NCBI GenBank assembly: GCA_014055465.1
Contig: WIAF01000003.1
Coordinates: 248,001 to 312,000 of the forward strand
Origin: Nitrospira sp. CR1.1
GTDB lineage: Bacteria; Nitrospirota; Nitrospiria; Nitrospirales; Nitrospiraceae
Reading direction: 5' to 3'
Length of the DNA stretch: 64,000 bases
How positions within the stretch are numbered: the stretch's first letter is position 1; each line of letters opens with the position of its first letter. Below the pieces are notes generated by a model. That model had not been told where the DNA came from. It was given only the letters and a program-made list of their open reading frames with translations, and ran no database searches. Positions 1 to 64,000 of the stretch are shown one piece after another. Both the position numbers and the translations under genes were made by a program.

Positions 1-507
1 GAGGTTGCCGCCGATCATCAATACGACGCCGAACTCGCCCATCGTATGGGCAAAACTCAACACCGCGCCGGTCACCAGCCCGGCTGTCGACAGCGGCAGA
101 ATCAGTTTGAAAAAGGTCTGAAGTTTTGACACCCCCAACGTCCAGGAGGCTTCAATGACCCGCCGATCGACCTGATCAAAGGCCGCGGCAAACGGCTGCA
201 CCGCAAACGGCAAACTATAGAGCATGGAGCCCAGGACCAGGCCTTCAAAGGTGAACGGCAGCGGATGGCCGACCAACCCGGCATAGAGTCGCCCGAACGG
301 ACTGTGGGGACCGATCGCGAGGAGAATATAAAAACCCAGGACGGTGGGAGGGAGCACCAGCGGCAATGCGACCACGGATTCGATCACAAATTTCCACCGC
401 CAGCGGGAAAAACTGAGCCAGTAGGCGATGGGGAGGCCGACGAACAGCAGCGCCAGCGCCGTGAGACCGGCCAATTTGCACGTCACCCAAATCGCAACCC
501 AGTTCAC
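1..507 (-). CDS. modB: Molybdate ABC transporter permease, copy 1 (partial, C-terminus off the left edge)
   Basis: This is the inner-membrane permease of a molybdate ABC importer. A GTG start at 507 opens a frame that runs without a stop to base 1, giving 169 residues. By direct comparison it matches the complete modB at 2532-3206 residue for residue from its first codon, with 15 differences in 169 (about 91% identity). The cytoplasmic EAA loop that contacts ModC is present near residues 119-137 (EASWTLGVSKLQ). It lies 81 bp after a mop gene, the same arrangement as the second copy, so mop-modB has been duplicated in tandem. Whether this copy is intact and followed by another modC cannot be seen here. 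Confidence 0.9.
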   Translation of the reverse strand, partial: MNWVAIWVTCKLAGLTALALLFVGLPIAYWLSFSRWRWKFVIESVVALPLVLPPTVLGFYILLAIGPHSPFGRLYAGLVGHPLPFTFEGLVLGSMLYSLPFAVQPFAAAFDQVDRRVIEASWTLGVSKLQTFFKLILPLSTAGLVTGAVLSFAHTMGEFGVVLMIGGNL

Positions 508-532
508 TCGCCTGCCAGCCTCTAGGAGATCG

Positions 533-569
533 TTCCCGACCGGCCCATAGTAGGGAGGCCGGTCGGGAA
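533..569 (-). terminator. Strong hairpin between mop copy 1 and modB copy 1
   Basis: A perfect 13-bp inverted repeat (TTCCCGACCGGCC at 533-545 and its complement at 557-569) encloses an 11-base loop. It sits in the 81-bp gap between mop and modB copy 1. No clear U-run follows on the minus strand, so it may be a processing or attenuation hairpin that sets different mop and modB levels rather than a classical terminator. Confidence 0.5.
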
Positions 570-588
570 GATCAACTCCCAACGAGGC

Positions 589-792
589 TTACTTACCGAT
601 CATCACTTCGGTCGCCTTCACGGCAACGGTGACGCTGTCGTTCACCTTTAGGCCCATGCTCTTGACCGAACCTTCCGTGATGGCCGCCACAAAATCCAGA
701 TTGCCCACCTTGACGGTCACTTCGGCCATCGCGGCGCCCTCGGTGATGCGAGTGATGGTGCCCTGAAATTGGTTCCGTGCGCTGAGTTTCAT
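589..792 (-). CDS. Mop/TOBE molybdate-pterin-binding protein, copy 1
   Basis: The 67-residue protein is a single Mop (TOBE) domain from end to end, starting MKLSARNQFQG and ending VKATEVMIGK, typical of the small cytoplasmic molybdate-binding Mop proteins that assemble into hexamers and buffer molybdate. The start has a good ribosome-binding site (AAGGAGGAC, about 5 bases before ATG). It differs from the copy at 3282-3485 at 8 of 67 positions. It lies between an HTH-TOBE regulator and modB, consistent with a role in intracellular oxyanion storage or homeostasis. Molybdate and tungstate cannot be told apart from sequence. Confidence 0.92.
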   Translation of the reverse strand: MKLSARNQFQGTITRITEGAAMAEVTVKVGNLDFVAAITEGSVKSMGLKVNDSVTVAVKATEVMIGK

Positions 793-802
793 GCTGTCCT
801 CC

Positions 803-1201
803 TTAGTTTTTCACCACCATGACCTCGGTTGCTTTGACAAGGGCCACGGCGGAGTCTCCGATCCGCAGACCCAGTTCTTCAAGCGCATCCCGGGTGATCA
901 CAGCGGTGATCAAATGTGGTCCGATATCGATATCGACTTGTGCCATAATGGCATCCCGTTTGATCGCCGTCACTCGCCCGACCAGCTTATTCCTGCCGCT
1001 CACGTCTTCCGTGCCGGCCTTTTTGGTTCCCAGCCACTCGTCGAGCAGAGCCCGCTTAAAGCGGTACCGGCCTCCGATTTTCGGCGCTCGAATTTTCCCC
1101 TCCCAGATGTACCGGTAAAACGTCGGGAGTGTGAGGCGCACATAACGGGCCGCTTCCCTGGCCGTAAACACGTCCCCTGTTCCCGCTCGCTTGTGAGGCA
1201 T
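803..1201 (-). CDS. Excisionase-type HTH plus TOBE domain protein, probable oxyanion-responsive regulator
   Basis: From ATG at 1201 this is a 132-residue protein; a GTG at 1240 would add 13 residues, but the 1201 start has the better-placed AAGGA. Residues about 9-55 form a small excisionase/MerR-like winged helix (VFTAREAARYVRLTLPTFYRY, then IGGRYRFKRALLDEWL). Residues about 68-130 are a TOBE/Mop domain (GRNKLVGRVTAIKRDAIMAQ to VKATEVMVVK). This is the logic of ModE, a DNA-binding module joined to a molybdate-binding module, but with a different HTH. It sits directly upstream of mop and modB copy 1. Regulation of these mod genes is inference. Confidence 0.82.
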   Translation of the reverse strand: MPHKRAGTGDVFTAREAARYVRLTLPTFYRYIWEGKIRAPKIGGRYRFKRALLDEWLGTKKAGTEDVSGRNKLVGRVTAIKRDAIMAQVDIDIGPHLITAVITRDALEELGLRIGDSAVALVKATEVMVVKN

Positions 1202-1452
1202 GCTGAGAGGTCCTTCATTCAACCTGATCACCATTCGCACATCATGATCGGCTGATCACATTCTCACCTCCTTTCACCCTGGCGCCACGATTCGAAGTCG
1301 GCACCTGCGATCTCTGCGTACCTTAGCAAGATCGACTGAGAATTGGAGGTGAGTCGCGTGAGAATTTATCGATAGTGAAAATCCATCCGTGCCATGGCCT
1401 CGCAGGAACGACGCAGGACGCTCATCTTTCGCTCAGGCAAACGTTCCCCGGG

Positions 1453-2547
1453 TCAGTGGTCCTGGCGCGAAACCAGGTGCACCGCGCCGGCTTTAATCAC
1501 CGCGATGACGTCCTGGCCGGGAACCAATTGCAAATCCTCTACCGATGACCGGGTCACGGTGGCGACCAGCGGAAAGCCGCAGTGCAATGTCACCCGCGCT
1601 AGCGCACCCAACGTGGCGACGGCCATCACCGTCCCTGCAAGCTGATTGCGCGCGCTGCTCGCGGCAATGGGACCGCGTTCCAATGCGATATCTTCCGCCC
1701 GGATACAGACGTACACATCCGGCCCGCAGGCTTCTCCCTCAATGGCGTTCACCACGACACCGTTGACGTCGACACGCAGCATCCCGGCAGCCGCCCACAC
1801 CACCCGCCCCTTGACCACCGTTTCCACGCCCACGACATGCGCCACGTCGGCATTCCGCGGACGACTGAAGACGTCCAAGGGCGTGCCGGTTTGCAAGACC
1901 TCCCCTCCGCTCACCACGGCCATGAGATCCCCCAGCGTCAGCGCTTCGGCCCAGTCATGCGTGACGATGATCGACGGCAGCGCGAGTTGCTTGAGCAGGC
2001 GCCGTAGTTCATCCCTGAGATAGATCCTGGTCGGCCCATCCAGCGCGGACAGCGGTTCATCCAGCAACAGCAGGAGAGGGCGTGGGGCCACGGCTCGCGC
2101 CAATGCGACCCGCTGTTGTTGGCCGCCTGATAGCTGCCGCGGCCTGGCATGTTCCAGCCCGCGCAGTTGAAACAGATCCAAGACTTCGGACACCCGCGCC
2201 TTGCGCTCGTGCGCTGACAGATGCCCGAGCCCATACTCGATGTTGCCTGCCACCGTGTAGGTGGGGAACAGTGCATAGTCCTGGGACATGTACCCGACAT
2301 GCCGATCCTGAGGAGACACCCGGATATCGGATCTCGTATCCAGCCAGGTGCGCGAGACAAATCGAATCCGCCCTTCTTCCGGCCATTCCAGCCCGGCCAC
2401 GGATCGAAGAATCGTGCTCTTGCCCGCGCCCGATGGCCCGAACAAAATGAGGACCGTCGAGGCCTCGACGGGATAGCGGAGTCGCGCGCGGATGGGCACG
2501 CGGCCCGCATACGATTTGACGATGTCGAGCGCTAATTCTGCGGCCAT
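1453..2547 (-). CDS. modC: Molybdate ABC transporter ATP-binding protein
   Basis: This 364-residue ATPase drives molybdate import from the cytoplasmic face. Walker [10 protein letters not shown] is at 37-45, a Q-loop glutamine is near 89, the signature LSGGQQQR is at 139-146, Walker B LLLLLDEP is at 158-165, and the H-loop histidine is at 197. The C-terminal part (about 240-360) carries TOBE-type regulatory domains, as in ModC ([10 protein letters not shown] to [13 protein letters not shown]). Its start overlaps the end of modB by 16 bp, indicating translational coupling. ModC is usually about 350 residues, so the length is normal. Confidence 0.93.
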
Positions 2548-3206
2548 GCTGCCCAGACGTTTCGATTGACGGCGTACACGAGAAGCAGCACGGCATACGA
2601 AACCACAAACAGAAACAAGGCGGTCTCGGCCGCCCCGGCATAGTTCAACGCCTGCACCTCATCATAGATGTCGATCGAGACTGTGCGCGTCGTCCCTTCC
2701 AGATTGCCGCCGATCATCAATACGACGCCGAATTCGCCCATCGTATGGGCGAAACTCAACACCGCGCCGGTCACCAGCCCGGCCGTGGACAGCGGTACAA
2801 TCAGCTTGAAAAAGGTCTGAAATTTTGACACCCCCAACGTCCAGGAGGCTTCAATGACCCGCCGGTCGACCTGATCGAACGCCGCCACAAACGGCTGCAC
2901 CGCAAACGGCAAACTATAGAGAATGGACCCCAGGAGCAGGCCCTCGAAGGTGAACGGCAGAGGGTGGCCGACCAGCTCGGCATAGAGTCGGCCAAACGGA
3001 CTGTGGGGACCGATCGCGATGAGGATATAAAATCCCAGGACGGTCGGAGGGAGCACCAGCGGCAGCGCGATTACAGACTCGACGAGGAATTTCCACCGCC
3101 AGCGGGAAAAACTGAGCCAGTAGGCGATGGGCAGCCCGATGGCTAACAGAACAAGCGCGGTGAGACCAGCCAGTTTCACAGTCACCCAAATCGCAATCCA
3201 GTTCAC
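2532..3206 (-). CDS. modB: Molybdate ABC transporter permease, copy 2 (complete)
   Basis: This is the 224-residue inner-membrane permease of the ModABC importer. Hydrophobic segments alternate through the chain (about five transmembrane helices), and the EAA coupling loop is at about 119-137 (VDRRVIEASWTLGVSKFQ). The start is GTG at 3206, matching the GTG of copy 1. It overlaps modC by 16 bp and follows mop by 75 bp. Because only this copy is directly coupled to a modC here, it is the better candidate for the working transporter; copy 1 may pair with the same ModC or another one beyond the window. Confidence 0.94.
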   Translation of the reverse strand: MNWIAIWVTVKLAGLTALVLLAIGLPIAYWLSFSRWRWKFLVESVIALPLVLPPTVLGFYILIAIGPHSPFGRLYAELVGHPLPFTFEGLLLGSILYSLPFAVQPFVAAFDQVDRRVIEASWTLGVSKFQTFFKLIVPLSTAGLVTGAVLSFAHTMGEFGVVLMIGGNLEGTTRTVSIDIYDEVQALNYAGAAETALFLFVVSYAVLLLVYAVNRNVWAAWPQN

Positions 3207-3245
3207 GCGTCCGCCCCACGGTTCATCGGCGCCATGACATGAACA

Positions 3246-3277
3246 CGGCGATCGGGAAATGCCTGCCGTTCCCGCCG
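3246..3277 (-). terminator. Hairpin between mop copy 2 and modB copy 2
   Basis: An inverted repeat with core CGGGAA (3253-3258) and TTCCCG (3269-3274), extended by CGGCG and CGCCG, sits in the 75-bp mop-modB spacer. It occupies the same place as the hairpin at 533-569 although the sequences differ. This supports conserved structural control between mop and modB. No U-run is visible. Confidence 0.4.
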
Positions 3278-3281
3278 AGTC

Positions 3282-3485
3282 TTACTTTCCGATCATGACC
3301 TCCGTGGCCTTCACGGCCACAAGCACTGAATCATTGGTCTTCAACCCCATGTGCTTGACGGATCCTTCGGTAATGGCCGCCACAAATTCGAGGGCTCCGA
3401 CCTTGACCGTCACTTCGGCCATCGCCTGCCCTTCCGTAATTTTGGTCACCGTCCCCTGGAATTGATTTCTCGCGCTCAGTTTCAT
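3282..3485 (-). CDS. Mop/TOBE molybdate-pterin-binding protein, copy 2
   Basis: A 67-residue single-domain Mop protein, MKLSARNQFQG to VKATEVMIGK, predicted to bind molybdate or tungstate in the cytoplasm as an oligomer. A clear GAAAGGAGC ribosome-binding site precedes the ATG. It differs from copy 1 at eight positions, mostly conservative. It is followed by modB and modC, so storage and import are co-expressed. Confidence 0.92.
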   Translation of the reverse strand: MKLSARNQFQGTVTKITEGQAMAEVTVKVGALEFVAAITEGSVKHMGLKTNDSVLVAVKATEVMIGK

Positions 3486-3534
3486 CGCCGTGCTCCTTTC
3501 CCGTGAAGGCGAATCGCCTCAACTCAATAGCCGT

Positions 3535-3930
3535 TCATCCTTTGGCCCGCCCCTGCGCAGACGTCTCAGGCGCATGTTCAGGGTCGGCACTCCCGGGCTT
3601 GCACTCAAACTGCATCCCCCAACGCCTGCCTCTCGATTCGTCCTCCGTGCCTTCAACAATACCCATCCCGGCGCTGGTGTATCCTTTGACCTCTCCCTCA
3701 CGGATCATCCGCCACCCTTTCCCGCACTTCGCGTGAATCGCATCCAGCGCGGGTTTTCGGTAAGCGGAGCCCATCGGACCGCCACGGTCTTCCTTATAAC
3801 TGTAGGTCATGACGCCCCCGTGGTCCGATTCCTGACTCATCATGACCGCCTCAGAGCAGCCCGCGACAGCGGTCAGAACCATCGCACACAGAGAGAGTGA
3901 TCGGCGATCAACTCGGCAGCGTGAATCCAT
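3535..3930 (-). CDS. Small lipoprotein of unknown function in the mod cluster
   Basis: A 131-residue protein with a short hydrophobic N-terminus ending in a lipobox (TAVAGC, lipid-bearing Cys near residue 25). The mature part has an SYKEDRGGP segment and a region with KCGKGWRMIREGEV that resembles small exported proteins seen in many proteobacteria, but I do not recognise a family. The start overlaps the end of modA by 23 bp, so it is probably translated from the same mRNA and lies in the periplasm-facing membrane. The last 25 residues are charged and probably disordered. Confidence 0.65.
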   Translation of the reverse strand: MDSRCRVDRRSLSLCAMVLTAVAGCSEAVMMSQESDHGGVMTYSYKEDRGGPMGSAYRKPALDAIHAKCGKGWRMIREGEVKGYTSAGMGIVEGTEDESRGRRWGMQFECKPGSADPEHAPETSAQGRAKG

Positions 3931-4708
3931 ATCGGATCATAATCTCCTGTCCCCGGTCGCCTTTCATAAACTCCAGAAACTGTCTGGCGACGTCCTGGTT
4001 CTTGGATTGCTTCATAATCACCGCGCCCTGTTCCAGGGGAGCATGGTGGCCGGCGGGAATCTCCCAGTAGTTCCCGGCGCTTTGCATGGCAGGGGCCATC
4101 GCCAGCGACAGAGCGATGATACCCACATCGCAGGCGCCGGATTCGATAAACTGGGCGGCCTGAGAAATGTTCTCTCCGAGCACCAGCCGATCCTTCACAT
4201 CGCCATACACCTGCTCATGCTCCATCGCGGCTACCGCCGCCCGGCCGTACGGGGCATGTTTCGGGTTGGCAATGGCAATCTTCTTGATCACCGGCTCGCG
4301 CAACACCGTGAGTCCCTTGGTCACGTCAAGAGGAGAGGTCTTGGGCGCCCATACCACCACCCGCCCGACCGCATACCGATAGAGAGACCCCGGTACTGTC
4401 AGACCCGCTTCCTCCAATTTCCTGGGATAGCCGATGTCCGCTGAAAAATACAGATCGAATGGCGCACCCTGCTGCAATTGAGCAAAGAAATTGCCCGACG
4501 AACCTAACGATAACTTCACCTTGTGCCCGCTGTGTTTTTCGTACTCCTCAATCACTTCCTTGATAGCGAAATTGAGATCGGAGGCGGCAGCAATGGTCAC
4601 CTCGCCGGCTTGAACCACAACCGGTACCGTCGCCATCCCGAGCATGAGCGCCATCGCGAGGATGCAGGTGACCGGCCATAGCGGTCGCATATATTTCAAG
4701 ATTGGCAC
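3908..4708 (-). CDS. modA: Molybdate ABC transporter substrate-binding protein
   Basis: The 266-residue periplasmic binding protein delivers molybdate to ModBC. GTG at 4708 is chosen because AAGGAGCT lies just upstream and a hydrophobic signal peptide ends near VVVQA (about residue 34); an ATG at 4744 would add 12 residues without a better site. The mature start EVTIAAASDLNFAIKEV and the GSSGNFFAQLQQGAPFDLYFSAD segment carry the serines that bind the oxyanion in the ModA family. It is followed by the small lipoprotein, mop, modB and modC on the same strand. Confidence 0.92.
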   Translation of the reverse strand: MPILKYMRPLWPVTCILAMALMLGMATVPVVVQAGEVTIAAASDLNFAIKEVIEEYEKHSGHKVKLSLGSSGNFFAQLQQGAPFDLYFSADIGYPRKLEEAGLTVPGSLYRYAVGRVVVWAPKTSPLDVTKGLTVLREPVIKKIAIANPKHAPYGRAAVAAMEHEQVYGDVKDRLVLGENISQAAQFIESGACDVGIIALSLAMAPAMQSAGNYWEIPAGHHAPLEQGAVIMKQSKNQDVARQFLEFMKGDRGQEIMIRYGFTLPS

Positions 4709-4770
4709 GTGTGAGCTCCTTTCATTCCAGGTCATGTGGCACATCGCGAGGCGACGCGATACGCGGGCCC

Positions 4771-5127
4771 TTATCGTGCGCTTGCGAGGGATTGGTGGTC
4801 AAGATACAACAAACCGCACAACACCGGAGAACAATCCCTGCCCCAGGGCTTGATCCAGGCTTCGTACCGGCCGATATGAATATCAATGATCATGCCGGCC
4901 TCCCAGGAAGCACAGTGGTCATCCTCCTGCTCCACCAGCACTGAGACACGGGCAGTCCCAACGAGCAGTGAGAGCAGGCGACCGTCCAAGTCCCTGTCGA
5001 CATCCACGATTGTGGCTCTCAGCCACACCCGGACATCCTGGCCTGCAAAAGACGCCTGCTTTCCGGCCCCCTCACCCGGCGCTACGTTCAGCGGCGCCCC
5101 ACCCTTACGCCCGTCGTGATTCATCAT
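4771..5127 (-). CDS. Small TOBE-like protein
   Basis: A 118-residue protein without signal peptide. The centre (about 30-95) has alternating beta strands of the TOBE/OB kind (VRVWLRATIVDVDRDLDGR, then ARVSVLVE, GMIIDIHIGRYEAWI). It resembles one domain of the proteins at 13749 and 25196 in length and pattern, although pairwise identity is low. It lies between modA and the porin gene, so a molybdate-related role is likely, but the family call is mine and not certain. The C-terminal 20 residues look unstructured. Confidence 0.5.
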   Translation of the reverse strand: MMNHDGRKGGAPLNVAPGEGAGKQASFAGQDVRVWLRATIVDVDRDLDGRLLSLLVGTARVSVLVEQEDDHCASWEAGMIIDIHIGRYEAWIKPWGRDCSPVLCGLLYLDHQSLASAR

Positions 5128-5146
5128 GAGGGTGACTCACTGTTGA

Positions 5147-5184
5147 CGAGAGCCCCGCCATCACATGATCGGCGAGGGCTCTCG
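5147..5184 (-). terminator. Long hairpin downstream of the porin gene
   Basis: CGAGAGCCCCGCC (5147-5159) pairs with GGCGAGGGCTCTCG (5171-5184) with one bulged base, around an 11-base loop. It begins 13 bp after the stop of the porin gene on the minus strand, the usual place for a terminator or mRNA-stabilising structure. A U-run is missing. Confidence 0.55.
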
Positions 5185-5196
5185 CGGTCGAGCTGG

Positions 5197-6930
5197 TTAG
5201 AAGAAGATCTGGTATTGCACGCGAATCATATTTTCGATCAAGGTGCCCCCCCGCGCATCGAGCGGGACCGATCCCGAAAGGGGAGGGAGCGGATTGCTCC
5301 TTCCGATCGCATAGCCGCCGGTTCCCATTTGCGTGTTGCTGTACGTCAACATGATTTGATGATCGTAGGTGCCGTTCAGGAACCAGTTGACCGACGCGTC
5401 AGTCTGATACACCAGGTCGCCGCCGGCATTGGTATCCGGATCCCAATACGAGAATCGGCCCGCAAGCTCCAGGTACCGAGGGATAAGATAATAGCCGGAT
5501 TGCACATACCAGCCGGTGGAATTGCCGAGCAACGCCGGGGCCGTGGTCGTGCACGCGACGTTCATGCAAGGCACCCCCTTGTCGTGCCGGTTGACGTTCT
5601 TATAGAAAAATTCTCCCTGGAGGGAAAACCCTCGATACTTGAACACGCCGTCCACCGCCCAGGTGAGATAGTCCACGACGCCCCAGCCGAGTTGTCTGCC
5701 GTTGCCGAATGCCGCGATCTGCCGTCTGAAATTGAGATTGGCCAGGTCCGTGCCGATGTACGAACTGTTCGAGCTGGTGTTCACGGACGGGTTGTACGCA
5801 ATTCCTCCGCCGACCGCCATTTGGGGCGTTTCGGAATAGGCCAAATCGCCTTCTCCATACCCGGGCCGCCCCATGATGTTCCAATTCAAGCGGGCGCTGT
5901 ACATGAGTTGATTGATATCGTTCCGCAAATTCGCATTGATATTGCGCTGAGGCGTAGGGCAGGAGGCCGACGATGGAAAGGGCGCTTGCCCCGTGGTTCC
6001 TCCCGCGCAATCCGCGGTGGGCTGTTCGCTGAAGAACCCGCCCAGGCGATTGAAGCTTGGTCCGGCCCCGTTGAACACGCCGAAATAGTAATTGACGGGG
6101 AAGAGTTCCTCATCGTTCATGAACGTGATGCCGATGTCACGGCGATCCAACCCGCTGGCTGTGAAGGCATCCATCACCAGCGATCGCTCGGCGAACTGCA
6201 TGGAGGCCGTCGAGTTAATCTGAGAGCGATTGAAAAAGACTTTATACTGACCCACCTGAACGTTGAAGAGCGGGAAATGCGTGCTCAAGAATTGCATATC
6301 CAACAGACGCAGCGACCCCGGCGTTTGAGAGTTCTCCGCCGTTTCTCCCGCTAGTTGAATGTAATATTTGAAATCCGGGCTAAACAGGTGGCCCATGAAG
6401 TACACCCGGGCTCGCCTCACGTTAAAGGAAGATGCCGTCTCATCTGATCGGTTCGCCCGGTAATCGCCGAAGACACCAAGCAACTCGGGAAAGTTCTTCG
6501 CGTCGCCGGGATTTCGCCAGGCATCATTCCGAAACCGTTGCGTGTACCGCAATTGACTGCGGAATCGAATTTTCAGGGCAAACGCATTGTCGTTCATGGA
6601 AAGGTTGAACCCACGATCGTACCAGGCCTTGAAGCTCGGTTGGAGCAGGTAGGTTCGCTCCTGCGATTCCTTGAGGACCTCCGCGTATTCTTCGGCCGTA
6701 ATGATGCCCTGCTTTGCCGCGCGATCCAGCAACAGTTTCGTGGCCGGATCCATACTCTCGACGAATTCGTACTTGCCGTTCTTCATCACCAGAGATCCTG
6801 TCTCCGTGGCGAATGCGGGTACGGCAAATGCGGCCTGCCATGACGCACACAGGCACGCAACCATCAGCAACACAGATCGAACGCGGGGCATCAGGGTAAC
6901 CGCATGACCCCCTCGAAGTTGTCTCATCAT
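5197..6930 (-). CDS. Phosphate-selective porin O/P-like outer-membrane porin, copy 1
   Basis: From the ATG at 6930 (GAGGG five bases upstream; a GTG at 6942 is also possible) this is a protein of 577 residues with a signal peptide ending at about AFAVPAFA. An N-terminal region (MKNGKYEFVESMDPATK, GIITAEEYAEVL) resembling a short coiled-coil or SHOCT-like segment precedes a beta barrel rich in aromatic strand ends, closing with VQYQIFF, the C-terminal aromatic signature of outer-membrane barrels. It belongs to the OprO/OprP-like family of anion-favouring porins. It is paralogous to the porin at 29657. Its neighbours are a lipoprotein, a ModA-like protein and modA, so an oxyanion channel is likely. 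Confidence 0.82.
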   Translation of the reverse strand: MMRQLRGGHAVTLMPRVRSVLLMVACLCASWQAAFAVPAFATETGSLVMKNGKYEFVESMDPATKLLLDRAAKQGIITAEEYAEVLKESQERTYLLQPSFKAWYDRGFNLSMNDNAFALKIRFRSQLRYTQRFRNDAWRNPGDAKNFPELLGVFGDYRANRSDETASSFNVRRARVYFMGHLFSPDFKYYIQLAGETAENSQTPGSLRLLDMQFLSTHFPLFNVQVGQYKVFFNRSQINSTASMQFAERSLVMDAFTASGLDRRDIGITFMNDEELFPVNYYFGVFNGAGPSFNRLGGFFSEQPTADCAGGTTGQAPFPSSASCPTPQRNINANLRNDINQLMYSARLNWNIMGRPGYGEGDLAYSETPQMAVGGGIAYNPSVNTSSNSSYIGTDLANLNFRRQIAAFGNGRQLGWGVVDYLTWAVDGVFKYRGFSLQGEFFYKNVNRHDKGVPCMNVACTTTAPALLGNSTGWYVQSGYYLIPRYLELAGRFSYWDPDTNAGGDLVYQTDASVNWFLNGTYDHQIMLTYSNTQMGTGGYAIGRSNPLPPLSGSVPLDARGGTLIENMIRVQYQIFF

Positions 6931-6980
6931 AAGATCCCTCACTCCTCTGCAACACGATGACTAAATATGGACGTGATTTG

Positions 6981-7682
6981 TTAGGGAGCCACCGGGGCCG
7001 GGATAGATTTCAGCCCGGTTCCGCCGGCCTCGCCAGAATTCAGAAATTGGCGATACTGGACGGCTCTCGCACCTTTTTGATCCTCTAGCCAAAATCGTCC
7101 CGGTTCGAAATAGAGGATGTAGTTACGAGGAGGCGGCGGAGTGGCGGGATAATTGATGTCGTACAAATCATCTTTGCGGATCGGGACCTGGCGATGAAAC
7201 TGTTCAAGGGTCAGGTACAGGTATGGCTCCTGAACCGCCATCCATCCCGCGATGACGTCCCGGGATTCGGCCGGATTGAAACCCGGTCCACGCACTTCGA
7301 AATGGGCCCGCTCATTTGCCCCAAGCTGTTTCATCGTCGCCGACAAATGGGGCGACACCGCTTGCAACTCGTCTTCACGGAAGACCGGCTTCGGCGGCGC
7401 CTCTTCGGCAAACCAACGGAGCGGCAATCGCTGTTGCTCACGCACTGAAAATCCTCGCAAAATGCTGGCAATATCCTCGCTACTGAGCTGCACGGGATGC
7501 GTATGGGCCTGCGCGTCAACCTCCTGCTGCACCGTCACGATCACTCGCTGGTCCTCGTGGACGGTTTTGGTGGTGTAGGGCAGCCTCGCGCATCCTGTCG
7601 CCATGAGGGCCGCCGCCCCCATAAGAACAAGGGCGAGCGACGCCGCGAGGCCTCGGCCTGTCTTTCTTCTTCGTTCCCTCAT
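6981..7682 (-). CDS. Outer-membrane-type lipoprotein of the porin/ModA module, copy 1
   Basis: ATG at 7682 is preceded by AAGGAGGAG and gives 233 residues with a signal peptide and lipobox (ATGC, Cys near residue 31). The mature chain contains HPVQLSSEDIASILRGFSV, then EEAPPKPVFREDELQAVSPHL and YLTLEQFHRQVP. The protein at 32158 shares this plan (HPASLTATEVGTLLRGVRV, FRDGEIANLAPAL, LHLALREAHDR), so they are paralogs. No known family comes to mind. Both copies lie beside a porin and a ModA-like gene, which argues for one functional unit in the envelope. Confidence 0.75.
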   Translation of the reverse strand: MRERRRKTGRGLAASLALVLMGAAALMATGCARLPYTTKTVHEDQRVIVTVQQEVDAQAHTHPVQLSSEDIASILRGFSVREQQRLPLRWFAEEAPPKPVFREDELQAVSPHLSATMKQLGANERAHFEVRGPGFNPAESRDVIAGWMAVQEPYLYLTLEQFHRQVPIRKDDLYDINYPATPPPPRNYILYFEPGRFWLEDQKGARAVQYRQFLNSGEAGGTGLKSIPAPVAP

Positions 7683-7765
7683 TACTCCTCCTTGCAAAAC
7701 GCCACAAAAATCATGTGTAGATTTAATAAGTTAATGTATACTTGATACCATCACAAAAAAATCCG

Positions 7766-8605
7766 CTATTTCTTTCCAGCGGGAAGCGCATAGCCGGCTT
7801 GACGCACGATGGCTTGGCCATCGCGCCCCTGAATGTACGCGAGAAACTCCTCGCAGAGCTGACGGTTCGGGCAGTATCGCTCCATGGTCATGGAGTGCAC
7901 CGTCGGCTGATATCCTTTCTCAACCACTCCGGCAACCCGCACACGCTGTTGCTGCCTGACCGCCTCATGTCCGTAAATGATTCCGACATCCGCCTGGCCG
8001 CTCAAGACATGGTCAATGACCCCGTGGGAATCCGTGGCCACATCCAGACGCCCCTTGAGCGACTCGTGGAGCCGAAGAGCCCGAAGCACCTCGTCCGTCT
8101 GGACTCCGAGCCGCGTTCGCGACCGGTCAGCAACCGCCAGCCGTGCGCCCCCCCGGCTGATCGTGTCGAGCGATGCCGGCGCTTCCACCAGAGATTCCGG
8201 CACCACGAGCACCAGTTGATCGGCGGCATAGGCCCGCTTCGCGTCCGGCAGGACGTAATACTTTCCTTCCAAGCGCGTGATCAGCTCGTCCCCGCCAGGC
8301 GCGACAAGACTGATAGGACCGGTTCCGATAAAGTATCGGCCCACCATACTGTTTTCCATTCCGGCAATGGTCTGCCGGAGACTCAATCCTGTATCGAAAA
8401 ACAACCGCACATTGACTCCGGCATGGCTGCGCTCAAAACCATCCCCCAACCTTTCCAGCACTTCTCTCAAACTCGGGGAAGCGGCGATGACGAACGTCTC
8501 ATCGGCAGACGCGGGAACCGCCCGCACACCGCTTTCACACGTGAGGAACAGAACCAGGGCGAGCAACGTCCTGACAACATTCCGAGCACACGCATAGCGC
8601 CTCAT
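7766..8605 (-). CDS. ModA-like periplasmic substrate-binding protein, orphan copy 1
   Basis: ATG at about 8605 has GAGG six bases upstream and yields 279 residues with a signal peptide ending near VPASA. The mature chain begins ETFVIAASPSLREVLERLGDGFE and runs through QADVGIIYGHEAV to AYIQGRDGQAIVRQAGYALP, the class II binding-protein fold of ModA/WtpA. It is divergent from modA at 3908; the usual GSSG loop is replaced by FFDTGLSLRQTI. No permease or ATPase gene of its own is adjacent, so it may feed ModBC or act in sensing. The ligand (molybdate, tungstate or another oxyanion) is not known. Confidence 0.78.
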   Translation of the reverse strand: MRRYACARNVVRTLLALVLFLTCESGVRAVPASADETFVIAASPSLREVLERLGDGFERSHAGVNVRLFFDTGLSLRQTIAGMENSMVGRYFIGTGPISLVAPGGDELITRLEGKYYVLPDAKRAYAADQLVLVVPESLVEAPASLDTISRGGARLAVADRSRTRLGVQTDEVLRALRLHESLKGRLDVATDSHGVIDHVLSGQADVGIIYGHEAVRQQQRVRVAGVVEKGYQPTVHSMTMERYCPNRQLCEEFLAYIQGRDGQAIVRQAGYALPAGKK

Positions 8606-8670
8606 TAATATCCTCGCCTTGAAAGATGATGCCTGTTCACATGCATGCACGACCGGTATTGCACACTCAC

Positions 8671-9864
8671 CTACCCGGCCCGCAGACTACGCACCTTACC
8701 GGTCTCCGTCATATCGTACCCACCCAACGCTTCGACTTCGGTTCTGAACTGACGGCTGGCAATCGCATCCAGCAGATGCGAGAGGCCCGGATGAGTGGAG
8801 AGGTATCGCTTCGGCAGGACCAGATCGTAACGGGCCTGTTGCAGCGGCACGAAGTCGAGCCCGAAGATCTGCGCAGCGGACCGCACGCCGATCCCCGCAT
8901 CGCCTAGCCCGTCCGCAATGTGCCGGGCCACCTCAAAATGCGAGCTCACCGTCATGCCATACCCCTTGACGGACACGCTGTCGATGCCCAATGCCTGAAG
9001 ACGTTGGTCCAGCAACATCCTGGCGGCGGCGCCTTCTTCGCGATTGACCAACGACACATTCGTCCTGGCCAGGTCCTCCACACCGCGGATCCGTTTGGGG
9101 TTCCCCGCTCGCACGATGAGCCCCTCTTCCCACGCGGCAAACGTCACGACAATATAATCGTCGCCCTGCAGGTGCCGGCGAAGGTAGGGCAGATTCGATT
9201 CTCCCGTTTTGGCATCAAGAATGTGCAATCCCGCCATGTGCACTTCTTTGCGCTTGAGCGCCTCCAGCGCCGCGGCACTGCCCATGGACCACCCCACGAC
9301 CGTGGACGTGTCTTTATGGCGATGGAGATATTCGCTGGCCAGATTGATGGCCGGATCACAACCGGCCACCGCAATTTCCCGCTCGACGATTTGACGTTCA
9401 CGCAGCAGGCGGACGAGCACCCGGCGATCGGACTTCGCCGCGCGCAACCCCGATCCCGCCTTGCCGATGATCAGACCATCAGCCGGCACGGTGTAGTTGA
9501 GGATTTCACCCAGAGCGGCAACCGGACGAACGACGAAACGATCTTCGATCTTGGCCACCTTCACTCTGGTGCGCGGTTGAACGGCCGATACGGCCAATCC
9601 GGGCCAGACCCAATCACCTTCGATCAACTCGCCGGTCGTCTTGAGACTGAAGATATCTTCCACGTGACAGCCCAAGACACTGGCCAACCGTAAGGCCACC
9701 GCCGTGGTCGGGAGATACTGATCCGCCTCGATGGCGCAGACGGCCTGACGGGTAATCAAGGCGCCGTCGGCGAGCTGGCCTTGAGAAAGGCCTTTGGCCA
9801 TGCGCAGGGCGCGAAGGGAATTGACGACATTGGATGCTGGCTCTGCTTTGCTTTTCTCACTCAT
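8671..9864 (-). CDS. XRE-type regulator with periplasmic-binding-like ligand domain
   Basis: The 397-residue protein has no signal peptide. Residues about 14-72 are an XRE helix-turn-helix (LRALRMAKGLSQGQLADGAL, TRQAVCAIEADQYLP). From about 90 to 380 it holds a periplasmic-binding-protein-like domain (VVGWSMGSAAALEALKRKEV, LVNREEGAAARMLLDQRL, GYGMTVSSHFEVARHIADGL), the PBP_like type found in cytoplasmic molybdate-linked regulators. It heads the leftward series porin-lipoprotein-SBP, and one-component sensing of molybdate or tungstate is a reasonable inference. A GAGG lies four bases before the ATG. Confidence 0.88.
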   Translation of the reverse strand: MSEKSKAEPASNVVNSLRALRMAKGLSQGQLADGALITRQAVCAIEADQYLPTTAVALRLASVLGCHVEDIFSLKTTGELIEGDWVWPGLAVSAVQPRTRVKVAKIEDRFVVRPVAALGEILNYTVPADGLIIGKAGSGLRAAKSDRRVLVRLLRERQIVEREIAVAGCDPAINLASEYLHRHKDTSTVVGWSMGSAAALEALKRKEVHMAGLHILDAKTGESNLPYLRRHLQGDDYIVVTFAAWEEGLIVRAGNPKRIRGVEDLARTNVSLVNREEGAAARMLLDQRLQALGIDSVSVKGYGMTVSSHFEVARHIADGLGDAGIGVRSAAQIFGLDFVPLQQARYDLVLPKRYLSTHPGLSHLLDAIASRQFRTEVEALGGYDMTETGKVRSLRAG

Positions 9865-9875
9865 GGCGCCTCGGG

Positions 9876-9904
9876 TGATATCATGGTAGATTAACTAGTG
9901 TCAA
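9876..9904 (-). promoter_or_regulatory. Promoter-like element and inverted repeat before the XRE-PBP gene
   Basis: On the minus strand TTGACA (9899-9904) is followed after 17 bases by ATATCA (9876-9881) preceded by TG. TATCAT and ATGATA half-sites flank this block in inverted order (about 9880-9916), fitting an autoregulatory operator. If the -10 is right the mRNA would be almost leaderless and lack the GAGG site, so the exact promoter assignment is doubtful. Confidence 0.35.
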
Positions 9905-10395
9905 CTATTATGATAGTCTTTCTGCATAAAATTGTTGCTACCCGGTGATTGTTCGACTTGGAGCGCCACCGCATGCCCACCCGCTCCGCTCCCTGACGAG
10001 CGATGCGCTCCCCGCGAATGCACTCGTTCGCTCATGTATCCTGTTCCGCGCTGTGCTGTCAACGACGGCACCCGCGGCGCAGACTTCCACAGCAAACGCC
10101 TGCCCCCCATCGCGACGAACCGACGCGCAGAACCGGGTCGCCAAGAAAGCAGGATGTCGCATGTCAGCTTGGACACCTGATCGATGGGCCACAAGGAACA
10201 GTCAGGACGAATCGGTGCGCCGGCCATGAATTCACGTGAGTCCGCCTTACGGCCGCACCGTTGCCTCCCGCCTCTCCCGGATCCGGGTGAACGGATGAGG
10301 CGCCGCGGTGAATCACTCCACCCGCCCCGATCCATCCACCACATCCTCTTCTATTCCCACCATGCCCGACGTGCGACATGGCATCGGCACGTCAC
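9905..10395. other. Intergenic region, no gene supported
   Basis: About 490 bases between the XRE-PBP start and the end of the small exported protein gene. Open frames here have no ribosome-binding sites and unlikely composition. I see no RNA gene. It probably holds the upstream control region for the leftward cluster. Confidence 0.5.
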
Positions 10396-10845
10396 TCACC
10401 GGAACACAACCTTCCGAACCCCTGAGACCGGCACGAGGACCTCACCGAAATCCGAGATGCCCTTAAAACTCCCCGCGATCGCCAGCTGGAACGTTCCGGT
10501 TTTACCGTTCGTCAGCATGACATGCGCCGTCCGCGATTCGTCGTTCGGCCCGGGCCCGAATTCAATCTGCTTGATCGTGTGAAACTTCACATGCACGACA
10601 GCCGCCCCTCGCTTCAAGGGCAGCGCGTCGAGCTCATGAGGAATAAACGATGTCTCGCTGAGCTTTTCTTCATAGTAAAACACCGTGCGCTGGAGTTCCG
10701 TCTCGATATTCTTTTCGTCCGTGGCCACCACATGGAAGCCCTGGTGATTTGCCGGTTCGGCCAGCGCTGCAACAGCGCCGAGCATGAGAATCACTAGCGC
10801 GGCGGCCCATCGCAACAGGCCAAGACCCGGTCGATGCTGATCCAT
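10396..10845 (-). CDS. Small exported protein downstream of TonB-dependent receptor
   Basis: A 149-residue protein with a signal peptide (hydrophobic to about AVAALA, residue 29). The mature part is compact and beta-rich with TVFYYEEKLSETSFIPHELDAL, GAAVVHVKFHTIKQIEFG and a C-terminal DFGEVLVPVSGVRKVVFR segment. No family is recognised. AAGGAGGAGAG precedes the ATG. It starts 32 bp after the receptor stop, so the two are cotranscribed and it may be a periplasmic partner of that receptor. Confidence 0.7.
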   Translation of the reverse strand: MDQHRPGLGLLRWAAALVILMLGAVAALAEPANHQGFHVVATDEKNIETELQRTVFYYEEKLSETSFIPHELDALPLKRGAAVVHVKFHTIKQIEFGPGPNDESRTAHVMLTNGKTGTFQLAIAGSFKGISDFGEVLVPVSGVRKVVFR

Positions 10846-10877
10846 CTCTCCTCCTTCTGTTCAAGGCGCCACTCAAA

Positions 10878-13163
10878 TCAGAACTTTAATCCCACCGAAC
10901 CGGCCACCGTAAACGGAGCGCCGGGGAAATAGGCGGCGCCGCCGCCCAATCGATCTTCAAAGGCATTGATGACGCCGACATATTTTTTATCGAACAGATT
11001 CAAGAACGCCAGACTCACAAAACCGTCTTTCACGCCAGGCAGCGCGCCGAACAGCTTCGGATTGCTATAGGTCAAGAAGAGATCGACGACGGTATAGGGC
11101 GCGATCTTCTCACTGTTGTCGACATTCCCGTATCGCGCGCTGATGTACCGCACGACCGGAGAAATTTCCAACCCGTACAGCTTGTAGCTCAGGCCGCCCT
11201 TCAGCATGAACTTCGGAAAGTCCGGCGTGTCGTGCCCCTTCGTCGCCACCACTGCTCCTGACGCAGCCGTGGTATCACTGGCCATCTCCGACTTGCCGTA
11301 GAGAAAGGACCCATAGATCGAAAGATTCTCGACCGGCGTCGCGCCCATTTCAATTTCGCCGCCATAGGCCCGCGCATCGGCCGCACTGGTCCTGACATTG
11401 GTGTTCAGGGCAGGGTCAAACACGCCCACCAGCAGATTTTCGTAATAGGTATAGAACAGCACCGGGGCGAGATAGACCTTCTCTCCCGTATACCGCACGC
11501 CGAGATCGACATTGTGCGACGTGGCTAATTTGACGCGATCGACTAACGTCTGCACGCTGAGGCCGGCGGCATTGAAGGCCGCCCGGTTGTTGGCAAAGAC
11601 CTGCTGAAACTCCGGAAACCCATGAGGCTGCGCGTAGTTTTTTCCATAGGTCGCATAGGTGGTCACCTGCTTATTGATCGCGTAACTCAACCCGAAGTTG
11701 GGTAACCAGGCTTCATAGGTCTGCCCCTTATAGCTGGTCGCCGCATCCTTCGTCGGATTCAGCCCCTGTACATCCTCAAACGATCCGTTGGGAAGACCGG
11801 CATTATTGAATCCGGTGACCGGCGGCTCATACATATTGAAATACCGGAATCCTCCCTCCGCGTGAAAACCACCGATGTCCTTCGTGATTTTGACATAGGG
11901 GCTGCTGATCACCCCGTTGCCCTCTTTTTTGGTCAGCAACCATTGATTGAATTGGAGCTGGCCGTTCTGAAGACGTGAATATTTCTCGGCGATGGGAAGG
12001 CTGAACTGCTCATACCAATACCCGATCTTCAGCCCCGTATTCAGGATGCTGGTGTCATACTCGACGACCGTGCCGTAGCGATCGAATCGATTGGTGCGTT
12101 CACGCACGGCGGGAGCCCCAAGGAAGGTCGTCCCTGCGAGCCGAGGCGCCCATTCGCGGAAATAGTAGGGCTTGATGGTGATTCGATGATTGTCCGTCGG
12201 TGTGATCGTGATCAGCGAGAACGCGTGATAATTGGTGATTTTCTCGCGGTTGAAATCAAAATAATTGACATCCTGCGCCGCGTTATTGAGGATCGACCGG
12301 TTGTAGTCCAGGTCGCGCGCGGCGTCGAGGTTCCGGACCTGCGCAAAGGTCAGCGGGCGAAAGGCATTCTGCGTGGCTTCATTGTAGTCGAAGAAAAGAT
12401 CCGCCTTGACGTACCGTGAAAATTCCTGGCTGGCTCCGAAGGAGACATGGTGACGATCTGACGGCGCGCCCCCCGCTCCCCGCCATTTGTCGGCGGTGGT
12501 ATAGGAATACGACGCATAGAGTTTGGTGCCGGTCGATAACGTGCCGGAATCAATCCGTGCGTAACTCCGCCGAAAATCGAAGGCGCCGAATCCCTGCCGC
12601 ACATCGATCCCGAATGTGTCCGCCGGCCGCCGTACGCTCAGATCGATATTCCCCGCAATATTCATCGCGCCGAGGCCTTTGTCTGGCGCAATGGCGCCTC
12701 GATATAACGTCATGTCTGAAATGTTTTCCAAATCCAACATATCCGGCCGCGGCCCCGGCGACTCCTGCGCCCAGACCGGCACCCCTTCAATCGTCATCGC
12801 CGTACCCTTGCCGGGCTGGCCCCGGACCCGGAGATTGAATGGTGTTCGCGTATTCAGACCGTAGGGATCGGCCGTCTCGACGGTGACCGACGGCAACATA
12901 CGAAGGGTTTGATACACAGACACCTGCGCGGGACCGCCGAGCTTCCGGATCCCTTCCTTGGTCACAGTCGTTTCGGTTCGAGGCTGAGTCGTTTTCTCTT
13001 CGATCAAACCGCGATGTTTCACGCCCGCCACTTCGACCTCGTCCAACGCCACCTCGGTCTGTGACTCCGTGGCCACCGGCGCGTCTGCCTGTGCATATCC
13101 CGCCGCCGCGATCATGAAGCATCCTCCCAGCACCAGGCCCCATGCGGTGATGAATCGTCCCAT
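10878..13163 (-). CDS. TonB-dependent outer-membrane receptor
   Basis: A 761-residue receptor with a signal peptide (about 1-26), a TonB-box-like stretch DEVEVAG near residues 41-47, a plug domain (about 55-180; TLRMLPSVTVETADPYGLNT, NLRVRGQPGKGTAMTIEGVP) and a long beta barrel ending AGSVGLKF with terminal Phe. It would import a chelate or complex across the outer membrane using TonB energy. Its neighbours and the tonB/ABC operon at 19-27 kb point to a metal or oxyanion complex as substrate; siderophore import is the classic alternative. The plug and barrel look intact. Confidence 0.9.
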   Translation of the reverse strand: MGRFITAWGLVLGGCFMIAAAGYAQADAPVATESQTEVALDEVEVAGVKHRGLIEEKTTQPRTETTVTKEGIRKLGGPAQVSVYQTLRMLPSVTVETADPYGLNTRTPFNLRVRGQPGKGTAMTIEGVPVWAQESPGPRPDMLDLENISDMTLYRGAIAPDKGLGAMNIAGNIDLSVRRPADTFGIDVRQGFGAFDFRRSYARIDSGTLSTGTKLYASYSYTTADKWRGAGGAPSDRHHVSFGASQEFSRYVKADLFFDYNEATQNAFRPLTFAQVRNLDAARDLDYNRSILNNAAQDVNYFDFNREKITNYHAFSLITITPTDNHRITIKPYYFREWAPRLAGTTFLGAPAVRERTNRFDRYGTVVEYDTSILNTGLKIGYWYEQFSLPIAEKYSRLQNGQLQFNQWLLTKKEGNGVISSPYVKITKDIGGFHAEGGFRYFNMYEPPVTGFNNAGLPNGSFEDVQGLNPTKDAATSYKGQTYEAWLPNFGLSYAINKQVTTYATYGKNYAQPHGFPEFQQVFANNRAAFNAAGLSVQTLVDRVKLATSHNVDLGVRYTGEKVYLAPVLFYTYYENLLVGVFDPALNTNVRTSAADARAYGGEIEMGATPVENLSIYGSFLYGKSEMASDTTAASGAVVATKGHDTPDFPKFMLKGGLSYKLYGLEISPVVRYISARYGNVDNSEKIAPYTVVDLFLTYSNPKLFGALPGVKDGFVSLAFLNLFDKKYVGVINAFEDRLGGGAAYFPGAPFTVAGSVGLKF

Positions 13164-13365
13164 TCTGCCGATCTCTTTCTGAAGGGCGAAGGTTCAGGTC
13201 ATTCCGAATCCGCTTCGCCGCGACGCGAACGGTTGTAGGCCAACCCCTTCACCTTGTCCTTGATCGCTCTCAGGCGTGAATTTGACGGGCATCAACCTCC
13301 GGCATAAGCCGAATAGGCCGCCGGGCGGCGCAGCCCGGAAATACAGATTCTCCTATCTATGATAC
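13164..13365 (-). other. Structured leader region of the TonB-dependent receptor gene
   Basis: Read on the minus strand, this leader can form a CCGGGC/GCCCGG hairpin (13321-13338) followed by a CGGC-TTAT-GCCG hairpin and a GGAGG. A 32-codon frame MPVKFTPESDQ (13292-13194) starts after the GGAGG with tight spacing. I do not recognise a known riboswitch. An out-of-frame stretch reading RLRAIKDKVKGLAYNRSRRG looks protein-like, so a small gene with a frameshift is possible. Confidence 0.3.
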
Positions 13366-13394
13366 TTGACATATTTTACTTTATCCTGATACGT
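13366..13394 (+). promoter_or_regulatory. Promoter of the rightward PEP-CTERM/exosortase operon
   Basis: TTGACA (13366-13371), a 17-base AT-rich spacer and ATACGT (13389-13394) with TG just before it. A start site near 13401 would give a leader of about 59 bases before the ATG at 13460. The same TTGA(N)A-17-ATACGT pattern appears upstream of the Crp/Fnr gene at 29438-29466. Confidence 0.55.
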
Positions 13395-13459
13395 TCCGTG
13401 ACACATTCCGGCACCGTCCGCGAAAAAGTCACCGCATACCGGATGAAAGGAGAGGTGGA

Positions 13460-13717
13460 ATGAACGTTGTCCGACGCAGTCGTTTAGCCATCGGTACCTG
13501 TCCTGGCTGCTCCGGAAATACGCTGGTCTCGAATGGAGCGTTCTGGCGCTGTGAAGTCTGCTGCTACGCCGTCACCTCAACCGCATTGACTGCTGATCGC
13601 GCGGCGGCGGAAGCGGTGGTGAGGGAATCCCTCCACGGGTTCACACGACGCGTCGAGACACGCGCAGCCGTCAAGGATGACGAGTTCGATGTCGTAGGGG
13701 CCGGCAGCCGGCATTAG
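13460..13717 (+). CDS. Small zinc-ribbon protein heading the exosortase operon
   Basis: An 85-residue protein with two CxxC knuckles (Cys14/17 in GTCPGCSG and Cys31/34/35 in RCEVCCYA), typical of a zinc ribbon. The C-terminal half is helical and charged (DRAAAEAVVRESLHGF). AAAGGAGAGGTGG precedes the ATG. It is the first gene after a well-formed promoter. I cannot name the family; nucleic-acid or protein contact through the ribbon is a guess. Confidence 0.65.
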   Translation: MNVVRRSRLAIGTCPGCSGNTLVSNGAFWRCEVCCYAVTSTALTADRAAAEAVVRESLHGFTRRVETRAAVKDDEFDVVGAGSRH

Positions 13718-13748
13718 TGGAGCTTTCACCGTAACGCGAGGAGGGCAC

Positions 13749-14447
13749 ATGACACTCACAGCGGTTCTCCCACAGAGCGGCCAGACCATGGGCAGCACGG
13801 TCAGGCCCCCCGTGATCGTCCTGAACAAATTGGTTGGGCTGATCGTGGCCCGCCGCCATCCCCATCGTCGGCACTATCAGGTGCGTACGGCCGACGGCAT
13901 TCATGTGACGGTGCACGATCCCGCCTTCCCCGGACGCACGCGCACGCTGTCGATTGGACAGCACGTGTCGCTTCGCATTCCTCCGCATGCCGTCGTGATC
14001 AGCCCTGCGAGACCCATCGAAGCCACGGAAGACAACGTGTGGCCCGCGCGGGTCGTCCTACCGGCCGGTCAGGAACGAGGCTCCCTGCTGATTGTGAAAA
14101 TCCTCGGGCGACCGTGGACCCTGACCAGCACCCAGGAAGAAGGGAAGCCCGCCCGCCCGCTCCGCGCGTGGGACCGTGTCACCGTCCGGATTCGCCCCGA
14201 GTCCTGTGTCATCGATTGCCGCTACCCCGGCGACTCTCGTCTCCACCCGCGCCTCCTGACCGAATCATCGTGCATGCCCGCCGATTCAGACCACACGCCG
14301 CCGGATACACGCCCACCATATCCGGCTCACAAGGGTAGGGAACCGCTCTCCTGTGTTCCCTGCCCCCCTGTTCCCGAAGACAGGTGCCACCGGTCATCCC
14401 GCCACGTCGAACATCAGTATTTCCGCAGAGAAAGGAGCCGATCATGA
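13749..14447 (+). CDS. Double TOBE-like domain protein
   Basis: A 232-residue cytoplasmic protein with two beta-rich repeats: about 25-90 (YQVRTADGIHVTVHD, IGQHVSLRIPPHAVVI) and about 98-160 (GSLLIVKILGRPWTLTSTQ, WDRVTVRIRPESCVI). The second repeat aligns with the C-terminal repeat of the protein at 25196 (VTVKIVGQPLTFTSTN, EDQVRVSIEAAALRV). The layout resembles the di-TOBE tail of ModC without an ATPase. The last 65 residues are Pro-rich and of low complexity. GGAGG lies before the ATG. A stand-alone oxyanion-binding role is inference. Confidence 0.6.
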   Translation: MTLTAVLPQSGQTMGSTVRPPVIVLNKLVGLIVARRHPHRRHYQVRTADGIHVTVHDPAFPGRTRTLSIGQHVSLRIPPHAVVISPARPIEATEDNVWPARVVLPAGQERGSLLIVKILGRPWTLTSTQEEGKPARPLRAWDRVTVRIRPESCVIDCRYPGDSRLHPRLLTESSCMPADSDHTPPDTRPPYPAHKGREPLSCVPCPPVPEDRCHRSSRHVEHQYFRRERSRS

Positions 14448-15547
14448 TCCGTCCACACCGCCACCACCGTCCTCTCGCACCTATCCTGCTCGGCCTCCTC
14501 CTCAGTTTCTGGTCGGTCCCTCCCCTCCTCGCCTCGACGATCACCGACCAGTTCTCCCTGTCTGGACTGGTCAACAACATCAGGTCTTTTGCGCTGAGTG
14601 ATCTCCAGGCATTTACGCCGGTTACCCAAAGTGTCTCCTATCAATCCGGGTCGGGCACCGTCTCGACCAGCTTTACCGGAGTTCCGCTCTATGACTTTTT
14701 GACAAGTGCCCAGGGGGGAGGCGGGATTACCCAGAACGCTGGCGTAAAAAATGATCTGCTACGCGACTATGTGGTCGCCACAGGGAGCGACGGCTATCGC
14801 GCGGTCTACTCCGTCGGCGAAATCCAGCCGAACTTCGGCGGCCAGAAAGACCTGATCGCCTACCAGTCTAATGGGCAACCATTGGGAAACGACGGGTTCG
14901 CGAGAACCACCGCACCCGGCGATATCGCGGGTGGACGCTATGTCTCCAATCTGAGCAGCTTGCAAGTCTTGTCCGCGACATCCGCCTCTCAGATCAACGG
15001 AACCGGTGGAGGACCCTCATCTCAGCTCAACCTGACAGGGCTGGTATCGAATCCCAGCCTGTATAACCTCTCGAGGCTGCAAACCTTACCCTCCGCCACC
15101 GAAACCGTCACCTATCGAGCCGGCTCATCCACCGTGACCGGCACCTTCACCGGCGTTCCCCTTTGGACCCTGCTGTCCAATGCCGGGCTCATCACCAATC
15201 CCGACATCAAGAACGACCTGCTGGGGAAATACCTGGTGGCAACCGGCAGTGACGGCTACAAAGCCGTCATCGCGCTCGGCGAAATCTCTCCACGGTTCGG
15301 GAATAAGGATGTGCTCGTGGCCTACAACGTTAACGGACAAGGCCTCGGCGCCGACGGATTCGCACGATTAGTGGTTCCGGGCGATACGCTAGGCGGCCGT
15401 TATGTGTCGAATCTCATCGGCCTGGAAGTCTTCGACGCACGAGGCTCCGTCTCAGCTCCAGAACCGGCGACGGGCCTCCTTCTGCTCGCTGGTATTCCGG
15501 CCATCATGTTCCTCGGTTGGCGGCGGCAAGACCAACCACACGCCTGA
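14444..15547 (+). CDS. PEP-CTERM protein with two sulfite-oxidase-like (Moco-fold) repeats
   Basis: From ATG at 14444 (GAAAGGAGC upstream) this is 367 residues with a signal peptide to about LLAS. Two homologous domains follow, about 37-175 and 194-331; both contain FTGVPL, KNDLL, VATGSDGY(R/K)AV, GADGFAR-like and PGD-GGRYVSNL segments, similar to the sulfite-oxidase-type molybdopterin-binding fold. The whole chain has no cysteine, so the molybdenum ligand of that family is absent and catalysis is doubtful. The tail is a PEP-CTERM signal: PEP at 339-341, hydrophobic helix about 343-358, then WRR. It sits just before an exosortase gene, which probably sorts it. Confidence 0.8.
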   Translation: MIRPHRHHRPLAPILLGLLLSFWSVPPLLASTITDQFSLSGLVNNIRSFALSDLQAFTPVTQSVSYQSGSGTVSTSFTGVPLYDFLTSAQGGGGITQNAGVKNDLLRDYVVATGSDGYRAVYSVGEIQPNFGGQKDLIAYQSNGQPLGNDGFARTTAPGDIAGGRYVSNLSSLQVLSATSASQINGTGGGPSSQLNLTGLVSNPSLYNLSRLQTLPSATETVTYRAGSSTVTGTFTGVPLWTLLSNAGLITNPDIKNDLLGKYLVATGSDGYKAVIALGEISPRFGNKDVLVAYNVNGQGLGADGFARLVVPGDTLGGRYVSNLIGLEVFDARGSVSAPEPATGLLLLAGIPAIMFLGWRRQDQPHA

Positions 15548-15569
15548 ACAGCACGCTTGTCCCGCCATC

Positions 15570-17180
15570 ATGAAACCCGCAGGCGGCATATGGCATCCCA
15601 CGTTGGAGGCGGGACAAGCTGAGAGGCTCCACAGCGAGGCCGGTGTTCACATATCGAAATCCAGGAGTACCGGCACGAGTATCGCTCTCAAGCTCGCTGT
15701 TGCCGGTACTCTGCTCAGCCTGCTGGCATTCCCCACCTTCCAAGGCCTCTGGACGGTATGGTCGAGCAGACCGGACGCCTCGCACGGCTTCCTCATTCCA
15801 CTCATTGCCGCTGTCCTCATCCGGCAACGGTGGCCGGAGCTGCGGCGACTCCCCTTCCAACCCTCTCCCGGCCTGGGCATCCCACTCATCCTGCTGTCCC
15901 TGGCCGGCCTTCTTCTCGGCGACGCCGGCGCTGTCGTCAGCCTCAGCGGCCTCTCATTCATCGGACTCACTGCCAGCCTCATCGTGGCGCTATTCGGTTG
16001 GGCCTGGTTCCGGATGCTGGCGTTTCCGTTGGGCTATGCCGTCTTCATGGTGCCGGTCCTTGATTCCGTGACCGAACCGCTACAACCCTATGTTCAGTTC
16101 GTTACCGCCACCATGGCCAGGCTCATGCTCGCGCTCTTGTCCATACCGGTCTTTCAATCAGGCACGCTGCTCCACCTTCCGACCGGAACAGTGGAGGTGG
16201 CGGCGGAATGCAGCGGAATGGGATTCCTGATCTCGATCCTGGCCATCGGCCTCCCGCTTGCGATGATGGGATTGCGGACCTGGCCGATGCGGATCGCACT
16301 GATCGCCACGACGCTCGTCCTCAGCCTCGGCGTGAATTGGATGCGTGTGGCCCTGATCGCTCTGAGCGGCCACCTCTGGGGCTGGTCTGCTAACCTCCAC
16401 GGTCCCCTGCATCTCCTGCATGCCATGTCGGTCTACTGGATCGGTTTGGGCTTTCTGCTTTGCGGACTCTGGGTAGGACGCACAGTGGAACGCAGGATCT
16501 CCTGGCAGCCACAGAAGTCTCGCCTGCTTTCAGGGCAGTCCCTTCCGTTGAATGCCCTCCCGCGCTGGAATCACATCTGGGTTGCCACCTGCCTGTTGAT
16601 GAGCCTGGCGCTCATCCTGCTCTCTGTCCCTTTGATGACGAGCCTCAACGCCTCTACGGATCTCTCTCCATTTCCCGGCACGATCGGGGATTGGATCTGG
16701 GACGATGCCGTACATGGCACCCCGCTCATCGCGGTCGGCCAGGTCGATCAGGAATTACTACGGACCTACCGCAATGCCTCCGGCGACCAAATCCAGCTGC
16801 ACATCGTGTATCTGGCGTCTCAATCACAAGGCAGAGAGTTGATCAACCATCGAACCAGACGCCTCCATCAAGCAGCATCCCGGGTCACCATCGACGCAGG
16901 TGAACCCGCCCTCACAGTAAACCGGACGACATTCGAAGCCTCCCATCGCGCCTACGACCTGGTCTTTTGGTACGAAGAACAGGGCCGGATGTTTACCGAT
17001 CGCCTGTACGCCAAACTCATGGCGGCCATTTCTTCATTGACGGGCGGTGGCTCTGCGGGAGCCCTCGTGTTGATCAGCCGCCCCATCGCCTCGACTCAAC
17101 CGGACACACAGCCAACCGACGACGCGCTCGCCCGCTTCACTCTTCTGGCCCTTCCCATCCTGCAGGCCTATTTGCCATGA
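15570..17180 (+). CDS. Exosortase fused to an EpsI domain
   Basis: A 536-residue membrane protein counted from ATG 15570, which follows the PEP-CTERM gene by 22 bp. The N-terminal 340 residues hold about eight helices with the exosortase catalytic set: Cys214 (VAAECSGMGF), Arg259 (VNWMRVALI) and a His at 281 or 284 (GPLHLLHAMSVYW). The C-terminal part from about 390 is an EpsI-type (DUF3485) periplasmic domain (FPGTIGDWIWDDAV, YLASQSQGRELINH). Exosortases cleave PEP-CTERM proteins at the membrane. The stop overlaps the next start as ATGA. No strong ribosome-binding site is visible, so coupling to upstream translation is likely. Confidence 0.9.
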   Translation: MKPAGGIWHPTLEAGQAERLHSEAGVHISKSRSTGTSIALKLAVAGTLLSLLAFPTFQGLWTVWSSRPDASHGFLIPLIAAVLIRQRWPELRRLPFQPSPGLGIPLILLSLAGLLLGDAGAVVSLSGLSFIGLTASLIVALFGWAWFRMLAFPLGYAVFMVPVLDSVTEPLQPYVQFVTATMARLMLALLSIPVFQSGTLLHLPTGTVEVAAECSGMGFLISILAIGLPLAMMGLRTWPMRIALIATTLVLSLGVNWMRVALIALSGHLWGWSANLHGPLHLLHAMSVYWIGLGFLLCGLWVGRTVERRISWQPQKSRLLSGQSLPLNALPRWNHIWVATCLLMSLALILLSVPLMTSLNASTDLSPFPGTIGDWIWDDAVHGTPLIAVGQVDQELLRTYRNASGDQIQLHIVYLASQSQGRELINHRTRRLHQAASRVTIDAGEPALTVNRTTFEASHRAYDLVFWYEEQGRMFTDRLYAKLMAAISSLTGGGSAGALVLISRPIASTQPDTQPTDDALARFTLLALPILQAYLP

Positions 17181-18304
17181 ATGAGCTTCAGCCCTTGCGG
17201 GTCTCCGTGATCAACAACCTGGACGCCTTCCACGCACTTGCCTCTGAATGGCGCGCCCTTCACGACGGTTCCGATGCCAATTCTCCCTTTCTCACCTGGG
17301 AATGGCTCTACCACTGGACCATCACCTATCTGAGTGACGACCGATTATGGATTCTCTTATTCATGGATTCCGACGATCGATTGCGCGGCATCGCGCCGTT
17401 CTGTGTGCGCCAGAAACGCTACGGGCCATGGGCCACGTATCGGGAGGTGGCCTTCCTGGGAGGCCGAGGCGTAGGCTCCGTCTATCTGGATGTGATCGCC
17501 GCGCGAGGGGACAAACCGTCCGTACTGGCGTGTCTGTGCAACTACCTCTTCCTCGAAGCGTCCACGGAATGGGACATCGTGACCCTCGCGCCAGTCCCCT
17601 CCGAATCCGTCACCGTCGATCTGTTGCAGGAGCAATTCGATATCGCAGGAAAAGTGGCATCGATTATTGGCCACACCTGCTGTCCGACCATGGACCTTCC
17701 CCCCTCCATTGAAACCTACCGGGGAGCCATGCGCCCCAGTCTCCAGCGCTCGCTTCAACGCAAACGTCGCTATCTCGACCAACAAGGCACGGTCACCTAC
17801 CGGAGGACCAGCAGTGACGACGACATTTCTGCGGCACTGGACACGTTCAGCGCACTGCACCAAAAGCGCTGGGCGACGCGTTCACGCCAAGGAGGGGCCT
17901 TTCGAGACAGTCGATTTCGCGCGTTCCACACAGAGATTGCACCATTGTTTCACACGCGAGGCTGGCTCGACATCACCTTCTTATGCCTCAACGGAAGTCC
18001 GGTAGCCGGTATCTACGGCTACTGCCACGACCGTACCTACTATTACTACCTGCCGGGATTCGATCCCGAACCAGCCGCCAAGGGAAGTCCCGGGATGCTC
18101 CTCCTCTCCTATCGCATCGAACAAGCGATTGAAGAAGGCTGTCGACGGTTCGACCTGCTCCAAGGCCCCGCAGGCTACAAGACGACCTGGGCAGACCAGT
18201 CGACCCGCTGCCTCTCCCTTCGCCTCTACAATCGCACCTGGCGCGCGCTGGCCTTGCATGTACTCGAAACGGCCAAGCAGGGCATGAAGATTCTCCTGAG
18301 GTAA
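17177..18304 (+). CDS. FemAB/GNAT-type acyltransferase associated with PEP-CTERM systems
   Basis: A 375-residue soluble protein starting at the ATG that overlaps the exosortase stop (ATGA). The N-terminal part has WRALHDGSDANSPFLTWEWL and LFMDSDDRLRGIAPF, and the C-terminal part YYYLPGFDPEPAAKGSPGML, the pattern of BioF2-like/Acetyltransf_6 proteins that accompany exosortases. The likely role is transfer of an acyl or aminoacyl group during extracellular polymer synthesis. It is followed 4 bp later by a polysaccharide deacetylase. Confidence 0.85.
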   Translation: MNELQPLRVSVINNLDAFHALASEWRALHDGSDANSPFLTWEWLYHWTITYLSDDRLWILLFMDSDDRLRGIAPFCVRQKRYGPWATYREVAFLGGRGVGSVYLDVIAARGDKPSVLACLCNYLFLEASTEWDIVTLAPVPSESVTVDLLQEQFDIAGKVASIIGHTCCPTMDLPPSIETYRGAMRPSLQRSLQRKRRYLDQQGTVTYRRTSSDDDISAALDTFSALHQKRWATRSRQGGAFRDSRFRAFHTEIAPLFHTRGWLDITFLCLNGSPVAGIYGYCHDRTYYYYLPGFDPEPAAKGSPGMLLLSYRIEQAIEEGCRRFDLLQGPAGYKTTWADQSTRCLSLRLYNRTWRALALHVLETAKQGMKILLR

Positions 18305-18308
18305 TGCC

Positions 18309-19373
18309 ATGCGACTCGTGATAACCATCGATGTCGAGGAAGACCAATGGGGGATGCGAAAAGGGCGGTACAGCACAACCGACAACATTCGCCAACTTCC
18401 GCTGCTCAGTAACCTCTTCCAGGAATTCAACATCGTGCCGGCCTACCTCGTGACGTTCCCCGTCCTGAATGACGACGGCGCCGTGGCCATTGTGCGGCAT
18501 GCCTATGATTCCGGGCGTTGCGAAATCGGCATGCATTGCCATGCCTGGACCACCCCGCCGTTCGAGGAGGAGCTCACCCGCTCCAACAGTATGCTCTGCA
18601 ACCTGAATCCTGGGCTGCAGCGAGAAAAACTGTCTCGCCTTTATGAAGCAGTGACGACTCGCCTGAGAACGCGTCCGATCGCCTATCGAGCCGGACGCTG
18701 GGGTTATGGGCGAGACACGGCCCATGTCCTCCAGGATCTGGGCTGCCGCATCGACAGCTCGCTCACCCCCTACACCTCCTGGGCCCGATCCCATGGGCCG
18801 GATTATACGCACGTGACGCCACAGCCCTATCGATTCACTCCCAGCCACATTTTTTCGCCAGCCCCCATCGGCCCACTTTTGGAGGTGCCTGCCACGATCG
18901 GCTTTCTACGGGGGCGATTCGACACCTGCGCCCTGCTAGCCAGACGTCTGGATGCCTATCCCCTTCAACGATTGAAACTCTCCTCCCTGCTGGGACGATT
19001 GGGCATCGCCAGGAAGGCCTGGCTTTCGCCGGAACAGGAGTCAGCCGCACGCATGATCCAATTGGTGAAACAAATGCAGTGGCACGGGTATCCGTTGCTC
19101 AACCTGGTCTTCCACTCCTCAAGTCTCCTGGCCGGCTGCAATCCATTCGTTCGTACCATCGCCCAGCAGAACACCTTCCTGTCGAGATTGCGCCGCTTGT
19201 TGGAGTTCTGCGAACGAGCCGGAATCACCTTCGAGCGCCTCTCTTCGCTCGAGACGCGATTCATGGGAAGGAGGAATTGGGGGGCACCACCACATCTCGC
19301 CTACCCGACAGGACATCGGCCAGGCGTTGAAGACACCCATGGGGCCGGCGAGCCGGGACATCCCGGCAGCTAG
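18309..19373 (+). CDS. Polysaccharide deacetylase family protein (PEP-CTERM associated)
   Basis: A 354-residue NodB-like protein. It begins with the first metal and catalytic motif region MRLVITIDVEEDQW and has GMHCHAW (a variant of the H-S/T-x-x-H metal motif) near residue 79 and AYRAGRWGYG near 122. Such proteins lie with exosortases and act on exopolysaccharide. The C-terminus overlaps the convergent TPR gene by 4 bp. The last 40 residues are Gly/Pro/His-rich and probably not part of the domain. Confidence 0.82.
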   Translation: MRLVITIDVEEDQWGMRKGRYSTTDNIRQLPLLSNLFQEFNIVPAYLVTFPVLNDDGAVAIVRHAYDSGRCEIGMHCHAWTTPPFEEELTRSNSMLCNLNPGLQREKLSRLYEAVTTRLRTRPIAYRAGRWGYGRDTAHVLQDLGCRIDSSLTPYTSWARSHGPDYTHVTPQPYRFTPSHIFSPAPIGPLLEVPATIGFLRGRFDTCALLARRLDAYPLQRLKLSSLLGRLGIARKAWLSPEQESAARMIQLVKQMQWHGYPLLNLVFHSSSLLAGCNPFVRTIAQQNTFLSRLRRLLEFCERAGITFERLSSLETRFMGRRNWGAPPHLAYPTGHRPGVEDTHGAGEPGHPGS

Positions 19374-21547
19374 TTCTTCAACGATGCCAAGGTCTCTTGC
19401 GCATCACGAACCCCGGGAAACTGAGCGCTAAGCGAGAGGGCGGATGCGAGTTCCTTTTCGGCCAGGACCTTCTCCCCCCGCCTGGCCAACAACATGCCAT
19501 AGTGATACCGCACCACCGGACTGTCTTCCAATCGCTCCGCGGCTTTCGCCAACAGAGGAGCGGCTTTCTCCCACAATTCTTTTTTGTAGTAGATCCATCC
19601 CAGGGTATCCATGATGAACGGCGCCGCCGGAGCCACTTCGCGGGCTCGAATGGCATAGTGCAACGCCTCATCGAGCTCTCCCTGCTCCATGAGATTGACT
19701 GCCAGATTATTCGCCGCAACCGGGTTGGGACTCACGCCGGAAAGCGCTTTCCGATAGTACTGATTCGCTTCGTCGGTCTTCGCCTGGGACAACAGGAGCA
19801 TGCCGAGCGCTGTCAATGCGTCCTCAAACTGTCCATCTTTGGCGAGCGCCTGCCGCAACCTCAATTCCGCGTCCTGCGGTTTCTGCTGAGCCACATCCAA
19901 TTGTGCCAGTTCATAGTCGGGGCCGGCTGCATTCGGCATCAGCGCGCTGACTGTTCGCCAGGCCGCTCGCGCTTTATCAAGCTGCCCTCGCGCACGATGG
20001 TATCGAGCCGCGACCTCCAATCGGCGAGGATCCTGCGGCGCTTCCCGCACGGCGTTGTTCACGAGCTGATCGGCCCGTTGTCCCTGGTCCGCCGCGACCA
20101 TGACAGACAAATATTCCATCCAGAGGCTGACGTTGTCCTTATCACGCGCCACCGCTTGCGCATACCAGGTCACCGCCTTGGCAGTGAGCCCCTGCCGCTG
20201 GGCCAATTGCCCCAGCTTTCGATACCCGATCGGGTTTGCCGGCGCCTGGTGGCAGATCGCTTGATAGATCGCCTCCGCTTCGTTCCAATGATCCTGCCCC
20301 ATCTGCGCGTCGCCATAGATCAGCGCAGCCTCGAGGTGTCCGGGATTCCGTCGGAGCACCTCCAACGATTCCCCCGCCGCCCTCTCATACCGCTCCTGCT
20401 GCACGTAGAGTCCGGCGAGCGCGAGATGACCGGCGGGGTTGTCGGGATCGAGACGCACGGCCTTTTCCAGCAGCGCCTCTCCCTTTCCCGCATGGCCTTC
20501 GAGCAGTTCCAATCGCCCCAGCCAGAGATGCGGCCCTGCCTTGACCTCTTGCATGGTCATCGCCTGGGAGAGCAGGCTGCGGGCCTCTGCCCACCGCTGG
20601 TCAACCATCGCGAGCCGCCCCTGAAGGTAGAGCGTGACGGCATCCGGAGAGGCCTGACTGGCCAGTTCTCCGATCACGACACGGGCCTCGTTCGCTCGGC
20701 CGATCTCAAGCAGAAGTTCCGCCAACAAGGCCCGGCCTTTGCTCGAACCCAGCGCACGGATCACATCCTGCAGTTCACGCAGTGCGCGGTCCTGCCGCCC
20801 GTGCGCCAAATGCTGCACCACCAGGCTCAACCGCGCCGGCTCGCTGTCATGGGCTAATTCCACGGCGCGATCAAACTCGCGTTCGCCGGTGTCCCGGTCG
20901 CCCGCGGCCAAAAAATAATTGCCGCGCGCCAGATGCACGTCGATGGAATCTGGATGCCGCTCCAATGCCAGTTGATACCACAGCGAGGCCCGAATCAGGT
21001 CGTGCATCAACATCGCCACATTGCCGGCGGCCAGCATAGGTTCCAGGGACCGCTCATCACGCACATGGGCCTGCTCGAACTGATCGAGGGCTTTCGCCAG
21101 GTCTCCCGCCTGCAGCGCGAGTTCCCCTTGCAGGATATATCCGGCTGCGTGATGAGGCTGTGTGGCTATCAACTCCTTCGCCATGCGTGCAACCTCGTCC
21201 TTCTTGGCTGAAGTCAGATAGAGCCGACCCAACAGCAGCCGAGCGGCGGCATGTCCGGGCTCACGCTGTAACACCGCGCGCAGTTCGGTGAATGTTCGAT
21301 CGTAATCCGCCGCGTGCAGACTGGCCTGAACCAATTTCCACCTGATCGCCGTGTCGTCCTGAGCATGTTGCACGGCGTTGAGATACTCAATGGTCGCCTC
21401 CCGGAACTGATGTTGTTCGACGGCCCGATCGCCGCGCAGCTGGTAGGCCGCCGCCTGTTCCGGATCGGATTGACCACAAGCCGCCAGGAGACCGGCCACG
21501 AGCGCCCCGAGCAGCGCCCCAGACCATCTCGTTCGGCATCTCTCCAT
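19370..21547 (-). CDS. PrsT-like TPR lipoprotein
   Basis: Starting from the ATG at 21547 that overlaps the preceding stop as TGATG, the protein has 725 residues. A signal peptide ends in a lipobox (LLAACGQS, Cys24). The rest is a run of tetratricopeptide repeats (for example AAAYQLRGDRAVEQHQFREA, PAGHLALAGLYVQQERYERA, PVAANNLAVNLMEQGELDEA), as in PEP-CTERM system TPR lipoproteins. It would be a periplasmic scaffold for export or surface assembly. It is the last gene of the ABC/TonB operon yet convergent with the exosortase operon, joining the two systems. Confidence 0.85.
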   Translation of the reverse strand: MERCRTRWSGALLGALVAGLLAACGQSDPEQAAAYQLRGDRAVEQHQFREATIEYLNAVQHAQDDTAIRWKLVQASLHAADYDRTFTELRAVLQREPGHAAARLLLGRLYLTSAKKDEVARMAKELIATQPHHAAGYILQGELALQAGDLAKALDQFEQAHVRDERSLEPMLAAGNVAMLMHDLIRASLWYQLALERHPDSIDVHLARGNYFLAAGDRDTGEREFDRAVELAHDSEPARLSLVVQHLAHGRQDRALRELQDVIRALGSSKGRALLAELLLEIGRANEARVVIGELASQASPDAVTLYLQGRLAMVDQRWAEARSLLSQAMTMQEVKAGPHLWLGRLELLEGHAGKGEALLEKAVRLDPDNPAGHLALAGLYVQQERYERAAGESLEVLRRNPGHLEAALIYGDAQMGQDHWNEAEAIYQAICHQAPANPIGYRKLGQLAQRQGLTAKAVTWYAQAVARDKDNVSLWMEYLSVMVAADQGQRADQLVNNAVREAPQDPRRLEVAARYHRARGQLDKARAAWRTVSALMPNAAGPDYELAQLDVAQQKPQDAELRLRQALAKDGQFEDALTALGMLLLSQAKTDEANQYYRKALSGVSPNPVAANNLAVNLMEQGELDEALHYAIRAREVAPAAPFIMDTLGWIYYKKELWEKAAPLLAKAAERLEDSPVVRYHYGMLLARRGEKVLAEKELASALSLSAQFPGVRDAQETLASLKN

Positions 21548-22359
21548 CAGAGCACTGAAGCTTCCGGTCGTTTCCCCGCTCCCGCAGGCACACAACACCT
21601 GATCCCGCCCTCCTGGGTGAGAATGTTGACCTCCACGCCGTACAGCAGATGCAGACGATCCCTCGTCATCGCTTCGTCGGGACTCCCCTGCGCCAAGACT
21701 TTTCCCTGATGCATCAGCACCACGGCATCGGACGACAGAAACGCATGATCCGGGAAGTGCGTGGATTTCAACACCGTGAATCCCTCCTCGGCCAAGGCGC
21801 GGACTTCCCGCAACAAGCGCAGCTGATTGCCGTAGTCCAGTCCGCTCACTGGTTCATCCATCACCAGAATGGCGGCCCCTTGCGCCACGGCCCTGGCGAT
21901 CAATGCCAGTTGCCGCTCCCCGCCGCTGATCTCCGTATAGATTCGGTCGGCCAGGTGGGCGATCCCGACCCGTTCCATGGCGCCGTGAGCCAATCGACGC
22001 TCGTGTGCCGAATAGGTCTGTTGAAACAGGTGCCGCTGCGCGAAGCGGCCCATCAACACCACATCCCGCACGCGATAGGGAAACGACAGGGTATGAGCCT
22101 GCGGCACATAGGCCATTCTGCGCGCCCGTTCCCGGATGCTCAGCCGACTGACTTCGCAGCCATCGAGCCATACGCGCCCTCCTTGCGGGCGCAGCAGCCC
22201 CAACATGATTTTGATGAGCGTGCTCTTTCCACATCCGTTGGGACCCAGCAGAGAGAGAACCCGCCCCCGTGGAGCAGACAACGACACTCCATCCAGCACG
22301 AGGCGCTGCCCGTAGGAAAAGGTCACACCATGCGCCTCCAAGGCGGTCATGTCAGCCAT
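21547..22359 (-). CDS. FecE/MolC-type ABC transporter ATP-binding protein
   Basis: A 270-residue ATPase: Walker A GPNGCGKST at 39-47, signature ISGGERQ at 144-150, Walker B ILVMDEP at 164-170, H-loop His201. The type II importer family covers iron-siderophore, haem, cobalamin and molybdate/tungstate (MolC of Haemophilus). Local context rich in Mod genes favours molybdate or tungstate, but substrate cannot be read from the ATPase. Overlaps the permease gene by 13 bp and the TPR gene by one base, so the three are translationally coupled. Confidence 0.9.
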   Translation of the reverse strand: MADMTALEAHGVTFSYGQRLVLDGVSLSAPRGRVLSLLGPNGCGKSTLIKIMLGLLRPQGGRVWLDGCEVSRLSIRERARRMAYVPQAHTLSFPYRVRDVVLMGRFAQRHLFQQTYSAHERRLAHGAMERVGIAHLADRIYTEISGGERQLALIARAVAQGAAILVMDEPVSGLDYGNQLRLLREVRALAEEGFTVLKSTHFPDHAFLSSDAVVLMHQGKVLAQGSPDEAMTRDRLHLLYGVEVNILTQEGGIRCCVPAGAGKRPEASVL

Positions 22360-23408
22360 CCCGCACGGCCCCGCCGTAAGACGGCAATGAAGAGCGGAAT
22401 GCCGATCAGTTCCGTTGCCACGCCGATCGGAATTTCCGTGCTGAACGAAACTCTCGCGAGATCATCGACGACCAGTAGAAACGCCGCTCCCAGGAGCGCG
22501 CTGCTCGGAAGCAACAGACGATTGTCCGGGCCAACCAGCAGACGCGCCACGTGAGGAATGACCAATCCGATCCAGACAATCATTCCGGCCATGCTGACTG
22601 TCAAGGCGCTCACGAACGTCGCCGCCAGAATCACGGCGCTCCGCACGACCGGCACATTCACGCCCAGCGTCAACGCTTCCTCATCTCCCATGCTGAGCGC
22701 ATTCAGCGCCTTCCCGAGGAGCATCAGGATCGCGATCCCGGCCACGATGGGCACAGACAGTGCGAACACCGTCGTGGTATCGACCGCCGAAAGCCGCCCC
22801 ATCAGCCAGAACACAATGGCAGGAAGCTGGTTATATGGATCAGCCAACGCCTTCACCACGGATAACAGCGACGTAAACAACCCGGTGCTGATGATGCCTC
22901 CGAGTACCAGCATGAGCAGCGACTCAGCCTGATAGATACGCGCCAGTCCAAGTGAGAGGAAGACCGCCGCCAAGCCACCGGCGAAGGCTCCCACCTGTAC
23001 CAGAATCCACCGCTCTGCCAGCAGCATGGCCACCGCCGCGCCGAACGAGGCGCCGGCCAACACTCCGAGGAGCCCCGGTGAGACCAGCGGGTTTCTGAAC
23101 ATGGCCTGAAATGCCGCGCCCGAGACCGACAAGCCGGCGCCGATCAGAATCGCCGCCACCACTCGCGGAAGCCGCACATGGAAGATGACGTTTTTGAGTT
23201 CGTCAAAACGTCCCGGCTCGATGAGCGGGACATCTGATGTGAGCGAGAACACAAAGCGGACCAGTTCACTTGCGGAGATCCCATAGCGCCCGATGCCCAA
23301 TGACAGTATGGCGAGTCCCGCGAGGCAGAGCAGCGAGCCCAGGAACCACAGAGGGCCGGCTGCAGGAGCGAACCACCGCGCCCCCCGCGAAATGAGACCG
23401 ACTTCCAT
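22347..23408 (-). CDS. FecCD/MolB-type ABC transporter permease
   Basis: A 353-residue integral membrane protein with about ten helices. Family segments include AGLSVSGAAFQAMFRNPLVS, the SPGLLGVLAGASFGAA stretch and LVIPHVARLLVGPDNRLLLP. It is the BtuC/FecCD/MolB class, which partners with the ATPase encoded just downstream. The ATG follows the tonB stop without a gap. The substrate is probably the complex taken up by the TonB-dependent receptor. Confidence 0.92.
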   Translation of the reverse strand: MEVGLISRGARWFAPAAGPLWFLGSLLCLAGLAILSLGIGRYGISASELVRFVFSLTSDVPLIEPGRFDELKNVIFHVRLPRVVAAILIGAGLSVSGAAFQAMFRNPLVSPGLLGVLAGASFGAAVAMLLAERWILVQVGAFAGGLAAVFLSLGLARIYQAESLLMLVLGGIISTGLFTSLLSVVKALADPYNQLPAIVFWLMGRLSAVDTTTVFALSVPIVAGIAILMLLGKALNALSMGDEEALTLGVNVPVVRSAVILAATFVSALTVSMAGMIVWIGLVIPHVARLLVGPDNRLLLPSSALLGAAFLLVVDDLARVSFSTEIPIGVATELIGIPLFIAVLRRGRAGWLT

Positions 23409-24491
23409 TCAACGAATCCCGTAGCTGATGGGAATCCGTAACGTCACCTGAGGCGCTCCGAGTTGGTGTTTCAGGGGAACAGGGGAAAGGCGTCTCAGCA
23501 ATTCCAATGATTCACGATCCAGCAGCTCATGCCCGGAACTCTCCACCACCGCCAACTCCAGAAGGTGGCCGTCCGCACGGATGACTGCCCGCACCACCAC
23601 ACGGCCCTCCCACCGGTTGTCGAGCGCAAACTGCGGATAGCGTTTCATCCGCTCGATCTGCGCCATCACATCTGTCTTCAGCCACCCGTAATGAGGACGA
23701 ACCGGCCCCACCGACTGAACTTCGGCGACGACGGGTTCACTCCGCTTCGTATCGACCTGTTGAACCTGCACCGACTCTACCGCCGCGCGCACATCCTGTA
23801 CGGGCTCCCCATGCCGAATCGAGGCGTCAGTGGTTTTGATCGACCCCTTGTCCTGCACCTCTGCCTTTGCCCGTTGATCATCCGGCAGGCCTTCGCGGGA
23901 TGAGACTGCTGGAGAAGATGAGACTGTTGGAGGAGTGGAAACCGGCACGGCGACCGCTCGTACGGACGCCTCGGTGGTTTCGACGGAGGTCTGCGTCCGC
24001 TCCTGCGCGAACGCCCGCGCGTGTCGAATTTCTCCGGCCGATTGTATGACGGCTGCAGCCCGCTCCACGGCGGGGGTGCGCTCTGTCGGCGCATCCCGGC
24101 TCACGACCCGGGACTCTACGGGCGGGAGCGTGCGTGGCTGCATCGTGCGTACCTGCGCCATCGCACGCTGGACCGGCCGTCTGTCAACCACCGTCTCGGA
24201 CGTTCTGGCGACGGGGACGGGAGAAGACTGCGATGGCAGCGATGATGCGGCAGGCGCAGACGGACTCGACTCCGGGGGAGGCGGATCAACCATGGTCACC
24301 TCCCAATGAAACGGGTCGGGCGGAACTGCCGGTCGAACATCGATGCGTATCATGATCACCGCGGCGATAAGAGCCAGGTGTAGCAGCAGGGATATTCCCC
24401 AGGCCTGCCACTGCACCTTCAGAACCGAAGGGGACACAACTGTCGCCCTGCCACACTCAAGGCGAGAACTCTGAGGTGCAATGTATTCCAT
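23409..24491 (-). CDS. tonB: TonB energy transducer
   Basis: A 360-residue protein with a cytoplasmic N-terminus, one transmembrane helix (about 32-49, SLLLHLALIAAVIMI, with the His of the TonB family), a Pro/Ser/Val-rich periplasmic spacer and a C-terminal TonB domain (about 270-360; YPQFALDNRWEGRVVVRAVI, LRIPISYGIR). It couples proton motive force to outer-membrane receptors. No exbB/exbD is in the window. Being embedded in the ABC operon suggests it is dedicated to the receptor at 10878. Confidence 0.9.
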   Translation of the reverse strand: MEYIAPQSSRLECGRATVVSPSVLKVQWQAWGISLLLHLALIAAVIMIRIDVRPAVPPDPFHWEVTMVDPPPPESSPSAPAASSLPSQSSPVPVARTSETVVDRRPVQRAMAQVRTMQPRTLPPVESRVVSRDAPTERTPAVERAAAVIQSAGEIRHARAFAQERTQTSVETTEASVRAVAVPVSTPPTVSSSPAVSSREGLPDDQRAKAEVQDKGSIKTTDASIRHGEPVQDVRAAVESVQVQQVDTKRSEPVVAEVQSVGPVRPHYGWLKTDVMAQIERMKRYPQFALDNRWEGRVVVRAVIRADGHLLELAVVESSGHELLDRESLELLRRLSPVPLKHQLGAPQVTLRIPISYGIR

Positions 24492-24640
24492 TCGAACAAA
24501 CCATCAAAAAAGCGAGTCTGTTCCAGAGGCCCCCACACCAATGGAAAGGCAGGGATCCTGTGAGGGCTCCCTGCCAGTCGGGAACGGTGATGGAGTCAGG
24601 CATCTCCGTTCGCGGGGTCGCATTGCGCGACAGGGGCTCA

Positions 24641-25192
24641 TCAATTCGTGCGTGTCGATTCACCCGGTGTGTTAATCGGCTGATTCTCGCGTATCGGTTT
24701 GTCCGGCTTCGGCGGTTCCGCCACTGCCGGCTGCCCGGCCCCTGATGCCTGCACCGGCGGAGCCTGCCTTTGCTCCATTTCCCCGATCGAATCACCCAAC
24801 CGCTTCAAGCGCTGCTGAAGATCGGCCTGTTCCGTCCTCAAGGCATGCAGGATCGCGTCGCGGAGCGCGCGATTGGTGTCCTGGGTCGATGCGCGCTCCT
24901 TGATGGCATACTCCTGGCGAACGTGCAGATCCTGTATTCGTTTCGAGAGAGCCGCAAGATGCTGTTCCTGATTCTTGAGGTCAGTCGCAAACCGCGCGTG
25001 CGAGTCGTCGAACGCCTTCCTGGAAGCCTCCGCCTTCGCCATGGCCCGATCGTAGGTGGCGCGGGTCTCCTGCAGTTCCTTTTGTAAATCCTGCCGGACA
25101 GTCGTGACCTCTTGAGAACTTGTGCATCCTGTCAACAAGCAACCGATGGACAGCCATTGAACAAACCCGGGTCTCAACGCGTTGATAGTCAT
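24641..25192 (-). CDS. Coiled-coil lipoprotein
   Basis: A 183-residue lipoprotein: signal peptide with lipobox CLLTGC (Cys about 23), then a long heptad-like helix from about 35 to 140 (VRQDLQKELQETRATYDRAM, NQEQHLAALSKRIQDLHVRQ), and a Pro-rich disordered tail. No enzyme motif. Its length and rod shape suit a spacer that spans periplasm near TonB. It begins 3 bp after the TOBE-like gene and 149 bp separate it from tonB. Confidence 0.75.
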   Translation of the reverse strand: MTINALRPGFVQWLSIGCLLTGCTSSQEVTTVRQDLQKELQETRATYDRAMAKAEASRKAFDDSHARFATDLKNQEQHLAALSKRIQDLHVRQEYAIKERASTQDTNRALRDAILHALRTEQADLQQRLKRLGDSIGEMEQRQAPPVQASGAGQPAVAEPPKPDKPIRENQPINTPGESTRTN

Positions 25193-25195
25193 CGC

Positions 25196-25684
25196 TCACT
25201 CCTTTTGTTCCGACCTGAGCGGGATGCAAGCCGCCACCGGTTTCATTCCTGAACTCTGTTCGAGCGCGGACCAACCGAGCGGCTCGACCCGCAGGGCTGC
25301 GGCCTCGATACTGACTCGCACCTGATCCTCCGGCTGGATCGGTCGGTGGACACAATCGGATACATTCGTACTGGTGAAGGTGAGCGGCTGCCCGACGATC
25401 TTCACGGTGACGACGATCTCACCGTTTTGGTATTGGCTGGAGAGCACACGGCCCGCCCATTCATTGCCGGAACACCATTGGTGTAGCCGGGGGGAGGCGA
25501 TTTTCACATCGGTACTCGCCACGGTCAGGCGAACCCGCTGACCGGGAGAAAGAGGCAGCCGCGGAAGCCCTATCATGGAGCATTCCACGGTGACACACGC
25601 TCCCCCATCGGTGCACAAATGAACGTTCCGGTCACTCCTGGTCCCACAGGAAAGCAGCGTGGCCGGCGTCTCATTCACAATCAT
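25196..25684 (-). CDS. Double TOBE-like domain protein, second paralog
   Basis: ATG at 25684 is used because AAGGT precedes it and the promoter at 25725-25753 would lie inside a longer reading. The 162-residue protein has two beta repeats, about 8-75 (VHLCTDGGACVTVECSMIGL, GQRVRLTVASTDVKI) and about 80-140 (NGEIVVTVKIVGQPLTFTST, EDQVRVSIEAAALRVEP). It is a paralog of the protein at 13749 and resembles the di-TOBE tail of ModC. Four or more cysteines are present, unlike the paralog. It is followed after 3 bp by the coiled-coil lipoprotein. An intracellular oxyanion-handling role is inferred. Confidence 0.6.
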   Translation of the reverse strand: MIVNETPATLLSCGTRSDRNVHLCTDGGACVTVECSMIGLPRLPLSPGQRVRLTVASTDVKIASPRLHQWCSGNEWAGRVLSSQYQNGEIVVTVKIVGQPLTFTSTNVSDCVHRPIQPEDQVRVSIEAAALRVEPLGWSALEQSSGMKPVAACIPLRSEQKE

Positions 25685-25724
25685 GGGAGTACCTTCAGCG
25701 CGAGGGCGATCGACATTCACTACG

Positions 25725-25753
25725 ACGATACATAATACATTTATAAATATCAA
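25725..25753 (-). promoter_or_regulatory. Promoter with ATTTATAAAT palindrome before the TOBE-like gene
   Basis: On the minus strand TTGATA (25748-25753), 17 bases, then TATCGT (25725-25730) preceded by TG. The spacer holds the palindrome ATTTATAAAT (25739-25748). The segment is nearly identical to the one upstream of the Crp/Fnr gene at 29438-29466. A start near 25718 leaves a 34-base leader, which fits the 25684 start codon. Confidence 0.6.
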
Positions 25754-25818
25754 GTATAGTGATATCCATCAATGGCTCTACCAAGCGCGGCCGAACATTC
25801 GGACCCGGCGCGAGACGT

Positions 25819-26262
25819 TCAACAATTCTTTTGTGCCTTCCTCCCCGCATCAAACGCCTGGATGAGTATGCGCGCTTGATGCGTGATCGCATCGACCAAC
25901 AGATCCAGCTTTCCGATGGCCAGAAATCGCAGATCCCTGGACGCATCCCTCAACGGTTTCGGTGCCCCGTAACTGGCAATACCTTTGGCGGCCCAATCTT
26001 CCTCCTGCGCATGGACGATATCTCTCACCAACAGGATCTGCCCGCCATTATGCGGGCCGAACCCGATCACCTTTGCCACGACGTGCGATTTGCCGTCGAC
26101 GACCGCCATGTGAGACGTGAGCGGGTCGTTCAGCAGCCACACCTCCAGATCCAAATCCATGGCGGCAAGTTTTCCCTCAACGCAATTCAGCACCTTGTGA
26201 CTCTCCTGGTTTCGCTCTGCCAGCTGTCCGACCAATGCGGACAAATCACCTAGACTCGACAT
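25819..26262 (-). CDS. Conserved-looking cytoplasmic protein of unknown function
   Basis: A 147-residue soluble protein, with no signal peptide and no recognised domain. A helical N-terminus (SALVGQLAERNQESHKVLNC) leads to strands (LEVWLLNDPLTSHMAVVDGK, VVAKVIGFGPHNGG) and a C-terminal helical part (LRFLAIGKLDLLVDAI). Codon use matches neighbours. It lies 35 bp after the binding-protein gene, in the same operon direction, so a part in metal or oxyanion handling is possible. The promoter at 25725 lies downstream of it. Confidence 0.6.
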   Translation of the reverse strand: MSSLGDLSALVGQLAERNQESHKVLNCVEGKLAAMDLDLEVWLLNDPLTSHMAVVDGKSHVVAKVIGFGPHNGGQILLVRDIVHAQEEDWAAKGIASYGAPKPLRDASRDLRFLAIGKLDLLVDAITHQARILIQAFDAGRKAQKNC

Positions 26263-26297
26263 CTTCCCCTCCCTCTCTTGATGGTGGCTCTCCCCGC

Positions 26298-27338
26298 TCA
26301 GGGCTCTGCACGCAACACGTTCTGTAACTCTTCATCGCTCAGACGAACCTGAAAGAAACGTTCGTAAAATTGTTTCATTTCCGCAATCAGGTCCAGCCCG
26401 GCAAAACCCGGGCCATACAACAGCTCCGCCGTCCAGACAACCATGAGCGGCTGCTCCGCGGTCCGGTATCCCCATGGATGCACTCCGACCGGAATTGAGT
26501 AGATCCGTTTCGCCTCGACTGCTTTGACCCTCTTCAACCGCTGATCGGCATACACCTGCGACACCTCGCCGGGATCGTTCACGATCATCACGTCAGGATT
26601 CCACTGCACCACGTGCTCGATCGAGAAATCGAATTGCTCCGCGAGGCGGCCGTCTCCCGTGACACTGACTCCTCCCGCCTGCCTGATCCACCAATCTCCG
26701 ATCAGGTGGGGACTTCGCAGGCTCTTGAAGTGAGAAAACAACACGCGCGGGCGTTCCGCTACGGGCCGATCAGCCACCGCCGCTTCGACTCGCGCAATGA
26801 TCTGATCGAACCACCCCACATATGCCTCCGCTCGATCTTCCGTCTCGAAGACCTGCCCCAACAAGCGCATGAGCGGCCGCACGTCACTCTGTTCCCGCCA
26901 GGCCAGGAACATGACCGTGAAGCCTTTCCGTTCCAAGAGATTGAGCAGCATCCTGTCCATGACGAAGACAATTTGGGGCTTGAGCGCAAGCAGCCGTTCG
27001 ATGTCCGGCTCGCCTCCCGGGCCCTGAGTGGCCGGTTGCTGTGCGACGTGCGGCGCGATCCGCCGATGAAATGCGTACCGCTTGCCCTGCGCGAACAACG
27101 GCATGCCGTTGACGATCGTCTCGGCCTTGCCCATCGTGAAAATAAAACTGTGTATCACGGGGACCGATCCGACCGCCGCGACCCGCTCAACGTGCGCGGG
27201 AATCACGACCGTCCGGCCCGCCATGTCGGTCACGGTGCGCGCCGGCGGTTCTGCCCAAACGATCACCGGCATCACGACCAACCACACAATCAGGGTCAGG
27301 TGGTTGAGTACCCGCCGGCCTGTATCGTACCCTCTCAT
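26298..27338 (-). CDS. MolA/FecB-type periplasmic binding protein
   Basis: A 346-residue binding protein of the cluster A, helical-hinge type that serves type II importers. Signal peptide to about IVWA (residue 29), then the typical TVTDMAGRTVVIPAHVERVA opening and a C-terminal region with VGVHPWGYRTAEQPLMVVWT. It should deliver substrate to the FecCD/MolB permease at 22347. In Haemophilus the MolA protein of this class binds molybdate and tungstate directly. Siderophore or cobalamin remain alternatives. Confidence 0.87.
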   Translation of the reverse strand: MRGYDTGRRVLNHLTLIVWLVVMPVIVWAEPPARTVTDMAGRTVVIPAHVERVAAVGSVPVIHSFIFTMGKAETIVNGMPLFAQGKRYAFHRRIAPHVAQQPATQGPGGEPDIERLLALKPQIVFVMDRMLLNLLERKGFTVMFLAWREQSDVRPLMRLLGQVFETEDRAEAYVGWFDQIIARVEAAVADRPVAERPRVLFSHFKSLRSPHLIGDWWIRQAGGVSVTGDGRLAEQFDFSIEHVVQWNPDVMIVNDPGEVSQVYADQRLKRVKAVEAKRIYSIPVGVHPWGYRTAEQPLMVVWTAELLYGPGFAGLDLIAEMKQFYERFFQVRLSDEELQNVLRAEP

Positions 27339-27376
27339 CGACCTGACCCTCCCTTCGACTTAGCTATCTTCAGCCA

Positions 27377-27392
27377 AGGAGCGGGCGCTCCT
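27377..27392. terminator. Short GC hairpin between LLM and binding-protein genes
   Basis: AGGAGC (27377-27382) and GCTCCT (27387-27392) form a perfect 6-bp stem with a 4-base loop in the 105-bp gap. It could end or slow transcription from the LLM gene. No U-run is seen, so support is weak. Confidence 0.3.
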
Positions 27393-27443
27393 GCCGTGCA
27401 CGTACTTCCAGACCCATATCGCATACTTCGGTGGCTTTAAGGG

Positions 27444-28448
27444 CTAGCCGTCGATATCACCAGCCTGAGCAATATGGGGCAAGACTTCATCGGAGAATAA
27501 CCGCAAGGAACGCCCCAGGAGAGCCGGCGGCAGATACCCGAAGAATCCCATCAGACAATTCACGTGCCGGCTTCCGGTCAAATGACCGAGTTCGAGCAGA
27601 CGTTCACGACAGGTGGCGGGGCCACCGGCAATGACCATCTCCCGATAAAACCGTTCGACCTCCAGCTCACCCTCCGTCATCGTCCCAGGCCTCGCCGGAA
27701 TGCCGGCTTTTCGCAATCGATCCGTCAAAAGCTGGATCACGGGCAGAAGCTCCCGTCTGGCGTCTTCGTCATTGCCGCCGACATACACAAAACGTCCGAT
27801 CGGCGCATGGCGGACGTTGCCGCCCTCCTTTTCGAATGCTCGAACGACGCGGATGATGTTGGACAGGGACTGAATCCCATGCTGAATCAGACGGTGGCCC
27901 TCACGCGCCGCCCATCCGGCAGTCTCTTCATTGTAGGTGCCGATGTAGATGGGCGGAGTGGGTTGCTGAACCGGTTTGGGCTGCACATTGAATGAACCGC
28001 CATTCATGCGAATGTCTCCGGGCGCCCAGCATTGCAACATGGTCGCGAGATCCCGCTGAAAATCCGCTCGCCCTGTCTCCGGATTTACTCCGAACGCCGT
28101 CGAGTAGTCTCGATTGCCCCCTCGCGACACGCCGACATTGATCCGTCCTCCGCTCATCACATCCAGCGTGGCGATTTCCTCTGCGAGCCGGATGGGGTTG
28201 TGAAGAGGGAGCAACAGAACGGAAAATCCAATACGAATGTGCTGAGTATGCGCCGCAAGTTGAGCCGCTGCGATGAGAGGCGATAAGCAGAGCCGTCCCC
28301 GACCGTCCCGGGGACGTTGAAAATGCTCCTCATTCAGCCAGAGCGACTCGAACCCCGCCGTTTCGGCCATCTTCGCGAATACCGGCCACTGCGTCGGCAG
28401 AAGCGATTCGAAACCGGCCCCGCATCCCGAAAGGCCAAATTGCATCAT
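27444..28448 (-). CDS. LLM-class flavin-dependent oxidoreductase
   Basis: From the ATG at 28448 (GGGGGG just upstream) this is a 334-residue luciferase-like TIM-barrel monooxygenase. Features include FESLWLNEEHFQRP near residue 35, HIRIGFSVLLLPLHNPIRLA near 70-90 and LDVMSGGRINVGVSRGG near 97-113, the FMN-binding core of the group. It would need a reduced-flavin partner; none is nearby. It lies between the Crp/Fnr gene and the binding-protein gene on the same strand. Its substrate is unknown; LLM enzymes in ABC operons often degrade sulfonates or chelators. Confidence 0.88.
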   Translation of the reverse strand: MMQFGLSGCGAGFESLLPTQWPVFAKMAETAGFESLWLNEEHFQRPRDGRGRLCLSPLIAAAQLAAHTQHIRIGFSVLLLPLHNPIRLAEEIATLDVMSGGRINVGVSRGGNRDYSTAFGVNPETGRADFQRDLATMLQCWAPGDIRMNGGSFNVQPKPVQQPTPPIYIGTYNEETAGWAAREGHRLIQHGIQSLSNIIRVVRAFEKEGGNVRHAPIGRFVYVGGNDEDARRELLPVIQLLTDRLRKAGIPARPGTMTEGELEVERFYREMVIAGGPATCRERLLELGHLTGSRHVNCLMGFFGYLPPALLGRSLRLFSDEVLPHIAQAGDIDG

Positions 28449-28615
28449 GTCCCCCCCTGTGAAAATGCGCCTCAGCACAACAAGGGTGAGACTACCTGGC
28501 CTTCGTCCGGGACTCCTTGATCAAGGAGTCAGCGCGCGCTGACGCGCATCAAGTCATTGGGTGGGCCTTAAGACCTACGAGAACGCTGCGGAACGCCGGC
28601 TCGCCTTGTTCCCGC

Positions 28616-29380
28616 CTAGAGCAGCACCGGTTCCGCGTCGACGAACGGCTCCCGGACATCCGATGTGCGACCTCTGGCGAGACGGGTGAGTCGAGGAAGA
28701 TTAATCAAGGTGATCAGACGGCCTTGGGTCAACAGAAGTTTCTCCGACTGAAAGGCGCTCAGCAGACGGGCCAGCGTCTCGGGTGTGATCCCAGTCATTT
28801 CGGCGATTTCTTCCCGTTTGAGGCTCATGCCTATTTGAATGCCACCCTCCCCGCGCAACCCAAATCGCCGGCCCAACTCCAGCAATGTGGCAGCCAACCG
28901 CTCCCGCGCATTCTTGAAGGTGAACGCGTCGAGTTGCGCGAGATTGGATCGCACCTCGCGGCTGAGCAACTCGATGAGTTTGAGCGCCAATGTGTTGTCG
29001 CGCCGAATCAGGTCGAGATACGCGCTCCTCTCGATCAGGCAAATCTTGCACGACTCGAGCGTCTCGCACGTTGTCTGGTGGACGGAGTTTTGCGCGAAGG
29101 CGTGTTTTTCGATGATCTCCCCCGCCTCGAGGATTCGCACGATCAGGCGTTGTCCTCGATAGGAGGAACGGGTCAGTTTCACCTTGCCCGCGCACAGCAT
29201 ATACAGACCGATACTGAGATGGCCCTCGTAAAAAACGACCTGATTGGACTTATAGGAGAGCGGAATTCTGATGCGGTGGAAGGCCTCGAGCTGACCTCCG
29301 CCTAAGTCGAAGATCCCCCCGTCACCGTATGGTTTCTGCGCTGTACAGCAAGGTGAAATGTGGTCGACTGGTCGGTTCAT
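28616..29380 (-). CDS. Crp/Fnr family transcription regulator
   Basis: A 254-residue regulator. Residues about 35-150 form the cyclic-nucleotide-type beta roll (LYMLCAGKVKLTRSSYRGQR), followed by the dimer helix and a winged helix with SLKREEIAEMTGITPETLARLL; the ETLAR stretch matches the ExxSR recognition helix of FNR with Ala for Ser. No FNR iron-sulfur cysteine set is visible. GGAG seven bases before the ATG. Divergent from the second porin module and possibly self-regulated through the palindrome upstream. Confidence 0.88.
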   Translation of the reverse strand: MNRPVDHISPCCTAQKPYGDGGIFDLGGGQLEAFHRIRIPLSYKSNQVVFYEGHLSIGLYMLCAGKVKLTRSSYRGQRLIVRILEAGEIIEKHAFAQNSVHQTTCETLESCKICLIERSAYLDLIRRDNTLALKLIELLSREVRSNLAQLDAFTFKNARERLAATLLELGRRFGLRGEGGIQIGMSLKREEIAEMTGITPETLARLLSAFQSEKLLLTQGRLITLINLPRLTRLARGRTSDVREPFVDAEPVLL

Positions 29381-29437
29381 GATGCGTCTCCATCTGCCAA
29401 GAAATCATGATACTTCGCTGATTGGCGCACAGTGGAA

Positions 29438-29466
29438 ACGTATCACAATAGATTTATAAATTTCAA
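29438..29466 (-). promoter_or_regulatory. Promoter/operator of the Crp/Fnr gene
   Basis: On the minus strand TTGAAA (29461-29466), 17-base spacer with palindrome ATTTATAAAT (29452-29461), then ATACGT (29438-29443) preceded by TG. A start near 29431 gives about a 50-base leader. The block aligns with 25725-25753 at most positions. Confidence 0.55.
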
Positions 29467-29524
29467 ATATACGTGACATGCAAGAGCCATGTGACCAGAG
29501 CCAAGTGGCGGGATCAGTATAATG

Positions 29525-29554
29525 TTGACAAACTTATTAAAGTTCATGTAATTA
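29525..29554 (+). promoter_or_regulatory. Promoter of the second porin module
   Basis: TTGACA (29525-29530) with an AT-rich spacer containing AACTTATTAAAG and a weak -10 (TAATTA, 29549-29554). A leader of about 95 bases would precede the porin ATG. The AACTTATTAAA part also occurs, on the minus strand, upstream of the lipoprotein gene at 6981-7682 (around 7722-7733). Confidence 0.45.
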
Positions 29555-29656
29555 ATACCTCATCGGATTACAGATATTTTATTTCGCACGCAAGAATGCG
29601 TCCTTACGACTTCCCACTTCACCTGTAGCGCTTAACCTCAGATGAGGAGACCTTCT

Positions 29657-31297
29657 ATGCAGCGACGAGCAATTTGGAGTGCCGGTCTCCTGGCCGGCTT
29701 ATTGGTAGGCCTCTCCTCGGTACCGGCCCCGGCAGTCGAGGAAGGCCAGTTTATCAAGAAGGACGGGAAATGGGAGTATTACTCGGGCGAGGACCCCGGC
29801 CTCAAATATCTCCTCCTCAAAGGCATCATCACGCAGGACGAATATGACCGAGGCCTGAAGGTCATTGAAAAGCGTGAGCAGGTGTCAAAGCCGAATTACA
29901 CCATCGACGTCAACAACGGCCTGAACTTCCGCGTGGGAGACAAATTCTTTCTCAAGCTGCGGCTTCTCACCCAGGTTCGGTACACCCACAACGCCTACAA
30001 TAGTGCATGGGGGACCGTCGGCGACTCACGGAATCCGGAAATTCTTGGAGGACAGGTCGAGTATCGCGCAATCCGGAAGCAAAGTGACTCCAATCAATTC
30101 AGCGTGCCCCGTGTCCGGCTTCAATTCCTGGGTTATGCCTTCGATCCTGATTTTCGCTACAACATTTCCTTGGCGTTTGATCAGACAACCTGGAATCAGG
30201 AGGGTGGCAGCGGAAGGGCCGGCCTCCTCGATGCCTACGTGTCCTCATGGCACATCCCCTGGCTTACGATTCAGGCCGGCCAACAGAGGGTCTGGTTCAA
30301 CCGCGCGACTATCAGTTCGATGGCCACCTCAACCTTCGCGGACAATCTGATCGTCCAAAACGCCTTCGCGGCCAACCAGCAAAACAGCCGCGACGTGGGT
30401 GTCAGCATTTCCAGCGATGAGGATCAGTACAGATTCAATTACGCCTTCGGCATTTGGGGCGGAGTGGGAGCCAATCTCGCACGGGAGGGCACCTCCGTCA
30501 GTCAGAATGTCCTGCCCCAAACCGGCACACCGGGCGCACCGGGAGCCGCGACCACGCGCACCTACAATTACGATACGCGTTTCATGACCGGGGAAATGAT
30601 GTACACAGCCCGGCTGTTGTACAAAATCGCGGGCAATCCGGGCTATGGCCAGGGCGATATTTTGAACTCCCGGACCCTGCAATCGGCCATCGCGTTCGGC
30701 TACGCCTATAATCCGGCCCAAAACTATCTCAGTTCGATCCGCTCGGACATTGTCGATCGAGCCTACCGGCAGGCTGTCACCAAAGCCTACAACGGCCGGC
30801 TCCTGGCCGGCGGCATCTGGGATTTTCAGACGTATGAAGCCGACTTCATCGCCAAATATCAGGGATGGTCGTTTCAGGCGGAAGGGTATTATCGTCACCA
30901 GCGGCTCCGCAGCGCCAATAGCGGAACCAGCGCGTTTGACTTGAATACGATCCCGGCGGCGCAATTCCTAGGCCCTCCAGTCAACCTGGGACAGGCCTAC
31001 GGATGGTATGCGCAAGTGGGGAAATACATTATCCCGCGCAAACTCGAACTGGCGGTCCGGTATGGATTCATGGATCCTTCCACCCAACAGGTGAATGATC
31101 TGCTCAAAGAATTCGGCGCCGCGATCAACTACAGTTTCGACGGCACGTACAATAACCGGCTCGTGATTGATTACTCCAATATCACGATGGGCAGCGGCGG
31201 ACGAGCGCCGGATCGGTTCCCCTTTGAGAGTGAGCCAGGATTCGGCCGCGATCTCGTCGAGAACCGGATCAATGTGCAGTACCAATTCTATTTCTAA
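29657..31297 (+). CDS. Phosphate-selective porin O/P-like outer-membrane porin, copy 2
   Basis: ATG at 29657 has GAGGAG seven bases upstream and gives 546 residues; the ATG at 29642 lacks a site. Signal peptide ends near VPAPAVA. An N-terminal segment KKDGKWEYYSGEDPGLK and KGIITQDEYDRGLKVIEK parallels copy 1 (KNGKYEFVESMDPATK, GIITAEEYAEVLKES). The barrel ends NVQYQFYF with terminal Phe. This OprO/P-like porin probably favours anions. It begins a rightward operon with a ModA-like protein and a lipoprotein. Confidence 0.83.
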   Translation: MQRRAIWSAGLLAGLLVGLSSVPAPAVEEGQFIKKDGKWEYYSGEDPGLKYLLLKGIITQDEYDRGLKVIEKREQVSKPNYTIDVNNGLNFRVGDKFFLKLRLLTQVRYTHNAYNSAWGTVGDSRNPEILGGQVEYRAIRKQSDSNQFSVPRVRLQFLGYAFDPDFRYNISLAFDQTTWNQEGGSGRAGLLDAYVSSWHIPWLTIQAGQQRVWFNRATISSMATSTFADNLIVQNAFAANQQNSRDVGVSISSDEDQYRFNYAFGIWGGVGANLAREGTSVSQNVLPQTGTPGAPGAATTRTYNYDTRFMTGEMMYTARLLYKIAGNPGYGQGDILNSRTLQSAIAFGYAYNPAQNYLSSIRSDIVDRAYRQAVTKAYNGRLLAGGIWDFQTYEADFIAKYQGWSFQAEGYYRHQRLRSANSGTSAFDLNTIPAAQFLGPPVNLGQAYGWYAQVGKYIIPRKLELAVRYGFMDPSTQQVNDLLKEFGAAINYSFDGTYNNRLVIDYSNITMGSGGRAPDRFPFESEPGFGRDLVENRINVQYQFYF

Positions 31298-31336
31298 ACC
31301 GGGCACGCAGGTCGTCGCACCAACGTGGAGGACAGC

Positions 31337-32161
31337 ATGAGAGCAGCATTTCGTATCAGAGGAATCATCGCCGCGGTCAGCCTACTGCTCGGCCTAGCCT
31401 GGAACATCCAGCCGGCCCAGGCGCAAGCGGACATCATTACCATCGCCGCCGCCAACAGCCTGAAAGACGCTCTTCGCAAGGTGCTTCCGCTGTTCGAGGC
31501 GGACCACCGGAACATCAACGTGCGGGTAATTTACGGTCCATCCCAAACACTCCGCGGCCAGATCGAACAGGGCGCGCCGGTTGACATCTTTCTGCCGTCG
31601 CTTTTTGAAGAAATCGACCAGCTAGAGGCCAAGGGGCTGATCATTCAAGGAACCAAACGCGCCTTTGCGGCCACCTCGCTGGTCCTGATCACGGGGACGA
31701 CCCTTCCCGCCCCCATCAGCTCGATTCAAGATCTGCAAACCACCCCGATTCGCCGCATTGCGGTCGGCGACCCCAAGACCTCCTCGGTCGGGAAAGTCGC
31801 CGCGCAGTTTTTGAAATACAGCAACCTGGAACCCAAGCTGAAATCGCAGTACATCCTCGGCGAACACTCGCGGGCCGTCCTCGATCTGGTGGCCAAGGGC
31901 GAGGCCGAAATCGGCGTGGTCTATCGCACCGATGCGATATCCAATTCAGGCGTCCGCATCCTTGATACCGCACCAGTCGGCTCCCACACCCCGGTACGGT
32001 ACGGCGTCGCCGCCGCATGGACGGCACAGAACATTTCTGCAGCCGGTGACTTCATTGAGTTTCTACTGAGCCCCACGATCCAGACCCTGTTGCAGGAATT
32101 CGGATTCGACCGCGTGTCTCCCGAAGTCGGATTCGCACAACGAGAAGAGGTGAAACCATGA
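31337..32161 (+). CDS. ModA-like periplasmic substrate-binding protein, orphan copy 2
   Basis: ATG at 31337 follows GGAGGACAGC. The 274-residue protein has a signal peptide (to AQA) and the mature ModA opening IITIAAANSLKDALRKVLPL. Family segments YGPSQTLRGQIEQGAPVDIF, GDPKTSSVGKVA and GEAEIGVVYRTDAI are kept. It ends in ATGA overlap with the lipoprotein gene. No permease or ATPase gene belongs to this unit; it might share ModBC or the second modB copy. Ligand unproved. Confidence 0.85.
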   Translation: MRAAFRIRGIIAAVSLLLGLAWNIQPAQAQADIITIAAANSLKDALRKVLPLFEADHRNINVRVIYGPSQTLRGQIEQGAPVDIFLPSLFEEIDQLEAKGLIIQGTKRAFAATSLVLITGTTLPAPISSIQDLQTTPIRRIAVGDPKTSSVGKVAAQFLKYSNLEPKLKSQYILGEHSRAVLDLVAKGEAEIGVVYRTDAISNSGVRILDTAPVGSHTPVRYGVAAAWTAQNISAAGDFIEFLLSPTIQTLLQEFGFDRVSPEVGFAQREEVKP

Positions 32162-32892
32162 TTACCATCAGCCGTCTACAGCAGCGAATGTTGTCCCGTC
32201 GCGGCAGTCTGATCCTCGCCTTCATCGGTGTGGTCGTCGCGGCCGGTTGCGCAGCACAATCCCCGACGCCGCCCAAGATGATCTATCAGTCGGGATTGAA
32301 TCAGGTCCGGATCGAGAAAGATCCCGCATCAACGACGAACGCCCACCCGGCCTCGCTGACCGCAACGGAAGTCGGCACGTTGTTACGGGGTGTACGAGTC
32401 TGGGAACGACGCAACGCTCTGCATCGTCTCTTCGTCGGGCAGGCCGGCAAAACCAGGGCCTTCCGTGACGGGGAAATTGCGAACCTGGCGCCGGCGCTGG
32501 CGAAAGCCTTGTCACAGGCATCTCCCTCTGACCGTGTGTACTACCATCTCAGCCATGCGACTGAACATGGCGAAGAAGAGACCAGCACGGGCTGGTTGTC
32601 GGTGCAGGATACGACCCTGCATCTGGCCTTGCGCGAAGCTCACGATCGGCATGGACCCGGGCCTGATATCAGCAAGTATGACCGGCAGATGCCGAATGTC
32701 CCCGAACGGTCTCCGGCATTCGACGCCACGTTTGAGCCGGAAGAGTTCCTGGTGAAGGTCGTATCAGGCGGGGGACTGTTCGCGCCGGATCAACAGGAAG
32801 AACTCCTCATTCGGTACAAGGACGCGCTCTTGGCCATGCCGGCGCAACCAGGACTGGAGCGAGACAACAAACCAGTGCCGGAACAGCACTGA
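32158..32892 (+). CDS. Outer-membrane-type lipoprotein of the porin/ModA module, copy 2
   Basis: A 244-residue lipoprotein whose ATG overlaps the stop of the ModA-like gene. Signal peptide with lipobox VAAGC (Cys about 30). The mature chain carries HPASLTATEVGTLLRGVRV, FRDGEIANLAPAL and LSVQDTTLHLALREAH, matching the lipoprotein at 6981 in order and spacing. No named family. It probably acts with the porin and binding protein. Confidence 0.77.
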   Translation: MITISRLQQRMLSRRGSLILAFIGVVVAAGCAAQSPTPPKMIYQSGLNQVRIEKDPASTTNAHPASLTATEVGTLLRGVRVWERRNALHRLFVGQAGKTRAFRDGEIANLAPALAKALSQASPSDRVYYHLSHATEHGEEETSTGWLSVQDTTLHLALREAHDRHGPGPDISKYDRQMPNVPERSPAFDATFEPEEFLVKVVSGGGLFAPDQQEELLIRYKDALLAMPAQPGLERDNKPVPEQH

Positions 32893-33438
32893 GCGGCCGA
32901 GAAGAAGAAAACAACCATGGCAATCCCGGTTGTCGGCGGTAAACTGGGTCGATGGAATGAACGAGCGGGCACAGGCCGGCGGCCACGGATGCGTCGAACA
33001 TTGGAGCGGGCGCAAGACGCGTGACCCGGTGAAGGCCATTCCCGGGAAGACGACGGCCGTCGGGATGATCCTCGATCGAGTCAACCACACGCTGGCCCGG
33101 AAGATGCGTGCCGAGGCCAACAAGCCAGGCCTTCCGCCTTCTTTCAGAAACAGGACCGCATTATCCGGGGAACCGCCAACCGGCCGCTGGATTTATGAAA
33201 AATCGCATCATCCCCCGGCTTCGCGAACCAATGGAATCAGCGAACAGAAGAACCCATGCAGATTCGAGGTTCGTTCGCCACACTCTTTAGCCCTCGGGAG
33301 CCTGGACCAGAGCTGTCAAGTGAACGGGACGCGACAGGTGATTTAACCGACAAACAGAATCGATGCGCCTCTCCGCCAGGGCGCTTACTGGCACCAGGCT
33401 GACCACTGTGGTACCGTAGGCGTTCACACGAGGCCCGC
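32893..33438. other. Intergenic region, no gene supported
   Basis: About 545 bases between the lipoprotein module and the histidine kinase gene. A 138-codon frame (32930-33346) lacks a ribosome-binding site and looks non-coding, although a short piece around 33050-33130 (ILDRVNHTLARKMRAEANK) has protein-like composition and might be a gene remnant. I see no RNA gene. Confidence 0.45.
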
Positions 33439-35034
33439 ATGCGCTGGCTCCACGACCGTTCGATCGGACAGAAATTTTTCCTCTCTTTCGGAGTCATTCT
33501 CAGCCTCCTGGCGTTGAGCCTCACGGCGCTCCTGGTCTATCTCAGCCGCATCAACAGTTATGTCGACCGCCATAAGCGGATCACTGTGCCGGCCATCGTG
33601 ACCGCGGCGACGATGCAGCGTTCCGCCTATGACATCAATCTCATCCTGCACCTCTTCTTGGAGCAGGCGACGAAGACCGCCGCGGAAGACACCCTCGCCC
33701 GCCTAACCCTGCACGCCGACGAGATTCGTCATTCCCTGCAGCTCTATCGCTCCACGCATGCGGCGCGCACCCACCCGATTCTCCTGGGTATGCTGGACCA
33801 ACACCAACGCCTGGATCTGGCCGACCAGGAAGACCGGGCCATTGCCGAAATCGATCACGCCCTGCAGGAGTTGAACGGCTTATGGAGCGCGGCCCTGGCG
33901 CAGCCGCGGGCTCCCGGAACGCCCCAGTCGCTGACCACTCAGGCCGATGCCCTTATTGCACAACTCACGCACAACCTCGATCAGTTGGTCGCCGCCCACC
34001 GCGATATCGACGTCGAAATGAAAATCGAGGGAGACCTGCTGCTCCAACAGGCCCGGATGATTGCGCTGGGGCTGGTGGCCACCCTCGGACTCGTCATCGG
34101 CGTGATTTACGTTTCGGTCAACCGCCGGATCGCAAAACCACTTCAACGCCTCTCGATTACCGCCGACCGCGTGGCCCATCACGACCTGACGGCGCAGTTT
34201 GAATCCTGGCCGGCCCGGGACGAAGTCGGCACCCTGGCGGCCTCGCTTTCTTCAATGGTCACGAGCCTGCGCGAACAAACGGCCGCCACCGCCAGAAAAA
34301 CCAAGGAGCTGGAAGCCTTTACCTATTCCGTTGCGCACGACCTCAAGGGACCGCTGCGTGAGATCGAAGGGTTCTCCTCCTTACTCGAAAAACGGTTCCT
34401 CGAAGGCGGTGATGCCGAAACTCGCCACCAGATCGATGTCATCCACCGTTCTTCGCTGCGCCTCACCCATATGATCGACGCGCTGCTCAAATATTCACGC
34501 TTGGAACAACAGGACCTGCCACGGCAACGCTTCAATGTGCTGGAAATGATCACGACCCTCATCACCGACCGCTTCACTGGACTGCAGGGACCGAAGCCGA
34601 AAATTCAGGTCGCCCTGCCGTTCGCCGACCTGTACGGCGAACCGGTCAGCATTCGTCAAGCGATCGCTAACCTGCTCGACAATGCGGCGAAATTCTCCCG
34701 GCGGACACCTGTGCCGACTATCACCATCGGCGGAACCAGGACCGACCACGAGCGGATTCTCTGGGTACAAGACAACGGCATCGGCTTCGATCCCACACAG
34801 ACCGACAAGATCTTCGGACTGTTCGAACGGCTGCACAGCCCGCAGGACTATGAAGGCACGGGAGTAGGCCTGGCGATCGTCAAACTGGTGATGGACAAAC
34901 ACGATGGGCGCGTGTGGGCCGAATCCACATCAGGCGCGGGGAGCAAATTCTCTCTCGCGTTTCCCGAACGAGCCGAGATCGTTGTGGATCGAGCATCACC
35001 TTCATCCTACTCCTCCCACCTGCCGTCCGCCTGA
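33439..35034 (+). CDS. Membrane sensor histidine kinase
   Basis: 531 residues: TM1 about 12-35, a helical periplasmic sensor domain (about 36-205), TM2 about 207-228, HAMP about 229-283, HisKA with phospho-acceptor His300 (YSVAHDLKGPL), then HATPase with NLLDNAAKFS, DNGIGFD and GTGVGLAIV. It is the partner of the sigma54-type regulator four bases downstream. The last 20 residues are a Ser-rich extension. The stimulus is unknown. Confidence 0.92.
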   Translation: MRWLHDRSIGQKFFLSFGVILSLLALSLTALLVYLSRINSYVDRHKRITVPAIVTAATMQRSAYDINLILHLFLEQATKTAAEDTLARLTLHADEIRHSLQLYRSTHAARTHPILLGMLDQHQRLDLADQEDRAIAEIDHALQELNGLWSAALAQPRAPGTPQSLTTQADALIAQLTHNLDQLVAAHRDIDVEMKIEGDLLLQQARMIALGLVATLGLVIGVIYVSVNRRIAKPLQRLSITADRVAHHDLTAQFESWPARDEVGTLAASLSSMVTSLREQTAATARKTKELEAFTYSVAHDLKGPLREIEGFSSLLEKRFLEGGDAETRHQIDVIHRSSLRLTHMIDALLKYSRLEQQDLPRQRFNVLEMITTLITDRFTGLQGPKPKIQVALPFADLYGEPVSIRQAIANLLDNAAKFSRRTPVPTITIGGTRTDHERILWVQDNGIGFDPTQTDKIFGLFERLHSPQDYEGTGVGLAIVKLVMDKHDGRVWAESTSGAGSKFSLAFPERAEIVVDRASPSSYSSHLPSA

Positions 35035-35038
35035 CATC

Positions 35039-36397
35039 ATGAGCACGGAACGCATCCGCACCCTCATCATCGATGACGAAGAGTTTGTCCGGTTGGTCGT
35101 CGAGCAGGCCCTCCGCGAGGAAGGATGCGACACGCGGACGGCAGGTGGCGGGCAGGACGGTCTCGATCTGCTTCGCACCGGCAACTTCGACTGTGTCATC
35201 ACCGACCTGCGAATGCCCGGCGTGGATGGTCGCGCCGTGCTGCGCTGGGTCAAGGAGCATCAACCGGATGTGGATGTGATCGTCCTGACCGGCCACGGTG
35301 ACGTCAAGGACGCCGTGGCGGCCATCAAGGACGGCGCCTGGGATTTCATGATCAAAGATACGCCTTTCGACGGCACGGCCGTGAAGGCGGCCTTGGCCAA
35401 ACTGCGCACGGTGCGCGAACTCCGCCGTGAAAATCTGGCGGCCCGGCACGGCGGATACCGCCAGGAGGCCGTGGTCAAGGGAGTCAGCCAAGCCTGGCAG
35501 CGGCTGGAGACCCAGATCGCGCAAGTGGCGCCGTCGCAGGCCCCGGTCCTCATCCAGGGCGAAACCGGTTCGGGAAAGGAAGTGGTCGCGCGCCGGCTGC
35601 ACGCGCAGAGCCGCAGGGCCACGGGCCCCTGTATTGCCGTCAATTGCGGAGCCGTGAGCCGCGAGTTGTTAGAAAGTGAATTGTTCGGCTACGAAAAAGG
35701 CGCCTTCACCGGCGCTGCAACGGCCAAGCCGGGCCTCATCGCCGCGGCCGAAGGCGGATCATTATTTCTGGATGAAGTGGGGGAAATGCCGGGACCGATG
35801 CAGGTAAGCCTCCTGCGCTTTCTCGACCGGAACGAGTACCGTCCTGTCGGAAGCACGCGCACATTTCGGGCCGATGTCCGAATTATCTGCGCGACAAACC
35901 GGGACCTGCAGGAACTGGTCTTCCAGGGCCGGTTTCGCGATGACCTACTGTATCGCATCAACACCGTCACCCTGCGCGTGCCGCCGCTGCGGGAACGACC
36001 GGAAGACATCCCCGGATTGGTCGGCCATATTCTCCACAGTCTTCGCCTCCCCGGAACAGCGGCCAGAACACCGACGCCTGAAGGCCTGGCCCACCTCGCC
36101 GCTTACCGCTGGCCAGGCAATGTACGGGAATTGCGCAATGTCATCGAGCGCCTCGTGCTCATGAGCCCGAATACCGGCCCCATCACCCGCGAAGACATCG
36201 TGCAGGTCCTTCCGCAGTCATCAGCGACCGGCGCAACGGGAGATCAGGCACAACTTCCGCTGGAGGAAATCGAACGTCTGCACATTGAGCGCGTGCTGCA
36301 AGCCAGTGGCGGCAACAAAACCAAAGCTGCCCAAACCCTTCGGATCGACTACAAGACCCTGCTGACGAAGCTGAAGAAATACGAATCCGGCCACTGA
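35039..36397 (+). CDS. NtrC-family sigma54-dependent response regulator
   Basis: A 452-residue regulator from ATG at 35039. REC domain with phospho-acceptor Asp56 (CVITDLRMP), AAA+ domain with GETGSGKE, the sigma54-contact loop GAFTGA and LFLDEVGEMP, and a FIS-type HTH near the C-terminus (GGNKTKAAQTLRIDYKTLL). It should activate sigma54 promoters when phosphorylated by the adjoining kinase. The gap of 4 bp indicates one operon. Confidence 0.93.
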   Translation: MSTERIRTLIIDDEEFVRLVVEQALREEGCDTRTAGGGQDGLDLLRTGNFDCVITDLRMPGVDGRAVLRWVKEHQPDVDVIVLTGHGDVKDAVAAIKDGAWDFMIKDTPFDGTAVKAALAKLRTVRELRRENLAARHGGYRQEAVVKGVSQAWQRLETQIAQVAPSQAPVLIQGETGSGKEVVARRLHAQSRRATGPCIAVNCGAVSRELLESELFGYEKGAFTGAATAKPGLIAAAEGGSLFLDEVGEMPGPMQVSLLRFLDRNEYRPVGSTRTFRADVRIICATNRDLQELVFQGRFRDDLLYRINTVTLRVPPLRERPEDIPGLVGHILHSLRLPGTAARTPTPEGLAHLAAYRWPGNVRELRNVIERLVLMSPNTGPITREDIVQVLPQSSATGATGDQAQLPLEEIERLHIERVLQASGGNKTKAAQTLRIDYKTLLTKLKKYESGH

Positions 36398-36399
36398 AC

Positions 36400-36414
36400 G
36401 CCGGACGGTCCGGC
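36400..36414 (+). terminator. Short hairpin after the response regulator gene
   Basis: GCCGGA and TCCGGC pair around a 3-base loop just after the stop at 36397. There is no U-run. It may be a weak terminator or mRNA end. Confidence 0.3.
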
Positions 36415-36513
36415 AAGGCCATCCCCCACATCGACAACGGGCCACAGACTGTCGGACAATGACCGCGACACATCCTCCCGGTGTCCCAGGCAGATGCCAA
36501 AGGAGCGACGCGT

Positions 36514-37116
36514 ATGACAGGACCCGGATCATCGGGTGAACGGCAGGCACAGGCACGTTTCGGGACATCCGGCCGCGCGGCGGCCTTTTATCAGCATCAA
36601 GTCCTGGCATACCTGAATCAATCGATGCGGGACTTCATCGCCCGCATGGAGATGGTTTCTATCGCAACTGCGGATGCGCGGGGAAATTGCGACTGTTCCT
36701 TCCGCGCGGGCGCGCCGGGCTTTGTGCAGGTGCTGGATGAACGGACGCTGGCCTATCCGGAATACAGAGGGAATGGCGTGCTGGCCAGCGTGGGAAACAT
36801 TCTGGAGAATCCTCACATCGGCATGATTTTTCTCGACTACTATCAGACGACCGTTGGGCTTCACGTGAACGGGACCGCGCGCGTCACCGACGCAAGAGAC
36901 ATCACCGCTCTACCCAACGCCACGCCGGGCATGACAGAAGCCGCTCACATCACGGGCGGCCGGCAGCCCAAAGCCTGGATTGTCGTGGGTGTGGAAGAGG
37001 CCTACATCCACTGCTCCAAACACGTGCCGCTGCTCGAGAGACGCGAGAAACAGATCGTCTGGGGAAGCGACGACGAACGGCTCAAAGGCGGAAACTTCTT
37101 CAAGATTGCGCCCTAG
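36514..37116 (+). CDS. Pyridoxamine 5'-phosphate oxidase-like flavoprotein
   Basis: ATG at 36514 follows AAAGGAG and gives 200 residues. The PNPOx-like split barrel is seen in SIATADARGNCDCSFRAGAP, YPEYRGNGVLASVGNILENP and IGMIFLDYYQTTVGLHVNGT. The C-terminal part has EEAYIHCSKHVPLLERREK. Such proteins bind FMN or haem-like cofactors; the true reaction is not predictable. It stands alone between the two-component pair and tex. Confidence 0.85.
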   Translation: MTGPGSSGERQAQARFGTSGRAAAFYQHQVLAYLNQSMRDFIARMEMVSIATADARGNCDCSFRAGAPGFVQVLDERTLAYPEYRGNGVLASVGNILENPHIGMIFLDYYQTTVGLHVNGTARVTDARDITALPNATPGMTEAAHITGGRQPKAWIVVGVEEAYIHCSKHVPLLERREKQIVWGSDDERLKGGNFFKIAP

Positions 37117-37158
37117 CCGTGCTCGCGCGTCACCGACGGCCGCCGCAGATTGAGACGA

Positions 37159-39549
37159 TCATTTTTTCTGCTGGGCGCGCGCCATGGCTAATGCAAAGGC
37201 GTTCACCGGCTGAGGAGTTTTAGCTGCCGTCCGGGAGGTATCGGCGGGCTGACGATCCCGAATCCCCCCGGCGCGTGGAATAGGGTGAGGGGCCGTCGCC
37301 GCCGCATCATCCATGCGCATGGTCAACGAAATGCGCTGTCGAGCCGCATCGACCGACACCACCTTTACTTTGACGATCTGCCCCGGCTTCACGATCTCAT
37401 GCGGATCCTTCACGAACTTGTTCGCCAATGCCGACACATGCACGAGCCCGTCCTGGTGTACGCCGATATCGACGAAGGCTCCGAACGCGGCTACGTTCGT
37501 GACCACGCCTTCGAGGACCATGCCGGGCTGCAAATCGGCGAGTGACTCTACTCCGTCGCGAAAGGTCGCCGTTTTAAATTCCGGACGCGGGTCGCGGCCC
37601 GGCTTTTCCAATTCCGCGAGAATATCGCGCACCGTGGGCAAGCCGAATGTCTCGTTGGTAAAGTCCGCCGGCGAGAGATCCTTCAACACGGTCGGCTTTC
37701 CCATGACCTCGGCGATCTCCTTGTTCAGCCGCGCGAGCATGCGCTCGACCACCGGATAGGCCTCCGGATGAACAGCGGACCGGTCCAAGAGATTATCGCC
37801 GTTATTGATCCGCAAAAATCCGGCCGCCTGCTCGAACGTCTTGTCACCCAAGCGTGGAACCTTTCGAATCATCGTGCGGTTGGGGAATGGACCGTGCGCA
37901 TCGCGATATTCGACGATATTTTGAGCCAGGACTCGATTCAACCCGGAGACTCTCGCCAACAGCGGCGCCGACGCGGTGTTCACATCCACGCCGACCGCAT
38001 TGACGCAATCCTCGACGGTCGCGTCAAGCGATCGGGCAAGCGCCCGCTGATTGACATCATGTTGATATTGCCCGACCCCGATGGATTTCGGGTCGATCTT
38101 GACCAACTCAGCCAACGGATCCTGCAATCGGCGGGCGATCGACACGGCGCCGCGCAAACTGACATCCAGCGCCGGAAATTCCGCCGCGGCAAAGGCCGAC
38201 GCGGAATAGACGGAGGCGCCCGCTTCGCTCACCACGATTTTGGTCACCTTCTGCGCCGGCTTCCGTTCCGCCGCCACCTTGATGACCTCGACGGCCAGTT
38301 TATCCGTCTCCCGGCTAGCCGTGCCGTTGCCGATCGAGATCAATTCCACGCCGTGCCGGATCACCAACTCCACGATGGTGGCGAGCGCCCCCTGCCAGTC
38401 ATTGCGAGGTTGATGCGGATAGATCGTCGTGGTTTCGAGGAGTTTGCCCGTGGCATCCACTACGGCCACTTTGCAGCCGGTGCGGATACCGGGGTCGAGG
38501 CCGAGCACCGCTTTGGGACCGGCCGGGGCTGCAAGCAGGAGCTCGTGGAGATTACGGCCGAAAATCTTGATCGCTTCTGCTTCCGCCGCCTCGCGCACCT
38601 GGAGCAGTAACTCGGTGCTGAGATGCAGATGCACTTTCACCCGCCAGGCCCAGTAGCAGACATCGTTGAGCCATTTATCGGCGCGCCGGCCACGGTTTTC
38701 AATGCCGAAATGGGCGGCAATGAGCGCGGCGCAGGGGTGCGGCACCTGGGCATCGAGCGTCTCGCCCAGGCCAAGGTCCAGTTTCAGCACGCCCAGCGTG
38801 CGCCCGCGGAACAGGGCCAGGGCTCGATGCGAAGGAATCGTGCGAATCGTTTCTGAATAGGCGTAATAATCGCGAAACTTTTCTTCTTCCGCCGTCTCTT
38901 TTCCGGACAGGACGGTCGACGTCACAATGCCTTCATTCCACAATTTCGTGCGCAGGGTGGCGAGCAAGTCGGCGGTTTCCGCGAACCGTTCAACCAGAAT
39001 ATCGCGAGCCCCTTCCAATGCCGCCTTCGTGTCCGGAACGTTGACCGCCTCGACACCTTCGGCGGCGGCCACCACCTTCACATACTTCGCCGCTTCCTGT
39101 TCGGGATCGAGCGTGGGATCGGCCAACAGCGCATCTGCCAGAGGTTCCAGTCCAGCCTCGCGCGCGATCTGAGCTTTGGTGCGGCGCTTGGGCTTGAAGG
39201 GCAGATAGATGTCCTCGACGGCTTGCTTGGTCGCCGCCTGCTCGACGGCCCGGCGCAGTTCATCGGTCAATTTACCCTGTTCTTCAATCGAAGCCAGGAT
39301 CGTCTGCCGCCGTTCCTCCAATTCGCGCAAATAGAGAAGCCGTTCTTCCAGGGTGCGCAGGTGCGTGTCGTCCAGATTATTGGTGGCCTCCTTGCGATAC
39401 CGCGCAATGAAGGGCACCGTCGCGCCACCGTCCAGCAGGGTCACCGCCGCCGACACTTGCGGTGAGGTGACGCCGAGCTCTTTGGCGAGGAGATCAACAA
39501 TCCGTTGCTGCGCGGCGGCTGAAATGGTCGGCGTCGTGGAGGCGGTCAT
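37159..39549 (-). CDS. tex: Tex transcriptional accessory protein
   Basis: A 796-residue RNA-binding protein with the full Tex layout: N-terminal helical region ([20 protein letters not shown]), YqgF-like fold ([20 protein letters not shown]), helix-hairpin-helix segment ([16 protein letters not shown]) and an S1 domain ([20 protein letters not shown]) near 640-715. The tail is low complexity. It is single and faces kup divergently. Confidence 0.97.
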
Positions 39550-39866
39550 GTGTGTCTAACAGGCTTTCCGAAAGCGAGGCGTGGCCGAATGCATTCAGCC
39601 GGGCTCAGAAGCTTTCTGGTTAGATGAATTGGACGAGTTCGGGCGGCTCGATGGCGATACCCCTTGCGATGGATGAGCGGGAATCTAGCAGAAGATTCGG
39701 CGAACTTCCAGGACGTATCCACGGCGATTGTCCATTGCAGAAATCCTGACAGTGATTCCGGCTGCGCGCTGAGCGCGCCGACATTCATTCTTTGGACATG
39801 TTATAGTCGCGGTCGCCACCGGACAGCCGCCTCACAGACCGATCCCCGGCACCGGTCGGCTCATGC
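39550..39866. other. Divergent intergenic region between tex and kup
   Basis: 317 bases that should hold promoters for tex (leftward) and kup (rightward). I see no convincing gene or known riboswitch. The short open frames in it have no ribosome-binding sites. Confidence 0.45.
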
Positions 39867-41750
39867 ATGCCGAAACACCCGCACAATCCACCGGCATCCG
39901 CATCTCTCACCGTGGCCGCCATGGGCGTCGTCTACGGGGACATCGGCACCAGTCCGCTATATGCCCTGCGCGAGTGTTTTCACGACTCGCACGGACTCGC
40001 GGTCACGCCGGACAACGTGCTGGGCATCTTATCGTTGATTGTCTGGTCGCTCGTGCTCGTCGTCACAGTCAAGTATCTGCTCTTCGTGATGAAGGCCGAT
40101 AACGAGGGGGAAGGGGGCATGCTGGCGCTCATGGCGCTCAGCCAACGCTCCCATCCGGTCAACCTCCGCAAGGGACTGAGCCTGGTGGTCTCGCTGGGAT
40201 TAGTCGGCGTCGCCTTTCTCTACAGCGATGGCATTATCACACCGGCGATTTCCGTCCTCAGCGCGGTGGAAGGGCTGACGCTGGCCACCGATGTATTGAC
40301 GCCTTATGTCCTGCCTGTCACCGTCGGACTGGTTGCACTGCTCTTCAGCATCCAGCGCCGCGGCTCCGGAGAATTGGGCAATGTTTTCGGTCCCATCATG
40401 CTGGTCTGGTTTGCGACGCTGGCCCTGCTGGGTCTGCACAGTTTGATCCAAACCCCCGCGGTGCTGCTCGCCGCGAATCCGCTGTACGCCCTCGGCTTTC
40501 TCGTGCAGCATGCAGGCATCGGGTTTTTGGTATTGGGCAGTGTGTTTCTGGTGCTCACGGGAGCCGAAGCCCTCTATGCGGACATGGGTCATTTCGGGCG
40601 CCGCCCGATACAACTCGGCTGGTTCGCCGTGGCGCTGCCGGCGCTTCTGCTTCAGTACTTCGGCCAGGGCGCGCTCCTGATGCGGAATCCGGCGGCTCTC
40701 GCCAACCCCTTTTATCATCTGGCTCCCGAATGGATGCTCTATCCGCTGATTGCGCTGGCAACCGTGGCCACCATCATCGCGTCGCAAGCCATGCTGTCCG
40801 GCGCCTTTTCCCTCACCTTACAAGCCGTGCAACTCGGCTATCTCCCGCCGCTCCGGATTACGCACACCTCCGCGGAACAGCATGGCCAAATCTATTTCAC
40901 GGTCCTAAACTGGCTGATGTTCATCGGCACCGTGGGGCTGATCCTTTCGTTCGGATCGTCGACCAACCTGGCCGCGGCCTATGGCATCGCCGTCTCCGGC
41001 TCCATGATCATCACCACGCTGCTCATGTACCGCGTGACCCGCCGGCACTTGCGGTGGAGTGCGCCGCCGGCGGTCATGGCGGTGGGGGTATTCCTGTTCA
41101 TCGACCTCGCGTTTTTTCTCGCGAATGCCCAAAAGATCCCTCATGGCGGATGGTTTCCGCTGCTCCTCGGCGCGGCAATTTTCACCGTGATGAGCACCTG
41201 GGCGCGAGGCCGTGCCATCGTCGCCGAACACCTCCGTGTTCAGTTTCCTCCGTTGCGTCAATTTGTCAGCGAAGTCTTGCCGACAGTGGAATGCCGGACC
41301 GCAGGTCGCGCCGTGTTCCTCTCCCAACAACCGGACATCACTCCGCCGGCGTTACTACAAAATGTTCGCCACAACAAATCGCTCCATGAAGAAATCTACC
41401 TCCTCACAGTCCGCACAGAACATGTGCCGTTTGTTCCGGCAGGGGCGCCCTTGGAGATCACCCCCATCCAGGACAATCTCTTTCAAGTGATCGCCCGTTG
41501 CGGATTCATGGAAACCCCGGACATCCCACGCGTCCTGACGCAACTTGCCGCGCATGGGCATGCGCTCCCCATACAGGACACCACGTTTTTCCTGAGCAGG
41601 ATTACGTTTTTGGCGACCCCGAAGCCGGGCATGGCGATCTGGCGGGAAAAACTGTTTGTGATGCTGTCACGAAATACCCAGCGCGCCAGCTCCTATTTCC
41701 ATCTGCCGTCCGAACAGGTGGTTGAAATCGGACTGGTGCTGGAGATTTGA
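39867..41750 (+). CDS. kup: Kup-type potassium transporter
   Basis: 627 residues with about twelve helices. The family start SLTVAAMGVVYGDIGTSPLY and the later SDGIITPAISVLSAVEGL and GAEALYADMGHFG motifs are kept. The C-terminal cytosolic domain runs from about 455. It carries K+/H+ symport in the inner membrane. It is convergent with trmL. Length is normal for Kup. Confidence 0.97.
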   Translation: MPKHPHNPPASASLTVAAMGVVYGDIGTSPLYALRECFHDSHGLAVTPDNVLGILSLIVWSLVLVVTVKYLLFVMKADNEGEGGMLALMALSQRSHPVNLRKGLSLVVSLGLVGVAFLYSDGIITPAISVLSAVEGLTLATDVLTPYVLPVTVGLVALLFSIQRRGSGELGNVFGPIMLVWFATLALLGLHSLIQTPAVLLAANPLYALGFLVQHAGIGFLVLGSVFLVLTGAEALYADMGHFGRRPIQLGWFAVALPALLLQYFGQGALLMRNPAALANPFYHLAPEWMLYPLIALATVATIIASQAMLSGAFSLTLQAVQLGYLPPLRITHTSAEQHGQIYFTVLNWLMFIGTVGLILSFGSSTNLAAAYGIAVSGSMIITTLLMYRVTRRHLRWSAPPAVMAVGVFLFIDLAFFLANAQKIPHGGWFPLLLGAAIFTVMSTWARGRAIVAEHLRVQFPPLRQFVSEVLPTVECRTAGRAVFLSQQPDITPPALLQNVRHNKSLHEEIYLLTVRTEHVPFVPAGAPLEITPIQDNLFQVIARCGFMETPDIPRVLTQLAAHGHALPIQDTTFFLSRITFLATPKPGMAIWREKLFVMLSRNTQRASSYFHLPSEQVVEIGLVLEI

Positions 41751-41821
41751 CGATCAGGGGGATGCTGGCCAGGCACAATCCACCCGGCCCGGCGATGGCC
41801 ACGGGAAGGACTCGAGGGACA

Positions 41822-42286
41822 TCAGACGCACTGTCCGAACCCGGCCTGCCGCCACGCTTCATACAGCACAACCGCGACCGAATTGGACAGGTTGAGGCTG
41901 CGGCTGCCTGGCACCATCGGCACGCGGATGCGGTGCTGATCGGAGACGCTGCCAAGAATCTCCGCCGGGAGCCCCCGACTCTCCGGCCCGAAGACAAACA
42001 CATCGTCCTCTGCGTATCGCACCAGATCATAGCGCTGCCTGCCCTTGGTCGAGACAGCAAAGAGTCGGCGATCCGCGAAGTGCGTGAGACAGGTTTGCCA
42101 CGTCTCATGCACCGTGATCGTGGCAAACTCATGGTAATCGAGCCCAGCTCGCAGCAGCTGTTTGTCTTCCAACGTAAAGCCCAGTGGCTTAACGAGATGC
42201 AGTCGAGCCCCGGTATTCGCACACAGCCGGATGATGTTGCCGGTATTGGGGGGAATTTCTGGTTGATACAAAATGACATCAAACAT
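41822..42286 (-). CDS. trmL: tRNA (cytidine/uridine-34 2'-O)-methyltransferase
   Basis: From ATG 42286 the protein has 154 residues, the usual TrmL size; the longer frame start at 42352 adds an unlikely extension. SPOUT motifs: NTGNIIRLCANTGARLHLVK, FVFGPESRGLP and RVPMVPGSRSLNLSNSVAVV, forming the knotted SAM site. It modifies the wobble base of tRNA-Leu. It ends convergent with kup. Confidence 0.95.
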   Translation of the reverse strand: MFDVILYQPEIPPNTGNIIRLCANTGARLHLVKPLGFTLEDKQLLRAGLDYHEFATITVHETWQTCLTHFADRRLFAVSTKGRQRYDLVRYAEDDVFVFGPESRGLPAEILGSVSDQHRIRVPMVPGSRSLNLSNSVAVVLYEAWRQAGFGQCV

Positions 42287-42384
42287 GATGACTGAAGGAT
42301 GGATTGAGGTGTGCTGTCCAGCAGCAAGCGGAGAGAGTAGCCGGCCGGTCATCCCGACAAGGCCCCCCTTCCGCCGTTCGCCGT

Positions 42385-42840
42385 TCAGGAACGAAAGGCC
42401 TGCACCTCGCCGGATTTGCGCAGCATCTTATTCACTTCATCGAGATGCAGTTCCTCGCCCACGATCATCTCACGAGCAAATTCCTCCAACAGGACAGACT
42501 TGCCCTCCGCCAGCTTCAGCAGTTCGTAATAGGACGCGACGGCCGCCTTTTCATGCTCCAGGCTCTCTCGCAAAATATCGCCGATGTCGTGCTTTTCGGT
42601 TTCGAGCAATGTCCCGATTTTCAGCGATGGATGTCCGCCCAGCAGCGTCACCAGTTCGCCGGCCTTGTGCGCATGGGCCAAGCTTTCATCCGCATTGCTC
42701 TTCAGCCACGACACGATCGGAATCCGATTGTACCCGTAAATCATGAGCGCATAATGCGTGTACCGCACGACCCCGGCGAGCTCAAGCTCCATGATCCGAT
42801 TCAAAATCCCCACTGCGCGCTGCGTATCTTGTTCATTCAT
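42385..42840 (-). CDS. Ferritin-like (bacterioferritin-type) protein
   Basis: ATG at 42840 with GGAG upstream gives 151 residues. Four-helix bundle with metal-ligand positions in LELAGVVRYTHYAL, ADESLAHAHKAGEL, LEHEKAAVASYYELL and FAREMIVGEELHLDEV. This is the bacterioferritin/ferritin-like diiron group that stores iron or protects from peroxide. No Met for haem is assigned with confidence. Neighbours are ychF and trmL. Confidence 0.88.
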   Translation of the reverse strand: MNEQDTQRAVGILNRIMELELAGVVRYTHYALMIYGYNRIPIVSWLKSNADESLAHAHKAGELVTLLGGHPSLKIGTLLETEKHDIGDILRESLEHEKAAVASYYELLKLAEGKSVLLEEFAREMIVGEELHLDEVNKMLRKSGEVQAFRS

Positions 42841-42898
42841 CGTCACTCTCCGATCAGGCAAAAAATTTCTACCTCATACCACTGGTCTTCGCGACAGG

Positions 42899-43990
42899 CT
42901 AGACGTTGAACCGGAAGTGCATGACGTCGCCGTCCCGCACGACGTACTCTTTGCCTTCCAACCGCATCTTCCCCTTTTCCTTCGCGCCCGCCTCGCCCTT
43001 GCAGGCGATGAAGTCGTCGTAGCCGATCACTTCCGCGCGAATAAACCCCTTCTCAAAATCGCCATGAATCACGCCGGCGGCCTGGGGTGCAGTGTCGCCG
43101 ATGTGGATGGTCCAGGCGCGCACTTCTTTCACGCCGGCCGTAAAGTACGTTTGAAGCCCGAGCAATTGATAGGCCGCGCGGATCAGGCGATTCAATCCCG
43201 GCTCCTTCATCCCGATATCGGCCAGGAACTCCTGCTTTTCGTCGTCGGAGAGGACCGCGATTTCCGATTCCAGGGCTGCGCAAATCGCTACCACCGGCGC
43301 CCCTTCCTGTGCGGCGTACTCCTCCACACGGGTCAACAGCGGATTGTTGGTGAAGCCTTTTTCCGACACATTGGCCACATACATCACCGGTTTCATCGTC
43401 AGCAGGCACAGCGGTTTCAGCAAGGCCCGCTGCGCCGGATCCAGCTTCATCGTCCGCGCAGGCTTGCCTTCATTCAGACAGGCCGCCGCCTGCACGAGTA
43501 CGTCCCCCAGCTTCACGGCATCTTTGTCGCCCGAGCGGATGAGTTTCACATTCCGCTCTTGCGCCTTTTCGACGGTGGTCAGGTCGGCCAACGCCAGCTC
43601 CGTCACAATGGTGGCGATATCGGAAATCGGATCAACCTTGCCGGCCACATGCACGACGTTGTCATCTTCGAAACAACGCACCACGTTCACAATCCCGTCG
43701 GTTTCACGAATGTTTGCGAGAAACTGATTGCCCAACCCTTCCCCCTTCGAAGCTCCCGCTACCAACCCGGCGATATCGACAAACTCGGTCGTGGCATATT
43801 GCATGCGCTGCGGTTTGACGATATCGGCCAGCGCCTGCATCCGCGCATCCGGCACTTCGACAATCCCGATATTGGGTTCGATCGTGCAGAACGGATAGTT
43901 CTCCGCCGCAATCCCTGACTTGGTCAGCGCATTAAAGAGGGTGGACTTGCCCACATTCGGCAGCCCGACGATTCCACATTTCACACTCAT
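42899..43990 (-). CDS. ychF: Redox-responsive Obg-like ATPase YchF
   Basis: 363 residues: G1 loop GLPNVGKST at 8-16, conserved [15 protein letters not shown] and [20 protein letters not shown], a coiled-coil insert, and a C-terminal TGS domain with [20 protein letters not shown]. It binds ATP and ribosomes. It is a housekeeping gene with normal length. Confidence 0.98.
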
Positions 43991-44470
43991 GACGTTCCCT
44001 TCCTAATCATGGCTCTGTTGGTTCGGTCCGCTGTCCCAATACATTCGGATTGAGAGGAACGCGTGAACCGAAGAGGCGCATTCTACGTGTTCGAGGCTGG
44101 CGCGGTCCACTCCCACGTAACAACTGGTGGAGGAGGCCTGGCCTCACCTCACATTCGAGTTTTCACTTGCCGCTATGAGGAGAAGGGAGGAGACCTTCGA
44201 GGGCGATCACACAGGTGCCGGAGCATGAGGGAGCGGATGCAGGCGCGGCAGGCTGAAGAGGCGGCACAACAAAGCTGGACCATTCAGACGAGTTGAGTCT
44301 CAGCCATAGTGCGGAGGACTCCTGCGCGTAACGCTGCGGGGTGAGCGAGGCGGTTTACCTACGTATTATACCGAGGTGAGAGCAGCTGGAATAAGCAATT
44401 CGCTTGGGAAGCGCTCCGATTCGCCCTACACTGGCATGACGAACAGACACGTCTTCGGAGAGGAGCGCCT
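43991..44470. other. Intergenic region, no gene supported
   Basis: 480 bases between ychF and an exported protein gene, probably containing both promoters. Short open frames such as 44063-44296 have no supporting signals. I checked for tRNA-like cloverleafs by eye and found none. Confidence 0.45.
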
Positions 44471-45139
44471 ATGAATACGGCACGAACCAACACCGTCCGA
44501 TCGATTCTTCTCTCATTCACGAGTGTGATCCTGCTTCCGGCCCTGACGGGAGACTTTTCCGCTCTGGCCCTGGAAGCCGATGCTCGCACACTCGTTTCAC
44601 ACCCGAACGGTGAGGTAGGACTCACCATCGATCTCGCCGGCTTCACGATCGAACGGGATCAACTCAAGCCGGACGGGCGCCGCTACCTCATGGCATCACA
44701 ACCGGCAACAGGCATCAATGTCGCCATCGCATTGGAGCAAGTGGCCGGACGGGCTTCAATCGGCGGATGCATCGAGCACCTCCGGCATCTCAAAAAAGGG
44801 CCGGCGGTACGCCGCGGAATAGACGTCTCCCTCTCGACCACCCGCGACATACCAACGCTCGAATATACCCTGCACCGTTTCCAGGGTGTTCGCCTCGACC
44901 AAAAAAGCATGTACGCCTGCATGGCCCACGCGAACGTCTACGCCAACATCCATGTGTCGAAAGTCCAATATACCGATGCTGATGCGTCGCGCTTTCAGCA
45001 GCTTCTGACAACCCTCCGTTTACAACCGGACCAATCAGCCCGGATCACGGCGCGCCAGCCGGAAACCACTGCACCGCTCTTTTACCTGGAGACCGTACGA
45101 TACGAGCCGAAACGCGGGGATAAAACCGGCGCTCCATAA
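44471..45139 (+). CDS. Exported protein of unknown function
   Basis: 222 residues with a signal peptide (about 1-33) and a ribosome-binding site GAGGAGCGCCT before the ATG. The mature part includes GEVGLTIDLAGFTIERDQLK, GINVAIALEQVAGRASIGGC and MYACMAHANVYANIHVSKVQ. I do not recognise the family. It is convergent with the next gene. Likely periplasmic. Confidence 0.65.
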   Translation: MNTARTNTVRSILLSFTSVILLPALTGDFSALALEADARTLVSHPNGEVGLTIDLAGFTIERDQLKPDGRRYLMASQPATGINVAIALEQVAGRASIGGCIEHLRHLKKGPAVRRGIDVSLSTTRDIPTLEYTLHRFQGVRLDQKSMYACMAHANVYANIHVSKVQYTDADASRFQQLLTTLRLQPDQSARITARQPETTAPLFYLETVRYEPKRGDKTGAP

Positions 45140-45161
45140 TCGACGTGGATTTCTTCAGCCC

Positions 45162-46385
45162 CTACCTGGGCGCCGAGAGCGCGTCCTGAGCCGTATGACC
45201 GCTCAGGGATTTCTCCTGGATGTTGTGCTGGATTTCAAGGGCGATGACCATCGCCAGTTGATCCGCTGAGAGCGCCCCCATCGGCAGGCCTTGTGTCTCC
45301 CGATAATACGGATCATCCGGGGCGGCAGCTCGATAGACGTTTACCAGAATGGCAGCCGGTTGAATGCGCTGCCCCCGTTTCCCCACCACCACCGCCTTCT
45401 CCTCAGCGAGCACCCTGGTGCGGGTAGCCCAATCCCGTTGAGCGATGTTCACACAGGCGACGTTCCAGACCTTGCCGTTCAAGAGACTGCGGACGGCCTT
45501 GGGCGTCTGCTCCAGGAAATACGGTTCCCGCACGATCTTCTGCAGGGCTTCACGAATGCGGATGTCATACAGTTTCGTCGTTGAATCCGCGTGAGTGGGC
45601 GGAGTCGGCGTGCGGCTGCCGACGTCGTACAGCGGTTGTCCGGCGAGGCTCTTCTGCTCATCGACCGTTCGCAGATAGGTATCGAAGAGGTGCTGCAGGA
45701 GTCGCGCGCGTTCATCCGCAGACAGACCCGCAATCTCCTCGTCCGTGCGTATGGGCGCCGCTTGAAGATCTCGTTCCACAGCAACCGTTTTCGCTTTGGG
45801 CGCGGTATCAGCCTTGCTGACCACCCACTGAAACTCCCTCGCCAACACCGGGAGCAGAGTATCCGGGTGATTCAGATGCCCCTTGTCTTTAAGGGATGCG
45901 GCGCTGATGAGGAGGGTGACCAGACCTGGTTCTTTGGTGCGGGCCACCAAAAACGGAAAGGCTTTCCCTTCATCGTTTAGCACGACTGGTTCGATGACGA
46001 CCCGCTTGAGCGCCTGTTTGGTCAGGCTTTCGTCGAAGCGCGGATACTCGGCCCGATGCTGCAACATGATGCTGAACGCGTCGACTACAGTCTGGACAGC
46101 CGCGTCGAGATCAACGGCATCCAGTCCGGCGGAACCCGCTCCGGTGCCTGTGCTCAGAAAGACGCGAAACGGCGCGCCGGAAATCTCTCGCCCCTCCCCT
46201 ATCACGGCAGGGTTCTCGGGTTCCGCGTGGGTCGCGTGGCCCTGGTGATTCGCCTGCGTTTCAGGCACGAAGAGGATCACACAAACGACCAGACCTGCGC
46301 CAAGAGCCCGTACGACAGGCAACCAGAAGGTGATGAGCAGGCCTGCTTGCAAGCGATCTCTTGTGAGTCGATTCACCATCAACAA
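45162..46385 (-). CDS. Membrane-anchored or exported protein of unknown function
   Basis: 407 residues with a hydrophobic segment at about 15-43 (signal anchor), then a large soluble part with LDAVDLDAAVQTVVDAFSIM, VLAREFQWVVSKADTAPKAK and DQLAMVIALEIQHNIQEKSL. No known domain is seen. It lies 6 bp after galE in the same direction, so probably cotranscribed with it. Confidence 0.65.
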   Translation of the reverse strand: MLMVNRLTRDRLQAGLLITFWLPVVRALGAGLVVCVILFVPETQANHQGHATHAEPENPAVIGEGREISGAPFRVFLSTGTGAGSAGLDAVDLDAAVQTVVDAFSIMLQHRAEYPRFDESLTKQALKRVVIEPVVLNDEGKAFPFLVARTKEPGLVTLLISAASLKDKGHLNHPDTLLPVLAREFQWVVSKADTAPKAKTVAVERDLQAAPIRTDEEIAGLSADERARLLQHLFDTYLRTVDEQKSLAGQPLYDVGSRTPTPPTHADSTTKLYDIRIREALQKIVREPYFLEQTPKAVRSLLNGKVWNVACVNIAQRDWATRTRVLAEEKAVVVGKRGQRIQPAAILVNVYRAAAPDDPYYRETQGLPMGALSADQLAMVIALEIQHNIQEKSLSGHTAQDALSAPR

Positions 46386-46391
46386 TCCGCC

Positions 46392-47411
46392 TCAGCCCGC
46401 ATACCCGTTCGGATTGTGCTGTTGCCAGCGCCAGGCATCGGCACACATCTCGTCCAGCCCGCGAGCGGCGCGCCAGCCCAACGATTTCAAGGCATACCCG
46501 GGATCGGCGTAACAGGAGGCGACGTCGCCGGGACGTCGCGGGGCAATCTTGTACGGAACCGCCTTGCCACTGGCCTTCTCGAAGGCACGAACGATCTCCA
46601 GGACGCTGTACCCGTTCCCGGTGCCGAGATTGACCGTTAAACATTCCCCCGGCCCTTCCAAGCGCGCCAGCGCATCCAACGCCTTGAGATGCCCCAGCGC
46701 TAAATCCACCACGTGAATGTAATCCCGCACCCCGGTTCCGTCAGGAGTGGAATAATCGTTGCCCCATACACTCAAATGTTCGCGCCGGCCAACCGCCACT
46801 TGGGCCACAAACGGCAGGAGATTGTTCGGCATGCCCTGGGGATCTTCCCCGATCAGGCCGCTGGCATGCGCCCCGACCGGATTAAAATATCGCAGGATGC
46901 CGATGCGCCAGGAAGCATTGCTACGCTGCAGATCACGCAAGATTTCTTCGACCATCAACTTCGTCCGTCCATAGGGATTCGTCGCGGACAGCGGATGATC
47001 CTCGGTCAGCGGCAGGCGTTGCGGATCTCCATAGACCGTGGCGGAGGAACTGAAGACGAGTGTGGTGACGCCGCACTCTCCCATGGCTTCCAGAAGACGC
47101 AGGGATCCCGCCACGTTGTTGTCGTAGTAGGACAGCGGTTTCTCCACCGATTCACCCACCGCTTTCAAGCCGGCAAAATGGATAACCGACGTCGCTCCGC
47201 TCTCCCGAAGCGCCGCGACCAGCGCCGCTCGATCCCGAAGGTCGCCGCGCACCAGGCGAAGGGATTTTCCCGTGATGCGTTGCACACGCGCCAAGGCTTC
47301 TGGATGGCTGTTGGAAAAGTTGTCGAATACCGTCACCGCCGAGCCGGCATTGAGCAGTTCCACACAGGTATGCGACCCGATATAACCGGCGCCCCCCGTC
47401 ACCAAGATCAT
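46392..47411 (-). CDS. galE: UDP-glucose 4-epimerase
   Basis: ATG at 47411 lies eight bases after GGAGG and gives 339 residues. Rossmann motif GGAGYIGSH at the N-terminus, catalytic Ser/Tyr/Lys with SSATVYGDP and NPYGRTKLM. It interconverts UDP-glucose and UDP-galactose for surface polymers. An upstream in-frame ATG at 47417 is too near the ribosome-binding site. Confidence 0.96.
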   Translation of the reverse strand: MILVTGGAGYIGSHTCVELLNAGSAVTVFDNFSNSHPEALARVQRITGKSLRLVRGDLRDRAALVAALRESGATSVIHFAGLKAVGESVEKPLSYYDNNVAGSLRLLEAMGECGVTTLVFSSSATVYGDPQRLPLTEDHPLSATNPYGRTKLMVEEILRDLQRSNASWRIGILRYFNPVGAHASGLIGEDPQGMPNNLLPFVAQVAVGRREHLSVWGNDYSTPDGTGVRDYIHVVDLALGHLKALDALARLEGPGECLTVNLGTGNGYSVLEIVRAFEKASGKAVPYKIAPRRPGDVASCYADPGYALKSLGWRAARGLDEMCADAWRWQQHNPNGYAG

Positions 47412-47524
47412 GCGCATCACCTCCGCTGAGATAAGAAAAGATCCGTGTCTCCAGGGCCTACGATACACCGCCTCGAACGCTCGCACAATGGCACGCCGGG
47501 AGGAAGCGCATCGCTCATTTCAAC

Positions 47525-47732
47525 CTAGCAGGCTGCGGAAAAACTCATTTTTTGCACACTACGCCGCGATCAGCTCTCGTGGCGTGTTGGTATCAGGATA
47601 GTACGCAGGATGCGCAAAAAGGCCATCCAGCAAGGCCGCAGCGAGTGAGGCGGCGAATCGTACTCGTGTCGTACGTTGAGCCGCTGAACGAGGCGAGAAC
47701 GCCGCTGGTGGACTTTTTCCGCATCCTGCTAG
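47525..47732. mobile_element. MITE-like element with about 22-bp terminal inverted repeats
   Basis: The left end CTAGCAGGCTGCGGAAAAAC and the reverse complement of the right end, CTAGCAGGATGCGGAAAAAG, differ at two of 20 positions, so this 208-bp segment has terminal inverted repeats. It holds no credible gene and has internal inverted segments (GTACG, GGCGGC). It fits a non-autonomous element or REP/MITE family moved by an outside transposase. No second copy was found in this window. Confidence 0.7.
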
Positions 47733-47780
47733 CTGTTTCCCGTCGCACTCCGCTACACTTCGGCCACGCAGGAACACACA

Positions 47781-48641
47781 ATGCAGCACACACGCAGCAC
47801 CGACTACTACGCTACCCTGGAACTTTCGTCAGACGCGACAGAGGCCGAGATCAGGCGCGCCTGGCATGAACAGATGCAGGTCTGGCATCCCGATCGCTTT
47901 GTGCATTCACCTGCGCTGCACAAGAAAGCCGAAGTCCGCACCCAACTGATCAATCAGGCCTATCAAACGCTCAGTGACCCGGCCGCCCGCGCCCGTTACG
48001 ATACCGGAAGACACCATCCCTCTGCGCCGCCCCCTCCGCCGCGGCCCTCTCCGGCGGTTCGCCCGCAACCTGCCGCACGTTCGCGACAGGAGTTGCGCGG
48101 ACCACAAACGATGCTGAACGTCACCCGGTTCAGTCATCCGAAAATCATGGTGCCCGCCATCCATCTCCTCGTCGATGTACGCGAAACACAGCCCTATGAA
48201 TTCAAGGGGCTCGTACGGATCGCCGGAACGCGGAAACAGGCCCTGCCGGTAGGGGACTACGCCATTGCGGAAGCGCCCGAGATATTCTGCGTCGAACGCC
48301 GGCGCACGGAAGAACTGAATACCATCTTCTCGAATCCGTCAGGCAATCGTCTGGAATTTCTCCGCGAACTTGAACCGCTTCTCGCGATTCCGCATCGGTT
48401 TCTCCTCATCGAAGGCGCCCTTCAAACAAATCGAGGCGAAGGACGATTGGGACAGTATCATCGCAATGGGTTGATAGACTTTCTCGATTCCCTCACAGCG
48501 CGATTCGGGATTCAGATTGTCCAGGCAGACACTCGCGAGGAAGCCGAAGAACGGGTCGCGAATCTGGCCGCTATCCATTACGCGTACTCTCTCGCCGAGC
48601 AACAAGGCCTCGGTCGATGCCTCACGGAAAACGACGTCTAA
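47781..48641 (+). CDS. J-domain fused to ERCC4-type nuclease domain
   Basis: 286 residues. Residues about 7-75 are a DnaJ domain with the HPD motif (VWHPDRF near residue 35). A Pro-rich linker (about 78-105) leads to an ERCC4-type nuclease domain (about 125-280): HLLVDVRETQPYEFKG, ALPVGDYAI and CVERRRTEEL. The canonical ERK-x3-D core is altered to ERR-x3-E, so activity may be changed. The fusion of a co-chaperone and a nuclease fold is unusual. Role unknown; DNA repair is inference. Confidence 0.85.
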   Translation: MQHTRSTDYYATLELSSDATEAEIRRAWHEQMQVWHPDRFVHSPALHKKAEVRTQLINQAYQTLSDPAARARYDTGRHHPSAPPPPPRPSPAVRPQPAARSRQELRGPQTMLNVTRFSHPKIMVPAIHLLVDVRETQPYEFKGLVRIAGTRKQALPVGDYAIAEAPEIFCVERRRTEELNTIFSNPSGNRLEFLRELEPLLAIPHRFLLIEGALQTNRGEGRLGQYHRNGLIDFLDSLTARFGIQIVQADTREEAEERVANLAAIHYAYSLAEQQGLGRCLTENDV

Positions 48642-48711
48642 GTTCAAAGAAACAACTGCCTTGCCAGAATATCAGGACGTAAGATATCCTTACTTCATAG
48701 CGAGGTCCTCT

Positions 48712-48954
48712 ATGTTGGCAAAGAAGACATCGAAGAATCAGGTAACATTGCCCAAGAAGGCGTTGGAAGACATTCCCGAAACGGAGTATTTTGATGTCAC
48801 GGCAAAAGGCGGGGTGCTGATACTGAGGCCGGTAACCATGGCGGAGAAGGGTTCGCGCCTCGCAGCGGTTCGCCGGAAAATCAAAGAGCTCGGGATTGAG
48901 ATGAAAGACATGGACCGCGCCATTGCCTGGGCAAGAGGACGCCATCGCCGGTGA
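48712..48954 (+). CDS. AbrB/MazE-like antitoxin
   Basis: From ATG 48712 (GAGG upstream) an 80-residue protein with the SpoVT/AbrB swapped-hairpin start KKTSKNQVTLPKKALEDIPE, and a C-terminal helix rich in Lys/Arg (VRRKIKELGIEMKDMD). It overlaps the PIN gene by 4 bp (GTGA), the usual antitoxin-toxin order. It would bind its own promoter and neutralise the toxin. Confidence 0.85.
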   Translation: MLAKKTSKNQVTLPKKALEDIPETEYFDVTAKGGVLILRPVTMAEKGSRLAAVRRKIKELGIEMKDMDRAIAWARGRHRR

Positions 48955-49367
48955 TTCGAGCGGTTCTTGACACGAACGTCGTCATCTCGGCATTGCTATT
49001 CTCTGGCCCGCCATCACAACTTGTTTCTGCCTGGCAATCGGGCCGGTTTTGCCCCGTCGTATCCGCGCCTATCCTGGACGAATATCTCCGTGTTCTTGCT
49101 TATCCGAAATTCAAGCTGACAAATACCGAAATACGAGGCTTACTGGAAGAAGAGCTGATTCCCTTCATTGAAACCGCTCAATCTGGGTCAACGGACATTC
49201 CCGGCATACGCGACCCTGACGATGCCAAGTTCATCGGCTGCGCCATGGCCGCCGAGGTCCGCTGGCTCGTGAGCGGCGACGACGATCTCCTGAGCCTTCG
49301 TCACGTCGAGTCGGTCGACATCCTTTCGGTCACAGCCTTCCTTCAACAACTGAAGCGGAGGCTATAG
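48951..49367 (+). CDS. PIN-domain toxin of a toxin-antitoxin pair
   Basis: 138 residues from a GTG that overlaps the antitoxin stop. PIN acidic residues appear in LDTNVVISALL (Asp7), LDEYLRVL and RDPDDAKFIGCAMAAE with GDDDLL near the end. A PIN_3/VapC-like RNase. Free expression would be growth-inhibiting, controlled by the antitoxin. Confidence 0.9.
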   Translation: MIRAVLDTNVVISALLFSGPPSQLVSAWQSGRFCPVVSAPILDEYLRVLAYPKFKLTNTEIRGLLEEELIPFIETAQSGSTDIPGIRDPDDAKFIGCAMAAEVRWLVSGDDDLLSLRHVESVDILSVTAFLQQLKRRL

Positions 49368-49478
49368 TAGGCGAGAACTGGATTTACGAACTGATCGGAA
49401 ATGGCTTGCAGCTTCGAGGCAGCACGGACTGTCGAATTCCCTATCTCCCTCGACACTCTCGCTATCATCCAGGGATGA

Positions 49479-50489
49479 CTATCCTGGGATGACGGAACTA
49501 CCTGGCTCGTCCATCTTGAGTCGCCTTCGCCACTCTTGAGGAGTATGCGTGAACGTTTTGGTAGTCCGTCCGTGAGAAATCATGATGTCGTAGCCATACG
49601 AAACCACTATGACCACTTGCCCAACATCACCCACCCCGGACGAAGACTTGAACATCGCCATTGCAATGTTATCCGCCACTCTTTCGAAATCTTCCGGCTT
49701 TATAGGCATCTCCACACGCACCTGAATCCATGAACCAGAACTCTGCACATTTGCCTGAGTCATCATCTTGGAGGTTCCACGCGCTATTGAAACATGAGCA
49801 TCCGGTACCACCGACTGAGCAAGTCGTCGCGCCTCAGCAAGTGGTGGTGAAAAATCAGGCGGATCAGATGTGTAAGGCATCAGCACGACCACCAGCACCA
49901 GGGCACTGAGTGCGCCGGCAATCGCGAGATGAGGCGTCCACATCTGCAGATGAATCTCTGAAGTGCTTTCCGCATCCCTTACAAATGTTCCAACCACTAT
50001 ATCGTGAAGGGCTTGACCTGTTCGCCGATTGCAACAGTAGAGATAGGCCTGTGCCACACCCACACCAACGATCACAATACTGAGTACCATTCCCACAAAC
50101 TGTGCATATGGTCCTGGAGGAGTGGCTGTGCCATTCAGTGCCACTGGCACGAAGAAGATCGTTGCACGGAACGCTGATCGGGGCAGGCTCATCAGCGCGC
50201 TCTTAGCATCTGTCACTCGGATGTTCGCGAGACGTTTGCCGAGAGTCTGCCCCTGACCAATGTGACTATTCAATATGGCGAAATACACCAATGCAATTGC
50301 AGCACCAATGAATCGACCCGTTCGTCCAAGTGCGGCCAGCTGATCGAACCACAGGAAACCAAGACACGCTCCAATCGCTCCAAGGATCAACGCATCCACC
50401 ACTACGGCTCCGGTTCGCCGCCAGAATGGAGCAATCTGAGTTGCCTGCGCTTCATCGTCTCTGCAGGGATCTGGCACATCAGAGGTCAT
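49479..50489 (-). CDS. RDD-family membrane protein
   Basis: 336 residues with an RDD domain at the N-terminus (FWRRTGAVVVDALILGAIGA and GQTLGKRLANIRVTD), about four helices up to residue 150, a fifth helix near 190-207 and a periplasmic C-terminal region from about 210. Function unknown in general for RDD proteins (transport has been proposed). It is convergent with the toxin gene and has no close operon partner. Confidence 0.82.
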   Translation of the reverse strand: MTSDVPDPCRDDEAQATQIAPFWRRTGAVVVDALILGAIGACLGFLWFDQLAALGRTGRFIGAAIALVYFAILNSHIGQGQTLGKRLANIRVTDAKSALMSLPRSAFRATIFFVPVALNGTATPPGPYAQFVGMVLSIVIVGVGVAQAYLYCCNRRTGQALHDIVVGTFVRDAESTSEIHLQMWTPHLAIAGALSALVLVVVLMPYTSDPPDFSPPLAEARRLAQSVVPDAHVSIARGTSKMMTQANVQSSGSWIQVRVEMPIKPEDFERVADNIAMAMFKSSSGVGDVGQVVIVVSYGYDIMISHGRTTKTFTHTPQEWRRRLKMDEPGSSVIPG

Positions 50490-50696
50490 GCGAATTCCCT
50501 TCTAAAGATGTCTCCTATCGCGCGAGTGTTACCTGACGGAAAGCACCTGTCAATTTGATCCGCACAATACGAATACGATCACCAGTCCGCCCCACTACGT
50601 ACCATCAACTCCTGGCCCTGCGCTCATGTTTCCACCGTCGTCTCAATCATCCCTTTGCTTGGTGAGCTGTGAACCTCGTGGTAGCATGACACTCCT

Positions 50697-52259
50697 ATGG
50701 CCCTCTCCACGACCGTGCATGATCTCCGCACCTTGATCCGCTCCTCCCACCCGCTCATTGTCATCGAGACCGTGGAAGAAGACCGGGTGTTGACCCTGCT
50801 CCAATCCGTGGCCGCCCAGGAACGGATGCCGCTGTTCGAGTGGTCGATTACGAGAGGGCTCACCAGGCCAGAAGAAAGACAGAGCCTCAGCAAGTTGACC
50901 GCCACGCCCCTCGCCGTCCTTCAACATCTCCATGGATTGACGGTTGAAGGCATCTTCTGGCTCAAGGACCTCGCCCCGCACTTGCAGGATGCCGCCGTCG
51001 CGCGCCAACTGCGCGAGGTGAGCCAGCACTTCAGCCGCTCACGCGCGACCTGTCTCGTAACCGGTCATCCCATCGCCTTGCCGCTCGACCTCGATCAGAT
51101 TGCGGTGCGACTCGACCTCCAACTACCCGATCGACAGGAATTACAGACCATGCTTCAGAGCGTCCTGCAATCCCTGAGAACGAGGACGTCACCCCGTCGC
51201 CCAGCATCCACCACCGTGGTGCAGAGCCTCCTCAATTCCATGACCGCGCCGAAGACGGCGAACACAGGTCCCTCCGATCAGGACTGTGACGCGATCCTTC
51301 GCGCCTTACAGGGACTGACCTTGCATCAAGCTCGACAGGTCATTACCCAATGCGTCGTCGAAGACGGGGTGCTCTCCGCCGATGATGTGCAGACAATTCT
51401 CACGCGCAAGGTCCAGGCGATCAAGGATGGCGGCTTGCTGGAGTACTACCCGCTGGAAGACAACCGGTTCGAACTCGGTGGATTCGTGAATCTGAAATCC
51501 TGGCTGGAGCGGGCGAAGGTGGGATTCACAGCCGAAGCCAAGGCGCTCAACCTGACCCCGCCGCGCGGCATTATGCTGGTGGGTGTGCCGGGATGCGGCA
51601 AATCGCTGGCGGCCAAAGCCATTGCGCGCGAATGGCGACTACCGCTGCTCAAATTGGATGCGGGCCGGCTATTCGATAAATTCATCGGCGAGTCCGAAAA
51701 AAACTTTCGCAAGGCCATCGAGATGGCAGAATCACTGTCGCCGATCGTGCTCTGGATCGATGAAATTGAAAAGGCCATGGCGGCGGGCGGTGGCAGCGGC
51801 GATGCGGATGCGGGCTTGAGCCGCCGGCTCTTCGGCGCGTTCCTCACCTGGCTGCAGGAAAAGAAGCAAGACGTCTTCGTCGTGGCCACGGCGAACAATC
51901 TCTCCGCACTCCCGCCGGAGTTATTGCGCAAGGGACGATTTGACGAGATTTTCTTCGTAGACCTGCCGGACACAGCCGAACGCACGGCCATCTGGAAGAT
52001 CCATCTCAGCCTTCGCAAACAGAACAACGCGGGGTTCGATCTTCAGAAAGTCGTGGACGCCAGCGAAGGATTCAGCGGCTCGGAAATCGAGCAGGCCGTG
52101 GTCGCTGCGCTCTATCGCGCCCTGCACCGCAAACAGCCGTTGACAACGGATCTGCTCATTGAAGAAATTTCCCACACCGTGCCGCTGTCGGTGACTCGGC
52201 GGGAAGACCTCGATCAGCTGCGAGCCACCGCCCAAGGCCGTTTCGTCAACGTACGCTGA
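50697..52259 (+). CDS. Ycf46-like AAA ATPase
   Basis: 520 residues. N-terminal half (about 1-215) is the helical Ycf46 region with IVIETVEEDRVLTLLQSVAA; the AAA core has Walker A GVPGCGKS near 302, Walker B IVLWIDEIEKA near 350 and sensor segments FVVATANNLSALPPELLRKG. The C-terminal helical lid follows. Similar proteins in cyanobacteria affect photosynthesis or carbon uptake; here the role is open. The ATG lies after a spaced promoter region. Confidence 0.93.
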   Translation: MALSTTVHDLRTLIRSSHPLIVIETVEEDRVLTLLQSVAAQERMPLFEWSITRGLTRPEERQSLSKLTATPLAVLQHLHGLTVEGIFWLKDLAPHLQDAAVARQLREVSQHFSRSRATCLVTGHPIALPLDLDQIAVRLDLQLPDRQELQTMLQSVLQSLRTRTSPRRPASTTVVQSLLNSMTAPKTANTGPSDQDCDAILRALQGLTLHQARQVITQCVVEDGVLSADDVQTILTRKVQAIKDGGLLEYYPLEDNRFELGGFVNLKSWLERAKVGFTAEAKALNLTPPRGIMLVGVPGCGKSLAAKAIAREWRLPLLKLDAGRLFDKFIGESEKNFRKAIEMAESLSPIVLWIDEIEKAMAAGGGSGDADAGLSRRLFGAFLTWLQEKKQDVFVVATANNLSALPPELLRKGRFDEIFFVDLPDTAERTAIWKIHLSLRKQNNAGFDLQKVVDASEGFSGSEIEQAVVAALYRALHRKQPLTTDLLIEEISHTVPLSVTRREDLDQLRATAQGRFVNVR

Positions 52260-52466
52260 GTACAGTCCAACCCCCTCTTCCTTCTGATCACGCCGATTCT
52301 TGCGACGCCCGTCCCGCATCACGATCGGGTGAAGGGCCTTGCCTGAAGGTTCCTTCGCAGGATCAGGCATTCATACAGTAAAATGAATCCTTGCGTCTCA
52401 GCGCGCTTGAGGACACGAATCCTTCACTCTCCTCATGCCTCTAATGGTTTCGAGGAAGGCAACGGC

Positions 52467-54260
52467 ATGGCTACAACACGAGAGACACGCACCATGATGA
52501 CAGATAGACCCCTGATGGCTTCTCTTCAAGGCCGACATGTTCGCCGGAATGGTCACCCACGTGGCCTGCTGCTCATTCTTTTTCTCACGCTTGTCACGGG
52601 AGGGATTTCCAACGTCTTGGCCAGTGACACTCCGCTTCGCTCGGAGGGCCAGATTGCCCAACGTGCCAAGACCGCCTGGGAACAGGGCACGATCGATCTC
52701 GCGCTCGGTATCCTCGAACAGGGCATCCAGGACCATCCTCAGGCCCTCGCGCTCCATCAACTTCGCGGCGACATGTTCGCCACCTCCCGTCGAACCGAAG
52801 CCGCCCTTGAGGCGTACGACACCGTTCTGGCACATATTCCCGCTGCGCTTGATGTGCGATGGGCCAGGTGGAGCGTGCTGGTGCGGTCGGGACAGGTCGA
52901 AGAAGCGGTCGCCGAGCTTCAACGCATCGCCGGACTTGATCCCCACAACCCGCTCATCCACTTGCGTCTGGCGCGCGAACTGCGAAAACTCGACCGCCTG
53001 GAGGACTCCTTCGAGGCCTACAAGAAAGCCGTCGCCCTTGGGCCGGACATGCTCAATTGGCGATTGGCCATGGCCCGGGCGCGTTTCGATATTCTGGATT
53101 ATGAGGGCGCTGAACGCGACGTGCACTTTGTCCTGGATCGAGTCCCGGCCGGTTCGCCGCTTCATCTGTCGGCTAGGAATCTGCTCTCGCTGTTCTTCGG
53201 CTCGACGGAACGGGGCCGCCGCTTTGCACCGGTCATGACGCCGGATGTCAGTTCACAACAACTTCGCGATTGGTCAATGATTCGTGCGGAAGGCTACCGC
53301 CTCTTCGAGGCGGGCCGGTTTCGTGAAGCTGAACCGGTCTATCGGGAACTTTTGCGCTTAAACCCGATGGATCCGCTCGCCGGCCGGCACCTCAGTCTCA
53401 TCCTCATGGGGCTGGGGCGCTGCAAAGACGCGCTCGCCGTGTCTCAAACGGGGTCTGAGTTCGACCCGACCGATGAAGAACACACCACGACGGCATTTCG
53501 TATGGGTCAATGCATGGTGGAACTTGAACGCTGGGAAGACGCGTACATGCAGTTCAAGACGCTGTACGATGCGACCGTCGAGTTCGAGAAATCGACCAAG
53601 GAAGTCCAACTCCCCTCAGGCACCAGGGTATTGAATAAGGGCGCCCTGACGCAATGGTTGGACAAGATTCGTCCGCACGTGCTGGAGTTTGCGCGACAAG
53701 TCGAGGCCGAAGCGGCAGCCAACGCGGCTCAAGCCAAAGCAGCGGCGCCGGCCACCCCGCCGGAGGCGGAACTCGCGGCCAAGGCCATCGACGCCTTGAA
53801 GCCGCAGAACACGCTGGATGCTGCGGCTTCCCTCGTCGGCCGGGACGCTGATTTCGCCTGGTTCCGCTTCGTCATTCCGGCCAAAAAAGTGATGCGGGAC
53901 GATTCGCCGACCGGCGCGCACGACTTTATCCCGCTGGACCCGGGAATCACCTTCCCCGCCAATCAGCAGGATATTTACCTGGTCTTCAGCCTGGTCACCG
54001 CCTCGTACGATGAGGTACCGCTGGCTGCACGCTGTTTCAAAGAGACCACCGAGTTGGCCGGAGCGCAAGCAGCCGTCGCGCAGGACCGACTCATCATGGC
54101 CACGAACGATCAGTCCGGCTATTTCGTCCTGCCCCGTCCTGCGGCTGGATGGACTTCCGGCCTCTACCGGTGCGGACTTTTTGCGGGGGAAGACACATCG
54201 GCCTATACCCAGGTCGACGAAGTGCGGTTCCGCATCATCGAGCCGACGAGGCCTTCGTAA
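52467..54260 (+). CDS. Exported TPR-repeat protein
   Basis: ATG at 52467 with GAGGAAGG upstream gives 597 residues; the in-frame ATG at 52383 lacks a site. A single hydrophobic segment (about 28-50, GLLLILFLTLVTGGISNVLA) acts as signal or anchor. TPR units follow (KTAWEQGTIDLALGILEQGI, AVAELQRIAGLDPHNPLIHL, GYRLFEAGRFREAEPVYREL). The last 150 residues form a beta-rich domain (DADFAWFRFVIPAKKVMRDD) not recognised. Probably periplasmic, role unknown. Confidence 0.78.
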   Translation: MATTRETRTMMTDRPLMASLQGRHVRRNGHPRGLLLILFLTLVTGGISNVLASDTPLRSEGQIAQRAKTAWEQGTIDLALGILEQGIQDHPQALALHQLRGDMFATSRRTEAALEAYDTVLAHIPAALDVRWARWSVLVRSGQVEEAVAELQRIAGLDPHNPLIHLRLARELRKLDRLEDSFEAYKKAVALGPDMLNWRLAMARARFDILDYEGAERDVHFVLDRVPAGSPLHLSARNLLSLFFGSTERGRRFAPVMTPDVSSQQLRDWSMIRAEGYRLFEAGRFREAEPVYRELLRLNPMDPLAGRHLSLILMGLGRCKDALAVSQTGSEFDPTDEEHTTTAFRMGQCMVELERWEDAYMQFKTLYDATVEFEKSTKEVQLPSGTRVLNKGALTQWLDKIRPHVLEFARQVEAEAAANAAQAKAAAPATPPEAELAAKAIDALKPQNTLDAAASLVGRDADFAWFRFVIPAKKVMRDDSPTGAHDFIPLDPGITFPANQQDIYLVFSLVTASYDEVPLAARCFKETTELAGAQAAVAQDRLIMATNDQSGYFVLPRPAAGWTSGLYRCGLFAGEDTSAYTQVDEVRFRIIEPTRPS

Positions 54261-54330
54261 GAGTATTCAGTCGCAGGACGTTGTCAGAGGATGCCCGCAA
54301 GAAGAGCGTCTGCTCGCTGGTTGGACCTGA

Positions 54331-55302
54331 TCAACTCGCGCGTACTGTTACCCGGTAGGAGCCGGTGAACGTCTCGCCGGGAAGCAATCGTTTCAGCCCC
54401 CAGTCGGGGTGATTAAAGGCATCGGTCGCGCAGGTCATCGGTTCGATCGCCAAGGCACGGCGGGGGGCCTCCGCGATAGCATCCCCCGTATAAACCACAA
54501 GTGCGGAAAAGGCGCGATCCATCACCACATCAATGGCGCGACCACGTTCCTGATAGCGCAGCGACGCCGTGGCCATTCCCGCCGCATCGCGCTCCAACTC
54601 CAGATAACAATGGTTGAAGCGGCGCGGGCCGATGGTGCGAAATTCCCGATAATCCCAGTCCGTTCCCTGTGCCGCCATCACCTTGCCGGTCGGCGCCAAC
54701 TGCTCGTTAAATTCCAGATACCCCGTCGCAGGAATTTTTACCTCGGCCTCATCCACACGCCCGGCGCCGACCGTGAAGTAGGGATGGAAACCCACCCCGA
54801 CCGGAGCCGCCATCCCGCCGACATTCCGGACGGAAAACCCGCAGGACAATCCCTGAACATCCAGGCTGTAGGTGACACGCACGGCGACGGAAAAGGGATA
54901 GCCGCGCGAGCCATATTGGGCGGCATCCAGACTGACATCACAGGTCACGGCATGAGCGCCAGCCTGCTGCGTCAACCACGGAAGGCTTCGCACAAATCCA
55001 TGGATCGCATTCGGACCTTCCTTATCATTCCGCTCAAGCTGCAGCGCCTGGCCGTCAAACGAGTACCGTCCTCCCGCCACCCGCCCCGGAAAGGGAATCA
55101 GCACGTCACCCTGCCCGCCCTTTTTCTGCGCGCCGCCGGAATATCCCCAGACGATGTCGGTTTCTCCGCCGTGGCCGTCTACGAAAAAATAGCGCCGCAA
55201 AGAGGCCCCCCAGGGCGAGACCACCGCGCGCTGGTTCTCAAAAACCAAAGAGATCTCCGTGTCAGGCGTGACAGTCGGTGTCATGGGATGTGAGCCCTTC
55301 AC
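54331..55302 (-). CDS. Aldose 1-epimerase family protein
   Basis: 323 residues starting with GTG at 55302, which overlaps the stop of the phosphofructokinase gene as GTGA. The galactose-mutarotase barrel shows in WGYSGGAQKKGGQGDVLIPF, NAIHGFVRSLPWL (the His of the active site) and VGFHPYFTVGA. It interconverts sugar anomers or related sugar phosphates. Its coupling to PFK supports a role in hexose metabolism. Confidence 0.9.
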   Translation of the reverse strand: MKGSHPMTPTVTPDTEISLVFENQRAVVSPWGASLRRYFFVDGHGGETDIVWGYSGGAQKKGGQGDVLIPFPGRVAGGRYSFDGQALQLERNDKEGPNAIHGFVRSLPWLTQQAGAHAVTCDVSLDAAQYGSRGYPFSVAVRVTYSLDVQGLSCGFSVRNVGGMAAPVGVGFHPYFTVGAGRVDEAEVKIPATGYLEFNEQLAPTGKVMAAQGTDWDYREFRTIGPRRFNHCYLELERDAAGMATASLRYQERGRAIDVVMDRAFSALVVYTGDAIAEAPRRALAIEPMTCATDAFNHPDWGLKRLLPGETFTGSYRVTVRAS

Positions 55303-56564
55303 GCATCGTGCCCCATCAGATACTCGAACCGTTTGCGGAAATCATCGGCGGCCAATCCGGCTGCGGTCGCCAATCGAACCACGTTCTCCGGCTGACTCAA
55401 ATCCTCCGGCGAGAGTCGAATCATGTACCGGCGGGCAATCGCGTAGGACTCGGACTCAACATCCACCATGCGCACACGCGTGCGGCCGGTGGCCGGGTCG
55501 AGAATGTCGCCGAACGGAATCGGGATAAATCGTCCGTTTTGAATCGATACCATGGCCGCGCTGCCGCCCTCCAGGAGAAACTGGGCCGCGCAATAGCCCA
55601 GATCCCGCGTGTATTCCATGTCGAATGAAATAGGGTCCGCGCAGCGCAATTCATACCCGATGTTTTTATCGACGATGGTGGTCTTGATCCCGAACGCGCG
55701 CAGTTCCTTCTCCACCGCCCGCTTGAGCACAAAACCGAAATTGATCTCCGCTAACCGCACATGTCCGTGCTGATCACGTTCCACATCCTCCAACCCATTC
55801 AAGTCCTGCTGGTCGAGGATTTCGACCAGGCCTTCGGCCAGGACCGCGACCCCGTCCGACCTGCCGGCACTGAGCCGCTTGATGAACGCGGCGACGAGAA
55901 TATCGACCAGCGTCCGCAGACGAATGGGTTTCTGGCGAAACTCTTCCGGAATAATAGTCAAGGTGGCGCCGGCGGCCTTGCCGATCCCGAGCGCCAGGTG
56001 TCCGGCCTTGCGGCCCATCGTGACCACGAAATACCAACGCGAGGTGGTCTCTGCATCGACCATCAGACTTTTCACCAGCTCGACCCCGATATGACGGGCC
56101 GTCTGGAATCCGAAGGTGGGAATTCCGTGCGGCAGATCAAGGTCGTTGTCGATGGTCTTGGGCACATGCGCCACCTGAAGCCGGCCGCCTCCCCGTTGCT
56201 CCAATTTCAATGCGGAAAACGCCGTATCATCTCCGCCGATCGTGATCAACCTGGTCACCCCCAGCTTGTGCAGACTCGCCAGACAGGTATCGAGATGCTC
56301 GGTTTTCTGCGTGGGATTGGCGCGCGCGGTTCCCAGACAAGAACCGCCGCTGAAGTGGATGCGGCTGATGTCTTCGATCGACAAGCGCCTGACCTTGCTG
56401 GTGTTCCCTTCCATGATCCACTTGAACCCATCCTGAATGCCGATCACCTCGCATCCGCCGAGAATGCTTCGAATCGTCGCGGCCCCGATCACACTGTTGA
56501 TGCCTGGCGCCGGCCCTCCGCCGACGAGAATGCCCACGACCGGTCGCGGTTCACGTATGGTCAT
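55299..56564 (-). CDS. 6-phosphofructokinase, probably PPi-dependent
   Basis: ATG at 56564 with AGGAAG upstream gives 421 residues. The family core GGGPAPGINSVIG opens the chain. Two positions that separate donors are both of the PPi type: GGDD (ATP enzymes have GGDG) and PKTIDND with Lys (ATP enzymes have PGTIDND). It would phosphorylate fructose 6-phosphate reversibly using pyrophosphate. It is followed by the aldose epimerase with GTGA overlap. Confidence 0.88.
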   Translation of the reverse strand: MTIREPRPVVGILVGGGPAPGINSVIGAATIRSILGGCEVIGIQDGFKWIMEGNTSKVRRLSIEDISRIHFSGGSCLGTARANPTQKTEHLDTCLASLHKLGVTRLITIGGDDTAFSALKLEQRGGGRLQVAHVPKTIDNDLDLPHGIPTFGFQTARHIGVELVKSLMVDAETTSRWYFVVTMGRKAGHLALGIGKAAGATLTIIPEEFRQKPIRLRTLVDILVAAFIKRLSAGRSDGVAVLAEGLVEILDQQDLNGLEDVERDQHGHVRLAEINFGFVLKRAVEKELRAFGIKTTIVDKNIGYELRCADPISFDMEYTRDLGYCAAQFLLEGGSAAMVSIQNGRFIPIPFGDILDPATGRTRVRMVDVESESYAIARRYMIRLSPEDLSQPENVVRLATAAGLAADDFRKRFEYLMGHDA

Positions 56565-56809
56565 ATTCTTCCTGCTCCTATCGGGCTGAAATGATTCGAT
56601 CCGTCGTATCTGCCCCAAAACGTCCCCAAGGGCATAGCCGTCCGGCTGCTACGCGAGCAGCTCATTGTGTGCGACCCTACACGGAGGCGAAATGTGGGTC
56701 AAGGATGAGCGAACGATCTCCTGGGCCTTCAAGAATATCATTCGCGAAACATCGGACATATGTTAGCCTGATACCAACGGCCTTCTGCTCCATTCGAACG
56801 AGGTGCTCC

Positions 56810-57190
56810 ATGATTGAGATTCTCGTCGTCGATGACAACCTGCAGTTGAGAGAGATCCTGCGAACGATCTTGAATACACGACCGGGGTTTTGCGTCACCG
56901 GTGAAGCAGCCGACGGCATCGCCGCGTCTCAACTGGCTCAAACTCTTCGGCCGCACATCATCCTCATGGACGTAGGCATGGGCCGCATGGACGGGATCGA
57001 AGCGACGCGCCGGATTCGAGCCCTCTTACCGGACACAGTCGTGATTGGAATGTCCTGCCATAACAGCAGGGAGGTCGAGGGAGCGTTGCGTGCCGTCGGG
57101 GCGAATGCGTTCCTTCCCAAAGAACTGGTACCCGAGAAAATCTTTGACGTCATTGCCCAGCAACTGTCGCACGACCAGCCTCCACAGTGA
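56810..57190 (+). CDS. Single-domain response regulator
   Basis: From ATG 56810 the 126-residue protein is just a REC domain: IEILVVDDNLQLREIL, phospho-acceptor Asp in IILMDVGMGRMDGIEATRR, and GANAFLPKELVPEKIF near the end. No output domain, so it would act by protein contact or phosphotransfer. It is convergent with the hybrid kinase, 32 bp away, and may take phosphate from it. Confidence 0.9.
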   Translation: MIEILVVDDNLQLREILRTILNTRPGFCVTGEAADGIAASQLAQTLRPHIILMDVGMGRMDGIEATRRIRALLPDTVVIGMSCHNSREVEGALRAVGANAFLPKELVPEKIFDVIAQQLSHDQPPQ

Positions 57191-57222
57191 TGTCGGAGGA
57201 AAACCGTTTCCGCGCTCGCCCG

Positions 57223-60200
57223 TCAGGAAGCACCGCAACTCACATCGGCACCTTCTCCTCTCGACCCTAATGGCCCGCTGAGAGCCGCCTCGACAATCGC
57301 CCGGCACAGCTGCCCTCCGGCGCTTTCCTTGGTGAGATACCCGTACGCCCCCGCCTGTTTCATGCGAGCCACGATATCGGGGGAGTTGTGCATGGAGAGC
57401 GCGATGATTTTGATACCAGGGAATTCCTCCGTGATCCGTTTAGTGGCCGCCACGCCGTCGCAGCGAGGCATGTTGACGTCCATGACGACGACGGCCGGCT
57501 TGAAGGTGCGGGTCAGCTCGATGGCTTCCAGGCCATCGCCGGCTTCGCCGACCACCTCCAACCCGGGATGTCCGTTCACGATGGTCCGAAGGCCCTGGCG
57601 CAACATCCGGTGATCGTCTACCAACAAGACCCGGATCTTCGGCGCGGGGAGAAATGAGGCCGCTCCAGGCAGCTCCGGCAAGCCGGGCGCCGCTGGGTCG
57701 GAAACCGCGGCGCGAATCGTCTCACCCGCGCCAATTTCCTCCCCCGATGCCACACCTCTGGCGCCTGGCTGATCAAGCGGCAACTTGAGGATGGCCGTCG
57801 TTCCCTGTCCCGAAACCGATTGCATATCAAACCCTCCCCCGAGGGCCTTCATCCGCTCGCGAATACTGAAGAGACCGAAGCCCGGTTCACGCTTCGTCTT
57901 CGCTGCGCCGGCATCACAGCCGATACCTCTATCCGACACGGTAATGCGCAGGACCCCGCCGGTTTGTGTCACGGAAATCCTCGCCTCGGCAGTGCCCGCA
58001 TGTTTCACGATATTCATCAGGAGTTCGCGGACCGATTGAAACAGCAGCACGGATTGCTCCTCGGAAAGGGGAAGCACGTCGTTCTCGAACTCCAACTTCA
58101 CCGTGAGCTCCCGCTGCATTTGGCCAGCCAACCATCTCAATGCCATGAGGAGCCCGAACTCATTCAAGATGGGTGGGCTGAGTTGTGCCACCAAGGTCCT
58201 GGTGTACGCCAAGGCCCGGTCCATCACCTCTTGGACCTCCGTCATCGCCTGCCTCGCCGACGGCGGCACCTCTTCCAATTTAGCCTGCCCTAATTTGATC
58301 CGGCTCAGGACCAGGAGTTGCGCCAGATAATCGTGCAAATCGGTCGCGAGCTGTTTCCGGATACGATGTTCCGTCAGATTCAAATCCGTCGTCAGTGCGC
58401 GCAACTTGTCCTGCGTATCGGCCAACTCTCTCGTCCGCACCTCGACACGCTGCTCCAGATTGTCCGCGAACTGCCGCAATTGAGCTTGTGCTTCTTTCCG
58501 ACTCTGAATGTCCTGGACAATGGAAATGAAATGTTGCGGGGAGCCCTGAACATCCCGCAGAAGCGAGACGGTCAGATTCCCCCAGATGAGCGACCCATCT
58601 TTCCGGATATACCGTTTCTCCATGGAGAAGGTTTCGATCTCACCGGCCAGTAGCCGGCGGATGGAAGCCCAATCTTGTTCGATGTCCTGCGGATGGGTAA
58701 TCTCGGTAAACGTCTTGGTCAGCAATTCTTCGCGGGAATACCCCGTGAGGGCGCACATCGCGTCATTGCAGCGTAGCCACCGCCCGTCCAATCCAACGTG
58801 CGCAATACCGACCGCCGCGTTGTCGAACGTGGCGCGATGTTGCGCCTCGCTTTCACGCAGCGCCTCCTCTGCCATTTTGCCGTCGGTGATATCTTCGGCG
58901 AAAATCACGATCCCGCCGATGCCGCCGGCTTTGTCCCGCCACGGACGAGTCTCCCATCGGATCCAGTAGACGGTCCCATCGGAACGCTCGAACCGGTCTT
59001 CCTCCGCGCGCATCACCTCTCCAGCCAAGCCCTTTTGATACGCCGTTCGCCACTGGTCAGGAATATCAGGAACGATCTCGTAATGACTGCGCCCCAATAC
59101 CTCTCCTTCGAGCGCATAGTCCGCCAGCCACCGCCGGCTCACCGCCACATACCGCATCTGCCGATCGAACATCGCGATCGCCGCCGGCGCATGTTCGATG
59201 AAGAGACGCAGACGTTCTTCACTTTCCCGCAACGCAGCTTCGGCTCGCTTGCGTTCGGTTATGTCATGAGCGACTTTGGACACTCCGACGATTCGTCCCT
59301 CGTCATTGCGGATTGCCGATACTGTCAACGCAATATCAATCAGCGTGCCGTCTTTCCGCCGCCGGACGGTTTCATATTGCTGAATAGCCTCCCCCCGCTT
59401 GATCTGCGCCAGAATGGGAGTTTCTTCTTCAAGCCGTTCCTCCGGGATGACCAGCAACACGGATTTACCGACGGCTTCCTGCCGGCTATATCCGTACAAC
59501 CGCTCCGCGCCACGGTTCCAACTGGTGATGATCCCATTGAGGTCTTTACTAACGATGGCATCTTCCGACGATTCGACGATGGCCGCGAGTGTAGCGCGCG
59601 CCTGCTCCGCCTGCTTGCGGTCGGTAATATCGACGATGGCGGCAATGAACCCCGTCACGATTCCGTGTTCGTCCCATTCCGGCGCATAGGTGACCTGCAG
59701 GAGATGCCCCGTGGAGGCCGTACCCAGAAATTGCTGGTCAAACTTCACCTGCCGCCCCGCAAGCGCCTCCTGCATGAAGGGCGCGGCCTGCCGATAATCC
59801 TCTTTGCTCAACACATCACGTGGATGCAGGCCGATGAGGGCCTCAGGTGTCCGTCCAACCAAGTCGGCATATTGCCGGTTCACGAAACGATACCGGCCGT
59901 CCGTTCCACATTGAGCGATGAGGACCGGGGCATGGTCCGTCACGAACTGCATTTGACGCTCGCTGGCGCGAACCGTCTCCTCCGCTTTGCTTCTTGCCTC
60001 AATCTCAAGCCGCAATCGCTGTTCTTGGGCTCGCGCCAGAGACGCCTCCGCCTGCGCGCGAAGACGAGCCCGCGTGACGGCTTCCGATAGTGACACGATG
60101 ATGACGCTGGCCGTCATGAACAATGCCAGGGCCATCTGTTGCTCATTCGCCGAGGCCTGGATGTCGAGAAAGAGTCCGATAGACAGTGCCGATGAAACCA

Positions 60201-60609
60201 AGATCGCCACGATGCCATGGCGCCAGCCATTGACCACCGCAATGAACATAATGGCGGGATAGTAGGTGATGAAGGTGTAGCCCGACCCCCATAACGGTGT
60301 CAGGGCCATGCGCAGGCCGGTCGCGATGGCGAGCGTGACCACCGTGAGCAGCGAAGGGTTCCATTCGGCGAGGCGAGACCACCAGGAACGTAAACCCTGC
60401 TGGCTTTCGTTCGGAGGCACGGAAACTGGAGGAGGCGGGTCGGAAACCATAGGCTCCATCGGCAAGGGCTGGATCGGCTCTCTATGCAGGTGGCGATCTG
60501 AATGATCGTGCGCGGCCTGCGCAGTCTCTTCGGCCAAGGGGCTTAGTGTACAGGAATGCATCGGGAGACACCACATCTCGCCATGGATGACTCCGATCGG
60601 CAGCCGCAA
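57223..60609 (-). CDS. Multi-PAS hybrid histidine kinase with C-terminal receiver
   Basis: 1128 residues. N-terminal DUF4118-like transmembrane region (about 85-185; four helices including GYTFITYYPAIMFIAVVNGW), then about four PAS domains (about 215-335, 345-460, 470-590, 600-720; for example DLNGIITSWNRGAERLYGYS), a HisKA_3-type dimerisation domain with LATDLHDYLAQLL, an HATPase with SDRGIGCD and FGLFSIRERM, and a C-terminal REC with VVMDVNMPRCDG. This NarX-type kinase core is linked to an on-board receiver. The true start may be downstream of 60609 (another Met near residue 17 or 51). Confidence 0.92.
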   Translation of the reverse strand: MRLPIGVIHGEMWCLPMHSCTLSPLAEETAQAAHDHSDRHLHREPIQPLPMEPMVSDPPPPVSVPPNESQQGLRSWWSRLAEWNPSLLTVVTLAIATGLRMALTPLWGSGYTFITYYPAIMFIAVVNGWRHGIVAILVSSALSIGLFLDIQASANEQQMALALFMTASVIIVSLSEAVTRARLRAQAEASLARAQEQRLRLEIEARSKAEETVRASERQMQFVTDHAPVLIAQCGTDGRYRFVNRQYADLVGRTPEALIGLHPRDVLSKEDYRQAAPFMQEALAGRQVKFDQQFLGTASTGHLLQVTYAPEWDEHGIVTGFIAAIVDITDRKQAEQARATLAAIVESSEDAIVSKDLNGIITSWNRGAERLYGYSRQEAVGKSVLLVIPEERLEEETPILAQIKRGEAIQQYETVRRRKDGTLIDIALTVSAIRNDEGRIVGVSKVAHDITERKRAEAALRESEERLRLFIEHAPAAIAMFDRQMRYVAVSRRWLADYALEGEVLGRSHYEIVPDIPDQWRTAYQKGLAGEVMRAEEDRFERSDGTVYWIRWETRPWRDKAGGIGGIVIFAEDITDGKMAEEALRESEAQHRATFDNAAVGIAHVGLDGRWLRCNDAMCALTGYSREELLTKTFTEITHPQDIEQDWASIRRLLAGEIETFSMEKRYIRKDGSLIWGNLTVSLLRDVQGSPQHFISIVQDIQSRKEAQAQLRQFADNLEQRVEVRTRELADTQDKLRALTTDLNLTEHRIRKQLATDLHDYLAQLLVLSRIKLGQAKLEEVPPSARQAMTEVQEVMDRALAYTRTLVAQLSPPILNEFGLLMALRWLAGQMQRELTVKLEFENDVLPLSEEQSVLLFQSVRELLMNIVKHAGTAEARISVTQTGGVLRITVSDRGIGCDAGAAKTKREPGFGLFSIRERMKALGGGFDMQSVSGQGTTAILKLPLDQPGARGVASGEEIGAGETIRAAVSDPAAPGLPELPGAASFLPAPKIRVLLVDDHRMLRQGLRTIVNGHPGLEVVGEAGDGLEAIELTRTFKPAVVVMDVNMPRCDGVAATKRITEEFPGIKIIALSMHNSPDIVARMKQAGAYGYLTKESAGGQLCRAIVEAALSGPLGSRGEGADVSCGAS

Positions 60610-60749
60610 GGCCTCCCCCCCCCGGAGCCGACAACTTCCTGCAATCAGTAAGAAATGCGCTTGGAGAGATGGCGCGATAATCGGCTTGTGGATGAGTCTT
60701 GACGGCAGACGAGCGCGGCCGGACGAGCAATAAGAGCGAAGCGGGTACG

Positions 60750-61130
60750 TTAGTTCTCCTGGAGTGGAGTGGGCGGCGAGGCACTGTGGCGGTGACGTTT
60801 CTCAAGCCACTCGATCAGTTCCATGCGTAATGTACGGTTCAGGCGTTGCTGAGCCTCAAGAGGCATACGAACGAACTCCACGCCGAATTGATTCCCCCTC
60901 ACCCATTTAATGGTCCCGAGTTCAACAGGCAACGCCGGCGGCTGATGATGGAGGAGCATACTCACTCGTACCTGGCTCCCGCAGAGCACCTCCCGATCAC
61001 AGGTCACCGAACAGCCTTTTAATGAAAGGTTGGTCAGGACCCCTTCACCGACAAAGGGCGCTCCACCGAAAATAACCGGATAGTTGAGCGGAAACCTGTA
61101 GTAGGTTCGAACATACCGACGAGGTGCCAT
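60750..61130 (-). CDS. PilZ-domain protein, probable c-di-GMP receptor
   Basis: 126 residues from ATG 61130 (GGAGG five bases upstream; GTG at 61133 is less well spaced). It keeps both c-di-GMP motifs: RxxxR as RTYYR and N-x-S-x-x-G as NLSLKG. No other domain. It may act on motility or exopolysaccharide. It shares its direction with the hybrid kinase, 140 bp away. Confidence 0.88.
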   Translation of the reverse strand: MAPRRYVRTYYRFPLNYPVIFGGAPFVGEGVLTNLSLKGCSVTCDREVLCGSQVRVSMLLHHQPPALPVELGTIKWVRGNQFGVEFVRMPLEAQQRLNRTLRMELIEWLEKRHRHSASPPTPLQEN

Positions 61131-61313
61131 CACAACCTCCCTGTGGGCGGATCCTACCGAGGCTCATCGGTGAGGCGGTATCCTACCTTGGGAGGGGAAC
61201 CCGGCAGTTAGGCTCCCGCCGATATCGGCGATCTCTGTCCCGTCTATCTCGTGCTTGTATTTCGAGAGGGACCTGGGTAGGGTTCGGCCGCATGACGCCA
61301 TAGAAAGGACAGT

Positions 61314-61838
61314 ATGCGCAAGTATGTGAACAACGTGTGTTGGATTGCGGCGATCGTGACGCTTCAAGGCTGCGTCGGGCTCGGCGCCTGGACTCTCGGC
61401 ACCCGTAGCGAATCCAGCGATCACCCGCAGATCGGCCAGGCCAGGGGCGCCATCGACATACGCAAGGCAAGCACGGAAGCAGATCTCAAGACAGCCGCGG
61501 ACCTGCGAACGCAATGGGGTGAGCCTGACCGCATCGAATCACGCGACGACGGAAAGGAAGAGTGGATCTATACAACCGGCGGCTTACGATGGTCCGGGAT
61601 GGTGCTGTATCTCGTCGTTGTCCCCCTGCCCGCCATGATCCCCGTCGGCGCGCAATATGTCTCCGTTCTCATCCATGATGGGCACATCGAGCAAGCCACG
61701 CGTAGAGATTGGGCCTTCAAGGCCGGAGCCTACTGTGGATTTTTCGGGATGATGTACGGAGGCCTGGGGTGCGGAACCGGCACGTTTGAAGAGGAACAAG
61801 AATCGGCCCCCCAGCTCAACCGGACGCCTCTTGATTGA
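61314..61838 (+). CDS. Small lipoprotein of unknown function
   Basis: 174 residues with a lipobox VTLQGC (Cys about 20). The mature chain has ADLRTQWGEPDRIESRDDGK EEWIY with features of SmpA/OmlA-like lipoproteins, a hydrophobic segment (about 94-110, MVLYLVVVPLPAMIP) and a Gly/Cys-rich part (CGFFGMMYGGLGCGTG). Family not certain. It precedes the TPR gene in the same direction. Confidence 0.7.
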   Translation: MRKYVNNVCWIAAIVTLQGCVGLGAWTLGTRSESSDHPQIGQARGAIDIRKASTEADLKTAADLRTQWGEPDRIESRDDGKEEWIYTTGGLRWSGMVLYLVVVPLPAMIPVGAQYVSVLIHDGHIEQATRRDWAFKAGAYCGFFGMMYGGLGCGTGTFEEEQESAPQLNRTPLD

Positions 61839-61922
61839 GCGAAGACCTCGCTTGTAAGCTGGGGGCCGCTCGGTATGACCATCGACCGCATGTGTCTTCC
61901 CGCCTCTCGAAGGAGGTGTACG

Positions 61923-64000
61923 ATGGCCCGTCTCCTCACCATTCGGTTCGCCATCTTTCTGACGGCTTGTTACCTGCTCCACGCCCCAGTCACTGCGGCT
62001 GCCCTTTCCTCCAAATCCCTGACGCCCTATATCGAAGGCCTGGATGCACTCAACGAGGGTCGCTGGGCCGCTGCGGTGGCAGCCTTCTCGCGCGCATTGG
62101 ACCAGTCCGGCGACGATCCTAACATCCTGCTCGCGCGCGGGGTGGCACAGACGTTGGCCGAAGACTTCCCGCGAGCGCAGAAGGATCTCAGCCGGGCTCA
62201 GCGACTCGGGCTGACAGGCCGCGAGGCCCAGCTCTGGATCTATGCCACAGAAGCGATGAGCGGCATCATCGTCGTCCCGGACCATGCGCTCGGCGGCGGT
62301 CCCCGAGGTGTGCCGTCAGGGCGGCCGGCAGTCGTCAGCATCCCCGGCCACATCGCCCAAGGTCAGGATGACTATACGAGCGAGTACGGTTCATTCATCG
62401 TCTATCGGCTCGCCATGGAGTATCAGAAATACCGCCTGCCGCGTGACTCCGGCGGATCCGGAAATCCCGACGGGATCAAGAGCCCCCAGATGCGGCAAGC
62501 CATGCTGAAAGCCGGTCAGCTTTTTGCCGAGAAACAGTACCGCCGTCCCGAACTGGCCTCTCTCAACGTGTCACGAGCCAAACAAGCTGCCGGCGGCACT
62601 GCGGCCGACGGACCGCTCGCCCACGTGGAGCGTGCGCTCGTCTCGAACCCCGGCGATGCCGACGCGCATTACGAAGCAGGCAAGGCCTGGCTGGATGCCG
62701 GGAGGCCGGCGAGTGCCAGAAAGGAATTCACCATCGCTCTGACGCTAAAACCGGATTTCCCCGAGGCCTATCTGGGTCGGGCGACGGCTGCCGCTCGCCT
62801 GGGCGACGTCAAACGAATGGAAGCGGATCTCTCTCTGTACAAAAAGGAAGGGTGGCTCTCGACCAGATCCACCCGCTCGAGCGTGGAAGAGGAATTGAAC
62901 GGCACAAGGGTGAACGCGTCGGCCGAAGCGCTCTTGAAAGAACTACAGGAAGCCGCGCATCGCGGGAGACCGATGGATCACCTGATCGCCATCGCCGCGA
63001 AACTTCACCGCGCCATGGGACATCAGCGGCTGCGTTATGACGAGATGTATCAGGAACACCTGCGGACCCTGGACGAATCGGTGCGAGAGAATCCAAAAAA
63101 TGCGGACAACCTTGTCTCCCTTGCCACCTACCTATTCGAAGAGGCGGATAACCGTGGCGAGAAGGTCGAACCGCGCCGTGAGCTTCAGCTCTACCGATTT
63201 CAAGAATCTCGCGAAAAGGACTTGCAGCGTGTGATTCAGACCGCCGACCGGGCGCTGGCCCTCAATGCCACACATGTCGGCGCCACGATGCAGAAGGCCT
63301 TGGCGCTGACGGCCCTGAAACAATACAACCAGGCCGACACATTGGCCGACCAGGCTTTGAATCTGTCCGGAAACAATCCGGATGCCTTGCGGCTCTACGC
63401 GAAGTTCCGCGCCCTGAGGGCGAATCAGCTCTCGAATGAAGCCGTCGGCCTGCGGCAGGAACGATGTTCAAGTTCATCGCACGACGACCAGAGAAGCGAC
63501 GGCGTCTACCGGGTCACCACGACGACCTGCTACCCGCCCTCGCAGCAGGATTTGAACCGAGCCGCGCAACTCGATGCCATGGCAGCCGAGTTACGCCGCC
63601 GGGCGAAGACCGCGCTCCAAGCCGCCGCAAAAGTGACGAAAGGCACGGTCGATGGCTACCTCATTCTTGCGGACATCGCCCTATGGGACGGCAAGACCGG
63701 CGAGGCTCAGGGCTATCTCGAGCAGGCTGTGAAGCTCGCGCCAAAGTCATTAGAAGCTCACGATCGCCTGGTGCAGCACTATGCGCAAACGGGACAGCAG
63801 GACAAGGCAGAAGAACAACGGCTGATCGCAGCCAATCTGCTCCAGACCACCGTCGCTCCACTACTGAGGCAGGCCTGGAAGCGCATGGAGAAAACCGCCT
63901 GGCAGGGGGCGAAAGAGTATCTTGCTCGCGCCTTCCCGATTGATCCGGAAGATGCCCGCATTCCTGCCTACCTGGGCGTGATTCACGAAGGAGACGACAA
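61923..64000 (+). CDS. Exported TPR-repeat protein (partial, runs off the right edge)
   Basis: ATG at 61923 follows AAGGAGGTGTACG, a near-ideal site, and the frame stays open to base 64000 (over 690 codons). A signal peptide ends near VTAAA. TPR motifs: EGLDALNEGRWAAAVAAFSR, AHYEAGKAWLDAGRPASARK, GYLEQAVKLAPKSLEAHDRL. A middle stretch has CSSSSHDDQRSDGVYRVTTT with a Cys that is paired in the following residues. It is large, export-bound and unnamed; likely an envelope scaffold. Confidence 0.82.
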   Translation, partial: MARLLTIRFAIFLTACYLLHAPVTAAALSSKSLTPYIEGLDALNEGRWAAAVAAFSRALDQSGDDPNILLARGVAQTLAEDFPRAQKDLSRAQRLGLTGREAQLWIYATEAMSGIIVVPDHALGGGPRGVPSGRPAVVSIPGHIAQGQDDYTSEYGSFIVYRLAMEYQKYRLPRDSGGSGNPDGIKSPQMRQAMLKAGQLFAEKQYRRPELASLNVSRAKQAAGGTAADGPLAHVERALVSNPGDADAHYEAGKAWLDAGRPASARKEFTIALTLKPDFPEAYLGRATAAARLGDVKRMEADLSLYKKEGWLSTRSTRSSVEEELNGTRVNASAEALLKELQEAAHRGRPMDHLIAIAAKLHRAMGHQRLRYDEMYQEHLRTLDESVRENPKNADNLVSLATYLFEEADNRGEKVEPRRELQLYRFQESREKDLQRVIQTADRALALNATHVGATMQKALALTALKQYNQADTLADQALNLSGNNPDALRLYAKFRALRANQLSNEAVGLRQERCSSSSHDDQRSDGVYRVTTTTCYPPSQQDLNRAAQLDAMAAELRRRAKTALQAAAKVTKGTVDGYLILADIALWDGKTGEAQGYLEQAVKLAPKSLEAHDRLVQHYAQTGQQDKAEEQRLIAANLLQTTVAPLLRQAWKRMEKTAWQGAKEYLARAFPIDPEDARIPAYLGVIHEGDD

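Follow-up and report, generated by a model that had tools for sequence, protein, structure and literature searches.

Outer-membrane porin and lipoprotein genes within a molybdate transport operon of Nitrospira-like bacteria

Genes of the molybdate run

The window (the whole stretch of DNA analyzed, 64 kb in length) carries a run of minus-strand genes that is read from position 9864 down to 803. It begins with a regulator gene (8671..9864) encoding HTH_3 and PBP_like (PF12727) domains according to Pfam and NCBIfam; this gene heads the operon in relatives, and its product, the HTH-PBP regulator, is likely a molybdate sensor. The next three genes encode a ModA-like paralogue designated ModAC1 (7766..8650), a lipoprotein designated LipoC1 (6981..7697), which has the lipobox ATGC-A and belongs to no Pfam family, and an outer-membrane porin, porin 1 (5197..6942), with the C-terminal end VQYQIFF and a Porin_O_P (PF07396) score of 49.9 bits against the Pfam gathering score of 20.9. 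The initial annotation had singled out these three genes as one leftward unit, ending ModAC1 at an in-frame ATG at 8605. The unit is real, and it constitutes genes 2–4 of the molybdate run (hereafter copy 1).

Further downstream are a small protein in the interval between porin 1 and ModA (4771..5127), which has no Pfam family and is retained in the closest relatives, a canonical ModA of the Azotobacter/Pseudomonas type (3908..4744), a small conserved protein overlapping the end of ModA (3535..3930; no Pfam family), a ModB permease (2532..3206), a ModC-type ABC ATPase with a TOBE domain (1453..2547), and an HTH_17 and TOBE/Mop protein (803..1240; Pfam and NCBIfam). From the regulator to the second small protein, the gaps between genes range from −23 to 69 bases (68 bases between LipoC1 and ModAC1, 38 bases between porin 1 and LipoC1), followed by 328 bases to ModB. 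An Rfam search of the 64-kb window gave no matches. Predicted terminator sites, one of them at the end of ModAC1, were rarer than in shuffled sequence and were not used as evidence.

The canonical ModA scored above the NCBIfam cut-off (TIGR01256, 205 bits vs. 62.5), as did ModB (TIGR02141, 227 bits vs. 182.6), and the best PDB match of this ModA was 7t4z (E 3e-49). The TOBE domain of the ATPase was detected by Pfam. Its best NCBIfam models were WtpC, PhnT2, and ModC, none of which reached its cut-off: the score was 238 bits for ModC (TIGR02142, cut-off 285) and 274 for WtpC, also below the cut-off of that model. According to the initial annotation, the trio had neither a permease nor an ATPase of its own. 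For copy 1 this does not hold, since ModB and the TOBE ATPase lie downstream on the same strand; the idea of an orphan copy 1 that lacks a transporter is thus ruled out, and the common inner-membrane transporter proposed for it is unnecessary, as copy 1 sits in an operon with its own ModBC.

ModAC1 is a member of PF13531 (E 2e-29), and its TIGR01256 score of 64.9 bits is marginally above the cut-off of 62.5. The AlphaFold model (mean pLDDT 81.7) has a ModA fold and is closest to ModA structures, with 4kd5 as the best PDB match (E 1e-20, Foldseek). A conserved insert of approximately 12 residues, modeled with low confidence (pLDDT <50), is located beside the second ligand loop, within the surrounding consensus GQYFIGxGPIHLVAPGGDE. 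We aligned the ModA-like proteins with a sequence that we take to be E. coli ModA, with S12, S39, and Y170 as its presumed ligand positions. In ModAC1, S12 corresponds to S/T/A and Y170 to Y/F or W, and S39 is lost, with S/T one column earlier in most sequences; the alignment is uncertain beside the insert. ModAC1 retains this ligand set only in part, and it may not bind molybdate.

Copy 2 and conservation in related genomes

The initial annotation had also reported a paralogous trio in a different order, which was confirmed on the plus strand at 29642–32892 (copy 2). It consists of porin 2 (29642..31297), the ModA-like paralogue ModAC2 (31325..32161; Pfam/NCBIfam), and LipoC2 (32158..32892, lipobox AAGC-A); the order is thus porin, ModA-like protein, lipoprotein vs. 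ModA-like protein, lipoprotein, porin in copy 1. The porins share 36% identity over nearly the full length (E 8e-110), and porin 2 had no Pfam match at E 0.001. The identity is 25% between the lipoproteins (E 4e-19) and 25% between ModAC1 and ModAC2 (E 1e-20), each of which is also similar to the canonical ModA in pairwise comparison. S12, S39, and Y170 of E. coli ModA are all retained in ModAC2 of the window and in its aligned homologues. Copy 2, a paralogous set transcribed divergently, probably serves another condition or oxyanion.

In the window, no ABC genes directly adjoin copy 2; ABC genes adjoin copy 2 in several relatives. A binding protein (identified by Pfam) and a FecCD-type permease and ATPase (read from the sequence) lie 2.3–8 kb from copy 2 on the opposite strand. 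Downstream of copy 2, a histidine kinase (33439–35034) and a sigma-54 response regulator (34904–36397) are encoded on the plus strand, and both are conserved there in many relatives.

The two copies in the window are separated by approximately 20 kb of further metal-uptake genes. These include a TonB-dependent receptor (10878–13163), a Peripla_BP_2 binding protein with neighboring FecCD-type permease, ATPase, and TonB-like genes (21547–27338), and TOBE-like proteins (13749–14447 and 25196–25753). The TonB receptor and FecCD-type genes may form a second route of metal uptake, of the metallophore type. In the window, as in one relative (G009), they separate the two copies, and in another relative (G026) they are found upstream of copy 1.

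An alignment scan of named genomes for ModAC1, based on two short peptide patterns that could miss distant relatives outside the phylum, yielded 45 loci titled Nitrospira, Nitrospirae, Nitrospirota, or Nitrospiraceae, including N. defluvii and N. moscoviensis; one was titled Nitrosospira, presumably a label error. The succession ModAC1, LipoC1, porin 1 was found in 44 of the 45 loci, the exception being a contig end. Canonical ModA came next in 39, and the other six end before it. Across the 45 loci, the order regulator–ModAC1–lipoprotein–porin–ModA–ModB–ModC deviated only at contig ends. Across the 20-kb stretches taken from relatives, the two copies usually stood side by side in divergent orientation, and the kinase and the sigma-54 regulator lay beyond copy 2. 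Another porin/ModA-like/lipoprotein set, the third in its genome, was observed away from the mod operon in G033 (contig 5, 466340–469336).

Among 35 whole genomes, the ModAC1, porin 1, and lipoprotein families were all present in 16 and all absent from the other 19 (presence thresholds: E <1e-100 for ModAC1, E <1e-230 for porin 1, and E <1e-74 for lipoproteins of the LipoC1/C2 type). The initial idea that the three families belong together was not refuted by this co-occurrence, which comprised 16 of 16 genomes with a single gene order. The presence of the trio does not track nitrite oxidoreductase, the best-known molybdoenzyme, which therefore does not account for the pattern: likely homologues, detected as matches to the DMSO-reductase II family (TIGR03479), were found both in genomes that have the trio and in genomes that lack it.

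A motif, AAGTATACA, is present on the minus strand between ModAC1 and LipoC1 (7735–7743), with a related half-site at 7706–7724 (site span 7706..7743). Of 44 loci, 9 carry the rare 8-mer AAGTATAC, on either strand, in the 150 bases that precede LipoC1 (shuffled mean 0.19), and 6 of 39 carry it upstream of the HTH-PBP regulator (shuffled mean 0.27); the largest count in shuffled sequences was 3. It was absent from most other upstream regions of the operon. In L089, L098, L104, L114, L117, and L119, the AAGTATAC / GTATACTT motif precedes the gene for the regulator. This motif may be an operator common to LipoC1 and the regulator, which we regard as a lead only, the loci being related.

The lipoprotein family and its porins

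Neither LipoC1 nor LipoC2 matched a Pfam family. The model of LipoC1 (mean pLDDT 81) had no PDB fold match at E 0.001 (best E 0.07); neither sequence nor fold gave a match to SusD or any other known lipoprotein. The libraries searched contain no description of this family, which is the new part of the locus. The lipobox cysteine is invariant in 32 of 32 aligned lipoproteins, and a lipobox-like motif was found in 91 of 104 family open reading frames. In a sampling of 148 genomes across the phylum, the family was detected in 37 of 37 members of the order Nitrospirales, in 1 of 3 other genomes of the class, and in none of the 108 from outside the class; it is nearly restricted to the order. With a single-sequence query, three order members had no match, two of these genomes being incomplete. 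Profile search in 15 genomes revealed 2 to 11 paralogues per genome.

Linkage of the lipoprotein to porins was assessed with porin positions obtained by six-frame genome search, independently of the lipoprotein, and then compared with lipoprotein positions. A family lipoprotein lay within 3 kb of 36 of 41 porins (0.6 expected), that is, of 21 of 24 molybdate-type (0.38 expected) and 15 of 17 phosphate-type porins (0.25 expected); the loci of related genomes are orthologous and thus not independent, the counts include a few short fragments of porins, and a few porins occur in both searches, so the product of probabilities is not literal. The pairing recurs across several lipoprotein lineages, also beside PstS/PsiE/PhoB-like genes and beside UrtA/UrtB. 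A porin together with a matching binding protein accompanied lipoprotein clusters 1 and 2 (molybdate), 6 and some of 0, 8, and 11 (phosphate), and 3 (urea), and no porin was nearby for clusters 4, 10, and most of cluster 0; the barrel count per cluster is descriptive, as its seeds came from the same neighborhoods, and the linkage test based on porin positions is the fairer one. This recurrent proximity suggests that the lipoprotein could be a dedicated partner or helper of nutrient pores. As several paralogue groups lack a nearby porin, the family may have a role wider than that of a porin partner.

In the genome of the window itself, one lipoprotein copy adjoins a barrel-like protein and urtAB. 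A phosphate locus of the same genome (L049, contig 7) contains a Porin_O_P porin, an Slp lipoprotein, a family lipoprotein, two PstS-like proteins, a PhoB-like regulator, and PsiE. In L048, a family lipoprotein is directly adjoined by a barrel-like protein (8649–10139, minus strand) that carries a CXXCH haem motif near its N terminus. Pairs of a barrel-like protein and a family lipoprotein also occur in L127, L135, L141, L147, and L154, CXXCH being seen in L048; no binding-protein neighbor was detected for the haem-motif barrel. In L050 (6066–9741, plus strand), a Rieske and molybdopterin oxidoreductase gene is followed by a family lipoprotein and then an SPFH protein, and a similar large gene precedes the family lipoprotein in L129, L143, and L156.

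Members of the family in urea (UrtA) loci rule out the lipoprotein as oxyanion-specific. Because the family pairs with porins in UrtA loci and also occurs beside the haem-motif barrel, the common denominator is the porin and not the oxyanion; the selection of oxyanions through the lipoprotein, as initially proposed, is weakened on the same grounds. The invariant residues of the porins gave no sign of a basic lining, Arg/Lys and Asp/Glu being approximately equal in number.

Possible function and comparison with known systems

Nitrospira accounts for a major share of the world's nitrite oxidation and depends on molybdenum, its nitrite oxidoreductase being a molybdoenzyme. Molybdate transport has been described mainly at the inner membrane. 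Titles and abstracts on Nitrospira molybdate, porins, and urea, and on molybdate with porins, mentioned nothing of a porin/lipoprotein/ModA-like module.

We have high confidence that copy 1 forms the outer-membrane section of an operon for molybdate; confidence is lower for the molecular roles of its parts. The established roles of the families place the porin in the outer membrane, ModA in the periplasm, and ModBC in the inner membrane. Our preferred reading, with a probability of roughly 0.55, is that copy 1 supplies ModABC with its outer-membrane and capture end, with the lipoprotein as the partner of the porin. The operon would import molybdate, possibly tungstate, in Nitrospira-like bacteria. 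The oxyanion would cross the outer membrane via the porin. The lipoprotein would have its anchor in the inner leaflet of this membrane and would be dedicated to the porin for stability, gating, or docking. ModAC1 would capture the ions at the porin and pass them to canonical ModA and ModBC, directly or by exchange, and the HTH-PBP regulator would sense cytoplasmic molybdate and control the operon. The genes, their order, their family membership, the co-occurrence, and the linkage of porin and lipoprotein across molybdate, phosphate, and urea loci are observed, and physical contact, substrate selectivity, and ion hand-over are what we infer. Weighing against this reading are the incomplete ligand set of ModAC1 with its low-confidence insert, the lipoprotein clusters that lack a nearby porin, the similar numbers of invariant basic and acidic residues in the porins, and the mismatch between trio presence and nitrite oxidoreductase.

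The pairing of the lipoprotein with barrels in loci for substrates as different as oxyanions and urea, and also next to a CXXCH barrel with no binding-protein neighbor detected, would also be expected of a general assembly or stabilizing factor for this barrel class, standing outside substrate passage, with ModAC1 as an extra binding protein for ModBC. The lipoproteins of porins 1 and 2 are paralogous and not identical, which agrees with such a role; however, an assembly factor has no need of one paralogue per porin, and each porin type has its own lipoprotein lineage. We consider this explanation doubtful, although it is the strongest of the alternatives. A bolder reading, in which we place somewhat less trust still, is a modular device of Nitrospirales for uptake at the outer membrane: a nutrient-specific porin and a new-fold lipoprotein docking the matching binding protein would be re-used for molybdate, phosphate, and urea, with hand-over from pore to protein without free diffusion.

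A sensing role, in which ModAC1 and/or ModAC2 would act with the lipoprotein to signal external molybdate to the kinase and the sigma-54 regulator on the side of copy 2, transport being secondary, is improbable. The adjacency of this pair to copy 2 in many relatives and the conserved insert and altered ligand loops of ModAC1 are consistent with sensing, but the kinase stands beside copy 2 rather than copy 1, and some loci have no such kinase near copy 1. Copy 1 itself lies within modABC, and a cytoplasmic HTH-PBP regulator would suffice. Just as unlikely is the originally proposed oxyanion-selective chain from porin through lipoprotein to ModA without its own transporter: the three families do co-occur, but ModBC belongs to the same run as copy 1, and the lipoprotein family is not confined to oxyanion loci.

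The conservation of a porin within the mod operon makes the outer-membrane step of molybdate uptake testable. Since lipoprotein and porin are paired repeatedly, in loci for molybdate, phosphate, and urea, the order Nitrospirales may follow a general rule in feeding its periplasm.

SusC/SusD-type systems are pairs of a barrel and a lipoprotein, and the genes described here resemble them in that barrel and lipoprotein lie side by side and recur with different substrates; however, the barrels here are porins and not TonB-dependent, and the lipoprotein has no structural match in the PDB. Porin 1 and the porin of the phosphate locus exceed the Pfam cut-off of the OprP/OprO phosphate-selective porins (PF07396), whereas the porins here are linked to molybdate genes and porin 2 has no Pfam match. 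The ModABC operon is matched in that one strand encodes canonical ModA, ModB, and an ATPase of the TOBE type, together with molybdate-linked regulators. Unlike that operon, the run in the window also encodes an outer-membrane porin of its own, a second ModA that has diverged, and a lipoprotein from a family not described before, and in most relatives a second porin/ModA/lipoprotein set adjoins the run in divergent orientation.
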